Notes under the pieces: generated by a model | Databases searched by the model: none | The model's input: the letters and a program-made list of their open reading frames with translations, nothing else | What the model was told of the DNA's origin: nothing | Translations under genes and position numbers: made by a program | Shown here: piece after piece, positions 1 through 64,000 of the stretch | How the letters are laid out: the number at the start of each line of letters is the position of its first letter | How positions within the stretch are numbered: the stretch's first letter is position 1 | Assembly (NCBI GenBank): GCA_030141605.1 | Contig: JAQGDQ010000017.1 | Coordinates: 624,001 to 688,000 of the forward strand | Length of the DNA: 64,000 nt | Source of the DNA: Tubiluchus corallicola | Taxonomy: Eukaryota; Priapulida; Priapulimorpha; Priapulimorphida; Tubiluchidae | Direction of reading: 5' to 3'

Positions 1-930
1 ACGACGCATCTGAACAAACTGAATAATAAGCAACAAAAAAGAGGTCAGTACACAAATGAGATGTACGGACACATCAAGTCATTTCAAAACAAGATGAAAT
101 TTTGGATACGAGAGATGGAAAACAAATGGCCTTGCTCATTTTTTCACTCTTAGGCAAGATGGATTATGTTGAGGGAAAGCAACAGAATTTCGTAAACAGT
201 TTTAGAAACTACAGAATGAGTTCCGATCGAGATTTGAATATCTCCAAAAACATGATGATTCCATGAAAATGTTCACCGCGTCCTTCCATGCTGATGGTGT
301 GCCCTCAGAGCTTCAAATGGAACTGATTGAGTTACAAGAGAGTGAAGATGTGAAAGTATATTTCCAGGATAATTCACATTGGGGACTTCTACAGAAAACA
401 CTTGAAGGAAAGATTATTTCCTCACCCGCATAAATTCGTCGCAAAAGATATGGCATTGTTTGGTTCGACCTATGTTTGTGAGCAGTTCTTTTCAAGAATG
501 GGGATTATGAAGTCCCTGTTCCGTTCTGTACTCACTGATGAATACCTGGAGAAAGGTTTGAAAGTGTTGACTTCATCCGTCGATTCAGCCAAATCTGGAC
601 AAAGTTGTATCGCACAAAAATTGGTACCACGAGTCGAAATAATACAAATTTTACTACACAGACCATGTGATACAATGTACTAATATGCATTGTAATAAAA
701 TTATCACTATCTGACACGAAAGTTGAATATAAATATTATATAAATTTTAATGATTTCTAGAATAGTTTTCCTTAGTGTACTGTAGTAGAAATCATGCACG
801 GAGATCGGATGCAAAGAAATCACTATCAGATCCTGCTGTTCTTGGCTCCTTGACCAAACTGCATGCGGCCCGCAGAAATTGTGAAAAAGTTTAATGTGGC
901 CCGGCGAGTTAGATAATTTGCACACCACTG
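1..930 (+). mobile_element. Decayed hAT transposon, 3' part with transposase remnant
   Basis: From about position 7 the plus strand reads as a degraded hAT transposase of the GTF2IRD2/ZBED5-like type. Pieces such as HLNKLNNKQ, EMYGHIKSFQNKMKFW, ELIELQESEDVKVYF and, at 457-570, FGSTYVCEQFFSRMG followed by LTDEYLEKGL are the usual order of this family, ending in the hATC dimerisation block. Stops and frameshifts lie between the pieces (for example after the 120-150 block), so it is not functional. Downstream, at about 840-930, comes a non-coding tail ending CACACCACTG, which looks like a hAT terminus; if so, the element ends at 930. The 5' half lies outside the window. Family assignment is from remembered domain patterns; the exact end is inferred. 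Confidence 0.75.
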
Positions 931-2258
931 TCATAGAGAAATCACACTTTAACTTGTATGTCATTGACTCATTCATAATCTGTGTGCAGTGTATGCGCCT
1001 ATAATTGTTTTGGTCATAATTTTGCTAATTTTTGTAACCTTAAGTATGGCCCTGCAAAACGATAATTTTTCTACGTTCGTGGACCATTTTAGATAGAAAC
1101 CACATATGCCATTGAAGATTAGTATTGTAATAGTGCATAATACAGTAATCGATGAACATAGAGCTGATACTCATATTCTGAAGAACTAAGTTTGGGAGGC
1201 GAGGGTGATTCCTTGGGAGATGCAGCCAACATAGTAGCTCAACGTGGTAAACATTTCGTTTTTTGCCAAGCAGCTACAGCTAGGCCGGCTTTATCTCATG
1301 GAAAACCAAATGGGATGAACACTTTGAGTTATCAAGTGTTAGTTCTTTGCCAGAAACTCAATATAGAGAGCAGCATAACGCACTTGTGATTAACGTAACC
1401 GACAAAACCTTAAAGGTTATTCCGAACTTTACATACCTGATGCGGACAAACAAAATATCACCCATATGCTCAAAGAGTTACAACACCATACATGAGGCAA
1501 AATTAATTGCTGATGTCAGAAGAAAGAGACAGCCAAGATTTGCACACTGAAAAGAATGGCTGAACAACAGATTAATGCCACGTGTCATTGCACAGTAGAG
1601 ATACAGGGTTAATATTCCCTGTGAAATACCAGATTATCTAAATAATTAATTAACCAAAAATGTATTTTAGTTGTAGTTTGGCCATTCCATTCATTGAGGC
1701 TGTGTGCAAAAAGTTAGGTATTAAATTTTGATGACACATCTAAAAAAAGTCAGTGTATTTTTAAATAATTTATAGCAGACAAATGAAATCTTGTGAAGAT
1801 TTTACTGCACAAAGCTGTACTTATTTTGTAGAATATGCAACAAAATTGATTAGGCATTTTAGGATGAGGTGGAAACCCTTACCAGAAATCCCTATTATTC
1901 TGTGACAGACAGAATAGCATCAGTGTTACCGTTGGCAGTAATCCCTGGACCGAGAAAGGTCAATGTAATGACTATTATCCAAGCAGCAATGACAATAAAA
2001 ATCACTATCATAATTGTTATGCCAATTAAAACATTTGTCAACGTTGCAAGTTTACAAATTTGCAGAATGTTGTGCATTTTATCACAAATGACAAGCTAAC
2101 ACCTACATAACACATGAGCAGTTTGAATGCTGTGCCAGCAGCAAAGGTTTGTTTTAAAAAGGATTATTACTGCTGTTACATTGAGAGATTGTAAAGGCAC
2201 TTAATTTGCTAGAAATATGTGAAAAGTCTATAGCATCTCAAGATCTAATGCTAATGCG
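931..2258. other. Intergenic, downstream of NUDT6-like gene; no gene recognised
   Basis: Short ORFs occur at 1192-1550 (plus), and a hydrophobic one at 1895-2077 (minus), but none has a recognisable domain, splice context or family resemblance. The stretch would hold the 3' UTR of the minus-strand NUDT6-like gene (stop at 2259). I found no AATAAA on the minus strand close to that stop. Confidence 0.4.
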
Positions 2259-5200
2259 TTACTCTAAAACCTCTTCAGCTGTTTGTTCCGACTCCTCCAA
2301 AGGCAAGACGCTGTAAACGCGATTCAACTTGTGAAAAGCTCTAGAAGAAACGAATGAGGATTTGATGCCGCATCCCAGAGATTGTTCTTTAATGAGAGCC
2401 TGAGCGACAAACCGATTTACTGGAGCTATGTCTTCGAAATTGACATACTCTTCCAACTGAAATAAAAAACAGGAAAAAAGTTGGATAGCTTTGTTAGCAA
2501 ATTAGAATGTATACACAGATAATATCTTTATTTAAATGTAAAACAAATGTCAAGACTGTTTAAGATCGCTACCATACATAAGATTGAACATTGTAATTGC
2601 AGTGAAACAACATAGAATAAACAGTGACACTTGTGTAACAACAAACAGCAAACTATGTAAAACTCGATTTGGTACAACTCAAATTCTTGTGTACCCCGTA
2701 TTTTCCATTTCGTTTTTCCCTTTGCCAAACATTCGTAACTCAAAATCTGTAACTTCAACCGAATTCCTGTTACAATTCTTAAGAATCTGATTGATAACCT
2801 CGCCTATCTTGAACAGCTTCTCAAACGAGAAGTCGTATGCAAGGATGCGCCACATTATGATTTTTTATTGCTAATTTATGGCTAAAAATGCCAAGATTTC
2901 TTGTACTATCTTAGCAGAACACAGCACACAACGCGAACATTGGCTTAATGTAGACCACAATATTATTACTGCCGAATTCTATTAACCATGCTACTCAGAC
3001 TACAATAGAGGTACACCAGTCATTTTATTTTTGATTATTCATAAACATTGTTATTTGACATTTGATTAAAGGGTCAGGTGGTCATTTTCACAGGCTGTTA
3101 TGTATTGTCCAATGTTGATGAGCGACTCAATCTTGTTTTCTTACGAACTTGTCTAACTCGTACCTTCGCATATCTCCAACAAATTTTCTGCTTCCGAGGT
3201 GTTCGAGTTTATGTAGGTTACTGTATTATTATGTTGTGATAAGCAAGTCGGCAATTTAACCAACTAATGAAAACACACGTGTGTTGACAACAGACTAAAA
3301 AACCTTCAAGTTCTAAAGCTGAAATTGAAGATATGCAACAAAAATCTGCCCTATAGCCAGGACCGGATTATGATCTTCGGGGCTTCTAGGCTAATGAAAT
3401 TATGGGGCCACCTCAGACGAAGCCACCCTCCAATTTGCTCACACTGGTCTCGAGTATTTTTTACTTGTGATATATTTTAGTAACATTTGCATAGATCTCA
3501 AACAGAGATCCCTTATCTCAGATGAGGAGCCTCTTTAAAATTAGATTTTCAGACTTGCTTGACTCCTTTTTTAAAGTCAGCAATGCAAAGTAATGCTCCC
3601 CCACCCCCCAAAGTTTGAGGCCCTAGGCTGGAGCCTATAGGGTAATCGAGCCCTGCCTATAGCTTATATATATGACTCACCTCAATCCAACGTGCATCTG
3701 AGATTTCCTGTGTTTGTCTTTTGATATGTTCCTCATGATGCATTGGCTTCATGTGGCAGACAAAGTAAATATCAGAGCAAGTGAACCTGTAATCGTGCAA
3801 ATGCCGGAATGCGATGACAGACAAGAACTCTGTGTGTATACCTGTCTCTTCCAACACTTCTCTTTGCACGGCTTCAGGTAATCCTTCACCTATAACAATT
3901 GAACACGGTGAAGAATTTCTATCTCTCAACAAACTCACCTGGAAAATTTAAATGACCTTAAATGTGTATGGACTCAGAGTTACAAATATTGCCACAGGAA
4001 GCTCAAATTTTTTTTATCCATTGTTACGGTGGTTTATGCACAATGCAATGAACATTGTAACTGTAACAAGTTCTTCTATATAATCAGACATTATCTGTAT
4101 AGAACAGTGATTCCCAACCTTTTGTTGATGGCGACCCCTTTCAGTACCCCGCATCATATCGCGACCCCATAAAGAACATAATCGGATGTTATACTATTAA
4201 ACATCAATATTGTTTGCATTTATTAATTTTAACTCACTATTCAGCAAATTATTGAACAAGGAGTAATTGTTTCATTAATTCATTCATGTGAAGGTTGCAC
4301 CTGTTTCTCAGCGATCAGTAATGCAACAGCAATAGGTATTCAAGGTAAAATGAATAGCGACACTCTTTTGGGTGGTGTGCACTGTACGCAAGTGTACAGC
4401 ATGGAAAAATGTGTGTTTTCATTTTTCCGGAAAATCAAGCAATAATATACTGCATTTAGAGCGGGTGAAACCCAGTTTCACATTCCAGAACAAATTGATG
4501 TCATGAGAGACGGAGGAGACAAGACCTACTTACATACATTTCGTGAAAACAGCATTTTTTAAAAATAACTTTTGGACTAGCCCGCGACCCCAAGGTTGGG
4601 AACCCATATTGTAGAATATACAGTACCCGATTACGCCAATGATTTCAATGATTAATCAGGCATCCAGTTTAACCGGTAAAAAAACCATAACCACGGCATA
4701 AGCATCTAACAGATAAAATACATTTGTACACGATTTATCCGTAAATGATGGTGATATGACGTCACCGAGTTACACGTTAACACTACCACCAATATAATAC
4801 ACAGTAGTCAGTTTTTTTAGCAAATTTGATTTTAATTTAGAGTTTAACAATGCCTTTATTTGATGAATGCAACACGTTTTGGTATCATAATGCCTTGATT
4901 AATTTTAGATCCCTGGTGAAGACATTATGATGCTGAAAAGTGTTGGACCCAGAAAAATAAAGGCATTGTTAAACGTTCAATTATTGTCGCCTACCGATGA
5001 AATTATGTAACTTGGTTTCCTCAAAAAAATTTAGTAATTTTGTAAAAGTACTTTTATTACATTTGCAAACTGAAATGAGAACATTAGCAAATTTATATAT
5101 AGTCAAACCTCTTTATATTGCCTACTTTGGGACTGCAAGAAAAGTTGGTGTTGTAATGAGGTACATTAATACATTCATGTCTATAGATAGCAAATATAGA

Positions 5201-8200
5201 CATTTTGTTGTGCTAGATATTTGGGCATTAAGCGAGGCTGGCATTATAAGGGGGGGGGGCACTATAACGAGGCATTATTGTAATAGTGCTGACATAAGTG
5301 CTTTCTAGTAAACATCTTAATTACATACTTAATTACATACATAATTACTTAATTACCTTCCATGATGAATTCTGCACTAGTAAAATAGTCAACCTCAGAT
5401 ATAAGGGACATCTCGGGACCGGAAAAAAACCGTCTCTTATATCCGATGTCCTTATAGCCAAAGTTGAGTCAGACCGAGGGTGCATCTAGATCTGTACTTT
5501 TACCCACATTTTTATGGATTATTGCCACACATTCAGTGCAGACGATATCCTTCAGTGATGCGAGATGTATGTGACCGAGGAAACCGACCTTTTCGAAGGC
5601 CGAGTTTGCAAAAGTTAGGGCTAAAAATCAATCAATTTCGCTTTGATTATCGAATCCCTTGTATGCGAGGTACTTTACCTGGGTTTCTACTACGAGGGAC
5701 CTGAAGATATCGTCCCTTATAACTGAAAGTCCCTTATATCCGAGTACCTTATATATGAAGATTTTTACATAGGAAAAACAATACAAAAAATCGGGACCGG
5801 TGCTGGTTGTCCCTTATAACCGAGTACCTTATACCCAAGGTTGACTGTAACAGCATCAAAACATGGGAGGTGACATGAATCAATGCTAAGAATACACTTA
5901 CCTATCTCGACAAGTCCACCTGGTAGTTTCCAGTGAGGCTTCTTCATAAATCTCTCTTTCAAAACCAGAATCTTATTGTTTTCATCGATGACCAGACCTC
6001 CAACGCCTGAAATTAGTATGCAACATGAATATAAATCAATAATCTTTTTTACAGTTTCCGCATGCGCAGCTGCTGTACCTAGTATGTCTTGCTTAACTAC
6101 AGCCATCACATTACCTTATGTGCGTAACTACGTAGGTGAAACGGATGAAACATGTGGTTATATTTATTATGCACTACATGCGTAATTATTGCTTATAGTT
6201 TTAAATCAACGTATTATTCTTATTAGAAAGCAACTAGCAAAATAGCAACAGGAATCCATGTAAATTAAAATAACTGAAGCCAAAATTAACACCGAGAACT
6301 GTTCCTATTACAATAGCGTGGGCTTCGCAGTGTTGTCAAGTGTAAACAAATGCCTTGTTTGGTACAGATAACGTTGTTAGGTTCACTTAACATTTGACCT
6401 TTTCACGATCATCATCAATTGCTGGTACTGTGAAAAGGCTTATTAGAATCACATCAGGGAGCAAGGGAGTTTTCCAACTTTATTTAGAAATGAGACTTCA
6501 TAACACACTAATATAAAACTTTTGTTGGACGTTTTGGAACACATTTTGATAAAATGAACTAATTTTAATTTTAATACCATCCAAGATTCTTTAGATTATA
6601 AGTGATATGTGAAGAAATCTTGGATGAAATTAAAACATGTTTCCATCAGCTATTAGAAGCTGTTAAAGCTTTCAGTAAGTTTCTTATATACAACTACTGT
6701 ACTTGTATTATAAACTTTCTTTTCTTATGAAAGTTATAGCAGCTTTCCAAAAAATCCAGCTTTGTCGTGTCATCGGATGATACTGCTTTTTAGTTCTTAC
6801 TATAACTCATAACTTATGGTAAGTATTAGTAGTATAATTCATCAGTTCGATTAGTATTGCATACACAACATCTAAATTCTACACACTAAACTTGTCGATT
6901 GTGTCCATTTCACATATCGTCGTTAAACTTCTTAAAACGCACCATTTGCAGTCTTCAGAGTAATTTAAACTGCAATTATTAACAAAAAGTTTGAGAATAC
7001 CAATATAGGTGTGTGCATAAGCTGGGAGATTATTCTTCTCTACGTCTGGTAGCCATTTTGTCATCATTACGTAACCGGGTTGAGCATGATGAAATTCGAA
7101 ACCACTCTGAAAATAAAAGGAGTGAATCATTATTTTTGTGCAACTTCAAATCTTTACGATGATTAACAATTCGAAATTTAATCATGTCTGTATTAACATA
7201 GAAATGTATGTATTGATGCACCGCCTTATTATAATGCCAACTTTTTAGCAGTCTCAAAGTAGACGGTGTAAAGAAATTTGACTGTACGTAGTTTTTATGA
7301 CTGTATGCCACATGGCTCAAAATATATGCTTTTCTTTTGTTTTCCTGACTCAACTTCTAGCATTTGAAATAAATGCTAAAGTTAGAATAAACTAAATTTA
7401 ATAGATCATATCTGCACTATATACAGTACACGTACAGTCACTATGCTGCCTTCAGTCAAACTGTAAGTTTCACATATTTCATGTTACAATAAACGACCAT
7501 ATAGTAATACTGTACACGAGTTTCCAAAAGTTCTGCTGATTCTCACAAAGTAGCACACAAGCAATTCACCTACTCAACCAGAAATGACAGAACTTGTCTT
7601 AAGCAGACATTAGCCACAGTGTCATCATCAGAGTGGCAGCTCATGCACAGGTACTGAGGAACTCCAGCACCGCCTATTTTCACTCAATATTATCGATAAT
7701 ATTCAGTATAGTAAGTCTTTTTTCATTAGTTCTTTCTTTATACTTGTACAGAACTAGAGCACGTGAGGGTAGTACTGTTTGCTTCACAGCCCAGCACAGT
7801 GTGTTCCAGCAACGCGGTGTTTTGTTGTTGTATGCACGTCTGAGCCCAGGTAGAGAAAGTACTGTTTGTTGTCAGTTGTCACGTGCTTAAAAACCGTACA
7901 CTTGAACTGTGGCAATTTAAGCTACTTGTAAGCAAAAAAGGATTTTATCTAGTTTATGTATAAATTTTTGTATGTTTGTTTGTTTAAAATCAAAATTACA
8001 GTATTGAAATTACTTACGTTTGTTTCGTTTTACACAATATTAAAACAATGGCTAAAAATTTTCTGAGGCAGCACTCCCACTAATTTTAACTACGGTCTGT
8101 CATTGATTAGTCAGGCTCCAGATAAAAGGAATGATGCACTTGCCTATAATTTTCATGAAGAGTAATGTATCCACGTTCCTGGCAAAAAACTACAGGCTAG

Positions 8201-11200
8201 AATTTCTAGACGCTAGAGTATGTCACAGCAAAATAGCTCCCAGAGCTCTGTATGTATTTGACAACTGAATGTGAATGCAAGAGTTTTATTAATTATAGGC
8301 TGCACTATTATGAAACAGTGAAACATAACGGACCCATTTTATGAATTGGGCCTATGTGGTGACGCCTGTCATGCGTTGTCGTCATCGTTGTTGACACAAT
8401 AAAAAATTCATGTTAACTCGCAAAGGCACAGGACTAAAGTCAGAGGACTTTCAAGGTAGATGTCTGGGCTACAGACCATCACAATCATGTGGTGAACGAT
8501 GACTTAGGTCAAAGGGTTAAGGACAAAGAATATTACATGTAGTCAAATGGAGCCATAACACTGAATAATTTGAAAGCTATAGTACTGAAACTACAGGGTA
8601 GACACCCGAGGTAAAGGCGAGACAATGGTATAGAGATACTATAATCAAAAAGTTGGGATTGCTTAGAAACCTGAGATAGGAATCAGTGAAAATTTGGATA
8701 ACTCTAAAATTATACAGTAGGTGCTGCTTAATAAACTCACGGTTAATAGACTCAATCGCTTAATTGGCTCACAAACGCCTGGCATGGGCCGCTTCTATTC
8801 AAATGTACATAAAAACTGTCGGCAATTGCCTCAAATAACTCTGCATAATTTTTTTAAATATTTTTCCGACTCAATATTTTTCCTTCACATACGACAATAT
8901 TCCACATATTCTTTAAAATAAGACATTTGTATGTGCCCAAAGAGCCTTTCCTACTTTTATGTCATCTTTACTTTGCTTTTGTACACTATGTATGTGGAAA
9001 CAATCATGTTAAGTACCGTTTTGTTTGTAAGCAGGTAAGTTTATCTTGCAGTAATACGCTAGCATAGCGGTTTTGCTTTGAATCTGTTACCTGTTTGTCC
9101 ACTGCAATTTACCTCACTAACCAAGAATTTCTGGAAGCTAAACATTTAATCACTTGTCTAGCGGTTTCCTTTTGAAGCTCTCATTGCAAATCATGCTTTC
9201 ACCCTTAATCAGTTAACAGTCAAAGATTTTAACAATTTATTCCTGTGTATAAAACCATTTACCTTAGCAAGAACAGGTACCCAATGAGCATCTGCCGTGG
9301 CTACCTTAAACCATAATCCTCTAACACCTGTACTCAGCCAAACTAACAGAGAATCTATAAAAACGTAAAGGTTGTAATGCAAAACTTTTCAGGTCTATCA
9401 GTGCCACAATATTTAATTTGGTGCAAATGCACAACCTTTACATTTTTTATTGTCACATTTATAACTTGTGATATGAGAAATTGTGATACTGATAGACTTG
9501 AAAAACTGTGCTTGCAGGAAATGTTTGCAAATTTTTCAATGAAGATATGTGTAAACACTTCCAGAACACAGACTCATGTTACTCATTTTTAATTCAATTT
9601 CAATTTATTTATTGCTCTATAACACTACAACAGAACATTATTAATAACAGAATCAATAATAAGTGGTGAAGAGTAGTTAAAATGGATAGATATAAAACTA
9701 GAGAAAAGATAGCAAAAAGAGTATAAAATCATCTAGTCTGCTGTCCTTTACTGAATATAGAAAATGATCATTAAACACTAGTGGGCATGAAAATTAATGT
9801 TGTCGGTTTAATTTAGGAAACATTATTAATTTTCAGAATTATGACATTTACTATATAATTAAGTATCCCAAAATAAAGGAAATACTATAAATTAGTGAAT
9901 CAATAGAATAGAGTCAATCTTGCATAAACTAAAATTAGCATTTCAACTTTGAGTGAAAAACAGGTCAAATTCGTTATTGATTTTGGGTTCAACTTCACCA
10001 TGTCTAGGCTTATTCAGTAAAGCTAAATCTACTACTGACTTGGACATAATAATACATGTAAAACATAAAATAATTTTCAATATGCTGACTAGACAAACAT
10101 TTAGCTAAATAGGTTTTTGTAATAATTTTATAAAGGAAAGGTAAGACTTGTGCAATCTACACCTGTACTCATGTAGGTACCATAAGTTGTTTAACAATAC
10201 TGGCTAATAGTGTTTTACAAAATTAATGCCAGAAAATTATATTTGAATGGAACACGCAGGTAGAAAGCAGTCACAAGAAATACATTTTTTTATTAAATTT
10301 TTACATTACCATATTTTAAATTTGTACATAGTTTGAGCTGCAGGCTCACTGATAGCAAACTAAACACAGCAATTTGTTAAACATGCATATAAACACTTCT
10401 ACTAATACACCAGCAAATTAACGTTTTCTCTGTTTGTGTATTTACTCGCAGTTTCAACAGGCAGTTGCTGTAGCCATAATCAGATTCGTAGGCAATGCAG
10501 GACTAAGAAATAGTCAGTCCGAAGAATGTCATTTTGTTGCTGCCAATATGTTAAATTCTTGTAATAAAATGTCAAAATCATACCTTGGAGTTTTTTCTCG
10601 AATTCTTCTTCACAGCATCCCTCTTTAGTAGAATCAACAGTTATTCCATGGTACCTAAATACAGCACAAACAACGCAATAAACTATGATCTGACAGAACT
10701 TTGAATGTTAGCGAATAAATAAGATGCGTGGACATCACAACACACTGCAAATATCATGCCAGTTCCATGTGATTGTAATACAGTTCTCTTATATCTCTTG
10801 GTTATGAGAAATAAAAAGCAATACAAGGAAGACAATAATAATCAACAGCCCACAGTAACAGGGTGATGCTTAGATATGTCTTATTGGAACAATCAAACAA
10901 CAATTATATATGATACATTAAGCACAATTTAAACATACCTTTTAAATAAATACAGGAAGCTGAACAAAAATGTACTGAGCAGATTGCCCCATAAAGCCTT
11001 ATACTGACTGGTATACATGATGTGTGTCGCCTGCCCACTTAATGCGCTATCAGAGACAGGTCACATTATTTTTACGATTTATACAGTAGATGTTGCCAGC
11101 GTAACCAAAAATGGATCGGACATTCCATTACAGCAGAATTGAAGCAATTGATTAAATTTGAAATCTATTACATGAGCCACAGTAAAAATAGCATTTTTTT

Positions 11201-11886
11201 AATATTACAATATCTTAAAATAGCGTTCAAATATGACATTTTAGTGAAGAGTTCTTAGTATTTGCGTTTACCTGAATTTATCAGTCAGTCAAAAAACAAA
11301 AAGCCCACTCGGATGACAAAGTTGACAAAGATTCTTTTCAAGTCTGTTGGCTGACAAAAAAAATGTAAAGGTTGTGCATTTGCACCAGACTAAATATTGT
11401 GATACTGATAGACTTGAAAAACTGTGCTTGCAGGAAATGTTTGCAAATTTTTCAAGGAAGATATGATGTAAACACTTCCGGAACACAGACTCATGTTACT
11501 CATTTTTTAATTCAATTTCAATTTATTTATTTCTCTATAACACTACAACAGAACATTATTAATAACAGAATCAATAATAAGTGGTGAAGAGTGGTTAAAA
11601 TAGATAGATATAAAACTAGAGAAAAGATAGCGAAAACACTATAAAGTCACCTAGTCTGCTATCCTTTACTGAAGATAGAAAAATGAAAATGGTAAATTAA
11701 TGAAATTAAAAATTTGATAAGTGTTATTACTTACACATCGCTTTCGCCTTGAAAGACGGAGCAATAATCGCCACGGTTTCCACTGTCAGGTGATCCAGAC
11801 TGCTGAGTAACTTGTGCACTCGAGTCGCATCCTTCTTCAGGACACGTGTAGCTTTCATTGGCATTTTTGGTCAAACAGTTAGCCAT
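2259..11886 (-). CDS. NUDT6: NUDT6-like Nudix hydrolase, 7 exons, complete
   Basis: The orthologue of vertebrate NUDT6 (FGF antisense-gene protein) is a Nudix-fold hydrolase that cleaves nucleoside diphosphate-X substrates; its physiological substrate is not settled. Minus-strand exons: 11886-11735, 10654-10584, 9327-9263, 7106-7001, 6006-5902, 3889-3681, 2456-2259. All junctions are GT-AG and the phases agree, giving 301 aa (human is about 316). The N-terminal third carries the NUDT6-specific region (GITVDST, GLWFKVATADAHWVPVLAK, SGFEFHHAQPGY). The Nudix fold starts at GVGGLVIDENNKILVL. The Nudix box is complete and split across the exon 5/6 junction: GGLVEIG from exon 5, then EGLPEAVQREVLEETGI from exon 6, matching G-x5-E-x7-R-E-U-x-E-E-x-G-U with the metal-binding REVLEE. 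The start is the first ATG of exon 1 (MANCLTKNAN). No mitochondrial targeting peptide is obvious. Introns hold many MITEs (listed separately). Confidence 0.9.
2540..3040 (+). repeat. Dispersed repeat family R2, copy 1
   Basis: Lies in the last intron of the NUDT6-like gene. It shares a long, roughly 70-75% similar stretch with 45280-45660, including GCCAAATTCTATTAACCATG-like sequence near the right end, and runs of TGTAACTCAAA, CTTGAACAG and AAAATGC-AAATTTCTTGTA. It contains no convincing ORF. The ACTCGA-like words in the left part recall pogo/Tigger-type MITE ends, but no terminal repeat pair was delimited. Confidence 0.6.
3358..3655. mobile_element. hAT MITE with exact 8-bp target duplication
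   Basis: The 298-bp element begins CAGGACCGGATTA and ends TAATCGAGCCCTG, imperfect terminal inverted repeats of the CAGGGCCGGATT hAT class. It is flanked by an exact 8-bp duplication, CCTATAGC, at 3350-3357 and 3656-3663, as hAT transposition produces. It has no coding capacity. It sits about 18 bp beyond the exon 6 donor (3680) of the NUDT6-like gene. Confidence 0.9.
4105..4611. mobile_element. hAT-type non-autonomous element
   Basis: Starts CAGTGATTCCCAACCTTTTG and ends CCAAGGTTGGGAACCCATATTG, the well-known CAGTG-TTCCCAACCTT hAT terminal signature in inverted form, with GCGACCCC copies just inside each end. The internal 0.5 kb has no ORF of note. No clean 8-bp target duplication is left: GTATAGAA is on the left and TAGAATAT on the right. 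It lies in the exon 5-6 intron of the NUDT6-like gene. Confidence 0.75.
5101..5275. mobile_element. pogo/Tigger-type MITE (CAGTCAAACCTC family)
   Basis: Begins AGTCAAACCTCTTTATATTG next to TA and ends near CACTATAACGAGGC, an inverted partner of the left end. A G10 run interrupts the right part. It belongs to the same family as 13569-14406, 35981-36118 and 52216-52385. It is non-coding and the right boundary is approximate. Confidence 0.5.
5388..5847. mobile_element. pogo/Tigger-type MITE with long terminal inverted repeats
   Basis: The left end GTCAACCTCAGATATAAGGG continues to a GGGACCGGAAAAAA motif. The right end carries the inverted partner (AAAATCGGGACCGG, then GTCCCTTATAACCGAG, then CCAAGGTTGACTG). 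TA dinucleotides abut both ends, as for Tc1/mariner-pogo insertions. CCCTTATA-type words recur inside. It lies 55 bp from the exon 5 donor of the NUDT6-like gene. Confidence 0.7.
6300..6445 (+). repeat. Dispersed repeat family R5, copy 1
   Basis: The segment from TTCCTATTACAATAGCGTGG to GTGAAAAGGCTTAT is similar, in reverse orientation, to 59330-59480. Shared words include ATTACAATAGC, TGTTGTCAAGTGTA, CACTTAACATTTGACCT and GTGAAAAGGCTTAT. It is non-coding and of unknown class. Confidence 0.65.
7184..7284. mobile_element. Fragment of CAGTCAAACCTC-family MITE (right end)
   Basis: The sequence from GTATTGATGCACCGCC through ATAATGCCAACTTTTTAGC to AAATTTGACTG, followed by TA, matches the right half of the 52216-52385 element (ATGCACCTCGTTATGACGCC, CAGTCGCAAAGTA, GATTTGACTA). 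The left terminus is not found, so this is a partial copy. It lies in the exon 3-4 intron of the NUDT6-like gene. Confidence 0.5.
7629..8105 (+). mobile_element. hAT MITE, family H1, copy 1
   Basis: Begins CAGAGTGGCAGCTCATGCAC and ends near CTGTCATTG. It aligns along its whole length with 41184-41702 and, in reverse, with 40097-40635 and 63347-63837. Shared words include ATTTTCACTCA, AATATTCA-TATA-TAAGTCTTTTTTC, AGTTCTTTCTTTATACTT, AGAGCACGTGAGGG and TTAAAACAATGGC. It is non-coding. Its 8-bp duplication is not preserved. Confidence 0.8.
8711..9060 (+). repeat. Dispersed repeat family R3, copy 1
   Basis: Starts TACAGTAGGTGCTGCTTAAT, resembling a pogo-type terminus next to TA. It shares GGCCGCTTCTATTCAAATGT, ATAAAAACTG, CAATTG-CTCAAATAACTC and TATGTCATCTTTAC with 34970-35250, and its first half with 51570-51960. 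It lies in the exon 3-4 intron of the NUDT6-like gene, is non-coding, and its right end is uncertain. Confidence 0.6.
9364..9790 (+). repeat. Repeat R4a, with a foldback left end
   Basis: From about 9479 (TTGTGATACTGATAGACTTG) to about 9760 this is roughly 95% identical to R4b (11396-11690) in the same orientation. Its left part, 9364-9441, is an inverted copy of the sequence that begins R4b (GTAAAGGTTGT to GCATTTGCACC and the GTCTATCAGT block), so the left end folds back on the right-hand sequence. It lies between exons 2 and 3 of the NUDT6-like gene. Confidence 0.75.
11349..11690 (+). repeat. Repeat R4b, direct partner of R4a
   Basis: Begins near AATGTAAAGGTTGTGCATTT and shares with R4a the long block from ATTGTGATACTGATAGACTT to CCTTTACTGAA-ATAGAAAA with few differences. 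It lies in intron 1 of the NUDT6-like gene, so exon 2 (10654-10584) is bracketed by a direct repeat pair. It has no coding content. Confidence 0.75.
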
Positions 11887-13568
11887 AGTATCTGATCAAT
11901 GTTGTCATGAAGCTTGGGATTCTCAGCAAGTTAGTTCACGAAGCTAAAAACAAACGGTCTTACTTGGAAACAAGACAGAAGATATACACAAAGATTCCTA
12001 AATTGTATTAAAAACAGCTGACTTAAACCTTAGAAGAATTCTTAATTTCTTACTCGTAATTAATATTTGTTTTTCCCCAGATGGTGAGTCAACCAAAAGG
12101 TCATCTAGTCAACTATCCTTAGAGACTAAATACCGACAAGCAATGCTAACAGGAAAGGCAATGTAAATTCACAAAGGTTTGCAAACCATAAATTTTTGAC
12201 GCAGAAGCAATTTTAACATGTTTTTAATGCCTAAATGTGCAGATATTATGCAAAAGCCACATATGTAAGGTAAAATTTTCAATTGTTTGCACAATTATTT
12301 ATTTATTATATTATTTATATATATATTATTTATAATATTTGACTAGCTTCATACAAAAAAGTTTTTTAACAATAGGGCACACACAGCAAGTCTAGTTTTT
12401 TATCCTTTTTTACGGATTGCGAATCTTCAAATTTCCAATAAATCTGCAGATGTAAATATGTACCGATGCAGGTAAATGAGAATGTGATTCATCTGTGATA
12501 CAAATAGACTAGTAGAAGAAAAAGAAAAAATAACTTTAGAATCGTAATTGTATAATTATGCAGACGATTAAACGTTCAAGTTACTTAGGCAACAAAATGA
12601 GCTCCATCAATGATGTCCTCAGGCTAAGAACAAATGTCCGGTCATTAAGTCAATGGTCCAGTAGCAAATGTTATTCTGTCCCCATGACAAATGCAATACT
12701 GTGCAGAAATTGCACATCGGAAATAAAACTTCGGTCCATTAGTAACAACGGTAAAATCATGCTACTTAAAGTTGTGAGCATTACATGAACATTCAGTCCA
12801 TTTCAGAGTTAAATGAAGACGTGCACCTGGGAATCACTATTGCAAAAAAGTTTAAAAAATGAATTCTATTCATAAGACAAGATCGACAGAAGTTTTATTA
12901 ACAAAATGCTCTTGGTACTAAAAAAATAGCACAATTCCAACATTTGGCTAATCACAGAAAATGTCTCTCTGGCCTGAAATCCACATTGCATTAAAGACCT
13001 TAAAAGGAATGCAAATAATACAAGTGTCACAGTTGCTGTATTGTCAGCGAGTTAGAAAGTTGAGTTACAAAGTAAAGTAATTCGTATAGTATGCAAACAA
13101 ACTGTACAAACAATGTGCTAAATTGGATTAATGGGAAATACTTGTTTGGTATTAAGGAAATGGACTTAAGGAACGAACTCCCACAGACAACCATGGATGA
13201 AAGAGAATAGACATCAGCAAATGTGGACCAAAAGGAAGTATTGGTATAGTGTGTACTGTGATTGTGCGTCCTTTCTGTGGCGACTCATATAATCATGAAA
13301 CACATACATCATGTCAGCTGACATTATTAATACATTTTATGCCAATTAAACACCCAGACATAATTCTTTTGCTGTATATAAAACGTATAATGTCATCATA
13401 TCAAATATAACCTGTGATGGTTTTTCCCACATTTTGCCACCCTACATGTTAAGAATAGCGGTAGACTTGTTTAGGGTGTAACAACTTTTTCTTAGAAAAC
13501 TGTTTTACCAGTAAAACCTTCCCAGAAAAACATCTTTCTAGAAATTTCTTCTCATAAGTCATTTCATA
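11887..13568. other. Upstream region of NUDT6-like gene; no gene recognised
   Basis: This stretch should contain the NUDT6-like promoter and 5' UTR, but no TATA box or CpG-rich patch stands out. An AT-only microsatellite is at about 12296-12346. A 76-codon open frame at 12558-12788 (plus) shows no domain and is probably chance. Confidence 0.4.
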
Positions 13569-14406
13569 AGTCGAACCTCGTTATGCTGCCCCCGTTATAA
13601 CGCCCACCTTGCCATAACACCAACTATGGCCCTGTCTCTATATTTCCATAATATAAATAGAGGGAATATCACCAACCTCGCCTACAGCCATCCGCCAACG
13701 TATCTACTGTACCAAATGTCTATTTTACAAAATAAATTTAACTCACTATAATGCCAGCCAAGATAAAGTGTGATGAATTGTTGCTGAAAAACAACCACTG
13801 TGTTGTAAAAACAATGACCTCTAAACGGGAAAAAACAATTAAGGTGTTTAAATTAAGATTTACGTCTTGTTGCAAGTGACTGTATAAAAGTGAATGCTGA
13901 GGTTTTGAGCAAGGAACGTGCACTTTAAGAGTACAAGAGTTGCGTAGCTAGGCGTCAGTACTGAATTGATGTGAATTTAACGGCTGTAAAAGCTCTTTGA
14001 CTCAAGGTCAAGTTATATGTGGCAGCTATTAGTAATGTTACGCTGAGAGCAGTTGCGAGTGGTTACGACGGAGGGGCTGTGTGGCTGCATATTTCTCTTA
14101 ACAGGAGACGGCAGTATTTCACAACATTGCTACTCCACATTGTGTTACCTAAATTAAGTTTCTGCAATGTGCCACCGTAGAACTACATCTGCCTTAATTT
14201 GGTTAATGCAGCAATAGTGTACAGTATAACACATGTATTGTTGTAGGTATAATAATATCATCCCATTCGTGACATATTACAAGTAACTAGAAAACAACAT
14301 AAAGGTTACAGACTGGAATGGCTTTCATATTTAATGAACTTCACCTTACTGCCAACCCCACTATAGCACTATAGCGTCCCAGACCTGGCGTTATAACGAG
14401 ATTTTT
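13569..14406. mobile_element. CAGTCAAACCTC-family pogo/Tigger-type element
   Basis: The left end AGTCGAACCTCGTTATGCTG, with CCGTTATAACGCC just inside, mirrors the right end GGCGTTATAACGAGATTTTT. About 0.84 kb, no transposase frame. Outer boundaries are approximate because the terminal CAG is not intact on either side. Confidence 0.5.
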
Positions 14407-15523
14407 TATGCATTAGAGATTATACAATTGAAAGGTATGATGAAAATATCTAAGTACTTGGCTTCAACATAAATTAGCCATTAACAGCCATAGAATTAAT
14501 CATCTTGCTACAGTTGTTGCTACAACTGCTGCTGCTGCCCAAAGTAATTGCAGCTGTTGCTCTGACTGACGAATGCTGAAATAACTTTTGCACTGTTGTT
14601 TCAATATGAATGAAACTTGGCAGTGTGTGCCACTGAAAAAAGAAATAGACTGATCATATTTCACATACTTGTTCATCTTGAGGTAAGCAGAATATACCTG
14701 AGTGTGTGCTTGGCTAGCAAAATTAAGCATTGCCAAATATGGCAACCGATTAATGGCACCACAGCTTAGGCATGTCAGTGCGATACCAAAAAAGATGACT
14801 AACACATGCAGGGGAAAATCTCAACTAGAGATAGAAAGCTGAAGAAAATAGCAGGATGAAAGAGGAAGAGCTAGAAACAGAGAAAGATCAGAGAGAGGGG
14901 AGAACGCCAAAGAAAAAGGGATAGAAAGGGACAGGACGAATTGTTGACAGAGAGTGAGGGATAGAAAGACGGGGCGAGAAGGGGACTGAAGGAAAAGAGG
15001 GAGAGGACGAGGTGATAATAATATTTATGAAGAGAAATCGGAGATCGGCTTATCTTTCTAAAATTGCAGATCTTGCACTTATAAAAACGTCGCCCTGATT
15101 TTTTTGTTGAAAAAACTTTTTGGGATTGAGAAGTTTTCTGTGAATTTTTTTCTGGCAGTTTTTTGAAGAGCTATTTTTTCTGAAAAATGCTTTTTCTGTG
15201 AATTTTTTTCTGGGAAACGGACCTAAACCAAGAAAGGAGCCAGATTTAGAAGGCGCGATGCTATGAATAAAGCAGTCACACCAAGTATGTTACCACTATA
15301 ATAATTATGAGCATATCGCTGAGCATTATTGTCAGTCGGATTTGTGTCACTGAGTGTATCAGTCACCGAGCGATTAAAACAGATAATTACTTTACTTATG
15401 TGTTCATTTTGATCGTCTTTCTATTGCTGTTGCAACAATTCTTTGCGCGTGCTGTGAATTTCCCCTTTATGTCTCAAATTCTTGAAATAAGTTTGCAATT
15501 TAGTGTGTATGGAGCCGAGTAAA
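14407..15523. other. Non-coding stretch with polypurine tract and T-rich repeats
   Basis: A minus-strand frame at 14500-14805 (101 codons) starts with a hydrophobic leader but has no recognisable domain. From about 14823 to 15020 the plus strand is a long purine-rich tract (GAAAGAGGAAGAG, AGAGAGGGGAGAA and similar). At about 15118-15225 the block TTTTCTGTGAATTTTTTTCT occurs twice. No gene can be supported. Confidence 0.45.
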
Positions 15524-16204
15524 CCACTAGCCGAAGTAGGACACTTCCGCTAAAACGCATGTGCTAAATCTGCGGAAAGCAGTGTCGTACATGGGCAGCC
15601 CAAGTAGGACACTGGCGATTGCTGTCGAGATTTATGACATAATGAAACGTAAAACTAAATTTGTTTTAGAAAAAAGTAACTTTATAATAACGATGGATAC
15701 TCCTTGACAATTTACATTTTTACAATAATATCATCATTATTATTAGCTCCATTAATCATCATAACATTCAACTAAGTATCTAATGCTTTAAAGAGAGGAA
15801 CTATGTAGGGCACATAGCTCGCTAGCCCATTTACTTAGCAGAAAACAATTATTTGTCCAAGAGGTAGTGAAACGGATCACCTGTCTGTGAAGCGAGACAA
15901 AATAAAAATGATATACCTTAAGCAAATGTTGGAATCGCCTAAGAAGTGGGCTTATTTCACTTTAAAAAGATTAATATCGAAGCCAAATTTAATATTGAAA
16001 ATTTTATGAACTCAAAATAAGATTCTTTTATTTTATCAGATGTATAATAAATTATTCAACGTTTTTGACGTTTTCAGTTATTATTATTAAATAAACAAGG
16101 ACAACGGGTGCTGCCAGTACGGTTAACGACTCAATTTGTGACCTGTCTCTAGTGTCCTACTTGGGCTAGCCCATGTACGCCAATTGTCCTACTTTGGCTA
16201 GTGG
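15524..16204. mobile_element. Inverted-repeat DNA element, 681 bp
   Basis: The left end CCACTAGCCGAAGTAGGACA is mirrored by the right end TGTCCTACTTTGGCTAGTGG with one mismatch. A second inner pair follows: GGGCAGCCCAAGTAGGACAC on the left and GTGTCCTACTTGGGCTAGCC on the right. The GTAGGACA motif is therefore present twice in each arm. There is no ORF of interest. The flanks (GTAAA on the left, ATTAC on the right) do not give a clear target duplication, so the superfamily is open. Confidence 0.8.
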
Positions 16205-16709
16205 ATTACCTGGCGCCCAACAGTGTGGAAAAAAATTCAGCAATTCGGGATATCATCACTATAACAAAGTGTACAAAGTGGAAGCAACGAAAATTTATTA
16301 CGTATTTCGTTTTTGCGATTAGCGGCTATGCTGGCGGCATCAAACGGCGAATCATTAAAAAATTTCGAGCGGCGCATTAACTGCAATCATAATATTCTTA
16401 AGTTCACCAATAATGTTCGCATACGCCCAATTTCGATAAGGCAAAAATACCTTTGCGTGGTTAATAAAAGAAGAATTTTTCAAATAAAAGCAATTATTAG
16501 TTTAATAAAACTCAAAACACATCATGAAAACGAAAAACAGTTGTAGCAATAAGTTTGTATTATGTACTTGTAAACACTTCTGCAGTTTTCTTGTAAGTAA
16601 AATTTTATTGTTCTTCCTGAGGAAAGAGGCTAGCTGACTGCGTGATTTGCTGCCTACTCTGTAAAAAAGTAATGCATTTTTTATTGATTTTTCTCTCGAT
16701 TTTTCTCTA

Positions 16710-16915
16710 GAGTGAGAGAAAGAGAGGCAGAGAGAGAGAGAGAGAGAAGGAGAGAGACAAACACACACACAGAGAAAGATCCTTCTTTTCCTTTTGTTGA
16801 AGGTTCCGCCATTTGTTTCTTAGTGGCAGAAAGGGAGAGAGACAGACACATACACACACAGAAAGATCCTTCTTTTCCTTTTGTTGAACGTTCTGCCATT
16901 TGTTTCTTGGTCGTT
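16710..16915. repeat. GA/CA-rich tract plus 87-bp tandem duplication
   Basis: A GAGA-rich tract at about 16710-16758 leads into two tandem copies (period 87 bp) of a unit holding CACACACAGAAAGATCCTTC, then TTTTCCTTTTGTTGAA and GCCATTTGTTTCTT. AGATCC occurs at 16777 and 16864. Open frames on both strands here (88-105 codons) are low-complexity and not genes. Confidence 0.85.
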
Positions 16916-18999
16916 TTACTCCAATGCAAGGTGGCGGTTTGGCATATTAAAAATTGCACCCATTTATGTACCCTGCAATTATTCTATATAATTACACATA
17001 CATTATATTGTAGGTTTGTATATAAATAATTAACACAAGCACACATGCACACAACAAGTAATTGCATATGGTGCTTCATATATATATAATCATTACAGTA
17101 GTAGAGATGAGTCAGACTGAACTGCCAGCCTAGGGCGTCATAACGTCTTGATACACCCATGCACATATACACTCATATACATGTATGGTGTATGCATTAT
17201 TACATACAAAGATTCTATGAAGCTGAGCCTATATATTTAACTATATAAAATGATTGCCCTTAGCACCTAGGCCTGTATAAAATTAATTAATTTTAGCCCA
17301 TCAATAAATAATATTTATCAAGACTTGTCAGTGGATTTAGCCACAGGTGTTTTGTTAGTACGCTTATACAAGCACATTTTTTACATATTAACAAACTGTA
17401 TTTAATGAACACTTATTTTGATGTAAGCCCAACTGAATCTTAAAAAAAAATAGGCTAAATATAAGTGACGTCTACACATGATATATGAACTGTTATGACA
17501 CGCCTGCCGATTCTAATTTATGCACCAGGTTGCCTTCTCACCTGAATTCCGCAACTTGATTTTAACCTAGTTAGTTGGTTGTTATAGAGGTGGAGGTATT
17601 GCCAGTTGCTTAGGATGACAGCTCTGATGTTTAGTTTTGTTATTCTTTTGTTCACAGATAATAAAAAGGAGGAATAATGTCATAAATGCATCTCCGTTTG
17701 TTTAACGTGATTTTATAACCAACTCCAACTCATAACAAAGTATGATTACAAGCTTTTTAAACATCTTTTAACTTGGAATTAACAAAACATGTAGGTGCTT
17801 GTATTAAGTTTTGCTCTGGAAAAATTATTTACTCTTCTGAAAAAAACGATTTTTTTTCTATGAAAAGTATTACACATGAAAGTCATGCCTAATATTTCTT
17901 CAAGTTGTATTTCCTGATAAGAACTAATTAAATAATTTTAGAAAAAAAATATTTCTCCAGAAATAGAATACTACATGAGCCAGGTATTTGCAAACTATCT
18001 TTATGATCAACTTTCTTAACTTCTTTTGTAAATAAGCCTATTAATTTTCATGAGATATGGTTATAATAGTTTTTATTTTAACTACTAATTATTCTTAATG
18101 CCTTATGCTTGCTTTAAATAATATTAAAAAATATAACAGCTGTTATAAATCGCCAAAGACAGATGTAAGCCTTGCAGTCTTTGCTTATTGTAAAACATAT
18201 TTAACTTGTAACAAAAGGTACAAAACTGTGTTATAATTAGCATTTTATTATAGCTACCTGGCTGCTTCCTCGAGAACAGCTTGAGCTATAGCGTACCTGA
18301 CAACAACAGTCCGTAATGGTCTGCCGCTAGGGCGACATTAACTGCGCGCTAATGTTGTATTATTTGGCTATAATGTATTGGTTGACAGAAGTTCGACAAG
18401 ATTTCCCGCATGTACTAAATTGAACTACTCGAAGCTTTGTTTGCAGACTTGTTTGACTTTGAAGATCTGTACACATTAGCAGTTGTAGTTTGTTAAGCTT
18501 ACATAAATGAAGATCCTAAAGCTGTAAATAAATTTATTCCTCATGCAGATTTAACGGAAAAAAATCTGAAATCGTACCATTTCTCCAGCCAAGCGTTAGT
18601 CTTACGATTTTAATCTGACCCATTAGCATCAACCAGATTCAATTCCTACAGGTATGACAGAGCTGGATTTTTTGCAAATATTTTGTTATTGTTGGGTAGG
18701 TGTGCACCTGGCATCTGAGTGGGGAAAAATCCAAAAATAATGCTTTCTTTTATCATTAATCACCTTCGATTTGTTGCCTGCATTTTTGGTTTGTTTGATT
18801 GTCTTATGTCTATTTGTGATTTTCTTTGCGTGTAAAACAAATGTATGTTAAAATTGTGTTATTTTCTAAACAAACAAGTCTGCAACTGAGTTAGAGAGAG
18901 TTAATTTTCACTAAGTTTTTTATGTGTTTATAATTGTTATTTTTGTACTTTAACAGATTTAGAGGCTGTTAGTTTTAGAGAGATAACAGCAGTCAAAAA
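16916..18999. other. Upstream region of the zinc-finger gene; no further gene recognised
   Basis: The region is AT-rich with scattered homopolymer runs and no supported ORF. A possible 3' splice site, ACTTTAACAG at about 18946-18955, precedes the zinc-finger ATG by 45 nt, so a spliced non-coding first exon may lie upstream. No donor exon was identified. Confidence 0.4.
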
Positions 19000-19923
19000 A
19001 TGGCGGTAGAGTCACAAACAACTATATACTACAAGTGCACGTCTTGCTGTGAATGCTTCATGTCAGAGAAAAACTTTTTAAAACACACACTTAGGTGGCA
19101 TTGCAAGCTGTTAATTAGTGAAGGGCATGATCCTGATGTACTTGAAAATATGGCATCAGCTGTTACGTTAGTTAACAAATTTGAAACATATTGTGAGTCT
19201 GATACAATTATTTCTGATGGAAGCTTGTTGAGCCCAAATGTTTCTGTGGAAGCAGTGCAGGAAAGAAATTTAGACAACATTTCTGATAATGCTAATGTCA
19301 AAGATGAACTTCATGACTTGTCTGGACCATGTGTAATGACTGATGCTTTTCCTTCATTTAGTGACAAGAATTTTCAAGATGAAGATTTTCAGTGTTCAGA
19401 TACATTCCAGGTCTCGTCTAATAAGCAGCTACCTAAAAATAGTGCTGATCATTCTGAGCTGAAAGTGGAAAGTGTTAAAAATTTGAGTTATATTAATAAT
19501 TTAGGCAAAAATACAGTGCGCAAGTATGATGACAATAGGATGAAGAAGAAACATAACATTCTGTGCGAATGGTGCGGTAAAACATTCACTCGTGTGGCTG
19601 AGTTACACCGGCACGAACGCATGCACACTGGTGAAAAACCGTTTAAGTGTGACACATGTGGTCGAGATTTTGCTCGATCGGGGACACTAAAAAATCACCT
19701 GAGGACACACTCGGGGTCAAAGCCATATAAATGCAAAATTTGTGACAAGGGTTTTTCACAGCCTGGCAACATGAAATCTCACTTGAGCACGCACACTGGG
19801 GAGCAGCCTTTTGTCTGCGAATATTGCGGAAAACGGTTCACGCATCCATCCAGTTGTTACAGGCACCGAAGTCGTAAGATTTGTCAAGAAAACAAATATT
19901 CACTTTTGTCAACTAGTTCCTGA
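19000..19923 (+). CDS. C2H2 zinc-finger protein, single coding exon, 307 aa
   Basis: Probable nuclear DNA-binding transcription factor. Four zinc fingers in tandem fill residues 189-295, with TGEKP-type linkers: finger 1 C189/C192/H205/H209, finger 2 C217/C220/H233/H237, finger 3 C245/C248/H261/H265, finger 4 C273/C276/H289/C295 (C2HC). An isolated degenerate finger lies at residues 13-34 (C13, C16, H29, H34). Residues 35-180 are acidic, Ser/Asp/Asn-rich and probably disordered; KKKH at 182-185 could serve nuclear import. Helix positions -1/3/6 read R-E-R, R-T-N, Q-N-S and H-S-R for fingers 1-4. The start is the first ATG of the frame (AAAAAATGG context). AATAAA at 19941-19946, 18 nt after the stop, may be the polyadenylation signal. 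Orthology is not clear. Confidence 0.9.
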   Translation: MAVESQTTIYYKCTSCCECFMSEKNFLKHTLRWHCKLLISEGHDPDVLENMASAVTLVNKFETYCESDTIISDGSLLSPNVSVEAVQERNLDNISDNANVKDELHDLSGPCVMTDAFPSFSDKNFQDEDFQCSDTFQVSSNKQLPKNSADHSELKVESVKNLSYINNLGKNTVRKYDDNRMKKKHNILCEWCGKTFTRVAELHRHERMHTGEKPFKCDTCGRDFARSGTLKNHLRTHSGSKPYKCKICDKGFSQPGNMKSHLSTHTGEQPFVCEYCGKRFTHPSSCYRHRSRKICQENKYSLLSTSS

Positions 19924-22342
19924 CCCAAATAAGACAAGCAAATAAAAGTAACTAATGATAGTTAGTGTTTACGCAAAAATCTGACTCGGGTACCGTTTTC
20001 CTTATATCCTCCGAGTATCCGGTTACCAGATTGTTAAAATTCAGCAACAGTAAAGACAACCACTGGTGCATTTTAACTAACTACACTGTTAGCAATCGTT
20101 CATTATACACTGAGAGCTTGAACAAACGAACTATGAGTTGCAAAACTTAGTGTTTTCATAAGGCACTTGGCTGATTTTTTATCTGCCAGTACTGCACTGA
20201 GCATTATTAATACATCGTGGGGATTAGAGGAATAAAATAATCTGTATTATCCTTTTTGTATGCTGTTAAACTTAATCTGTTTATTCTTATTTTGGATAGT
20301 GGCCTGAAGTGCCCAAGCATGCTGCCAACGCAACAGTAATAATCAGCTAGTACTTAGTGTAGAAATGCACAGCAGAAGGTGGCATTTAAATTTTAATTTC
20401 TCTAACAATGGATATTGTACTATAAAATTTAATAATGTCAGCATTTTCATTGTTAAAACTAGGTAAAAATATAAGGCTTGGGTAATAAACCAAGCGGGCA
20501 GTTACTCGGATACCTGGGTACTAGATGGAAACAATGATAGTTATGTCAAAATGATTTTAGTTGGTCACAAGGCACTTTTCAGTGAATGCATTAGGTCTTG
20601 TTGAAAGGTGTATTTTAGGAATTAGAGGAAAGGCATTTTCTATATTCCGGGAATTTTGAGAGACTAATAATGATAACACCATTTGACACAATTGTGTGTG
20701 CTGATTAGCTGATATAAAAATGTTCACTGAAATTTGGAGATTAAAGCAGAACCGCACCCAATGTTAAACTATAGGTCAAAACAACCTATTCTTTTAAATA
20801 TTGAAAGGAAACACACTATTTTCTCAAGAATGTTACATGCACCATCATTGTTGCATGCATTTCGGAAAGTGTTGCACAAAATAGGTGCTGTACCTTTCAG
20901 TTCAGATGTGTTAGTTTGTGATGAACTGCTCATATTCGACATTTAGATTTATGTTAAAACTTGGCGACTTTTAGTACAACACATTGAATCTCTTACAGTA
21001 ACACTGTACTTCAGTTTTCACGTTGGCATACATGTACTACATGGAATTTTTTGATTTTGAAAATTATGTTAGTTTGAGATGTTAGGCTCGCGCACTGTTA
21101 ATTAAGGTTTTAATCTATTATTCAATTATCAGAAATGTTTTTACAGTGTTATTGGTGTTGAAGTGTATGCTTTTTATCATACTTGAAAATGGTTCAGTAT
21201 ATGAAAAATCATCCTGTCTTCCTTCAAGGCAGCATTTACCCAAGCTTTTCTGACTTTTTTGTGCTGTGCCAAGAGTACCAGTTCTAAGCTATGTAAAGCA
21301 ATAAATAATTTTAATACTCAAGCCAGGCGTAACAATGAAGTGAAGTAACAGTTTGAAAGTTTAGTTCAGCTGTTTTAAGTGTGTGTTATTGCTAAACTAA
21401 ATGTAAACATTTATGTTATATTATGTGCCTAGTACAATGCAGCTGTCCAAATTCAATAAATTAGTCACTGTGCGAAATATTTGCAACATTCAAAGCATTT
21501 AAGCAACCTAGGTTCTCATAACTGGTTGTTCTAAAGCTGTAGATTGAGGTTCTTGGCACTTGGGTGTTTTTATTGATTATTAATTATAATTACTGTTTGC
21601 AGATCAAGTAGTAACAAACAGCTTTTTTATAAACGTATATATATATATAATATTAAACATTTCCAAATCTAAATAAACAAACATAAAGCAAATCCAAATG
21701 AAGATTTGAACTAAAGCAATTGGAATATAAGTCAAGTATAAGGTGGTGGAACTTTGCAGTGTTTTAGTAGAACATACCTTGCAACTGAGGAGGGAGGAGT
21801 TTTATATCACATGAAATTAACAACCTGTACGAGTGTTTGACATGTGTAAAATTGGCGCAAAAAGTAGCGGAAACATTACTTGTGTCTAGTGGCACATTGT
21901 ACTTTAATTTGCGTCGCTATCGTTATCTTCTGTTTTTGCGTTTTTTTTCTGTGAATTGAGTCTTGTTTTGCAGTTTTTTAACCGAGTAGCTCTCCGAGTC
22001 GTTTTGTTCTTGAATGCACTATTTTGTCGTTTAGGTTGCAATATTTCTGATTGTGTGACTGTCTTAGAATTTTGTGGACCAATAAATCAGCTAAGGATTG
22101 CAACTGGTAGACAGCTGTTACTAACTCCTGTTTCTAAAATTCTCTAAAAACACAATTTCAGCATACCCACTGTATTAAAAAAAATGGCCTGTTCGTGAGC
22201 TAAATGCTAGCTAAATTCTGCAGTGAAAGTTATTGTATTTACAAAACACATTTTTTTTATCTTCATAACAATTTCACACAATTTATGGGTTTGTCAGAAG
22301 TTTTCAGAAGTTTAGTTTGACAGCTTGGAGCAGAACTATGTC
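19924..22342. other. Intergenic, mostly non-coding
   Basis: Holds repeat R1 copy 1 (20741-21240), a TATATATATA tract near 21630, and the probable 3' UTR of the minus-strand LRR gene. A minus-strand AATAAA (TTTATT at 21569-21574) lies about 770 nt past that stop. No open frame with recognisable content was found. Confidence 0.4.
20741..21240 (+). repeat. Dispersed repeat family R1, copy 1
   Basis: Starts near AAAGCAGAACCGCACCCAAT and ends near CATCCTGTCTTCCTTCAAGG. It is collinear with 34236-34870 and with the reverse of 61215-61735. Shared words include AAATATTGAAAGG, ATAGGTGCTGTACCT, CAGATGTGTTAGTTT, GATGAACT and ACTTGAAAATGG. It is non-coding and of unknown class. Confidence 0.7.
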
Positions 22343-25180
22343 TCATAAGTCATTTCTTTTCTGACTGGTAGCTCTTTGAGTCTTTTGGCCCAAGCCTTGT
22401 TTAGATTGTGACGTTTTAGATTGCTGTTTAGATGAATTTTGGGGAGTGTTTCGAGGCTTTGGTTTCTCTTTAGATTCCAGTCTCGGACTCGTTTGTTTCA
22501 AGTGTTTTTTTGATTGTGATATTGCAGACTGAGAGGTAGTTTTGGAGGTTTGTTGCTTTTGCATTGCCGTAGATTCAGCGGTAGTTGCCTGTGTGGTAGT
22601 TTCCAGCTGTGGTGACTTGGGTTCTTTTGATGTTAGTGGTTGTGCATGTTCATCAAGTTGCTGTGATTCTGTTTGTGTAACTGTTTCCAAGTTTGACTGC
22701 TTGAACTCTTGTTCAGATTTCAGCAGTTCTGGTGGTACATTTGCTTCTGAGTTTGGCACTCCGGTTTCCTTGGTTGATGACACTTCTGCTTGTATGGCTG
22801 CTTCCAACTTTGGTTCCATTAGCTTCTCTGCAGTGTTTGGCTTGCTTCTCTCTGCAGTTTCTAAGTTTGGTTGGTCAAACACTTTCTCAGATTCTAATGA
22901 TTCTGATAAACCTGCACTTTTTTCCACATTTTGTTTTTGAACATCCTCATTAACTTGTGATTTGCCCTGCGGTGTGACTGTTTCTGAGATTGGTTGCTTA
23001 GGTGCTTCATTAGTGTCTGATGGTTCTGTTTGTGTGATTGTTTCCAATGTTGCCTGGTCAAGTTCTTCAGTAGTCAGTTGCTCAACTCCTTCAGTAGTCG
23101 GTTGCTCAACTCCTTTAGTAGTCGATTGCTCTAGTCCTTCAGTAATCGGTTGTTCAAGTCCTTCAGTAGTTGGTTGCTCACTTCCTGCAGTTTCTGACTT
23201 TTCTGTCTGTATTGCTATTTCTGCATTTGTTTGCTCAGATACATTGACAGATTCTGATTCAGAACTTGACCCTGAGCTTAGCGAATCTTGCGTACTTTGA
23301 TGTTTTTCAGAGGTCAACACCGTTTCCGAACTTAGACATGGAATCACAATGTCTTTCATGGATTGCGTTAATGCTATGGATTGATTTTCTGCTAATTCGG
23401 TCTGTGCACCTGCATCAGACGAGACGCGTCCATGCGCTTGTGGCAAAGGATGTACGGTAACATTATTTGGTATCCTTGACCTGAATATAAATGCTATGAT
23501 AGAAATAATAACTATTGCAATAATTCCGCCTGATATTCCGAGTGCAGCAGCACTTTTGTTACGGAATGGATCTTGGTTGGGTGCCAATGTGATATTTGAG
23601 ACGGAGGTTGTGAAAACTGACTTTCTAGTAAGTGTGGTTGTAGACTTTGCCGTTGTCATCTCTGTTGTTGGTTTTGATGTTGTTGTCGATGTCGATGTCG
23701 TCGGCGTCGTTGAAGTGCAAGGTACAAAGGTTGATAGGTCAGCATTTGGCTTCCATGGTTCGTCGCAATCTATTACTGACTCTTTCCAACTTTCGGCTTT
23801 TGACCATCTTAGACGACAGTCACAGTAGAGTTTGTTGCCTAAAAGTGGCACAAAACGGTCAAATTAACGTATCTCATGTATTTGCCAGTACTATCGACAT
23901 AATTAATGCAATTAAACCTTGCCAATAAGTGTAATTCATGCCGTATTGGCGTGCCAAAGCTAAAGGTGCGATAGGGTAATCCTTTTGCTTAAAAATAAGG
24001 TAAAGATCAAATATGCATAGATAGATGGCATAAACCCGTAATTAATTTAATTTTGAAACCAAACTGGAAATAGGAGACAGTCGGGACATGGCCTGTATTG
24101 TTACTGTGTTCCAACTTTTTCACATTTTATTTCTTCTGACATAGTTACATTTGCTTGTTCACATAGCTACAGTAGCCTGTTCACACGGCTACAATTATCT
24201 GTTCACACTTTTTTGCAAGGTTTGCCAATCCTTGTTGACATTGGAGAGCCTTTCTCTAGTTTGTAGTGAAAGTTTCGATGATACCAGAAGGTGCGTATTG
24301 CTTCTTCAGAAACTTCAATAACTTAATGACAATTCTTCTTATGGTAAAATAACTGAGAACTGACATATATATATATATAGTACATGTCTGTTGTTTCTAC
24401 GTAACACCTTAGTTCACATAACTGCATGGAATGGAAATCTGGGATGCGAGTCCCAGTGGGGTGTAATTTTTTGGACTTTCTAACTGAGTGAACACTTAGC
24501 TAACCCAAAAACTAGGTCATCTTTTGCGCGCTCTACCTACCAAGACATTTCACTACAGTGATATTTTTTTATTTTATTACTTTTTACTTTCACTTGCCTG
24601 TCAAATGTATCTTCACCTCTTGAACCCTAAGACCAGCATGCAAAATTGGCTCGTTCATTCTCACTAAACCACTGTCTTTTACAATGAGTTTTTTAAATTT
24701 TTCATTATACGAAAGATCAAGAGCTAACTCTTTCAAATTACTGTTGCCAGAAAATTCTATTGTTCTAACACTTTTCACTTTACTAAAAGCTTCATTGTGA
24801 ACTTCATTAAGTGTTGTACAGTTTGTTATTATAATCTTTCCAATGACGTTGCAGTGAATATCATTTTTATCAATACTCTGTATGTTCTTGCCAGATATAA
24901 TCAAGCTATGGTCAATAGTTATTCCTTGGAGAAATCTGCTTGGCAACCTGGAGCTCAAGTAACCAATGAGGGAAAACGTTGGTATTTGGCGCATGCCGTT
25001 AGCAATCATCTGGTCAATGCTTGTTCTTAATGATCGTCCTTCAGTCTTTGTGCAGATAATGTGACAGTACGTATTACTGTTCGTTTCTGGGTAGGTAGTA
25101 CAGTGTGGCACTTTCAAACAATCTTGCGAATTGAAAGAAGCAAAGATTCCTGGTAAAAGACACCAAGCAAACCACTCCAT
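22343..25180 (-). CDS. Single-pass LRR/mucin-stalk membrane protein, 2 exons, 692 aa
   Basis: Probable cell-surface receptor or adhesion protein; ligand unknown. Exon 1 is 25180-24598 and exon 2 is 23838-22343 (minus). The start at 25180 (MEWFAWCLLPGIFASF) gives a good signal peptide; an in-frame ATG 28 codons upstream would hide it. Residues 21-195 are an LRR-like ectodomain: a cysteine-rich N-cap, then degenerate repeats such as FSGNSNLKELALDLS. An LRRCT-type cap (C200, C202, C219, C235) follows, then a Thr/Ser/Pro-rich stalk (about 236-280), a transmembrane helix (293-314; GGIIAIVIISIIAFIF) and a tail of about 378 aa. The tail has five imperfect 8-residue repeats (TTEGLEQP, ITEGLEQS and so on, near 414-456), recurrent QTE motifs, and a Lys/Gln/Ser-rich C-terminus. 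The intron donor reads CAG|GCAAGT: a GC-AG intron is needed to join the frame (Thr-Gly-Asn-Lys). Confidence 0.8.
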
Positions 25181-27217
25181 CTTCGTGCGTCTGAAAATCA
25201 CTAGGAAATTGTGCGTCGTGTATGGGATTTCTCCCTCTCCTAATTTCTCCTCTTCCTCACTCACTTTTTATCTTTTTCTCTCTCACACTCTTTTTCTTGC
25301 TCGCTTGTTCTGAATATCATTTTCATGCTCCCACAGTCCTTTCTTTAATTTTTGTTGTTCCGAAAAGGAAAATTTTCATAATATGCGGCTCCTTTTTAGA
25401 AATGATGCACAACCATTCTCAACAAACAATGTTAAGCAGGCTACGAAAAAGTACGTAGTTAATCAGAGACAGTAACAGATTTTGTTTCTTGCACTGCATT
25501 CTTTTAATATTACGCTATTGTAAGAATCCTAGAATACTGATCGGAAAATTCTTTGTGACGTAGCGTACGTAGGGCATTAAAAAGTTTGAGAATAATAACC
25601 TATAATAAAGGCGGTCTCTAAATTCTCACAGTGATTTTAACAATGCTTTCTTACCTGACGTTCGCTTTATTAAAGAGAAATCAATTTCCGGATTTGTGAT
25701 AATGAATTCCACGTACCTATTCTTGCCGTGCTTTAGTTTAAGAGTGCGCAAAGAGTTGCAATGAAAATTATTACTTCGAATTGACATTTCGCACCATTTA
25801 ATTTTGTTTAATTTACGAGCGCCGCGCCAAGAGATTCAGTCACGTTTATATGGAGAGGGCTTGAGCCCATATACCAAGAGTGGCATTTTAGTCAAAATTC
25901 AAAAAACCATGCTGTATAGCGATGTATTTTATTTTTTTATTTTGACAGCTATATTATACATTTTGATTATATATATACATGCAATAACACATTAGTATAA
26001 AACAATCTTATTCAATACAAAGTGGTCTAGTTTATTTATTTTTAAACTAATTATCACAGTATTGCAATATAGGTAGGCCCCTATTTAAGGTTCACGTTGC
26101 AAGGTTCTTAATTACTTATTATCTAACGAAGTTGATCAAGAAACGAACTGTACGTTAAAAATTTTTAACACAATGTGCCAATGAAATTACAGGCTTGTAT
26201 ATTTCAGCGCCTGTTACGAAATATATTTATATCACATTAATTGCTGTATGTATTGTATATTTACAAGTAGAAAGTATTTCGCTGAACTTGAATTACTATT
26301 CCGTTTGTGGAATCGAATAGAATAGGTGGTTCCACCGACTGTCAAATTAACTTATTTGCGCAAGAAAACTTCCACTTGCTTGACTAAAGCTTAAAAATTC
26401 GTCTTGAAATTTTATACTGCTTACATACTGTCTTTTTGCATGCAGGGCTTGCATCGGCAGTAACGCTGTATAAAACATGTACATTCACATTCAAATCCTG
26501 CAATGACCGTTAGGCGCAGCCAATTTAATGGTAGGTCGTTTGATACAAGTTTAGATAACATCGCATGAAGTTTGAAAAAATAATCAGAGCATTCGTAGGC
26601 TCGTAGCACACATGTTACTAACTAAGATTTTAAATAACTGTATCTTGTCAATAAGACAAAAAATGTTTTTGGTTAGTGAGAGGCGCACCCTGGAGGGTGA
26701 GCGGCGACATTTTACGAATTGGCACGAACATTTTGAGTTATTGGTTCTAGTAACTCTTTGCAGCAGATAAGCGGAACGCTAAGTAATATACATTTGCATG
26801 GAAAGTTTTTCGGGCGTAATTCAACATTACATTTTCTTCTTTTCATTTATGTTTGCGTGCGTGACGTCATGTAATGGCGCCGTCGAAACAATATCACAGG
26901 AGATTTATAAATGAAAACAAACGAAAATTCCGTTTAACGCGAGTACGATATATGCATAAAATTGCTGTAAAGTAGTCTAATTTTTTTAAGGCGAATTTTC
27001 TGAGACCTACTTCATGTACCCCTTTCCTTTAAATTTTACTCAGTAGCCATATTATCCATATATACATACATATATAGCAATTTTACATAGTGGTAATTAT
27101 ATATATATATATATGTAAGTATATATATTAATATACAATTAATATTAATATCTATCTATATATATATATATACATATATGTTAATGGTTTATGATCACAG
27201 TCATCTCTCTCGTTTTA
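25181..27217. other. Upstream of LRR gene; no gene recognised
   Basis: A pyrimidine-rich TCTCCCTCTCC/TCTTCC tract lies at about 25225-25305, next to the LRR gene start. The rest is AT-rich with short chance frames. A (TA)n and (ATATAT) microsatellite group begins near 27050. Confidence 0.4.
27055..27180. repeat. AT-rich microsatellite cluster
   Basis: Several (TA)n runs, including ATATATATATATAT near 27100 and 27160, are separated by TAATATTAATAT words. They lie just past the 3' end of the 27218-28492 gene. Confidence 0.8.
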
Positions 27218-28492
27218 TCACGTTTCCCATTCTTCATCACTCGCCATGTGTGTGATCCCCTCCGAATCAGAACCGTCATTTTCGCTGATGGTCTGCATGT
27301 ACATCTGTGAAGGAGAGAGATGGGCACTTCGACGTCGATCTGGACCAGTTAGGTCATATTGCTGGGGAAACCAGTTGTGGTTTTTGTTCGGAGCAGTGAT
27401 GTTGGCCTTGTTAACGTCCACACGGTGACTACGTTGGCTGAGGCGTATCTCTGGCAAGTTTGCCTTGTTGATGCTGTTATGAATCGCTTCTTTGGACTTT
27501 TCGTTGGCGTCCAACTCACAGCCGTGTATCTCCCATCCTGCAAAATGATTTATGAGAGGCAAATGGGAAAAGTAAAGTTTAATTAATGTACCACTTTTAC
27601 TTCGACGCAATACTGTTCCAGCTCGACACGAAATAGTTGCATTTAGATGAAGGTGCGGGTCCGATCGTCTGCTTAGCCGACTGAAGGATAAGGCCTACCT
27701 TATGAAAATTAATTATTCAACTGACAGGAAACTTATAACTTATTGCGCTTTAGCAGCAACACCTTTTCCCATGAAAGTGGAAAATGTCTCTGGTTGGATC
27801 ACCATTATAATAACATAAACAAGAGCAATATTCATAGGGAGGATTGCAAAAAACCAAAAATCTGGAGTCAATTAGAAAAAACGACTAAATTCTGTTATTT
27901 GAAAACATTGGTGCTACTTATAATACATAGTTACCAATATCTTAGTGCAGTATAATTTAAAAATTACATAAAATATATGTACGTGAAAACATGATTATTC
28001 TTACATAAACAAATACATTACATAACTGTCTGAACAGACCTGTACGGGCTGTTCACTCAGCCCGGATGTGAAGGAACCTATGTCTCATGCTAGCTATCCA
28101 GTTTAAATAAAGATTTTATCTTATCCTATCCTATCTTACAACAATAAGAGGTATATGTGATCAGTAGTGCTTTTGCCTTCGCAATAATTATAGGGGTTTG
28201 AAGCCAGAAGATCGTCGCAAGACATGTAGATATAAAGTGGGAATACCGTGAGCAAATAAAAAGCGGCAATACAAAAAACTGCAGCTATGTTAGAGTTTTT
28301 CTTTTTCCTCCTTACAAATTTGTGGATTTTATGGTGTGAAATTATACACTTACGATCTGGATAATTAGCACTTTTCGTCATCACATGACGTAGCTTCGTC
28401 ATGTCGTATTTCTGACTTGATTTCCACAACCACCAACGGTTATCTTTTTTGCACAAGTCAGCAGGCAAGGGTTTCATAACTCCTTGTGCCAT
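27218..28492 (-). CDS. Unrecognised 152-aa protein, 2 exons
   Basis: Exon 1 is 28492-28354 (MAQGVMKPLPADLCKKDNRW..., ending ...SANYPD plus one base) and exon 2 is 27537-27218. The donor GATC|GTAAGT is strong and the acceptor is TTTTGCAG; phases match (1 nt carried, giving Arg-Trp). ATG lies 12 nt after a possible upstream acceptor (CAATTTTTAG), so a leading non-coding exon is possible. The protein has no signal peptide or membrane segment. Its N-terminal part is basic and Trp-rich (NRWWLWKSSQKYDM), the middle is Asn/Lys-rich, and the C-terminus is acidic and Ser-rich, ending DGSDSEGITHMASDEEWET. I do not recognise the family. Intracellular location is inferred from composition only. Confidence 0.65.
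28015..28137 (+). mobile_element. 3' tail of a non-LTR retroelement or SINE
   Basis: A GC-richer block (GGGCTGTTCACTCAGCCCGG is a hairpin) is followed by GTGAAGGAACCTATGTCTC, an AATAAAG motif and a terminal TTATCCTATCCTATCTTA microsatellite. That layout is usual for CR1/L2-like 3' ends. It lies in the intron of the 27218-28492 gene. The family is not determined. Confidence 0.55.
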
Positions 28493-28738
28493 GTTTGAAG
28501 CTAAAAATTGTAATTCTGATTTACAAAACTTAACTTATGTCAAGAAATTCGCACGGATAGTCAAGTATTAAGTATAGCTAACCTTTCAAATTTTTTTTCT
28601 ATTTAACATAGACAATAGAAAATATAGGCTTATGGTTTGGAGTTCTATAATAACTTCTGACAATGTCATTCTAGAACGTTCTTTTCGTGAACATTAAAAA
28701 TTATGGAAGGAGTTTACAATTGCCACACAATTTAAATA

Positions 28739-28806
28739 CCCTAACCCTAACCTTAGCCCTAACCCTAATCCTAGCGCTAATCCCAATCCTTACCCTAATT
28801 CTAATC
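28739..28806. repeat. Degenerate telomere-type (CCCTAA)n array
   Basis: Eleven hexamers in register: CCCTAACCCTAACCTTAG, then two more exact CCCTAA units, then diverged units (TCCTAG, CGCTAA, TCCCAA, TCCTTA), one exact CCCTAA and TTCTAA. The array lies between imperfect inverted sequences, AGTTTACAATTGCCACACAA at 28711-28730 and TTGTGTGTGTGG plus AATTATAAACT at 28826-28848. It is an interstitial telomeric sequence by pattern; origin unknown. Confidence 0.75.
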
Positions 28807-29984
28807 CGTTTCGCGAACTAATTTCTTGTGTGTGTGGAATTATAAACTTTAGCTAAAATTATTTATAATTAGCGCCATAAAAGCCAGTAAAAGAGATTAT
28901 TAAAATATTATTTAGCAACTCATGTACAAATATTTACAGTATTTATTCTTACTTGCTATTTCAGATGTCCTTCCGTCGAATCGCTTTTTACTGCTGTTCA
29001 ATCTTCACATGATCCTTCTGCTCGTTGCCTTCTTTACCAGGATCAAATATTCTCTTTCTTGTTTTATTTATTCAGTTTTGCAGATGCACTTATTTAAAGG
29101 ATAGAAACGTGTATTATAACAATTTTATCATTATGGATGTTTACCACAATGTTTATCGCAATTCTTGAACTTTTGAGCACAAATATTTCTTATGATATTG
29201 TATTCAGCCCAGTTTCGAAAAGGATCCTTTTTATCGTGTTGCAACTATGTAAATCAACGTTGCAGAAGTATTCGCGGCTTATTATGTTTAAAGAAAGTAG
29301 TAAGCTAGGACTAGGTGGCTGAAGTGAGACCAACCCTGGAGGCACCCTCCGGTACGGCTGATCCAGGAATTCCTGGGAACTAAGCCGGCAAGTTTTGCAA
29401 AAAGTGTGTTAGACTAAGTTGAGTCAGTCATAACAACTTGGGCATATTAATAAAAGTAGTATAGAGAACGAGAGTCAAAAGTAATACCTCCTTTGCATAT
29501 TTATTTCACTTGGTAAACGCGTTATAATAATTGTAAAGTACGTTATATGCAAACTATATTTTTAATAAAACTGAATGAAAAGCATAATAATTTTAGTGAC
29601 TTGAAGAACTCATTCTGTATGAGACAAATAGTGACAGTTTTCGTCGTAAAAAACGTTCTTTGATTTTTATAGTTTAATTGATAATAATTTTTTGTTGCAC
29701 ACATATGGCAGAATTTGTAGGTTAACTAAAACAGTCATGTGTAGTAGGCCTGATTGAATTGGCTTAAAAATACTTAAGAGAAAAGTATTACAATTTTCAT
29801 TTTTCAAACTGATAATATAATTAATTATTTTGTAATGACAATAGCTCACAACCATAACCATTACTTAACTTTGCAATGATAATGGACATTGCCTGGTATA
29901 TGCATGGTTTTGATTACCGATCAATAAAACCATCATTGAATCAATTTTGTGTTAATTGAGTATGAGGTCAATTTACAAGTTTTA

Positions 29985-30105
29985 GTTGACTGACTGATTT
30001 AATGACCGACTAACTGGCTAACTGACTGACTAACTGATTGATTATCTGACTGAGTGAGCAAGTGTTGACCGACCGACCAACTAACTGATGACTGACAGAC
30101 TAGTG
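29985..30105. repeat. Degenerate ACTG/GACT simple repeat
   Basis: About 120 bp built of ACTGACTG, AACTAACTG, GACCGACC and similar tetranucleotide variants. No coding sense. Confidence 0.7.
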
Positions 30106-31689
30106 ATTATATATAATATTTACGTGTAATTGAATTGGCATTTCATGTCAAATTTTTACATCTACATAACATACAATAAGTTATACGTTTCACACAAACT
30201 AACCTGCTAATTTATTAGTAGGTCTTGCTCATAGTTTAGCTTAGCATGTGATGTTTTCTCACTTATGAATTGTATAGTTAGCACTGAGAAGTTTTAGCGC
30301 ACTTAATTAGCAACGTTTAGCATAGCTAGCATGCTTTAGCGATAGTTTTCTCCATCTGAATAATTAGCTATCAGATTTTAGCGCTCTTAGCGGCTTTCAG
30401 CGTGGTTCACATTACTCATCTTACTCAGGCTGTAGCATATTAAGGGTATATTCAAAAAGGGTAAATACAACTGTTCATGCTGTTAGTGCAGATAGCATTG
30501 ATATTGCTGTTTGAAAAGAATAACAGAATTTCAATCTAGCTTGGTTGAACACCCGCTCATCCGATAAATTGGTATCAAGAATCGAGATTAAATATGTCGT
30601 AAATGTGCATTCAGACTAATGAGTTTTCCTGCCAATTACGTAACTTGCAAGAATGGTCAGACTAGAAAGCAAAACTTGATGTGAGCTACTTTCTGACAAT
30701 GAGCATGAGATGACGCTCGATCCCTTCTCTGTTCAACTGCGAGAAGTGTCAAGAATAACTCTTTGAGACATTCGTTCTGATAGTGTGTGCTTAGTGCATC
30801 AAGAGAGCAAAAGTGCATCACTATACGAGAAGTGTCAAGAATACCTCTCCGATGCATTCTCCATAAATAGTAGGTTGCAGGAAATCAACTCGAACCAGCT
30901 GTGAGAGAGTTTGCAATGGGATAGTAACTCGCAAAGCAGTTCACACTTACGAGTATGCTGTGGGAAAGAAAATTCGTGAAAGTACTCACAAGTCATGACT
31001 CCCAAGTAGAGGTGAGCATCGAACGATCGAATTCGATTCGAACGAGTTTTTTAGTTAGAGTTCGATTCGAACCTAAAATCATAAAATCGAAATAATTCAG
31101 CACTTCAGCCACATGTGTTTTTTACAATTAAAATGTTTGAAAAAGCATGCAATTAGCACAATTTAGCTGGAGTTTTATGCAAAATTGTTAACAAACTAAC
31201 AGTGTTTTTACTGCAGAACAAAATCAAGTAATATGCCTGATCTTTGTAATGTCACTTTTACTAGTGGCTCGAAAACTTGTTCAAAAGTTTTTCAAACGAA
31301 TTCGAAAACGATTTCGACTCGAATTCGCTTTCTGGTTGACAATACTCACGAGACTGATCGAGCCGAAACTCCGTAAGGCCAGCGAGCGGTCGTGAAGATA
31401 AACCAAAATGACTCAGCCTCAAGATCAACAAACGAATGTGAATCAAAATCAGCTGAGTGCCATTATTATTGTGCTGCACTCAACTTGTTACAGTACTTGT
31501 TGAAGTTTAGTCACTTTAGCGTTTTAATTTAAATACGTTCAACTTGTATCTACAAGAGTGTTGTATCTACAACATAAGTTTGTAGATTTATGATTAAAGG
31601 CTTGAGATTTTTATAAAAACGACACTTGTTAGATCTGATGAAAAGAGCATAATTTTTTTATATAATTCCAACTGCCAGCCTCCAACATA

Positions 31690-31830
31690 AGGACTACTAA
31701 TGCTACAGTTAGGCCTCGATGCTCCGCACCTTGATTAGGTTATCCGGACTTTTTCGATCTCTCATTATCAGAGCCGGATAAGCGGTTTCACATTGGCCTG
31801 TCTTCCAGTCTGGAAAGCACTGTTCTAGTC
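31690..31830. repeat. Possible pogo-type MITE terminus
   Basis: TACAGTTAGGCCTCGATGCT next to TTATCCGGAC and CCGGATAAG words resembles the CAGT-GGCCTCG-TTATCCG class of pogo ends. Only one end could be recognised. It borders the LINE remnant. Confidence 0.35.
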
Positions 31831-31949
31831 TAAGTAGAAGCCTAATAACTAATGTAGTTTGTAATGTTGTCTTCTTTTTTGTGACTCAAAATTTGTCCCC
31901 AACATCTTTCTTACTTTTAGGGCTTGGTTCTGACATTTGCTTCCCTCAG

Positions 31950-32695
31950 TTTATCTCTTATCAACATACACATCATCAATTGCATCATTACTTGCACCCA
32001 TTCTTTCATTCAGTTTTTCACATGTTAATAAATGTTCTATAGTGTCTTCACTGTTTCTACATAATGAGTATTTGACATCTACTTTAAACTTATTTTTATG
32101 ATTTGCTTTAACTTTGGCCATATAGTTAATTTTGTTAACTGTTTTTTTCTGCACATTCCACAACATATTTCATTGGATTACCCCGTTGTTCTGCTCTATT
32201 ACTTCAAAGTCACAATTTTGTTTAGCTTCTAATTCTTAACGCACCTTCATTTTCCAAGTACTGATTTATCGCACATTTAATTTGATTTTTCCACAATGAT
32301 TTCCTTTTATTACCTAATAACTCATCACTTACATCTCAACTATATTTGTTCGTTATTTCTTCCATACTTTCATACGTGCCACCTTTAACAGTTGTTTGTG
32401 CAATGCTTTTTAATATTTTACGTGCATCTCTGCCCCCATTAGAATTCGTTAATGTTCTCAACCACACTAATTTTTTTATAATGAAACCTTTGTTCAAGGC
32501 GCCAAATTCCAAGTACTAACAGTAAGCCCCAATAACTAGTAATTCTTTGATTTACTATTTCACATAGTAGGTTTTTCTGTCACTTTTCTATTTGCTTCCA
32601 CTGAGTTTTGTTTAACTCAGCCCATGTTTCTGGGTTGAACACAATGAATGGTAATATGACTGACTTGTATAATAATAGCTTCATTTTCATATATC
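31950..32695 (-). mobile_element. LINE (non-LTR) remnant, C-terminal part of ORF2
   Basis: Read on the minus strand, three degraded blocks occur in the order expected of a LINE reverse-transcriptase C-terminal region: KLLLYKSVILPFIVFNPETW at about 32690-32620, then a block with SYWGLLLVLGIW and LEQRFHYKK at about 32550-32480, then CRNSEDTIEHLLTCEKL (a cysteine-knuckle motif) at about 32065-32015. Stops and frameshifts separate them. Clade not determined. Confidence 0.7.
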
Positions 32696-33999
32696 CGAAA
32701 CCAGCCTCATTTGAACTACTCTAGTTTGCTAATTCCCAGATAATCGAAGTATAACTGCAGCTGAACTGCATAATAATGCAATAGTATGTATTTTTCAATT
32801 TGGAAGTGGTGCTGACAAGCCACTGGCAGCAATGTTCAATTTTTGGCTGAATTGCTGCTATGTTTACATGTCTTGAAGACAGACTTCTCTTATTTTAGAA
32901 TTCTGCCTGCCAACAATAGACATAATGGACATGTGAATAACTGAATGTATTTTTAATTGGCGGTAGCATAACCAGCCTTACTTTTGCATGTCTGGCTGTG
33001 TAGTTTGTATACATCTTTCCTGATTGGGTGACATAAGCCTAAATCATTGCCTGGAGTCAGTATGGTAAATGAAAACACTCGAAAGCAGTTTTCTGTTGGC
33101 AATACGCCTATTTTCTTATTAAATCAATTTACTGTACGTCAGTACTTTGAGGAAAGAACAGCAAAAGAACATGAATTCTATTTCTCAAAGTAGGATAAAT
33201 TGTGGCAAAGTCAAATCTTAAATGAAAAGACAAGTCACTTAGTATGTTGAGTTTATTTTACTATTATCACTTAAACTTAGAAAAATATAGCAGACAATTT
33301 TGCAAAAAACTGTTTATAAAGTGTAAATTTAAAATATACTACCTCCAAATAGAATTTTTAAGGCGTGGTGGTTGTGACTATGTTGATCCCTCAGTACTTG
33401 CAAATTATGATGTAACAGGCAGACGTCGTGGCTCTCCGTAAGTGTGCACTGATTAAACTAATTCAAACTTCTGCAGCTTAGCTAAGGTTCAAGCGAAAAT
33501 GTGACGAAATTAGCTATCTAATTGTTTTGTAAATACTTATTATACTTTTGAGCAAAATTGACATTGCGCTACTTTTCTTCAGGACAAATAACGTCATTGA
33601 AAAAAATGGGCATTCAAACGGGAAACAATCGCGACCTTAAAGTGATTTTGCTTATTACATGAGGTGCTTATTGCAGTTTTGTTACTGAATCCTTCTAACA
33701 TTTTTTGTGAACATTGAAATAAGTTTAATTTCCCAGAAGACTTCCCTTTTCTTTAAATTTGATTGTCAAGGATATCATGATCACCCAGAGAGTAGGAAAT
33801 TCAGGCTTTGCTTGCTTATATGTAGTAATAGCAGTTTCATACATAGCTCTACATCTTTTTTCCTTTTTAAAATTTCCACTTTCAAGTCTTTATGGTTTTT
33901 GGTTTTGCAGTGATTATTGGCATAACTTGCCCTTGATTTGCAGGTTTCAGTGAATGAGTATTGCATATATTCATACACATTTGCACCGTTGATGTTGGT

Positions 34000-35456
34000 A
34001 TGGTAGAAGGAGAATTACCATCGCCTGCAGAAAACTCTACATCAGTGAATGACTCATTGTGGACGAACTTCACTTTTATTGCCGAATCCGTACTTCTCAA
34101 CGTGGACTTTAAAATCAAACTGTTGTTCAGCTTCTTACTTATTTTATTCGTTAATGTCACCTTGATTGCGGCTGCCTGGAACAGATACAGTGACAGCATA
34201 TGTGACATGTACTTGAACAAAGGTAAGACTTCTGTTAAAGCAAAACTGGACCCAATTTAAAACTGTAAGTCAAAACAATCTACTCTTTAAAATATTGAAA
34301 GGGAACACGCAATTTTTTAAATGACTTACGTGAAAGAATTTTACCTCAGAAATACAGTTTCATGTTCGCGACACTAGTTCTTCGCTGTTATGTGCATTTC
34401 GCCATTCGCTAGTTAATGTCTACATTTCGGAAATGCATTATACAAAAACAGGTGCTGTACCTCTCAGTAACAGATGTGTTAGTTTCTGACGAACTATGCA
34501 CATTCGACAGCTCATGCGCGAGCACAGCGGTAAATTTCTAATTTTAATTTTTATCTTAAAACATGCGTGATTTTATTCCAACACACTGAATATCTTAGAG
34601 TAGCAGCACTGTACTTTCCAATTTTCGCATTCGCAAATGCGTGCAACATGCTCGTAGAATATTTTTGCTGTTGAAAATTATGTTAGTTGGTGATGTCATC
34701 AATAGTTGGGCTCGCCCACCCTTAATTAAATTTTTAATTTATTATTTAATTATTAGAAACGCTTTTGCAATATTAATCGTGTTAAAATGTATACTTTTTA
34801 TCGGACTTGAAAATGGGGTGGTATATGAAAACTCATTCTGTCTTCCTTTAAATTTGTTAGTTCGGTGGTTTTTGTTAAATTGAAATGAGTAGATGAGACG
34901 CTTGTACTGATATGTGTTCACTGTTCGCTTTACACATATCATTCATATATGTTGTCTGTTTGCCTCATAAGTGGAGGATGTGTAGAATGAGTATCAGTCA
35001 CCTAATTAGCTCAAAAACATCTGGTATTGCCGCTTCTATTCAAATGTATATAAAAACCTCCTGCAATTGACTTGTATAACTCTTTAAAATAAGACACTTG
35101 TGAGTGACCAAAGAACTTTTATTGCTTTTATGTCATCTTTACATCGCTTTTGCACACTGGAATATATGTAGAAACAGTCATGTTAAGTCGGACTTTGTTT
35201 GTAAGTAGGTACGTTTTTATATATGCTAATATGTTAGCCTAGCAGTTTTTTCTTCTGAGGTGTTACCTACTCGTCTGCTGCAATTAACCTTATTGTTTCA
35301 GCAAGTTAAACGTTTAGCGATTTGCCCAGTGGTTTGATTTGGAAATTCCCGCTGCTTTTCACAGAAGGAGGAAGGTCATCACCAATTGCAGCTAAAGCAC
35401 TTGTCGGCATACAGCAACAGATTTTTAATGTTTTTATCTGTATGAGAATTTCATAA
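34000..35456 (+). CDS. Possible small single-pass membrane protein, 2 exons, 104 aa
   Basis: Exon 1, 34000-34222, starts MVEGELPSPAENSTSVND and ends at AACAAAG|GTAAGA. Exon 2, 35365-35456, follows TTTTCACAG. The frame joins cleanly (one base carried) to give GGRSSPIAAKALVGIQQQ and a stop shortly after. Residues 2-31 carry three NxS/T sites (NST, NDS, NFT). Residues about 43-66 form one transmembrane helix (KLLFSFLLILFVNVTLIAAA). The last 38 residues would be the other side of the membrane. No family is recognised. The intron holds repeats R1 and R3. Without transcript support this is a candidate only; exon 2 could be wrong, and upstream exons are possible. Confidence 0.35.
34236..34870 (+). 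repeat. Dispersed repeat family R1, copy 2
   Basis: Starts AAGCAAAACTGGACCCAATT and ends near CTCATTCTGTCTTCCTTTAA. It is collinear with 20741-21240 and with the reverse of 61215-61735. It includes TCCAATTTTCGCATTCGCAA, CTCGTAGAATATTTTTGCTG and ATGTTAGTTGGTGATGTCAT, which the 61-kb copy shares in inverted form. It is the longest of the three. Confidence 0.75.
34970..35250 (+). repeat. Dispersed repeat family R3, copy 2
   Basis: Shares TTGCCGCTTCTATTCAAATG, ATAAAAACC, AATAAGACACTTGT and TTTTATGTCATCTTTACAT with 8741-9030. It follows R1 copy 2 within the putative intron of the 34000-35456 candidate. Confidence 0.6.
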
Positions 35457-35980
35457 ATTAACTTCGTCGTGAAGAAGTGAAGCAACCGATCTTGCGTGAA
35501 TTTTTGTAATTTTTAATGATACTAATAGATACCGGCGATTTTTCATCTTCTTTCCTATTAATTCACTTATATAAATTAGTATTCTTAAATAATAATTGCA
35601 CGTAGGAACATTGACATTAATTCGTTGCTAAAATTCATTTACAACCTTTACATCAACCTAAGGTGATGAGTCGTGACTCATACTTGAATAGTAGTAATTA
35701 GCTACACCATTCAGCTATTTGAATTAGTTAGTAAATTGAGTCAAAACGCGTATATCCTAAAGTGAGTCTATGAAGCAGCGCTTAATGTAGTACAAGCGAA
35801 TGTGGCTGAGACCCCTCTGTCGGTTCAGATGGCAGTGATATCATTGACAACGACACATGTTATGTTACAAACATCTCCTAGTCTAGTCCTTTCTTTCTGG
35901 TCCTCTCGGGTGTGCACTTTGTGGAAATGTATAAAAAATTAAATAAACGAACTATGTAATGTGTTTGGACAAGTTATGTA

Positions 35981-36118
35981 CAGTCAAACCTCATTGTACC
36001 ACCTACTTTGGGACCACAAAAAGGTTGGATTATAGCGACTATGCAAATATTGATATTTTGCAAAAAAAATTGGGCATTATGCGAGGTTGACATTCGAGGT
36101 TATAATGAGATTTGACTG
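35981..36118. mobile_element. 138-bp pogo/Tigger-type MITE with TA duplication
   Basis: Left end CAGTCAAACCTCATTGTACC; right end GGTTATAATGAGATTTGACTG is its inverted partner (about 18 of 21 match). TA flanks both sides (35979-35980 and 36119-36120), the target duplication of Tc1/mariner-pogo elements. Too short for any gene. Best-preserved copy of the CAGTCAAACCTC family here. Confidence 0.85.
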
Positions 36119-37225
36119 TATAGCCAGGTAAAGATTTGTTGAATTGAACATATGTGTGTATTATAAAGATTAAACTTAATATTACAGTAATATTTTTTAG
36201 AAGCAATGGAGTACGAGTCTAATTTAATTGATTTTAATTTGATTTATTAACCCTCAATTCAAATCTACAGATAGTGTACAAACATGTAACAATACAACAG
36301 AATAAAATATTATTAAGAATAAATAAAAATTTTGAGTGTTGGGGAGGCATAAAGTGAAAAACTGCTTGCATGTGCCTTTATAATATTTGAGAAAATTATC
36401 AAGATCAATTGAACACATACTTTTGCAGAATTTGGAAGTGAATTGCATATGTGAACAATCTAGTTAGAAAAAATGTCCAAACTGCATTTTATTTGTTCTT
36501 TGTACAAGCAGTTTTGACGAATTGTTACTCTGCACAAAATCAGATAAAACCCTAGTAAAATACCTTATATAAGCGTGTACAAGTCGACCTTATGTACAAG
36601 TCGATGTGCATTTTAAGAACAAAAATTGCATCATTTTATATATTACCTGTGTGCAAGTCGACCATAAAATATTAAGATCTTCCAGAGTAAATGATGTCAA
36701 CAATGGCCGAGTAATAAACCAATAGCCTACTGTGTTAATGTGCAAGATATGTGCAAGTGCCTGGGCCGAGTATATTATACCTACCCGATGTATATATGTA
36801 TATGTATATATATTCATATTGAGGGCCCTCAATGCAATCCATGATAATGCAGCCTGGCTTTTCAGTGCGCATATTTGTTTGTAATGCCTTTAATCCTAGG
36901 ATATTATGGCCAGGATACGAAAAAAACATATCGAAAGCATAAGTCGACCCCAATAAGTTCACCTTAAAATCGCCTCCCAAAAAATTGTACGGTACGCAAG
37001 TACGGTACTTTTCAGCACTCAGATCTACATCTTTATGAATGATTTTATAACACATATATAGGTTATTTTGAATTTGTTTTCCTTCTAACGACTTTAAATT
37101 TAAAACTTTTAGTCTGTAGCCATCAACTTTTTGAGTTTGTGTCCTCCTTGCATTTGTTGAACTCAGCCATAAGCTCAAAATGAGTATGTTATGCGTTGAG
37201 CCCTGAAATGAGTTCGAATAAACTA

Positions 37226-37720
37226 CCATATGTCAGCAGAAGTAATATGAGAGCAGTTCTCAAGAGTTGATTTGGTAACACCTGTCATCTTACTTGGTGT
37301 ATTACTGACCATATGTCAGCAGAAGTAATATGAGAACAGTTCTCAAGAATTGATTGGTAACACTTGTCATCTTACTTGGTGTATTACTGACCATATGTCA
37401 GCAGAAGTAATATGAGAACAGTTCTCAAGAATTGATTTGGTAACACTTGTCATCTTACTTGGTATATTACTGACCATATGTCAGCAGAAGTAATATGAGA
37501 GCAGTTCTCATGAGTTGATTTGGTAACACTTGTCATCTTACTTGGTGTATTACTGACCATATGTCAGCAGAAGTAATATGAGAACAGTTCTCAAGAATTG
37601 ATTGGTAACACTTGTCATCTTACTTGGTGTATTACTGACCATATGTCAGCAGAAGTAATATGAGAACAGTTCTCAAGAGTTGATTTGGTAACACTTGTCA
37701 TCTTACTTTGTGTACTACTG
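37226..37720. repeat. Tandem array, six units of 82-83 bp
   Basis: Unit starts (CCATATGTCAGCAGAAGTAA) are at 37226, 37309, 37391, 37474, 37557 and 37639, giving spacings 83, 82, 83, 83, 82. Units are over 90% alike. Each contains a palindrome, GAGAACAGTTCTC in units 2, 3, 5 and 6 and GAGAGCAGTTCTC in units 1 and 4. The one-base difference comes from TTGATTTGG versus TTGATTGG. Confidence 0.95.
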
Positions 37721-38982
37721 TATTTTGAAAGTAAAGATGACTGTCATGAAGAATTTATGTTGAATGCTTCTTTTAAGATGCTTTGAAATTCTGGTAATAC
37801 TGTTGAACGTGATGCAAAGTATACTGATTACATATGTACATTTAGGTCAAGAATACTAAATGGCAATACTAAATGCTATTTTATGTTCATAAATTTTATT
37901 TAAGATAATCCTGCAGAACTTATATCAGCAGTTTGCAAGCTCTGTGTAGTCAGGTCCGAGTGTGATTTCTAAAAAGTCATGCTGAGTCCTACATCACTGA
38001 AATTTAGATTTTAGTGATAGACTTACTCACCTCTTGTTCTGTGTTGTACTCCAGATTCCCTTGAAGATGAAGAACCATATTCAGCACCTGATAACCTGCC
38101 TAGGGAAATGAGTTATCGACAATAGGCAGCAAAGAATAATAATTGCATGTAGTTAAGAACTAGGGAAAGCTAAATAATTGATAGTTCGATAGGTATGTAT
38201 AATTTTTATTATGCATGTATAAATGTGAATAATATTCTATATTTATTTTTGAAGCCCTAAGAACAAACTATAATAATAAGTTTTAAGCCATTTATAATCA
38301 GTGGTAGGCAGTGGGTTGAGGAACAATGTGAACAATGTAACCAGCTACAGGGTCCGAAGCGCTCTGCTCCCCCAGCAGGACTGGGGTTCACCAAAACATT
38401 TTCCTGTATTTATGGGCATTTTGGAGGCCTCAGAATTCTGGTACTCTGAGCTCTAAATTCTGGTACACTGACTTCCTCAAACATGAAAAAAGCTTTTTTG
38501 ATAAGTTTATTTTAGCTACATTTATGAAGGTAAAATTCATTGTATTCTATTGTAGTGCAGTGCAACGTATATGTTAAAGCAAGTTCATAATGCAGTGAAA
38601 TGCATCGGGCCTACGGAAGACATTGCTTAAGCTTATTATATTTAGTGTCAGTATTAAATGACATGTCTTCCTTATTTGCTCAGAAAAATGTGTGTAATCT
38701 AACATAAAAGTACTCAGTTTTTAGTTAAATTCAATGTTAAAGATTACACAGAGATCACCACCTCACTCTGTAAGTTTTACAGAGTTTGGTGGGTCTGCCT
38801 AAACTGTTGGATATTATTGACTCACGTACAGTTTTCGAACCATTGTCCTTTTCTGATGTTTACGAAACTTTTACACGAATGTCCCACAAATTCTACTGCT
38901 GAACAGTACAACGTTTCGGACATGCAGGTGTGAATGGCAGATAAAATTGAATTTATGGTGGAAACACAAAGTAAATTAAGTA

Positions 38983-39406
38983 CCGTATTTTCCCATGTAT
39001 AAGAGACCCTTTTTTGCTCAGAATTTTCACTTTAAAAATAGGGGGTCTCTTATACATGGGAGTAAGCCAACCCTTGGAGAAGTCTGCAGCTGGGTCCTCA
39101 AGGCATGGAATGGTGTAAAGCCAGAGGTCATTATTAAATCTTTCAAGAAGTGTGGCATCTCCAATGCCATGGACAGCACAGAGGACAATGCCATTTTTGA
39201 GCAGAGTGACTCCTCTGATGATGAACTGGCTGGAATTGCTGAAGGTCTGACTCCAGTTGATATTTTTGATGAGAGTGATGAGGAATTTAATGATTTCTAT
39301 GATGAATAAAGTTATTCATTACCAAAAAACTTTTTTCCAGAATTTTTGCCTAAAAATTGAAGGGGTCTCTTATACACAAGGGTCTCTTATACATGGGAAA
39401 ATACGG
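38983..39406 (+). mobile_element. Internally deleted pogo-like element with transposase C-terminus
   Basis: Both ends carry CCGTATTTTCCCATGTATAA and continue identically through AGAGACCC, in inverted orientation, with TA on each side (38981-38982, 39407-39408). Inside, the plus frame ending at 39309 encodes the tail of a pogo/Tigger (DDE_1) transposase: GEVCSWVLKAWNGVKPEVII, SFKKCGISNAMDSTED, then an acidic Asp/Glu-rich end. The DNA-binding and most of the DDE catalytic part are missing. The 424-bp copy is therefore non-autonomous. An extra internal GGGTCTCTTATACA at the right arm is a second copy of part of the terminus. Confidence 0.9.
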
Positions 39407-39757
39407 TAATACTGTAGTGCCATTAAGTATTGTTTAATTGTACATGTACAACAATTGTTTAGTTATACAGCGTACTTCTGTTTTAGAAAATAGAAGGACT
39501 ACAGTGCGTGTTTTGCATGTATTGACTGCACGTCTCTGTTTATATTACAATTTTAGATTGTGCCATAAATTCCAGCAAGCTGTCCTTCACTGGTAGGCAT
39601 TAACAACAGAAAGTGAACTAAAATTGCAAAATATTTTACTTCAAAGATAGCATGGAGTTATGCCAAATATGTCTTTATTATTGTCTTCTTTGTTAAATAA
39701 TTTCTCCTTTTTTTTGCTGTGTTGCAGTTTTGTCTTTACACTATTTTTGAGTTCACG

Positions 39758-40258
39758 ATGGCGGCAATAAAGAAATTCTTTATGCAAAAGAAAGCCGATT
39801 TGAAATTCAAGACAGCTGGAGCAGGTCATCGGTTATCGGAACCTCGAGCTGCGCCTCAGAATATCACAAAGGGTAAATATCAGTTGCTTCTAGAAAAGTA
39901 TCGTGCCCAGTGAATAAGTCTAAAATCTAAATCCCCCCCCCCTATTGAATTATAACCGCTATGTTTGTTTCTTTATAACGTTGCAGGCAAATGATAAACA
40001 TGAAGTAAATATAAGAATTGAACTACAAGTCTGATCTGTGAAATCAGAACTGTGTAATTAGGTATCTAGGAGAGTGTAGTACGTATGTGTTGCATTCAGT
40101 GGCAGCTCATATCAAAATTAGTGGGGTGGTGCTTTGGAAATTTTTTATCTATTGTTTTAATATTGTTTAGAATGAAGCAAACATACGAAAAGAAATTTTA
40201 GTCAAAAAGAAATACTACCTTACCCTTGCACAACAGTGTCGGCACTGAGTGAGCCACA

Positions 40259-40331
<73 letters not shown>

Positions 40332-43300
40332 CTCTCTCTCGCTCTCTCTACGTAGCGTGCAGCTTCTTATCTCGGACTTGAAGCATATCCTCATGCACAC
40401 AACAGCCAAACACCTCGTTGCTGGAACTGTGAAGCACACAGTTCCGATTCAAGGATTTTTGTATGTTTTTCTTGAACTAGGGAATGACTACTGACATTCG
40501 GCTTAAGAATTATATAATGTACAAGTATAAAGAAAGAATTAAAGAACAAACTCATTATATTAAACATTATCAACAATATTGAGTGAAAATAGGGGGTGCT
40601 GCAGTTCTGCAGTGCCTATACAGGAGCCACCACTGGTTACATTTCAAATAAAGGCCTTAGTTAATAGTATACATGTAATTAGTACAATGGTGTAATTAGT
40701 GGAAAAACTGTATAGCACTTTCGCATTCAACTTGTAAAATTTCAAACTTGAGGACATTTAACGATTTTATATTGCAGGTGCAAGAACAAACCAATCGACG
40801 CGACCACGAGATGGTCCAGCCGAGGAAGCAAAAAAGGCAGCTGAAGCAGCCATTGCCAGACTAGAAGCTCCATTACCTGGGTATTTAGTTTTCTCGGCCA
40901 ATAATAAGTCAAATAATATCAGTGTAATAGTTTTTGTTTGCGGCCCTGTGTGTATTTGATTCTGTCTTTTGTACACATAGTTCAGCCTGTTATGATTGCT
41001 ATCATAGCATTACAAGTTACGAGGACCAAAACAGCCAAATTCTGAAATAGGAAATGGTACTATCCAACAAACTTTAACTATCCTGTAAATTTAGCCGTTC
41101 ATAAAATCTGTAAACAATGGCTGTTGCAGCAACTATTTTATTAATAGTTTGTTTAATGCTTGTTTTATTACTCCTATTTAAATCAGTGGCGGCTAGTGTA
41201 TAGGTACTGTGGTACTGCAGCACCCCTTGTTTTCACTCATTATTAGCGATAATATTCAATATAATAAGTCTTTTTTCTTTAGTTCTTTCTTTATACTTTT
41301 GCGGAACCGGAGCACGTGAGGGAAGTACAATTTGCTTCACAGCCCCAGTGTTTGGCTGCTGGGCGCATGGAGCCGTACACACACGTCTGAGATAAGACAC
41401 TGTATTTTAGGTAGAAAGAGTACTGTCGCTCACTGCTGTACGTGTTGTCAGTTGTCACGTGTTTAAAAGCCATGTATGCATATTCTTGAACTGCGATCAT
41501 TTAGGCTATTCAGAAGAAAACTATATTTTATGTTTAGGAGTTTATCAGGGTTATGTTTAAATTAGTTTTTTTTTGTTTTTAAAATTACAATTATAACATT
41601 ATAATTACATACGTTTGTTTTGTTTTGCACAGTATTAAAACAATGGCCAAAAAATTTTCATTTTGTAGCACCCCCACTAATTTTAGCTACGAGCTGCCAC
41701 TGATTTAAATGGCTGCAAAAACCATGGATACATTCCGTCTGTTTTATTCATGTGAGTGTAACACGTTTAATGAAACAACTAACACACTTAAATCAGGAAT
41801 TTGCTGTTTCCTAAAAACTTTAACAATTGCAAAATTTCTAAACTTTTCACAAAGCAATGATCAAAACATAAACTACGTTTTCATTGCAAAGTATCACATC
41901 TGTGAATTTTTGAAAAAATATGTTAAACATGTTTTTTAATGTGTTCACTTGATGGCAGCAAGAATCATTAATTTGTGACAGGTATGCAAAAGGAGGCTCA
42001 ACTGCCATTCAGATACGGATGCGTAAAGAATTGGAAGCTGAACGCAAAGCGGCAAAGAAAAGGGTAAGCATAGGAACATGTCGAGATAAATTCGAAATTT
42101 TTCATAGATTATTCAGGTTAAAATTTGGAATTAAACAATGTTTTTTCTGCTTTGCTGCCGGTTTGGGTCAAGGGCTCACATGGTTTTCCAAAAAGTGAGC
42201 CCATGCTGCACCAAACTTTGTTTTTTCATCATTATTATGCAGCAGAAAAAACTACAAATTTCATTCAACAGACGACTCTATAAAAGGCAATTACTTGTGT
42301 GGCAGAAGTCTTTGTAATAAAGTAAAATCAGCATCTACCTATTAACATCATTCCTTTCACTTAATTTGTTCCAATAGCTTTACTGTTTCTTACTTTGCTT
42401 GTCATTGGTTGGGTTTCTGTTGTGAAATTTCTACTGTCGCTCATGCATACGACTTGCAGCTCTGATGCTTAAAGTACAGCAGACGAAAAATAATTTACCA
42501 GCACTCATTGGTAGTCATTTTCATCTTTATAAGTTTTTTAATTTAATTTAATTTATTTATATGCCCATCTGGCAAAATTACAGTGTGCTGGAGCAACCAG
42601 TGCCTAATTACAAATACAGTATAATCCATTTATAACGAGTTTCAAGGGACTGTGAAAATTTGCTCGTTATGACCAAGTCTCGTTATAGCCGAGGTCAGTT
42701 GCTTGACCGTATGTATAAGACAGGAATGAAGCCTGTAAGGCGAATATGATGTAATGATGAAAGAAGCCCTCTCTTTTGAGACTGGTAAAACTTTCTTAAT
42801 GAGTGCCACAATTCTGCAATTATTTTGTCACTATTGAGTAAACTTATAGTGTTCAAACATTGTTATTTCTAGGATTACATCAGTACATGCAATAAATAAA
42901 TCCCTGCATCAAATCGCCATGCGAGTTGCTTTCTAAGATACCACTGCTGTAATTCATTGTGTTGTTTGCTGAGTGTGTTTTGTATGAGTGTTACAGTACA
43001 ATCATTCAACTGCCTGGCAAGACCCTGGATCCCTGCGTGGGAGGAAAACACGGGTGGTTTTTATGGGGGGATGCATCATTATATAAATAGATGTGCAGGG
43101 TGCAGTTTTTTTGATTATGAGCATTTCAGACAGGACCTACGTCGGTTAATAACTGGCTAGCCTGCGTGTACTATTTAATGTATTTAATGTAAGATCTCTG
43201 TATTTGTTTAAAACAGTATTTTTATAAAAATTTAACTTTGAAAAGCCTTACCAAGATAATCATTTATTTAGCCACTTGGAACAGTTTATTTTTTTTAGAA

Positions 43301-45887
43301 AACTCTGTTATTTTTGCTTGCTTCACATTTCATGCCCTCTTCATGCTAACTATGAAATTACAACTGCAGCAGCACACATAGACCTGCCAACACATCTCAT
43401 GTACTGTACTTAACACTCATTGTTTTTGCACGATTTATAAATTAATCCCTCAGTTACTTTTTTGACCTTGTTTAATGGTGCCAATTTTCCCTGTGTTTAA
43501 GACTCTGTGCTCACTATATCCAGTGGAAATACAGTCACAGGGTGGAAAACTTCCCTCGTAATAAGAAAACTTCCCTTTAAAATTCCCTTATTAAACCCAG
43601 AGGTATTTTAACAGTAAAAATGTGCCATATTTCTCTTGCAGTTAAAAGAAGAACAAGCCTCTACTGCCTCTGCAAGTAACATCATTGAAGCTGACGGTCC
43701 ACCTCAACTCTCTGTGAGCGGCATTTATTACAACTGTGCTTTGATTGGCCCAGATGTGTTACCTTACAGTGAAATGGAGTTACGAATCAAGAACTTCCTG
43801 TACACCCAAGCAGAGGAGGAGCCTGCACTTGGTTATGCACTTATCATACAAACTTTAAACAAAAGCCCGGAGAAGGTCAAGATATGTGTGGAAACCCTTT
43901 GCAAGTATTTAGACAACATTATTCAAAATCCAGATGAGGAGAAATTTCGAAAAATCCGTCTCGGCAATAAAGCGTTTCAGGAGCGGGTGAAGCCGATCAC
44001 CGGTGCCGTGGAGTTCCTCCAAGCTGTTGGCTACAAAAAAGAGATGCAGCATGTCCAAGAACAGGAAGAGGAATTTCTTGTAATTTCTCCAGAAAGAGCC
44101 CGGGAAACGGGCTTGTTTATCGAAATGAAAGAGGTTTTAGTTGCCGCGGAACCGATTCGGCCGCAGCTTGATCGTTCATTGAGAGTGTTTGCATCTTCGG
44201 GGAACGTGACAAGGTTCGATTTGCCGGATGAGTTCTTCAACGTTACGGTAGAGGAAGTAAAGAAAGAGCAGCGACAGAGAACAGATGCTATGGAGAAACA
44301 ACTGCAGCTGAAGACTAAAGCTATGAAAGAAAGAGAAGAACAGAGAGAACTCAGAAAGTAAGTAATAAGCACACATTTATAGTGTGTTTATAAAGTGGAA
44401 GTCCCAGTTTCTCTTTTTTTATATAGTAATTATGGTACCATTTATGTCTTCTTATGCTTTGTTAGTTTAATTCGACTTGCTTAATTAATGTTCCTTTTAG
44501 CTGTAGTTGTATCCAAAACTGGAATATTAAAAAGTAGCACCATTTTTTACATTTGCTTGATTAACCTGGCTGTGTCTTCAGTATCTTGGTTATGGACTGC
44601 TTTGTTATTTACATAAGTAAAATTACAGTAGAAATATGTTTTAGTTCTGACAAAAACCGCATTTCCTGTAAATCTGTTCCTTTTTTTGGCAAATACCATT
44701 TCATTTAATAAACTTTCCCAGTTTTCCTGATTTCAAGTATAAACTCCAACATTTGTAATTCTGCCATAAAGCATTATCTTGCTGCCGAAATTGGCACTTT
44801 GCCCTGAATAAGACTGTGAAACCTTTGAATTTTGTGCACAGACTGTAATAATGCTAATGGCTTCACATTGTTTCAGATACAGGTTTACATTAATCAGGAT
44901 ACGTTTTCCGGACAATGTCACACTACAGGGCACGTTTCGTTCAACAGAAACCATAGGTGCCATCTATGAGTGCATACGGGAAAATCTTGTTAACAGCTGG
45001 CAGCCATTTTACTTGCTGACCGGTGACGGAAGCACCAAGTTAGAGGAGGAGTGTTCTGAAACGTTAGCGGAGTTAAAGTTGGCTCCTGCAGCTCTGATCA
45101 TCTTCACATGGGAGCCAGAGGTTTGTGCGAATGCTTTTTTAGTGATTAGTTAGGTAGTAAGATATCTGTTGGTCACTCGTTTGTTATACAACAGAGCCAT
45201 TGTGAATAGGAAAACACCTCAAAATCTCATATTTTACATATTTCTCTACTCTTTTTTGAGTAATGCTTGCACTCTTAAGTGCATTTACAGTTAACTAAGT
45301 GTAACTCGACCCATTATAACTCGAATTCTTGCATATCTTGAACAGATCTCGTGAAACAGATTTTCCCTTTCATTTTTCTCTTTGTCAAACATTGTGTAAC
45401 TCAAACAGTTTATAAGAATTCCTGGCACAGATTACCCTGCCTTTTCGAACAACCTCCCAAGTAACAAATCACATGGAAAAGTGTTTACGATTTTAACTGC
45501 TAGTTTGAGCAAAAATGCTAAAATTTCTTGTATTACCCTAGCAGACTGTTGAAAGCCACATGGTTTAATGAACATAGTTTAATAACTAGATCACATTATT
45601 AATATTATTGCCAAATTCTATTAACCATGCTAATCAGATTATAATAAAACCTGTTGTCCCCCACTAGAATAGTGGTCATGTTATTTCCATGCAAAAATTG
45701 CTATCTTTTCCTACCAAAACTTTATGGATTAAGAATGTAGAGTATAAGTTTCAAGGTACTTCACTAAATTAGTGTTTCTTCAATTTTTCAGGTACTGAAA
45801 GAGATAAGTTCTCAACTTGGAAAGACAGATAAAGTGGAGTATCTAATGCCTTCTCTACTCGCTCGTATGGAAGCACTGCAGATTTAA
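39758..45887 (+). CDS. UBXN6: UBXN6 (UBXD1), UBX domain protein, 6 exons, complete
   Basis: Cytosolic adaptor of the AAA-ATPase p97/VCP, known in vertebrates for caveolin sorting and lysosome/mitophagy roles. Exons 39758-39872, 40778-40880, 41982-42063, 43642-44357, 44877-45120, 45792-45887; all GT-AG and in phase, total 451 aa (human 441). The N-terminus (MAAIKKFFMQKKADLKFKTA) matches the conserved KKFF...ADIKFKSAGPG start. Residues about 48-72 are Ala-rich (EEAKKAAEAAIARLE). A PUB domain, the p97 C-terminal tail binder, covers about 158-233 (CVETLCKYLDNIIQNPDEEK, RKIRLGNKAFQERV). A basic coiled-coil-like stretch (KKEQRQRTDAMEKQ) precedes the UBX domain at about 339-420 (YRFTLIRIRFPDNVTLQGTF). 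Exon 6 gives the short tail SLLARMEALQI. AATAAA at 46209-46214 is a plausible polyadenylation signal. Confidence 0.95.
40097..40635 (-). mobile_element. hAT MITE, family H1, copy 2, carrying a (CT)n tract
   Basis: Begins CAGTGGCAGCTCATATCAAA and ends AGGAGCCACCACTG. It is flanked by GTTGCATT (40089-40096) and GTTACATT (40636-40643), a 7/8 target duplication. It lies in UBXN6 intron 1 in the opposite orientation to the 41184-41702 copy. A CT dinucleotide run of about 90 bp (40262-40350) has grown inside it and creates the long Leu-Ser and Arg-Glu open frames seen on the two strands, which are not genes. Confidence 0.9.
41184..41702 (+). mobile_element. hAT MITE, family H1, copy 3, with perfect 8-bp duplication
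   Basis: Begins CAGTGGCGGCTAGTG and ends CTACGAGCTGCCACTG. It is flanked by ATTTAAAT on both sides (41176-41183, 41703-41710). The 519-bp element has no transposase. It sits in UBXN6 intron 2. Confidence 0.95.
42617..42720. repeat. Fragment of CAGTC/CTCGTTATA pogo-type MITE
   Basis: ACAGTATAATCCATTTATAA, GCTCGTTATGACC and TCTCGTTATAGCCGAGG words mark one arm of a pogo-type MITE in UBXN6 intron 3. The other arm is not clear. Confidence 0.4.
45280..45660 (+). repeat. Dispersed repeat family R2, copy 2
   Basis: Aligns with 2640-3010: TGTAACTCGACC, TATCTTGAACAG, TTTGTCAAACATTGTGTAAC, AAAATTTCTTGTATTACC and GCCAAATTCTATTAACCATG. It lies in UBXN6 intron 5 in the same orientation relative to the window as copy 1. 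Non-coding. Confidence 0.6.
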
Positions 45888-47236
45888 TTTTTTATAGTCT
45901 GTAATTTTATCGAAAAATTTGAAATTAGGTTCAAACATTACTACTCTTATGACTAAGTAGCCTTGCTTTTTATGTGTGAATGCCTTAGTTTGGATTTTTA
46001 CAAGCGCTGCCATGTTTTCCACTATGTTTTTAGCAGATTTCTGAAATTTATTGTAAAATATTCAGGTAAATAATGTATGTATTATTTTATTTGTGGGACA
46101 TGATCACTGATGAGAATCAATTTATAAACAAAAGATCTGTTGATTAATGACTAATTTATTTATTAAGCCGGAAGATCCGGTGTTGCTTGGAATATTTGAT
46201 TTTTTGTTAATAAATGTTGTGTCTTGTAGTTTGTTATTGTCATTTGCATTAGTGCTTAAATGCATAAATTATAATAAAATTTTATGGCCAAAGCAACATA
46301 AAGATGTTATAGCAGTACAATGTCACCTTTGAAGTTCCGACACCATTCTAACTTTAGCCCTTTTATGAAGGCAATGTTTGTAGGCTGTTCTGCTTTTTTG
46401 CTACCAAATTTTATTTTGGCGATAGTTAACTGGAATTGGATGTAAGTTTGTGTCCGTCTTCCAAAATTTACAGGCACTTGTGGCAGGATGTATAGTGAAA
46501 TAATGAAATATGTACAACATTTATATAAGAAATTTATATTAAGTGAAACACCCTATAGGAGCTTTTGTGTGAAAACAAAAACAAATTTGAATTGTATTTT
46601 GCATCTACCCAGCTTTTTTGGATTTACTGAATTTTTTTACAGTATCGCCTACTGCGAACTGGAATTCAGCAATTCAGTAGTGTGGCTTACGTAGATGGTT
46701 GTGGCAGAATCCTAACCTGGCTTATGATCAAGGACAATCATCTAAGTTGAATTTGAATAGCAGTTATATCTGATACATCTTCCCACAGTGAGATAAGCTG
46801 CCAAATATTAGTATGGCAAATTAAACTTCCCAGCAGAGTCGTCCATCCTTTCACTGGCCAGCCTGGGCATTGCTTAATTTTGGTCACTATAAGCATTATG
46901 ATCGCTCGATCACTATATCCATCATTAAAGGTCAGTTTTTATTGACATATAGTCTCTCGTTGAGTGCTCTGTCCAACTATGTGTTTTACTTCATTAATAA
47001 ATGTAGTTTTTTGGCCTGCTCTAACAAGCTGACAACAGCACCAGCGAAAACAAAAAAATTAAAACATTAATTCACCAACATTTAAGGCACCCAGAAAACA
47101 CCTAATTCACAGAAATAACGAAATATTTTTTTATTTTTTAGTGTTGGTAAAATTTTGATGAAAGAGTCGTGGCCGGTTCCACTTAGAGTATAGGTTCGTC
47201 AATGCATTTCTGTTTTGAGTTTTCGTAATTAAGAAA
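45888..47236. other. UBXN6-HSPA14 intergenic region
   Basis: Contains the UBXN6 3' UTR and the HSPA14-like promoter. Short open frames at 46147-46332, 46488-46694 and 46870-47070 show no domain. UBXN6 and the HSPA14-like gene are head-to-tail, 1.35 kb apart. Confidence 0.5.
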
Positions 47237-50200
47237 ATGTCAGCGGCGTTTGGAATTCATGTGGGTACAACTACCGCTTCTTTAGCAGTTTACAAGGTAC
47301 TTTACGTTTCGTTTGATTAAGGTTAAAATGGTTCGCGTTTGTGTTTCCCTCTATAGTTTATGTTAAGTGGATAGTTTCAGTTTGTCAGTGTCAGGATTAT
47401 TTGTCCGTACTTACACGAGTGATTTTTTTGTATTTATTTAATATTAGACAAATAACATACAATTACATGCACAGATATAATACATGCAATTGCATAAACT
47501 GAAAATAAAATTACTACAATCATTTATCAAGTGAGCAATCCTTTAGTGAACAAATGACATGCAACTGTTACAGGCTACAGCTGAGCTGAAAGCTAGAACT
47601 TGGAAAGCCCAACTCCAATACATGGTGTGTTGTTACTTATAGAGGTTAGGAGCAGGATAAAAGAGATGCGCAATGAAAAGAGATGACATGACGTAAAAAT
47701 TAGTTTGTAGGTAAATAATATAAGTAAAATAGAAGAAAAAAGAAAAAAGTGATGAAATGTAATGAAATGACTATGTGTACAGGGACGAACTGTAAGTGGC
47801 AACCAACGGTGAACACAAAATGGAAAGAAAAGTTGAAGACAAAATCCACCTAATTCGTATTTAAGAGATATGTTTTCATCTCATTCTTAAATCTAGGTAG
47901 GCATGATACTGTTCTGATATTGCAAGAAATAGAATTCCAAACATTGGTCTTTATGAGTCATTGTAAAGAAGTGACTGGTTTTGAGCATTATTATATAGTA
48001 CCTAGATTAGGTTCCAAATTTTGAAATTGTCAACTGATGAAGCACCGTTGGTTAATGATGAAAGATGATTCCATGGTTGAACTATGCGATGCCCAAAGAA
48101 GTGTGATTTGATGTTGGCACAAATAACTTGGACTGATGACTACGAAGAACTCTGTGAGGCCTGGAAAAAGTCTGTCTCCTTAAAAATCGTATTTCCACTA
48201 ATTATTTTGAAGCAGTTCACAAGGTCTACAGTCTCGCAGCTTTGCTCGAGAGTAGAAATCAAAATGGCTTTGCTACTACCATTGTTTGAATTACTACTTA
48301 ACTGTAGTCAGCGTCAAAAAATGATTAGATGATATTAATATTAATATAAAAATTAATATTACTTGCTGTTTTATATCAGTTTATGTTACTGTTGCAAGTC
48401 ACTTTTTCTAACACTTTGCTACTACCATTGTTTGAAAGTACCACTTAACTGTAGCCAACATCAAAAAAATGATTAGATGATATTAATATTAATATAAAAA
48501 TTAATATTACTTGCTATTTTAGTTAAAAGATTGCGTAAAAGTATTGTGAATTTTTTTAGCAGATTTGGAAAGAGAAAACATTATTAAAATTCACTGTATT
48601 TGCTCGAGCTTGGGAAAAGTTATAAGTCTAATTTTCATCAAGTTCACTTTGCATAAGATCACAAGTTACAACCAAACTGTTCAATGAATGTTTCGTAACC
48701 GGTTGTTTGAGTGTTTATTTAAGCGTCAGGCAAGAGTGACTGTAAGGCCTGTGTCACACAGAGAAAGGTATAACGAGCAAGCCGTAATCCGTAAGCTATA
48801 ACGTGTTTTCCATCTTCTAGTTATAAGGCGTATATCATATTCCGCAGTGTGTTCCTTTTTCTGTGTAAATAGTAGGATGTTTTGTTGTAATTCATTTCAG
48901 TAATGCACCTATCTGATTGTTGTGCTTAAAAATTGCTTTTTCATGTTTATGAGACCATTCTGTTATGAATTATTATGATGTAAATGAATTGTGCACTGTA
49001 AAAACCACAAACATGCTAATTACTATGTTAACAATGACCCAAAACACCTTTATGAACCACTCAAAATGCCTTTATGAACCTCCCATTATGGCTGACGGTT
49101 GACAGTAGGCAGAAGATGCAAATGGATTATCTATATGACAGGGACCATTGGTTAGCACACATTCACTTTTCATGTGGTGGCTTTTTCTCCTCACGGCTTA
49201 CACCTTACATATTATGACCAGTTCTGTGTGGCAGGGGCCTAAGAGTGCTTCGTCACATGTGGTCAACCTATTTTTCACCTTAAGTACGATAGACATACAG
49301 ACTGATATAAAACCGTGATTTATTACTGATTGAATGTTATTGTTGTTTTTGTAACAATAGGATGGAAGAACAGATGTTGTTGCTAATGATGCCGGTGATC
49401 GAGTTACCCCTGCATTTGTATCTTTTTACGAAGGAGAATTGGTGAGAATGGCTACTGTCATAACACATGAAGTCATTTTAATTCATTTTACTGATGACTT
49501 AGTCGAAAGGCTGACAACAGATTACAATAATATAGATTTCATGTAATTTTATAATACAATGAAGTGTAATAAACCTAATCAAATTGAGTTTTTTTCATTA
49601 TTTTAGACAGTAGGTTTGGCAGCAAAGCAAGGCCTTATCCGCAATGGTAGGAATACTATGTGCAAGGCAAAGCAACTTATTGGGCGAGAATTTACTGACC
49701 CGTTGGTCCAGTCTGTCAGCAAACTAGGACACAGTGAGGTATTTTGATTTGTTTCATTTCAAACTTTACAAAATTCACATACACACAAATTAATAGAAAG
49801 ATACAATAAATTACGACTCATAATAATAACACAAATAACGTTATAACAAACTACGCCAATGATGACTAATTTCAGAAGTAAAGTTTATATCACCGTTTAA
49901 AATGCTCTTGCATATGGAATTTTCACTCTTATTCAGCCTGACATATAAACTGTATACACATTTTCTGTAAATCACATCAATATAAATAAGATTAAATGTA
50001 GCAGAAATATATATAGCGCTCGTATCATATGAAAAGTTAAACAGCTTCCGTGTTGATACATAACGTTGTATATTCGACCTTGAGTTTCCTAAGATTGTAA
50101 GAATAAAAATGTCTCCAAGTGGACATACAATAAAAAGTAATACAGTAAGCATAACACATTTGTTTCTTGAATTTAACCGAACATAAGTTATTTATTGGCT

Positions 50201-53200
50201 CTGCCATAGTAAATTGAACATTGTCGTAATATATCTAAATAATATAAATGTCAATGTTTACTGTTTGTGTGCTTGCAAACCAAAACCATCCATAAGTCGG
50301 CATAGTTAAAACTACGTTATGATGCCTCAAAGTAGAAAGCACCAAAAGTTTGGTCAAATGTCGATTTTATTTTTTACGAAAAAAAATGCTAAATATATTG
50401 GACTTTTATAATTTAGCATCAAATTATCAGGAAAATGTTAAAGGAATACTAAAATTTAATTTTATAACTCCTTGTCCACTTTTCTGTCTAGAAACTAGTA
50501 CTGCAATTGTAAAAAAACTGTACATTAAAACTTCGATTGTAATTCGTGGAATCCGACATTTTGCCTTGGGTTTTTTCTGTTGACAAGACCAGATCTTCGT
50601 CTGGAAGAACCATCTACTAGATTTAAGTGTAACTTTGATTTGCTCTTGTAAAATCCACAGCAACCACACTTTCGTACTGTTTCTAAGTGTTTTGTAGAAA
50701 CGCGACAAAAAAAACAATGGGTGACTTTAACAGCGTCTTTCTCAAGATTACGTTTTCCAGTGCGTAGCCTGCACCTCAACTTCAACGTAGATTACCTCAG
50801 CTTAGAAATAACATAGAGCGATGAGCTTGGTATCAAAATGATACTCATGAAATGGAGATTCGGGATATGTGAATAACTAGAAAAGCTTAATTGCTTACTC
50901 ATGCAAGCATACATTTATTAATAATTACTTAATTAGCTGCAGAAATAATGTGTCATATCTAATTACTTACAGTCTTTATGTCAAGATTATCATTAATGAT
51001 GGAACAAATTTGCAAATGACTAGAATTTGATATCGTCAAAATACAAGAAATGTTAAAAGTTTTAACACAGTCTGGATTTGAACCAATGATTCTCAGCTTA
51101 TAAGATTTTGTTTGCACACATTGTGAAACTAGATTTAATTGGCACAGTATATTTTATTTAGATTATTAGCAAAGACAATGCAGTTTTCTACCAAGTTTAT
51201 AAAAATGGGAAGCAACCAGTTCACTTTTCATCCGAGGAGATTATGTCAGCCCTATACAAACATATGAAAGGTACTGGATACTTTCATTTTTATTTACGCT
51301 CTTGTGCAGTAAACTTGGGAAATGTTAAACTAAACTGAAAATAATAAATTAAATTTTTGAAAAAATGTAGCCCGAAGAAAGAAATAAGAACAAGTGTAAA
51401 AGACAGAGTGCCGGTTAAGTTTGCATTTGAAAGATTCCATGTGCATAATAACTTTGCATTTCCCCATTTTGACCATGTTTAGCTTCAAAAATTATAACCC
51501 TGCCATTAATTAGTACACTCATATCTCAGTTTGTCGGACAAAAGTGAGGAGACATTTGTCGAATTTGACGATTGTCTGTATCTAACATTGCTATTCTAAT
51601 ACAGAAAGCGCCATGTATTAGACTCACAGCAATATAGAATCAATAATCTAATTGTCTCAAAAATGTCTAGTACGGGCCACTCCTATGCAAAGGTATATAA
51701 AAACTCTTGGCAATTAACTCAAATAAATCCGCATAATTGATTCGAAACCACTTACACATGCTGTTTAAACCACTTAAACAAGCTGACATACAAGCTACAC
51801 ACGTGTCATTACATGCTGCTTGCATGTAAACAAAGTGACGGCCCGCCGACTCGCGAAACAACTGAGTGTATCCATAGTATGGTCCAGGTTTTGTCCGATT
51901 CTTCCAATATCCGTAAAAGCGAGGTTCGGCAAACCGAGATATGAGTGCAATATTTTTAACCAACTTTTTTTAGGTAGCTGACAGAATACTATCAATTCCA
52001 GAAGCTTTCTGTATGTTTTTTTGGGTATTGTTTTGTTTTCCAGTTATTGCCATCAGCCATCTACCAGAGAAAGGCAAAACTGATTTGAATGTGGTTCTTA
52101 CAGTACCACTCGATTTTACCAACAAACAGAGAAAGCTTATCACGTGAGAATTTTTTCATTTTTTTCTTTGTGAAGATGTTTGAAGATCAAAAGGTTGTTT
52201 TAGTTAAGAGAACTACAGTCAAACCTCCCCTTCTAACGTCCCCTTTATTATGCCTACCTCACTTAATGCTCAGATTTTTAGCAAAACAAAATATCTGTTT
52301 GCTCAGACATGTATGTATTAATGCACCTCGTTATGACGCCAACTTTTTTTGCAGTCGCAAAGTAAGCTATATAAAGAGATTTGACTATGTGTACTTTAAA
52401 TTTAGTACTAATTTCATACATTTCATGGTTTCATCACTAGTAAAACTGGCGTGTTGAAGTTGCACTTGCCCCAAAGCATTTAATTTGGTTTTATATGTGA
52501 CTACAGTCTATTGCTTGGTTTCTGTTGATGGTTTCTCTGAGTGGTTTCCCTTGATAGTCATGTTTGTTTTTTCATAAAAAAGGGCTATAAATAGTGCTAT
52601 ACAATGAAACATGTCATTCGACTACATGTGCAGATTTAGCTATTTTATGACTGGAAAAAGTTTTTTACCTCTTTCTAAAGGGTGAAAGCTAAATGTGCTG
52701 TGGCAGAACAGACTAATAAAAGAACCTGGTAAACTTTGCAAGATCAGTCTTTTTAGGTCAAAACTAGGCTTCTTTAGTAGGATGAATTTGACTTTTAACT
52801 TTTATAGGCACTTTGAGGAACATTTGTTTTTTGTCTTGTTAGATAACTTTGTTGAATTTTAACATTTAACAGTTTAATTATAAGTTGTGACTTATAACAC
52901 CAAAATTTTCTTCAGAAAGAATGATTCTAATTTCATCTATTACTTCGTATATTTCGGCAAGAAACTGGTATAAGGTAAAATGACTTCACTTTTTAGTGCT
53001 GCTGCTCACAAAGCCGGTTTTCGAGTTCTTCGCATAATAAGTGAGCCGTCTGCATCAGTGTTGGCTTATGGGATAGCTCAAGATGATCCAAAAGAAATCA
53101 GGTGCCAAGTTTTTGTAATTTTTGTGCAACATCATTTATTAAAATGTAAGTGCTGCATGGATAGAATCCATGGGATAGAAATACGGACTTTAACGTTCCA

Positions 53201-53507
53201 CATCCTAACTGCTTATGATTCAGTTGTATAATTGCAAATTGATAGCACTTGTAATAAAATTAAGTTTTGATTAATGTATTCTGTTCTCTTCTCAAACACT
53301 TTGTGGGAATCCTCGTTACTAAACTGATGTACATTTACTTTCCAGCAATACTTTAGTGTACCGTATAGGTGGCTCATCTGTCGATGCTACAGTAGTCAAT
53401 GCAAATGGCGGCATATACAGTATCGTAGCTAGTGAGTGTTTACCTCATCTCGGTGGCGATGCCTTCACTGAGGCCATTCTAGAATACTTCGCTGGTGAAT
53501 TTCAAAG
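47237..53507 (+). CDS. HSPA14: HSPA14-like Hsp70 (Hsp70L1/RAC subunit), first seven exons only
   Basis: HSPA14 is the atypical Hsp70 that pairs with the J-protein DNAJC2 in the ribosome-associated complex, helping nascent chains fold in the cytosol. Exons: 47237-47296, 49361-49441, 49607-49738, 51162-51270, 52044-52143, 52997-53101, 53346-53507; all GT-AG and in phase, about 249 residues. The start [20 protein letters not shown] matches the family. The nucleotide-binding domain is readable through [91 protein letters not shown] and [18 protein letters not shown]. The last exon ends at AAAG|GTATTT and expects another. The remaining half of the NBD and the short substrate domain (about 260 residues) are not seen in the next 10.5 kb, which is filled by receptor-like copies. 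Either the next exon is beyond the window or the gene is broken. Confidence 0.88.
48263..48520. repeat. Direct duplication of about 105 bp in HSPA14 intron 1
   Basis: TTTGCTACTACCATTGTTTG through GATTAGATGATATTAATATT to TAATATTACTTGCT occurs twice, about 148 bp apart, with around 90% identity. Each copy ends in the palindrome-rich ATTAATATTAATATAAAAAT tract. Non-coding. Confidence 0.85.
51570..51960 (+). repeat. Dispersed repeat family R3, copy 3
   Basis: ATAATCTAATTGTCTCAAAA, GGGCCACTCCTATGCAAAGG, TATATAAAAACTC and GGCAATTAACTCAAATAAAT parallel 8741-8850 and 34990-35075. After that it diverges from the other two copies. It is located in the HSPA14-like exon 4-5 intron. Confidence 0.5.
52216..52385. 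mobile_element. CAGTCAAACCTC-family pogo/Tigger-type MITE
   Basis: Left end CAGTCAAACCTCCCCTTCTA; right end GCTATATAAAGAGATTTGAC, followed by TA; TA also precedes the left end. Internal ATGCACCTCGTTATGACGCC is shared with 7208-7230. It lies in the exon 5-6 intron of the HSPA14-like gene, 72 bp after the exon 5 donor. Confidence 0.75.
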
Positions 53508-54099
53508 GTATTTGTATTTCTAGGCTTGGGCTTGGTTTTGGGCTTCGTTTAATGGGATGTTTCTTTGTTGTTTGGGAAAAAGAAAAGGAAAATGAGCAGT
53601 CATTGTTACCATTATTGCGATATGGGACTGCTATTGTCTTTTTGAGACAGGCTTGAATATTTTAAAACCTGTATTGTCTCAACTTGTATATTCTTAATTT
53701 GACTGTTATATGAAACATTAACTTAACTACTGTAGCTGTTGTGTACGTGGCAAAAAGTATACTTCAAACTTATTTTTAGCCCCAGTAGCCCATTACTTTC
53801 GCTAAAAGTGTTAAGTGGCAAACAAAGCATTATGTGAAATGTTTATGCATTGTGATTATAATGATCCCAATTTAATCTCATTGACGCACAGAGTTCCTTG
53901 AAGAGCTTTTACTTGTCTTACACCGATATCGCTTCTGTTGTTGTTGCTGTTGCTATTGTCATTGCCATTTACAAAGATGAAAATGAATGACAACGACGAT
54001 GATGTGGGCATTTTTAATGATGATGAAAACGATGATGATTATAGGGATAACTTGTAGTCAGCATGTAAGCGGTCAGAGCCACCTATCCATAGTTAAGTG
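53508..54099. other. Sequence after last visible HSPA14-like exon
   Basis: No further Hsp70 exon is seen. Imperfect trinucleotide runs (TTGTTGTTGCTGTTGCT, then GACGACGATGATG and ACGATGATGATT) lie at about 53935-54040. Confidence 0.5.
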
Positions 54100-54460
54100 A
54101 AACTAATTAATGTGTGACCATAAGCTAAAACTAGTTTTCATAACCAACATTTAAATATCAGATGTGTATTCGAGCAGACGATCGATAGCACAAGTTTTGA
54201 CACAAGAGATTTGGCTCAATATATAACAATCTTGTCCACTTCATTTCGAATGTTTTATGTATAACACAAAACACACAGCTAATTAACAGAGCACGTGTAA
54301 CACACTGGATGTTTACACATACTTTGTAATGGCTGTAGACAACTCCAATATGACAAGATATTAATCAATTTGCCCACACAGCTTTATTTACTTGTGTACT
54401 AGTTCCAGTTCGACACTAGAGAATAAACACCTCCAACGTAAAAATTAAACAGTTAGATTG
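54100..54460 (+). repeat. Receptor-cluster upstream flank, copy A
   Basis: This non-coding block precedes receptor copy A and matches 55915-56440 before copy B and, more weakly, 60500-60800 before copy D. Shared words include GACCATAAGCTAA, ATATATAACAATCTTGTC, AACACAAAACAC, AATGGCTGTAGACAACT and AGAGAATAAA. The duplication unit therefore includes the upstream DNA, presumably the promoter. Confidence 0.75.
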
Positions 54461-55168
54461 TGCACCTGTTAGATTGGTTTGGATGTTTTTTTCATGTCAG
54501 TGGAAATTTGCTGCTTTTCAGTATCAAATCATGAGTTTTTTCACAGTAGTGGTTGTTTTGCTTCCCCAGCAGCCTTACCAATGTTATTATTCTTGGCTGG
54601 CATTATAAAACTGCAAACAGTTGTAACAGTAAAAAGTGATTTCATTTCGTCAGCAGTAAAGGTGGAGCCAGATCATTTTGCCCACTGTTGCAGTCAGTCA
54701 GCAAAAATTGGTAAGACTGATGTGGCAGGTGATAACCATATCAGCAGTTCGCTCAATGGGACATTTATTCGGTTACTGCTTGGCAGGAAGAAAAAGACAA
54801 CGAACGGCTATTGTTGCTATTATTGCACTTACTGAGCAGAACTATCAATTTTATTTATAGCATAAAGTACTTCACTCACAATAATGGCAACTAATACATC
54901 TATTACAAATTTTGGTGTAACTGATCTGATTAACTGAGCGCAGAAAACATTTATGTTATTTACACGTTTTTTGGAGCTCTCCAATGTCGATTGCACTCAA
55001 GCGAGAAGAGCTTAAATATTTTAAAAGTGCATCTCTTTTATCCCCATTTGCACAGTCCATTTGGCTGTCTTGTGTAGCCTGCAGCCTACTCATTGCATTC
55101 ATCATATACATAGAGGAAAAACTGTATGTGCACCACAACAAGAATGACTTTAATAAACATTTGAAGTA
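54461..55168 (+). pseudogene. Ionotropic-receptor-like pseudogene, copy A
   Basis: Close relative of copy B (56472-57917). The N-terminal stretch reads FFHSSGCFASPAALPMLLFL then LQTVVTVKSDFISSAVKVEP up to SSSLNGTFIRLLL. A frameshift near 54780 follows, and the S1 region runs on in other frames with stops. The M1 part is again clean at 54984-55150: SIALKREELKYFKSASLLSP, AQSIWLSCVACSLLIAFIIY, EEKLYVHHNK. Homology stops abruptly there; pore, M3, S2 and M4 are missing. It is a truncated, disabled tandem duplicate. Confidence 0.85.
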
Positions 55169-55914
55169 GCTCATAAACAGGCTTGAAAGAAAGTGTATAT
55201 CCAACATTTTCCTTAGAAAATCTCAGTTTTTGCAACTGTTTGCGTATTGCGGAGAAAAATGAGTGCACTTACAGTTGGAGAAGGCGTAGTTTACATAGTG
55301 TGTAGGTTCATTTAAAGAGACAGTCATTGAGCAAAATGGCTGGGTGTTCTTTTTAATCCCTAGAAAGGGGGACCTACATGCACTATGAGTTAAAATTGGA
55401 AGGGGTTTCAGACATTGATGTTTGTGCTTTTGTTAAAAAGTTGTTTAAAACATTTGTTTAAAAGTTTATTTTTTGTCTTTTGTTTAATGTCAATACAAAT
55501 TTTAATGAATTGCTTTGTGCAGTCAGTTGGAGCCACCAATCTGTTATTTACGGATAATTGTAGCTCGACTGGTAAGCAAAAATTTCAACAAAATACAATA
55601 ATTTAAATTGCCCAAAGTAGTCCCCATATGAAGGGGACAACATATTGCAGCATATCATGCAGTATAATAGTGTAAGTGTAAACATTAATACTAAACTTTG
55701 CATACATATGACAATAGCAGTCAACAGGAAGTACAAAATTATAAAAAACACTGCGAGTTTTGTTAGAGATGACTGTGAAGGCGACTTTTAAAAGTAGTTA
55801 AGTTCGGGGCATTTACCACTTCAGATGGCAAAGAGTTGAATACATTTATTACTCTACATGCAAAACTGTACAGACACACATTGAGTTGTTAATCCATAAT
55901 AAAGAGAAGCAAAT
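55169..55914. other. Spacer between receptor copies A and B
   Basis: No receptor homology. Short frames of 60-67 codons on both strands have no recognisable content. The stretch near 55770-55870 resembles 47880-47960 only loosely. Confidence 0.35.
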
Positions 55915-56450
55915 TAATTAATATGCAACCATAAGCTAACACACATTTTCACATGTTGTCATAACCAGTATTTAATAATCAGGATTAATGAAATAATGTG
56001 TTTTGAAACAGACTTGTGTCAAGTGTTAGTGGAAGTTTCGAAACGAGACGTATCTCAATATATAACGATCTTATCTACTTTGTTTCGAACCTTCTGGCTA
56101 TAATACAAAGCACTTATTTAACTAACACAGCAGATGTAACGCTCTGCGTGCTGCTTACACTTTTCACATGTTGTTCACAGCAATGGCTGTAGACAACTGC
56201 AACAGGATGAATAATTAAGTACTTTGGCAGTCAGCATTATTTGCTTGTGTATCAATACTAGAGGGGGCAATAGAGAATAAATGTTGCGGTTGTAAAAATC
56301 AAAATGCCATTAGTTAATAGGTGTCACTCTAATTGTTTAGATGATATTGTTTAGCGTCTTAGTAAATGTGAAATTGTTAACTTTATTAAGTGCAGAATAG
56401 TACAAATGCAAGTGCAGCTGTTAGACTGATTATAGATCATTCGTTTCAAT
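55915..56450 (+). promoter_or_regulatory. Upstream flank of intact receptor gene (duplicated block, copy B)
   Basis: Matches 54100-54460 over most of its length (AACCATAAGCTAACACACAT, CAATATATAACGATCTTATC, AGCAATGGCTGTAGACAACT, AGAGAATAAATGTTGC). Conservation between copies is what remains of the duplication and may cover a promoter. No specific TATA box or initiator can be assigned. Confidence 0.45.
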
Positions 56451-56471
56451 GTGCTGTTGTTTTTGTATCGA

Positions 56472-57917
56472 ATGATGAGATTTTTCCAGCATTGTGGTTG
56501 TTTTGCTTACCCAGCAGCCCTGTCATGGTTGTTCTTCATTTTGGCTAGTATAACAAAAATGCAAACAGTTCTATCAGCAAAAAGTGACTTCATATTGCCA
56601 CCAGTGAAAGTCAAACCTAATCATCTGGCCCACTGTTGCAGTCAGCCTGGAAACGTTCATCGGACTTTTGCAGAAAGTGTTCAGCATATCAGCTTTTCAC
56701 TTAACGGGACGTTTCTTCGTGTTGCTGCACGGGAAGAGGACAAAAAATATGAACAGCTGTTATTGCCACTGTTGGACATGCTAAGCAAGACTGTTAATTT
56801 TACTTACCATATTAAATATTTCACTGATAATGGTGGCAACGTTTCAGTTACAGCTCTTGCAGATTTTGGTTTAACCGATCTGATTATCTCTCCACTTGTA
56901 CACACAGCTGAGCGCAGAAAACATTTAAGTTATTTACACGTTTTTTGGAGCTCTCCAATGTCGATTGCATTCAAGCGAGAAGAGCTTAAATATTTTAAAA
57001 GTGCATCTCTTTTATCCCCATTTGCAAAGTACATTTGGTTGTCTTGCGTAGCCTGCAGCCTACTCGTTGCATTCATCATATACATAGAAGAAAAACTGTA
57101 TGTGCACCACAACAAGACTAGTTTACCCGGCCTTGCATATTTTGCAAGATATTCGTTGGCATCATTTCTTCAAAAAGACGGAACATCGTTACCAGGTGGA
57201 GTCTCATCTCGGGTTCTAATGTCCTGCTGGTGGATGTTCGCTATCTTGATGACCGCTGTCTATACTGGAATGCTAGTGGGGACATTTTTTCTTCAGAATC
57301 ATACGTATCCATTTTCCAACTTGGAAGAATTAGTTGCCGGACCGTATACACCAGCCCTAATCAGACACTGGGCATTTACTGAAATGCTTAAAACCAGTCC
57401 ACCGGAATCAAATTTTGGCCGCTTGTGGAAGAAGATGGAAGCTGACAGTGACGTTCGAGTTGATACGATAGACCAGAGTCTTGAATTAACATTTACTGGA
57501 AAGTACGTATTCGTTGGAACAACAAACTACTTGAAAATGCTCTTAATGCAGGATTTCCAGATGCATGGTTCTTGCCGATTTGTTTTGGCTCCATTTCACT
57601 TGACATCTGACGTCTATTCCAGCTGGACTGTGCCAAAAGGAAGTCCATACATAAAAGCTTTGAATCAGGGGTTACAGAGGTTAGCAGAGAGTGGCATTCT
57701 TCATGAATCATTAAAGAATTACTTCAGACAAGATGGCAACCATTGTTTCCTACCACACACACAGACAATTGCATCACATACTTTGGATTTGCATCACTTA
57801 AATACTGTATTCTTAGTCCTTGTTGTAGGCTTGGCAGTTTCCAGCTGTGTGCTACTGTTTGAATATACATGCTGGAAACTAAACACTCGATTTAAAATTT
57901 GGTCAAATTCTGGGTAA
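56472..57917 (+). CDS. Ionotropic-receptor-like (iGluR/IR family) protein, intronless, 481 aa
   Basis: Ligand-gated cation channel subunit of the divergent IR type, with no amino-terminal domain; IRs mediate chemosensation in protostomes, but ligand and role here are unknown. The frame opens at GTG 56451, but the first ATG is 56472, giving MMRFFQHCGC and a hydrophobic leader to about residue 28. S1 of the ligand-binding domain: about 70-165 (SFSLNGTFLRVAA, FGLTDLIISPLVHTAERRKH). M1: 186-206 (IWLSCVACSLLVAFIIYIEE). Pore region: about 220-243. M3: 248-274, with SCWWMFAILMTAVYTGMLVG in place of the classical SYTANLAAF. S2: 275-425, ending RLAESGILHESLKNYF. M4: 442-464. Arg148 or Arg149 in TAERRKHLSY may be the ligand alpha-carboxyl Arg. 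The only intact member of a plus-strand cluster. AATAAA at 58448-58453. Confidence 0.88.
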   Translation: MMRFFQHCGCFAYPAALSWLFFILASITKMQTVLSAKSDFILPPVKVKPNHLAHCCSQPGNVHRTFAESVQHISFSLNGTFLRVAAREEDKKYEQLLLPLLDMLSKTVNFTYHIKYFTDNGGNVSVTALADFGLTDLIISPLVHTAERRKHLSYLHVFWSSPMSIAFKREELKYFKSASLLSPFAKYIWLSCVACSLLVAFIIYIEEKLYVHHNKTSLPGLAYFARYSLASFLQKDGTSLPGGVSSRVLMSCWWMFAILMTAVYTGMLVGTFFLQNHTYPFSNLEELVAGPYTPALIRHWAFTEMLKTSPPESNFGRLWKKMEADSDVRVDTIDQSLELTFTGKYVFVGTTNYLKMLLMQDFQMHGSCRFVLAPFHLTSDVYSSWTVPKGSPYIKALNQGLQRLAESGILHESLKNYFRQDGNHCFLPHTQTIASHTLDLHHLNTVFLVLVVGLAVSSCVLLFEYTCWKLNTRFKIWSNSG

Positions 57918-58529
57918 TTCACTAATAATAACCAGTTGTAGCAGTATGTTATAATATTTTTAGTTTCATCACTTGTAAAATCAGTTAAAGTTTCAACTTG
58001 TTTACTTTGCTGTGTTCTCTTATAAAGAATAATAGAAGATTAGCAGTCAAACCTGAAATTGTCAATGCTATTTGTCCCTGGTGATCCTACTTATATGTTG
58101 TTTTGTGGACCACTATCATTTCATCTTGACTTGAGTAATTGATTTATTCAGATTACCTTTCTTCTAATAACATTTGGAAAATAGACTATTGCTGTATTAT
58201 TATAGTTAATTCTATTATTTATATTTATAATATAAAAACAATGTGCTGTCGTCTGTAAATTGGATAAATTTAGGACAGCTTATTGAGTTTTTTGTAAATT
58301 CTAAATTTAGGTTCAGAACAGAAACCTGTGCCTTATGCACCAGGTAGACATACCAAGTTCTTGTTGTATGCAGTACTTAAAGAAATACGTCTTAGCCAGT
58401 GGAGTTCGCCTTGTTTTCTGTAGTTGGGTAATGTTTCACTGAATGATAATAAAAGAGCACTTTGGAATTACTTGTGTAGTGACAAATGGTGACCAATATT
58501 GGTCAAGGGTACAGTTATAGCAAGAGCAA
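57918..58529. other. 3' flank of the intact receptor gene
   Basis: AT-rich, no gene. AATAAA at 58448-58453 could end the transcript of the 56472-57917 gene; it lies 530 nt past the stop. Confidence 0.4.
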
Positions 58530-59150
58530 CTGTGAAACAATTTCACTTGATGGTGCACACTGCGCACTTTCTTGCACGTTAGTAAAGGAAAGGAAAGATT
58601 TGGTTGATATTACAAAAACTTCGCTTTCCGGCTGAAAATCTCAGCTCTACCTATATTACAAGGTACTTCACTTATGGTGATGGTAATTGTGGTCATCCTT
58701 GGCATAAATGATTTATTAATTGCTCTTATTGTGTTTTCAACTGAAGGGAATAAGTGCTTTACTTTTCTCTTGTATTTTGGAGCTTACCCTGATCAATGCA
58801 TATAAAAAGAAAAGGCATACATTGATAACATTCTCTACTACTCTGTCCATTCTCAATATCGAATTGCCGTTACTTATTTTGCATGGAATTGTTGTCACTA
58901 TAATCGTGTATATTCAAAAAATGTATACTTTTTAACAGAATAAGAAAAACATCATTTTTCACAATCCAAGATATTTTGCTAGGGATGTAATATAGCAGCA
59001 TTTCTTCAGATAGATGGAACCAATCTTCCACGAGATACTGCAAAATGTACATTTGGTGGATTTTCATTGTAGTCATGTTAAGCTGGTTATATCTGTATGT
59101 TGGCTGTGTTGACAAATACTCACACTGTAGTTTTCTGACACTCTCATCTT
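58530..59150 (+). pseudogene. Ionotropic-receptor-like pseudogene, copy C
   Basis: Pieces homologous to copy B appear in order but in different frames: ETISLDGAHCALSCTLVKER at about 58535 (S1 start), RYFTYGDGNCGHPWHK at about 58660 (compare KYFTDNGGNVSV), LHGIVVTIIVYIQKMYTF at about 58880 (M1), PRYFARDV at about 58965, AAFLQIDGTNLPRDTAK at about 59000 (pore) and MYIWWIFIVVMLSWLYLYVG at 59045 (M3). Stops and frameshifts lie between them. The S2 and M4 parts are absent. More diverged than copy A, so older or faster decaying. Confidence 0.8.
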
Positions 59151-59329
59151 TTTGTGATGCTAAGAGAAATGATGGCCTGTTCGTACAGAAAGGGTTTTTA
59201 CAGAAACCTTGTAAAACACTGACATTGATTCTGAACTTGAAAAGTTGTGGTTGAAATGGTTGACAACCTACCTGTCACGATGTTTGAGGATAGTCTTATT
59301 TTAACTTACACACAACAGTAGTCTTTGTG

Positions 59330-59480
59330 GTAACAGTTATAAGCCTTTTCACAGCTCCAGAGATAGATAATGATCGTTAACAGGTCAAAGGTTAAGTGTA
59401 CCAGATAACACATATAAGTACACTTGACAACACCTCGCAGCCCATGCTATTGTAATAGTAACAATTTTAACATTTAGCTA
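59330..59480 (-). repeat. Dispersed repeat family R5, copy 2
   Basis: The reverse complement of this block matches 6300-6445 at about 75%, from ATTACAATAGCATGGGCT to GTGAAAAGGCTTAT. It lies between receptor copies C and D. Confidence 0.65.
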
Positions 59481-60499
59481 GGCCATACCTACTTAATTTT
59501 TTTCTTGTTCCCAAGCAAGATTCTGCTAGTAACCCTAAATCACTCTACACACAGACTAATGCATAATTTAGTAAAGTCCGCATAAAACAACTGAACTACT
59601 AAACTAATGCTTTGCATTACGCACATGTCATATGACGATTGTAGTTAAGACGCATTGCTGTGGTACACTCAACCTTTGATCTACAGCAATTACACGTGTG
59701 CACAACGAAAGTATAAAAAGGCTTATTGTCTTAACTTGATTGTAATACAGGACATTCAGAAACATGGCACTGAATTTTAATTTGCTGCATGGGTTGTGTC
59801 CAAAGTAAGTCCTTACACAGAGATTTTTAACCAACGATTCTTGACATTTATGTAGAGCTCTCTTGTGCAAGTAAGAGTTGACACTTTACTAAAGAACAAT
59901 GGGAGCAATAATTTATTACCACCTAAGCAGCGGGCTAATTCATACTTTAGATTTTACTCATCTTCATCCAGCATTTCTGTTTTTGCGATCAGTTAGTGCT
60001 TTCTTTGTGTTCAGTGTTAACTGAGTGCATATGCTCTAACTTTATGAATGAACAAAAAGTCGTTTTATGAAAGTCCAGTAGCATCCTTTAAATGCCTGAC
60101 CTACACTATCTTGTAATATGGTAGAAACTAGAAGGCATGCAATGTCTTCTCATTAATGTAATTTGCACATGCCTTTTTGTTATGTTAATCCTTTTTAATC
60201 TTTATAACAAAGATTACCTTTCAATAACAACATTAAATTTTAGTCACTGTTGTATTTTACCAGTGTGGTATTGCTGGTAGTTTATTAATTTGGTAATGTA
60301 ATTTAAATATGTTGGTGAGTATTAGTTTTTGTGTTTGAACTGGTAGACCCGCTTACAAATAAATAGTCGTTAGGTTTTATGGCAAAGTTGATTATGGTGC
60401 ATCAGTGATTATGCATATTTTGCCAAAATGTACTACACTATGTTTTCAACTTGATCAATCATTGATCAATATTTCAGTTATCTGAATTAGTGAAATGAA
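59481..60499. other. Spacer between receptor copies C and D
   Basis: No gene recognised. A minus-strand frame at 59628-59870 (80 codons) has no identifiable domain. Confidence 0.35.
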
Positions 60500-61069
60500 A
60501 CATTTGTGCGATTCTTTATGATATTATATCAGTTGTCAGCATTGGTGTCAATGCAAGAGACGTTGCTTAATATAATAACGATCTTTTCCACATTATTTGT
60601 AGCCTATTATATATAGTACAAAACACTTGTTTAATTAATGTAGCTGTAACACCCTGTGTCTATTTTTGCAATGGCCGAGTTGCTGATGTTTACAGTATGA
60701 TGAAAAATTAATTACGTTACCCATTCAACATTACCTGTGTGCATCAGTGCCTCTCTCACAGTTTTTAAATGCTCTTAGTTAATAGGTCTCATTCGAATAT
60801 GTTTCAAAAGTGGCTATCCTGGTTTGAAGGTCTTTAGTCACGGCTTCTTGAAAATGGCAGAGACTGGACTTCTTCAAGCAGAAATTGAGGATTCCTTAAA
60901 AAGGGACGGTCACCATTGTTTAGAACCACATAATAAGCAGACAGTTGGATCAGAATCATTAAATCTCGCTTGCTTAAGTGTAGTATTTTTACTTCTTCTA
61001 TCTGGTATAGCACTTTCTACTGTTCTGGTGTTGATTGAGTATGTATGCTTTAAACTCAAAAAGCAATAA
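60500..61069 (+). pseudogene. Ionotropic-receptor-like fragment, copy D (upstream flank joined to C-terminus)
   Basis: 60500-60800 resembles the upstream flank of copies A and B (TTAATATAATAACGATCTTT, ACAAAACACTTG, CTTAGTTAATAGGT). It is followed directly, at about 60821, by the last quarter of the receptor: FLKMAETGLLQAEIEDSLKR, DGHHCLEPHNKQTV (compare RQDGNHCFLPHTQTI), then an M4-like helix, LACLSVVFLLLLSGIALSTV, ending FKLKKQ at 61069. S1, M1, pore and M3 are missing, so a deletion joined flank to tail. The C-terminal frame is open (81 codons). Confidence 0.75.
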
Positions 61070-61147
61070 ATAAGTAAATAAATAAGCAGAATTTGTAAAT
61101 ATGTGCTTTAGTGCACCAACCTCTTCTGGGATGGTTGAAGTTTGACA

Positions 61148-61231
61148 TCTGACGCGCTGTTGTCAGTAAAATTCTCTGATGCACTGTTGTCAGTAAAATT
61201 CTCTGATGCACTGTTGTCAGTAAAATTCTTT
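61148..61231. repeat. 27-bp tandem repeat, three copies
   Basis: CTGTTGTCAGTAAAATTCT recurs at 61157, 61184 and 61211 (period 27) with nearly identical spacers (CTGATGCA; first copy CTGACGCG). It abuts repeat R1 copy 3. Confidence 0.9.
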
Positions 61232-61735
61232 CTGTTGACATTAAAGGAAGACAGGATGATTTTTCATATACTACCTCATTTTCAAGTCCGATAAAAACAA
61301 CTAACACAATTAATATTGCAAAAATGTTTCTGATTATTAAATAATAGATTAAAACGTAATTAGCTGTGGGAAAGCCCAACTGTTGATGACATCACAAACT
61401 AACATAATTTTCAACAGCAAAAATATTCCACGAGCGTGTTCCACGTGTTTGTGAAAGCGCAAATTGAAGTACAGTGCTACTGTAAGAGATTCAGCGTGTT
61501 GTAATAGAGCTCGGCAAGTTTTAAAATAAAAATTGAAATTTCAAATTTACCGCTGTGCTCAGGCATGAACAGTCGAAGGTGTGCAGTTTGTTACAAACTA
61601 TCACATATGAACTGAGAGGTACAGTACCGGTTTTTGTGCAAAATGCAGGCGCTAGTGCCCATCTAACTAGCGAATGGCAAAATACATTTGGGTCCTACAG
61701 TTTAACATTGGGTCCGGTTTTGCTTTAAAGTTGGA
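61215..61735 (-). repeat. Dispersed repeat family R1, copy 3 (inverted)
   Basis: The reverse complement follows 34236-34870: GCAAAACCGGACCCAATGTT, ACAGTAGCACTGTACTT, AATATTTTTGCTGTTGAAAA, ATTATTTAATAATCAGAAAC and CATCCTGTCTTCCTTTAATG. It lies between receptor copies D and E. Confidence 0.75.
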
Positions 61736-62900
61736 CCAAATGATTAGAAAGGTTCTTTATTTCTTTAATGTATTTGTAACAGTAGTTAATCCAGCAAAGA
61801 ATTGTTGTACATATAAATATGGCTGTTTCTGGATGTTTCCCTCCTACTGGTTCAATAAAATACATATGTTGTATATATTACTGTAAAATATACTATACTA
61901 ATGATACTATAAATAATGTACTGTAGAGTTGTACAAAAAATTGTACAGTGTGGCCCAGATGTCTCACTTTTGATGGGACTGAACCTTTCTTTTTGTACAA
62001 GTCCTGCTATCTTCGCCAAAGTGCTCTGGTGTGCTAAAAAAGTCTCGTTTTTAGCAATTACATGGTAAAATATGAGGCAGATATGCAGTAGTTACAATTC
62101 TATATCTTAAAATTATCACTACACACAACTTAAATTTCGGTAAACTTCAGATTGTTGCAAGTCAAACAAAAACCAACGCTGTACGTTATGGAATGTTTGA
62201 CATCACACCTGTAAGTTATGTCAAATTAACAGGTGACATCATACTAATAATATGTCCTTATCTTGCAATTCAAAAAACCTGGCCACCTATTTTATATCTT
62301 ATTGTCAAACTATGTTTATTGTAATTGCCACTATAGAGATATTACCACATTTTCTGTTTAGATGACTAGCTGTTATGCTGATTTAAAGTAAATGCTTTAC
62401 TGGTCTAAATAAATATCCCATTACTCAGCCAAACGCTGATAACATTTTAGTTTTTAAAGCTTAGATTTATTTCTTATGAATTTTAGTAAGAAATAGTTAA
62501 ATAGTTTCTTTTTTGAATATATAAAATTTAGTGCACACTTACGCAATAACATAAGATTGTATTAAAATAGATATTCCACCTATATATGTCAGTATGGCAT
62601 AAAGATATTGATTGTTGCTTACAAGATAATAGTGATAGTTTGCAAAATAAGATTTGTTTTTATTACGTCACATTAAATCACATTAACTATGTACACATTT
62701 TCTGACATAATTATAACAGCATCTGGGTATTGTAACAACAGCTCCCGAGTAAGCGTACCACCATATTTTAAAATAGCATAGTGCATTGGATGACCTCTGT
62801 AATGCTAGTGTTCGTACAGTGGCGGGCATTTTGTGCATATTGATACACATTTTCTTATGTCCAACAACTGAAGAAGAAGGTTACTTACTAATAAATCATA
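61736..62900. other. AT-rich spacer before receptor copy E
   Basis: No gene, no HSPA14 exon and no receptor homology seen. Several ACATAT/TATATA runs. Confidence 0.4.
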
Positions 62901-62916
62901 GATTTGTTTAGAACCC

Positions 62917-64000
62917 GTGACAACTATGGTACATTATCTGCCATTTGGCATAATCCCTTTCTGCCTTGTAAATGCTTTCATTGGAACTGGCGTGGTAAGC
63001 GTTGCTTCTGTGATAAGAAAAGACAATTCCACTTGTGCGATACAAGGGCCTGTTAATAATAATGGAATGATAATGCCAGTCATAGATGCAGTTGTGTTAT
63101 GATCAGACATTTTCACGTTCAAAAGTGAAGAATAATATATGTTGCTGCAGCCTGTTTCTTAGGCGAGGAATTTTACACTTTGCTTTATTTTGCTATTGAA
63201 ACTGGTACTTCCATTTTGAACCTTGGCAAGGCTGACTTACTCATTCCTTATCACCTACTTATGGTTTAACACAGTAAACTATAATGTATACCATTTCTAC
63301 TTGTGTTGTGGGGTTCAGCATGAAGTATATTAGTCAAGAACAAGAACAGTTACGGGTTGTAACTAAAATTTCTTCAGAAAATTTTTAGCCATTGTTTTAA
63401 TACCGTGTAAAATGAAACAAACACATGTAATTTTATTATTGTAATTTTAATATGAAATAATTTACTATGAAAGTTTATGCATAAACTTGATAAAATCCCA
63501 AAAAAAAATTTTTTTCTTAAATTGTCACAGTTCAAGCTTGATTCATTTAGTAAGTACGTGACAACTAACAACAAACTGTGTGAGCGACAGTACTTTCTCT
63601 ACCTTTACTCAGACATGTGCACATGGCCCCATCTGCACAACAGCCAGACACTACATTGCTGGAGCACACTGTGCTGGGCTGTGAAGCAAACAGTACTACC
63701 CTTGCATGTTCTGGTTGCATTCAAAGTATAAGGAATGAAATAAAGAAAAAAGACTTATTATATTGAATATTATTGATAATATTGAGTGGAAATAGAGGAC
63801 GCTACAATTCACAATACCTATGCACGAACCACCTCTGAACAAGATCACAAACACTTTGAGCATTCAGTGCTCTTATCCTCATTTGTGACGTCAATTTGTT
63901 TGTGTAAGTCTTTTAATCTTATAAATGCTTTTCTTGGACATACAGAAAAAAAGCTGTATATAAAACACACAGTTACTGAGTCCCTTTTTAAGTTGTGATT
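62917..64000 (+). pseudogene. Ionotropic-receptor-like pseudogene, copy E, interrupted by a MITE and by the window end
   Basis: Degenerate pieces in order: a leader-like start (MVHYLPFGIIPFCLVNAFIG, 62917), an S1-like piece at about 63160-63270 (FAIETGTSILNLGKADLLIP, compare LADFGLTDLIISP), then, after the hAT MITE at 63347-63837, the pre-M1/M1 piece EQDHKHFEHSVLLSSFVTSI and HTEKKLYIKHTVTES (compare REELKYFKSASLLSPFAKYI, IEEKLYVHHNKTS). Frames differ between pieces, with stops. It may continue past 64000. The start at 62917 is the least certain part. Confidence 0.65.
63347..63837 (-). mobile_element. hAT MITE, family H1, copy 4, inside receptor copy E
   Basis: Begins CAGTTACGGGTTGTAACTAA (compare CAGTGGCAGCTCGTAGCTAA in the reverse of copy 3) and ends GAACCACCTCTG. 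It is flanked by AACAAGAA (63339-63346) and AACAAGAT (63838-63845), a 7/8 target duplication. Interior words match copies 1-3: AGCCATTGTTTTAATAC, CAGTACTTTCTCTACCTT, GGCTGTGAAGCAAACAGTAC, AATATTATTGATAATATTGA. It interrupts the receptor-like sequence just before the M1 region. Confidence 0.85.

Follow-up and report, generated by a model that had tools for sequence, protein, structure and literature searches.

The window analysed here, a 64,000-nucleotide stretch of the Tubiluchus corallicola genome, carries at 54.1-64.0 kb an array of five tandem plus-strand copies (A to E) of a one-exon gene for a divergent ionotropic receptor (IR). Copy B is intact, and copies A, C, D and E are decayed to differing degrees. 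All five lie inside one intron of a same-strand HSP70-family gene; this intron measures 12.2 kb (53508-65716), and its end is given in window coordinates carried 1716 b past the window end, to 65716 (64001 = L039:1). Profile alignment over 51500-54450 and over the 10 kb that follow the window revealed no additional receptor copy. The coordinates of all features are collected in Table 1.

Table 1. Features of the receptor array and its host intron, in window coordinates
Feature	Position	Strand	Evidence
HSPA14-like exon directly upstream of the array	53344..53507	+	HSP70 profile 186-240, E 3.9e-9; GT donor at 53508
Host intron, HSP70-family HSPA14-like gene	53508..64000 within window	+	splice joint; PF00012 matches
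Copy A flank	54192..54427	+	69% identical to B flank, 252 aligned columns, E 9e-19
Copy A, broken receptor, truncated after M1	54505..55145	+	profile score 308.8; DNA alignment, gap list
B-like patch in A, 210 bp	54936..55145	+	counterpart B 56910-57119; 96.2% identity
Dispersed repeat between A and B, ~345 bp	55544..55889		~40 scored genome places, 72-86% identity
Copy B flank	56033..56281	+	counterpart of A and D flanks
Copy B, intronless divergent IR, 481 codons and stop	56472..57917	+	PF00060; PDB AMPA/delta receptor matches; conserved positions
Copy C, decayed, codons 96-467, several frames	58604..60034	+	profile score 202.4; control maximum 45.6
Inverted-repeat element lying within C, codons 350 to 354	~59338-59727		terminal inverted repeats; approximate ends
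Copy D flank	60548..60804	+	67% global identity to B flank up to B 56340; shuffled mean 44%, maximum 53%
Copy D, S2 end and M4 (codons 390-472), fused to flank	60812..61063	+	score 134.4; 39% identical to B in amino acids
Copy E left piece, codons 112-168	63174..63338	+	score 42.2; control maximum 39.0
hAT-type MITE within E, 491 bp	63347..63837		termini, 8-bp target duplication, related copies
Copy E right piece, codons ~169-213 (M1)	63840..63968	+	score 38.5; control maximum 38.3

Much of the first-pass annotation of this DNA is confirmed. It had recognized five same-strand copies of a receptor of this family within about 10 kb, one of them open and four dead: a frameshifted A cut after M1, a B open over 481 codons without introns, a D composed of an upstream flank fused to the C-terminal quarter, and a fragmented E carrying a hAT MITE. 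The intronic nesting of the array and a copy tract in the pseudogene A are features that go beyond it. The decayed copies were scored by frameshift-tolerant alignment, under strict gap costs, to a profile built from B and the four proteins most closely related to it, and control pieces were taken from both strands of the first 50 kb of the same window. The control maxima of 39.0 (470 b, n=212), 38.3 (870 b, n=114), 39.1 (1800 b, n=54) and 45.6 (2600 b, n=38) are exceeded by the scores of A, C, D and E.

The host gene belongs to the HSP70 family. Immediately before A, two short frames show HSP70 matches, and a genome search with PF00012 gives matches in order on the same strand of contig C716, covering profile positions 34-84, 154-188 and 186-240 before the array and 287-330 and 317-384 after it. 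The missing HSP70 piece was located at 65715-65873 in window-extended coordinates. The donor after 53507 (exon ...GEFQ) and the acceptor before 65717 (exon RRWKGDVREN...) join into one open frame, and the next intron likewise joins in frame, so that the HSP70-family exons span profile positions 34-384, ordered on one strand, with the frame kept across two introns. The gene is likely an HSPA14 ortholog, a call based on its similarity to an HSPA14 (HSP70L1) sequence. Nesting of the array in a same-strand intron bears on the RNA-seq check proposed in the first-pass annotation, since unspliced transcripts of the host would yield reads over B from the same strand. This is a practical warning, as intronic reads of the chaperone pre-mRNA may mimic receptor expression; annotation pipelines, moreover, may drop or fuse receptor genes nested in introns.

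Copy B is a member of the IR family, in its divergent subgroup. Its coding region (56472-57914, then a stop) sits in an enclosing open frame of 56436-57917. Of the two profiles named for B in the first-pass annotation, Lig_chan (PF00060) is matched at E 4.4e-17 (62.7 bits, cut-off 30.8; profile positions 4-146, codons 188-454), whereas the match to Lig_chan-Glu_bd (PF10613) stays under the Pfam cut-off (20.1 versus 30 bits, E 7e-4). Among solved structures the best match is the AMPA receptor GluA2 (E 2e-21, codons 131-469), and delta and kainate receptors are matched too. The protein is laid out as S1, M1-M3, S2 and M4 and is devoid of the iGluR amino-terminal domain: the S1 homology begins near codon 88 of 481, and an in-frame stop 36 nt upstream of the ATG leaves no room for such a domain in the B exon. 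In a single pairwise HMMER alignment with GluA2, the S1 arginine is kept and the S2 acidic residue is aligned with a lysine. Both positions have roles in glutamate binding by iGluRs, and the lysine at the S2 position therefore makes glutamate an unlikely ligand of B.

At least 89 B-like matches are found in the genome, nearly all of them in a single open frame of ~430-530 codons, which places B in a large, mostly intronless group of divergent IRs. Within this genome its best relatives share 45-48% identity with B over 440-460 residues, and the nearest of them (C2334, C225) are located on other contigs. When positions shared by at least 85% of 28 relatives are counted as family-conserved, B retains 50 of 56. 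Odorant-receptor matches in the genome are few and weak. IRs are typically expressed in chemosensory neurons alongside a co-receptor (IR25a, IR8a, IR76b). The genome also has Lig_chan frames of 919-932 codons.

An upstream flank is duplicated together with A, B and D, as had been proposed earlier. The A and B flanks are 69-70% identical, and the D flank, compared with that of B over its whole length in Table 1, reaches 73% in its best block of 106 columns. No copy of the flank exists in the genome outside the array, and within the array no counterpart was found for C or E. This distribution, shared by A, B and D and absent elsewhere, supports a duplication unit of flank plus gene for three copies. 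Two other identities of the flank were considered and rejected, namely a transposon, given that there is no copy outside the array, and a promoter common to other IRs, as a profile of the three flank copies had no significant match at the other IR loci compared. Tree support for placing C, D and E with A and B is weak (at most 0.54), so that the case for common descent within the array is made mainly by position, strand and flank.

The alignment of A with B contains gaps of 1, 1, 5 and 20 nt and one in-frame gap of 3, and all homology ends at 55145. Over the 210-bp patch this broken copy is far closer to B than over the remainder of the A gene (96.2% versus 73.3% identity), and the high-identity segment exceeds those of all 5000 permutations (p = 2e-4). 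Identity is raised at silent as well as replacement sites: NG86 dS is 0.073 (bootstrap 0-0.16) in the patch versus 0.74 (0.48-1.15) outside, and third-position differences amount to 2/70 versus 44/136. Given this contrast at silent sites, shared protein constraint is ruled out as the principal explanation. The patch is collinear in A, its left edge adjoins the 20-nt gap (at 54931), and its right edge coincides with the truncation point of A. We conclude that the patch is a later copying event involving A and B, by gene conversion or patched repair, and the broken state of A suggests that the copying ran from B into A.

Copy C is collinear with the profile from codon 96 to 467. It had been annotated as occupying several frames up to M3; the frames were recovered, but the copy reaches M4, with codon 467 at 60034. 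An inverted-repeat element inside C, absent from the first-pass annotation, has termini AATAAGCC...GGCTTATT and 39 other scored copies at 80-84% identity. For this element a TA target duplication with a restored frame was considered, but it found no support in the coordinates. The dispersed repeat between A and B likewise has many copies genome-wide. In D, the flank can be traced to B 56340, ~130 nt before the B start codon, and then jumps to codon ~390, which implies a loss of ~1.3 kb; the coding tail of D is 61% identical to B at the DNA level, below the identity of its flank, which counts against the account given below.

Copy E is the weakest and least certain call. Alignment to the profile of B and its relatives, which bears on a check proposed earlier for C and E, is clear for C and less so for E, whose separate pieces barely exceed their controls (Table 1) and whose joint score is 55.3 versus a control maximum of 39.1. 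Under a permissive first alignment E had scored 102.5 versus 100.0 for the best control, and the stricter setting separated both. The element between the two pieces fits a hAT-type MITE in its terminal inverted repeats, its 8-bp target duplication (63339-63346 AACAAGAA / 63838-63845 AACAAGAT, 7/8 identical), its short length and its many copies, and its relatives in the genome have the common hAT-like termini CAGTGGCGGCTCGTA...ACGAGCCGCCACTG.

Comparison of dN/dS between B and intact relatives, as suggested in the first-pass annotation, is prevented by saturation of silent sites (NG86 dS 4.7 or undefined), and the A-B pair was used instead. Over 126 codons outside the patch, omega is 0.375 by NG86 (bootstrap 0.22-0.64), 0.42 by YN00 and 0.46 by ML, which is not neutral. 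By codon position the A-B differences outside the patch number 40/23/45, with second positions differing about half as often as first or third ones (Fisher p = 0.0017). Such omega values indicate that B was constrained, and its frame under selection, during much of the period after the split. Because A adds a neutral stretch of time, B itself has probably been under stronger constraint than the A-B omega shows. In simulations of a neutral B, the frame was open in 0 of 2000 runs at 0.165 substitutions per site and in 22% at 0.02, which leaves room for B to have died very recently.

These observations can be combined into one account, in which we have considerable confidence: an intronic IR was duplicated in tandem, four copies died, B survived, and a patch of B was placed in A. 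The starting point would be a single-exon divergent IR gene located in a large intron of the HSPA14-like chaperone gene. Together with its flank, this IR gene would have been duplicated in tandem, probably by unequal crossing-over, into five copies on one strand. Copy A would have died through small deletions and the loss of everything beyond M1, C through numerous indels and stops plus the insertion of an element, D through a ~1.3-kb deletion from flank to codon 390, and E through decay and the hAT MITE. The frame of B would have been kept under selection, and most likely it still encodes a putative chemosensory cation-channel subunit with a ligand other than glutamate. After the divergence of A and B, a short stretch of B would have been copied into A. 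The simplest single event may be a break in A repaired by copying ~210 bp from B and ended by end-joining, since one event of templated repair and end-joining would explain the patch, the truncation of A and the 20-nt loss. The alternatives would be plain conversion followed by deletion, or a small second duplication; conversion, templated repair and a small second duplication cannot be told apart for the patch. The earlier view of the array as a record of receptor birth and death is thereby supported, except that simple decay does not describe it, as the dead A later received the 210-bp stretch of B.

Other readings of the patch were also weighed. Discontinuity at both edges, with the 20-nt gap on one side and the end of A-B homology on the other, would suit a separate insertion of a B fragment, that is, a small second duplication rather than gene conversion; the stretch nevertheless occupies a collinear position in A, as expected of conversion or templated repair, and we consider an insertion possible though somewhat doubtful. 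The stretch also takes in the final part of S1 together with M1, regions that the family conserves, so its near-identity might be ascribed to shared selection on this part of the protein instead of later copying. Silent sites, however, are equally alike, the remainder of A is broken, and the change in identity is abrupt at both ends, which renders this highly improbable. That the dead copies are not inert, the A patch in the sense strand of the chaperone intron being kept by repeated copying or acting via RNA on B, with the array and host gene co-regulated, appears highly improbable.

Other doubts concern the copies themselves. Four of the five are dead, and with the frame of a drifting B still open at 0.02 substitutions per site in the proportion of simulations given above, B too might be dead or dying, open through very recent loss, and the whole array a graveyard. 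We regard this as unlikely, given that B has no indel or stop, has kept nearly all strongly conserved family positions, and shows an A-B omega well under 1. The small excess of the E pieces over their controls would likewise fit a reading of C and E as chance matches, which would leave only three copies. The score of C refutes this for C, and the E pieces abut in the profile exactly across the inserted element and score well above controls when joined, so that such a reading is very unlikely. Our preferred account, with five copies and a surviving B, makes the array a small readable case of chemoreceptor turnover, in which several kinds of gene death lie side by side with one survivor and a dead copy appears to have received sequence from the live one.

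Among the divergent IRs of insects most genes have a single exon, pseudogenes occur, and non-allelic homologous recombination has been proposed as the source of their tandem arrays (Croset et al. 2010, PMC2924276). The array described here resembles them in its iGluR-like S1-pore-S2-M4 protein, single exon, tandem arrangement and pseudogenes, and differs from them in being nested within a conserved chaperone gene, in one of its introns; one narrow search of a limited set of papers found no other case of a receptor array within a chaperone-gene intron. For the dipluran Campodea augens, 2,424 IRs have been described, mostly intronless and from one expanded lineage, with 901 pseudogenes, many additional fragments and unequal crossing-over, and most of its IR pseudogenes carry a single mutation (PMC6938034). 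Tubiluchus corallicola likewise has a mostly intronless expanded IR lineage with pseudogenes, although its family as scored is smaller, with at least 89 matches related to B, and the array's pseudogenes are old and heavily decayed. Gene conversion has been inferred among chemosensory paralogues of Drosophila, including IRs (PMC4122928); as in those genes, one A-B stretch is more alike than the remainder of the gene, whereas here one of the two genes is a pseudogene, and its truncation point marks the end of the tract. In biological terms the array is ordinary IR turnover by birth and death, and neither the intronic nesting nor the copy tract into a pseudogene needs a new mechanism.

The clusters of ionotropic receptor (IR) genes matched by the intact copy B on C344 and C75, two other contigs of the same genome, contain pairs of equal score on opposite strands, which suggests that these pairs are either inverted duplications or assembly artefacts. 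The inner part (query 502-585) of the ~345-bp dispersed repeat lying between copies A and B was found in tandem with a period of ~91 bp on a further contig, C1877, suggesting a satellite that grew from the dispersed element.

Features of the window, of its rightward continuation (L039) and of other contigs
Feature	Location	Second location
Equal-score opposite-strand IR pair (example)	C344:13866-15077	C344:46366-47577
Equal-score opposite-strand IR pair (example)	C75:4928-6145	C75:12609-13826
Dispersed repeat; inner part in tandem	55544-55889	C1877:64473-65689
27-bp unit, three copies (96% matches)	61148-61229	
Repeat after the 27-bp units; inverted relative (80%)	61241-61686	34851-34393
83-bp unit, six copies (95% matches)	37225-37720	
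Degenerate CCCTAA-like repeat	28737-28807	
HSPA14-like gene	49574-53507	L039:1717-3897
Later HSPA14-like piece	L039:5980-6099	
Two long minus-strand frames	22343-25267	
PUB-domain frame	43618-44358	

The 27-bp units lie a short way 3' of copy D. Elsewhere in the window, the 83-bp copies are near-identical, and the degenerate CCCTAA-like repeat, which is contig-internal, resembles telomere repeats.

The receptor array is spanned by a multi-exon HSP70-family (HSPA14-like) gene, and the later piece is similar to the C-terminal part of this gene. The two minus-strand frames, which contain a threonine-rich stretch and a stretch of 24-bp repeats and gave only a weak Pfam match (MGC-24), may represent a single mucin-like membrane protein. 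Like proteins of the UBXN6 type, the product of another open frame contains the PUB domain (PF09409, E 1.7e-28).
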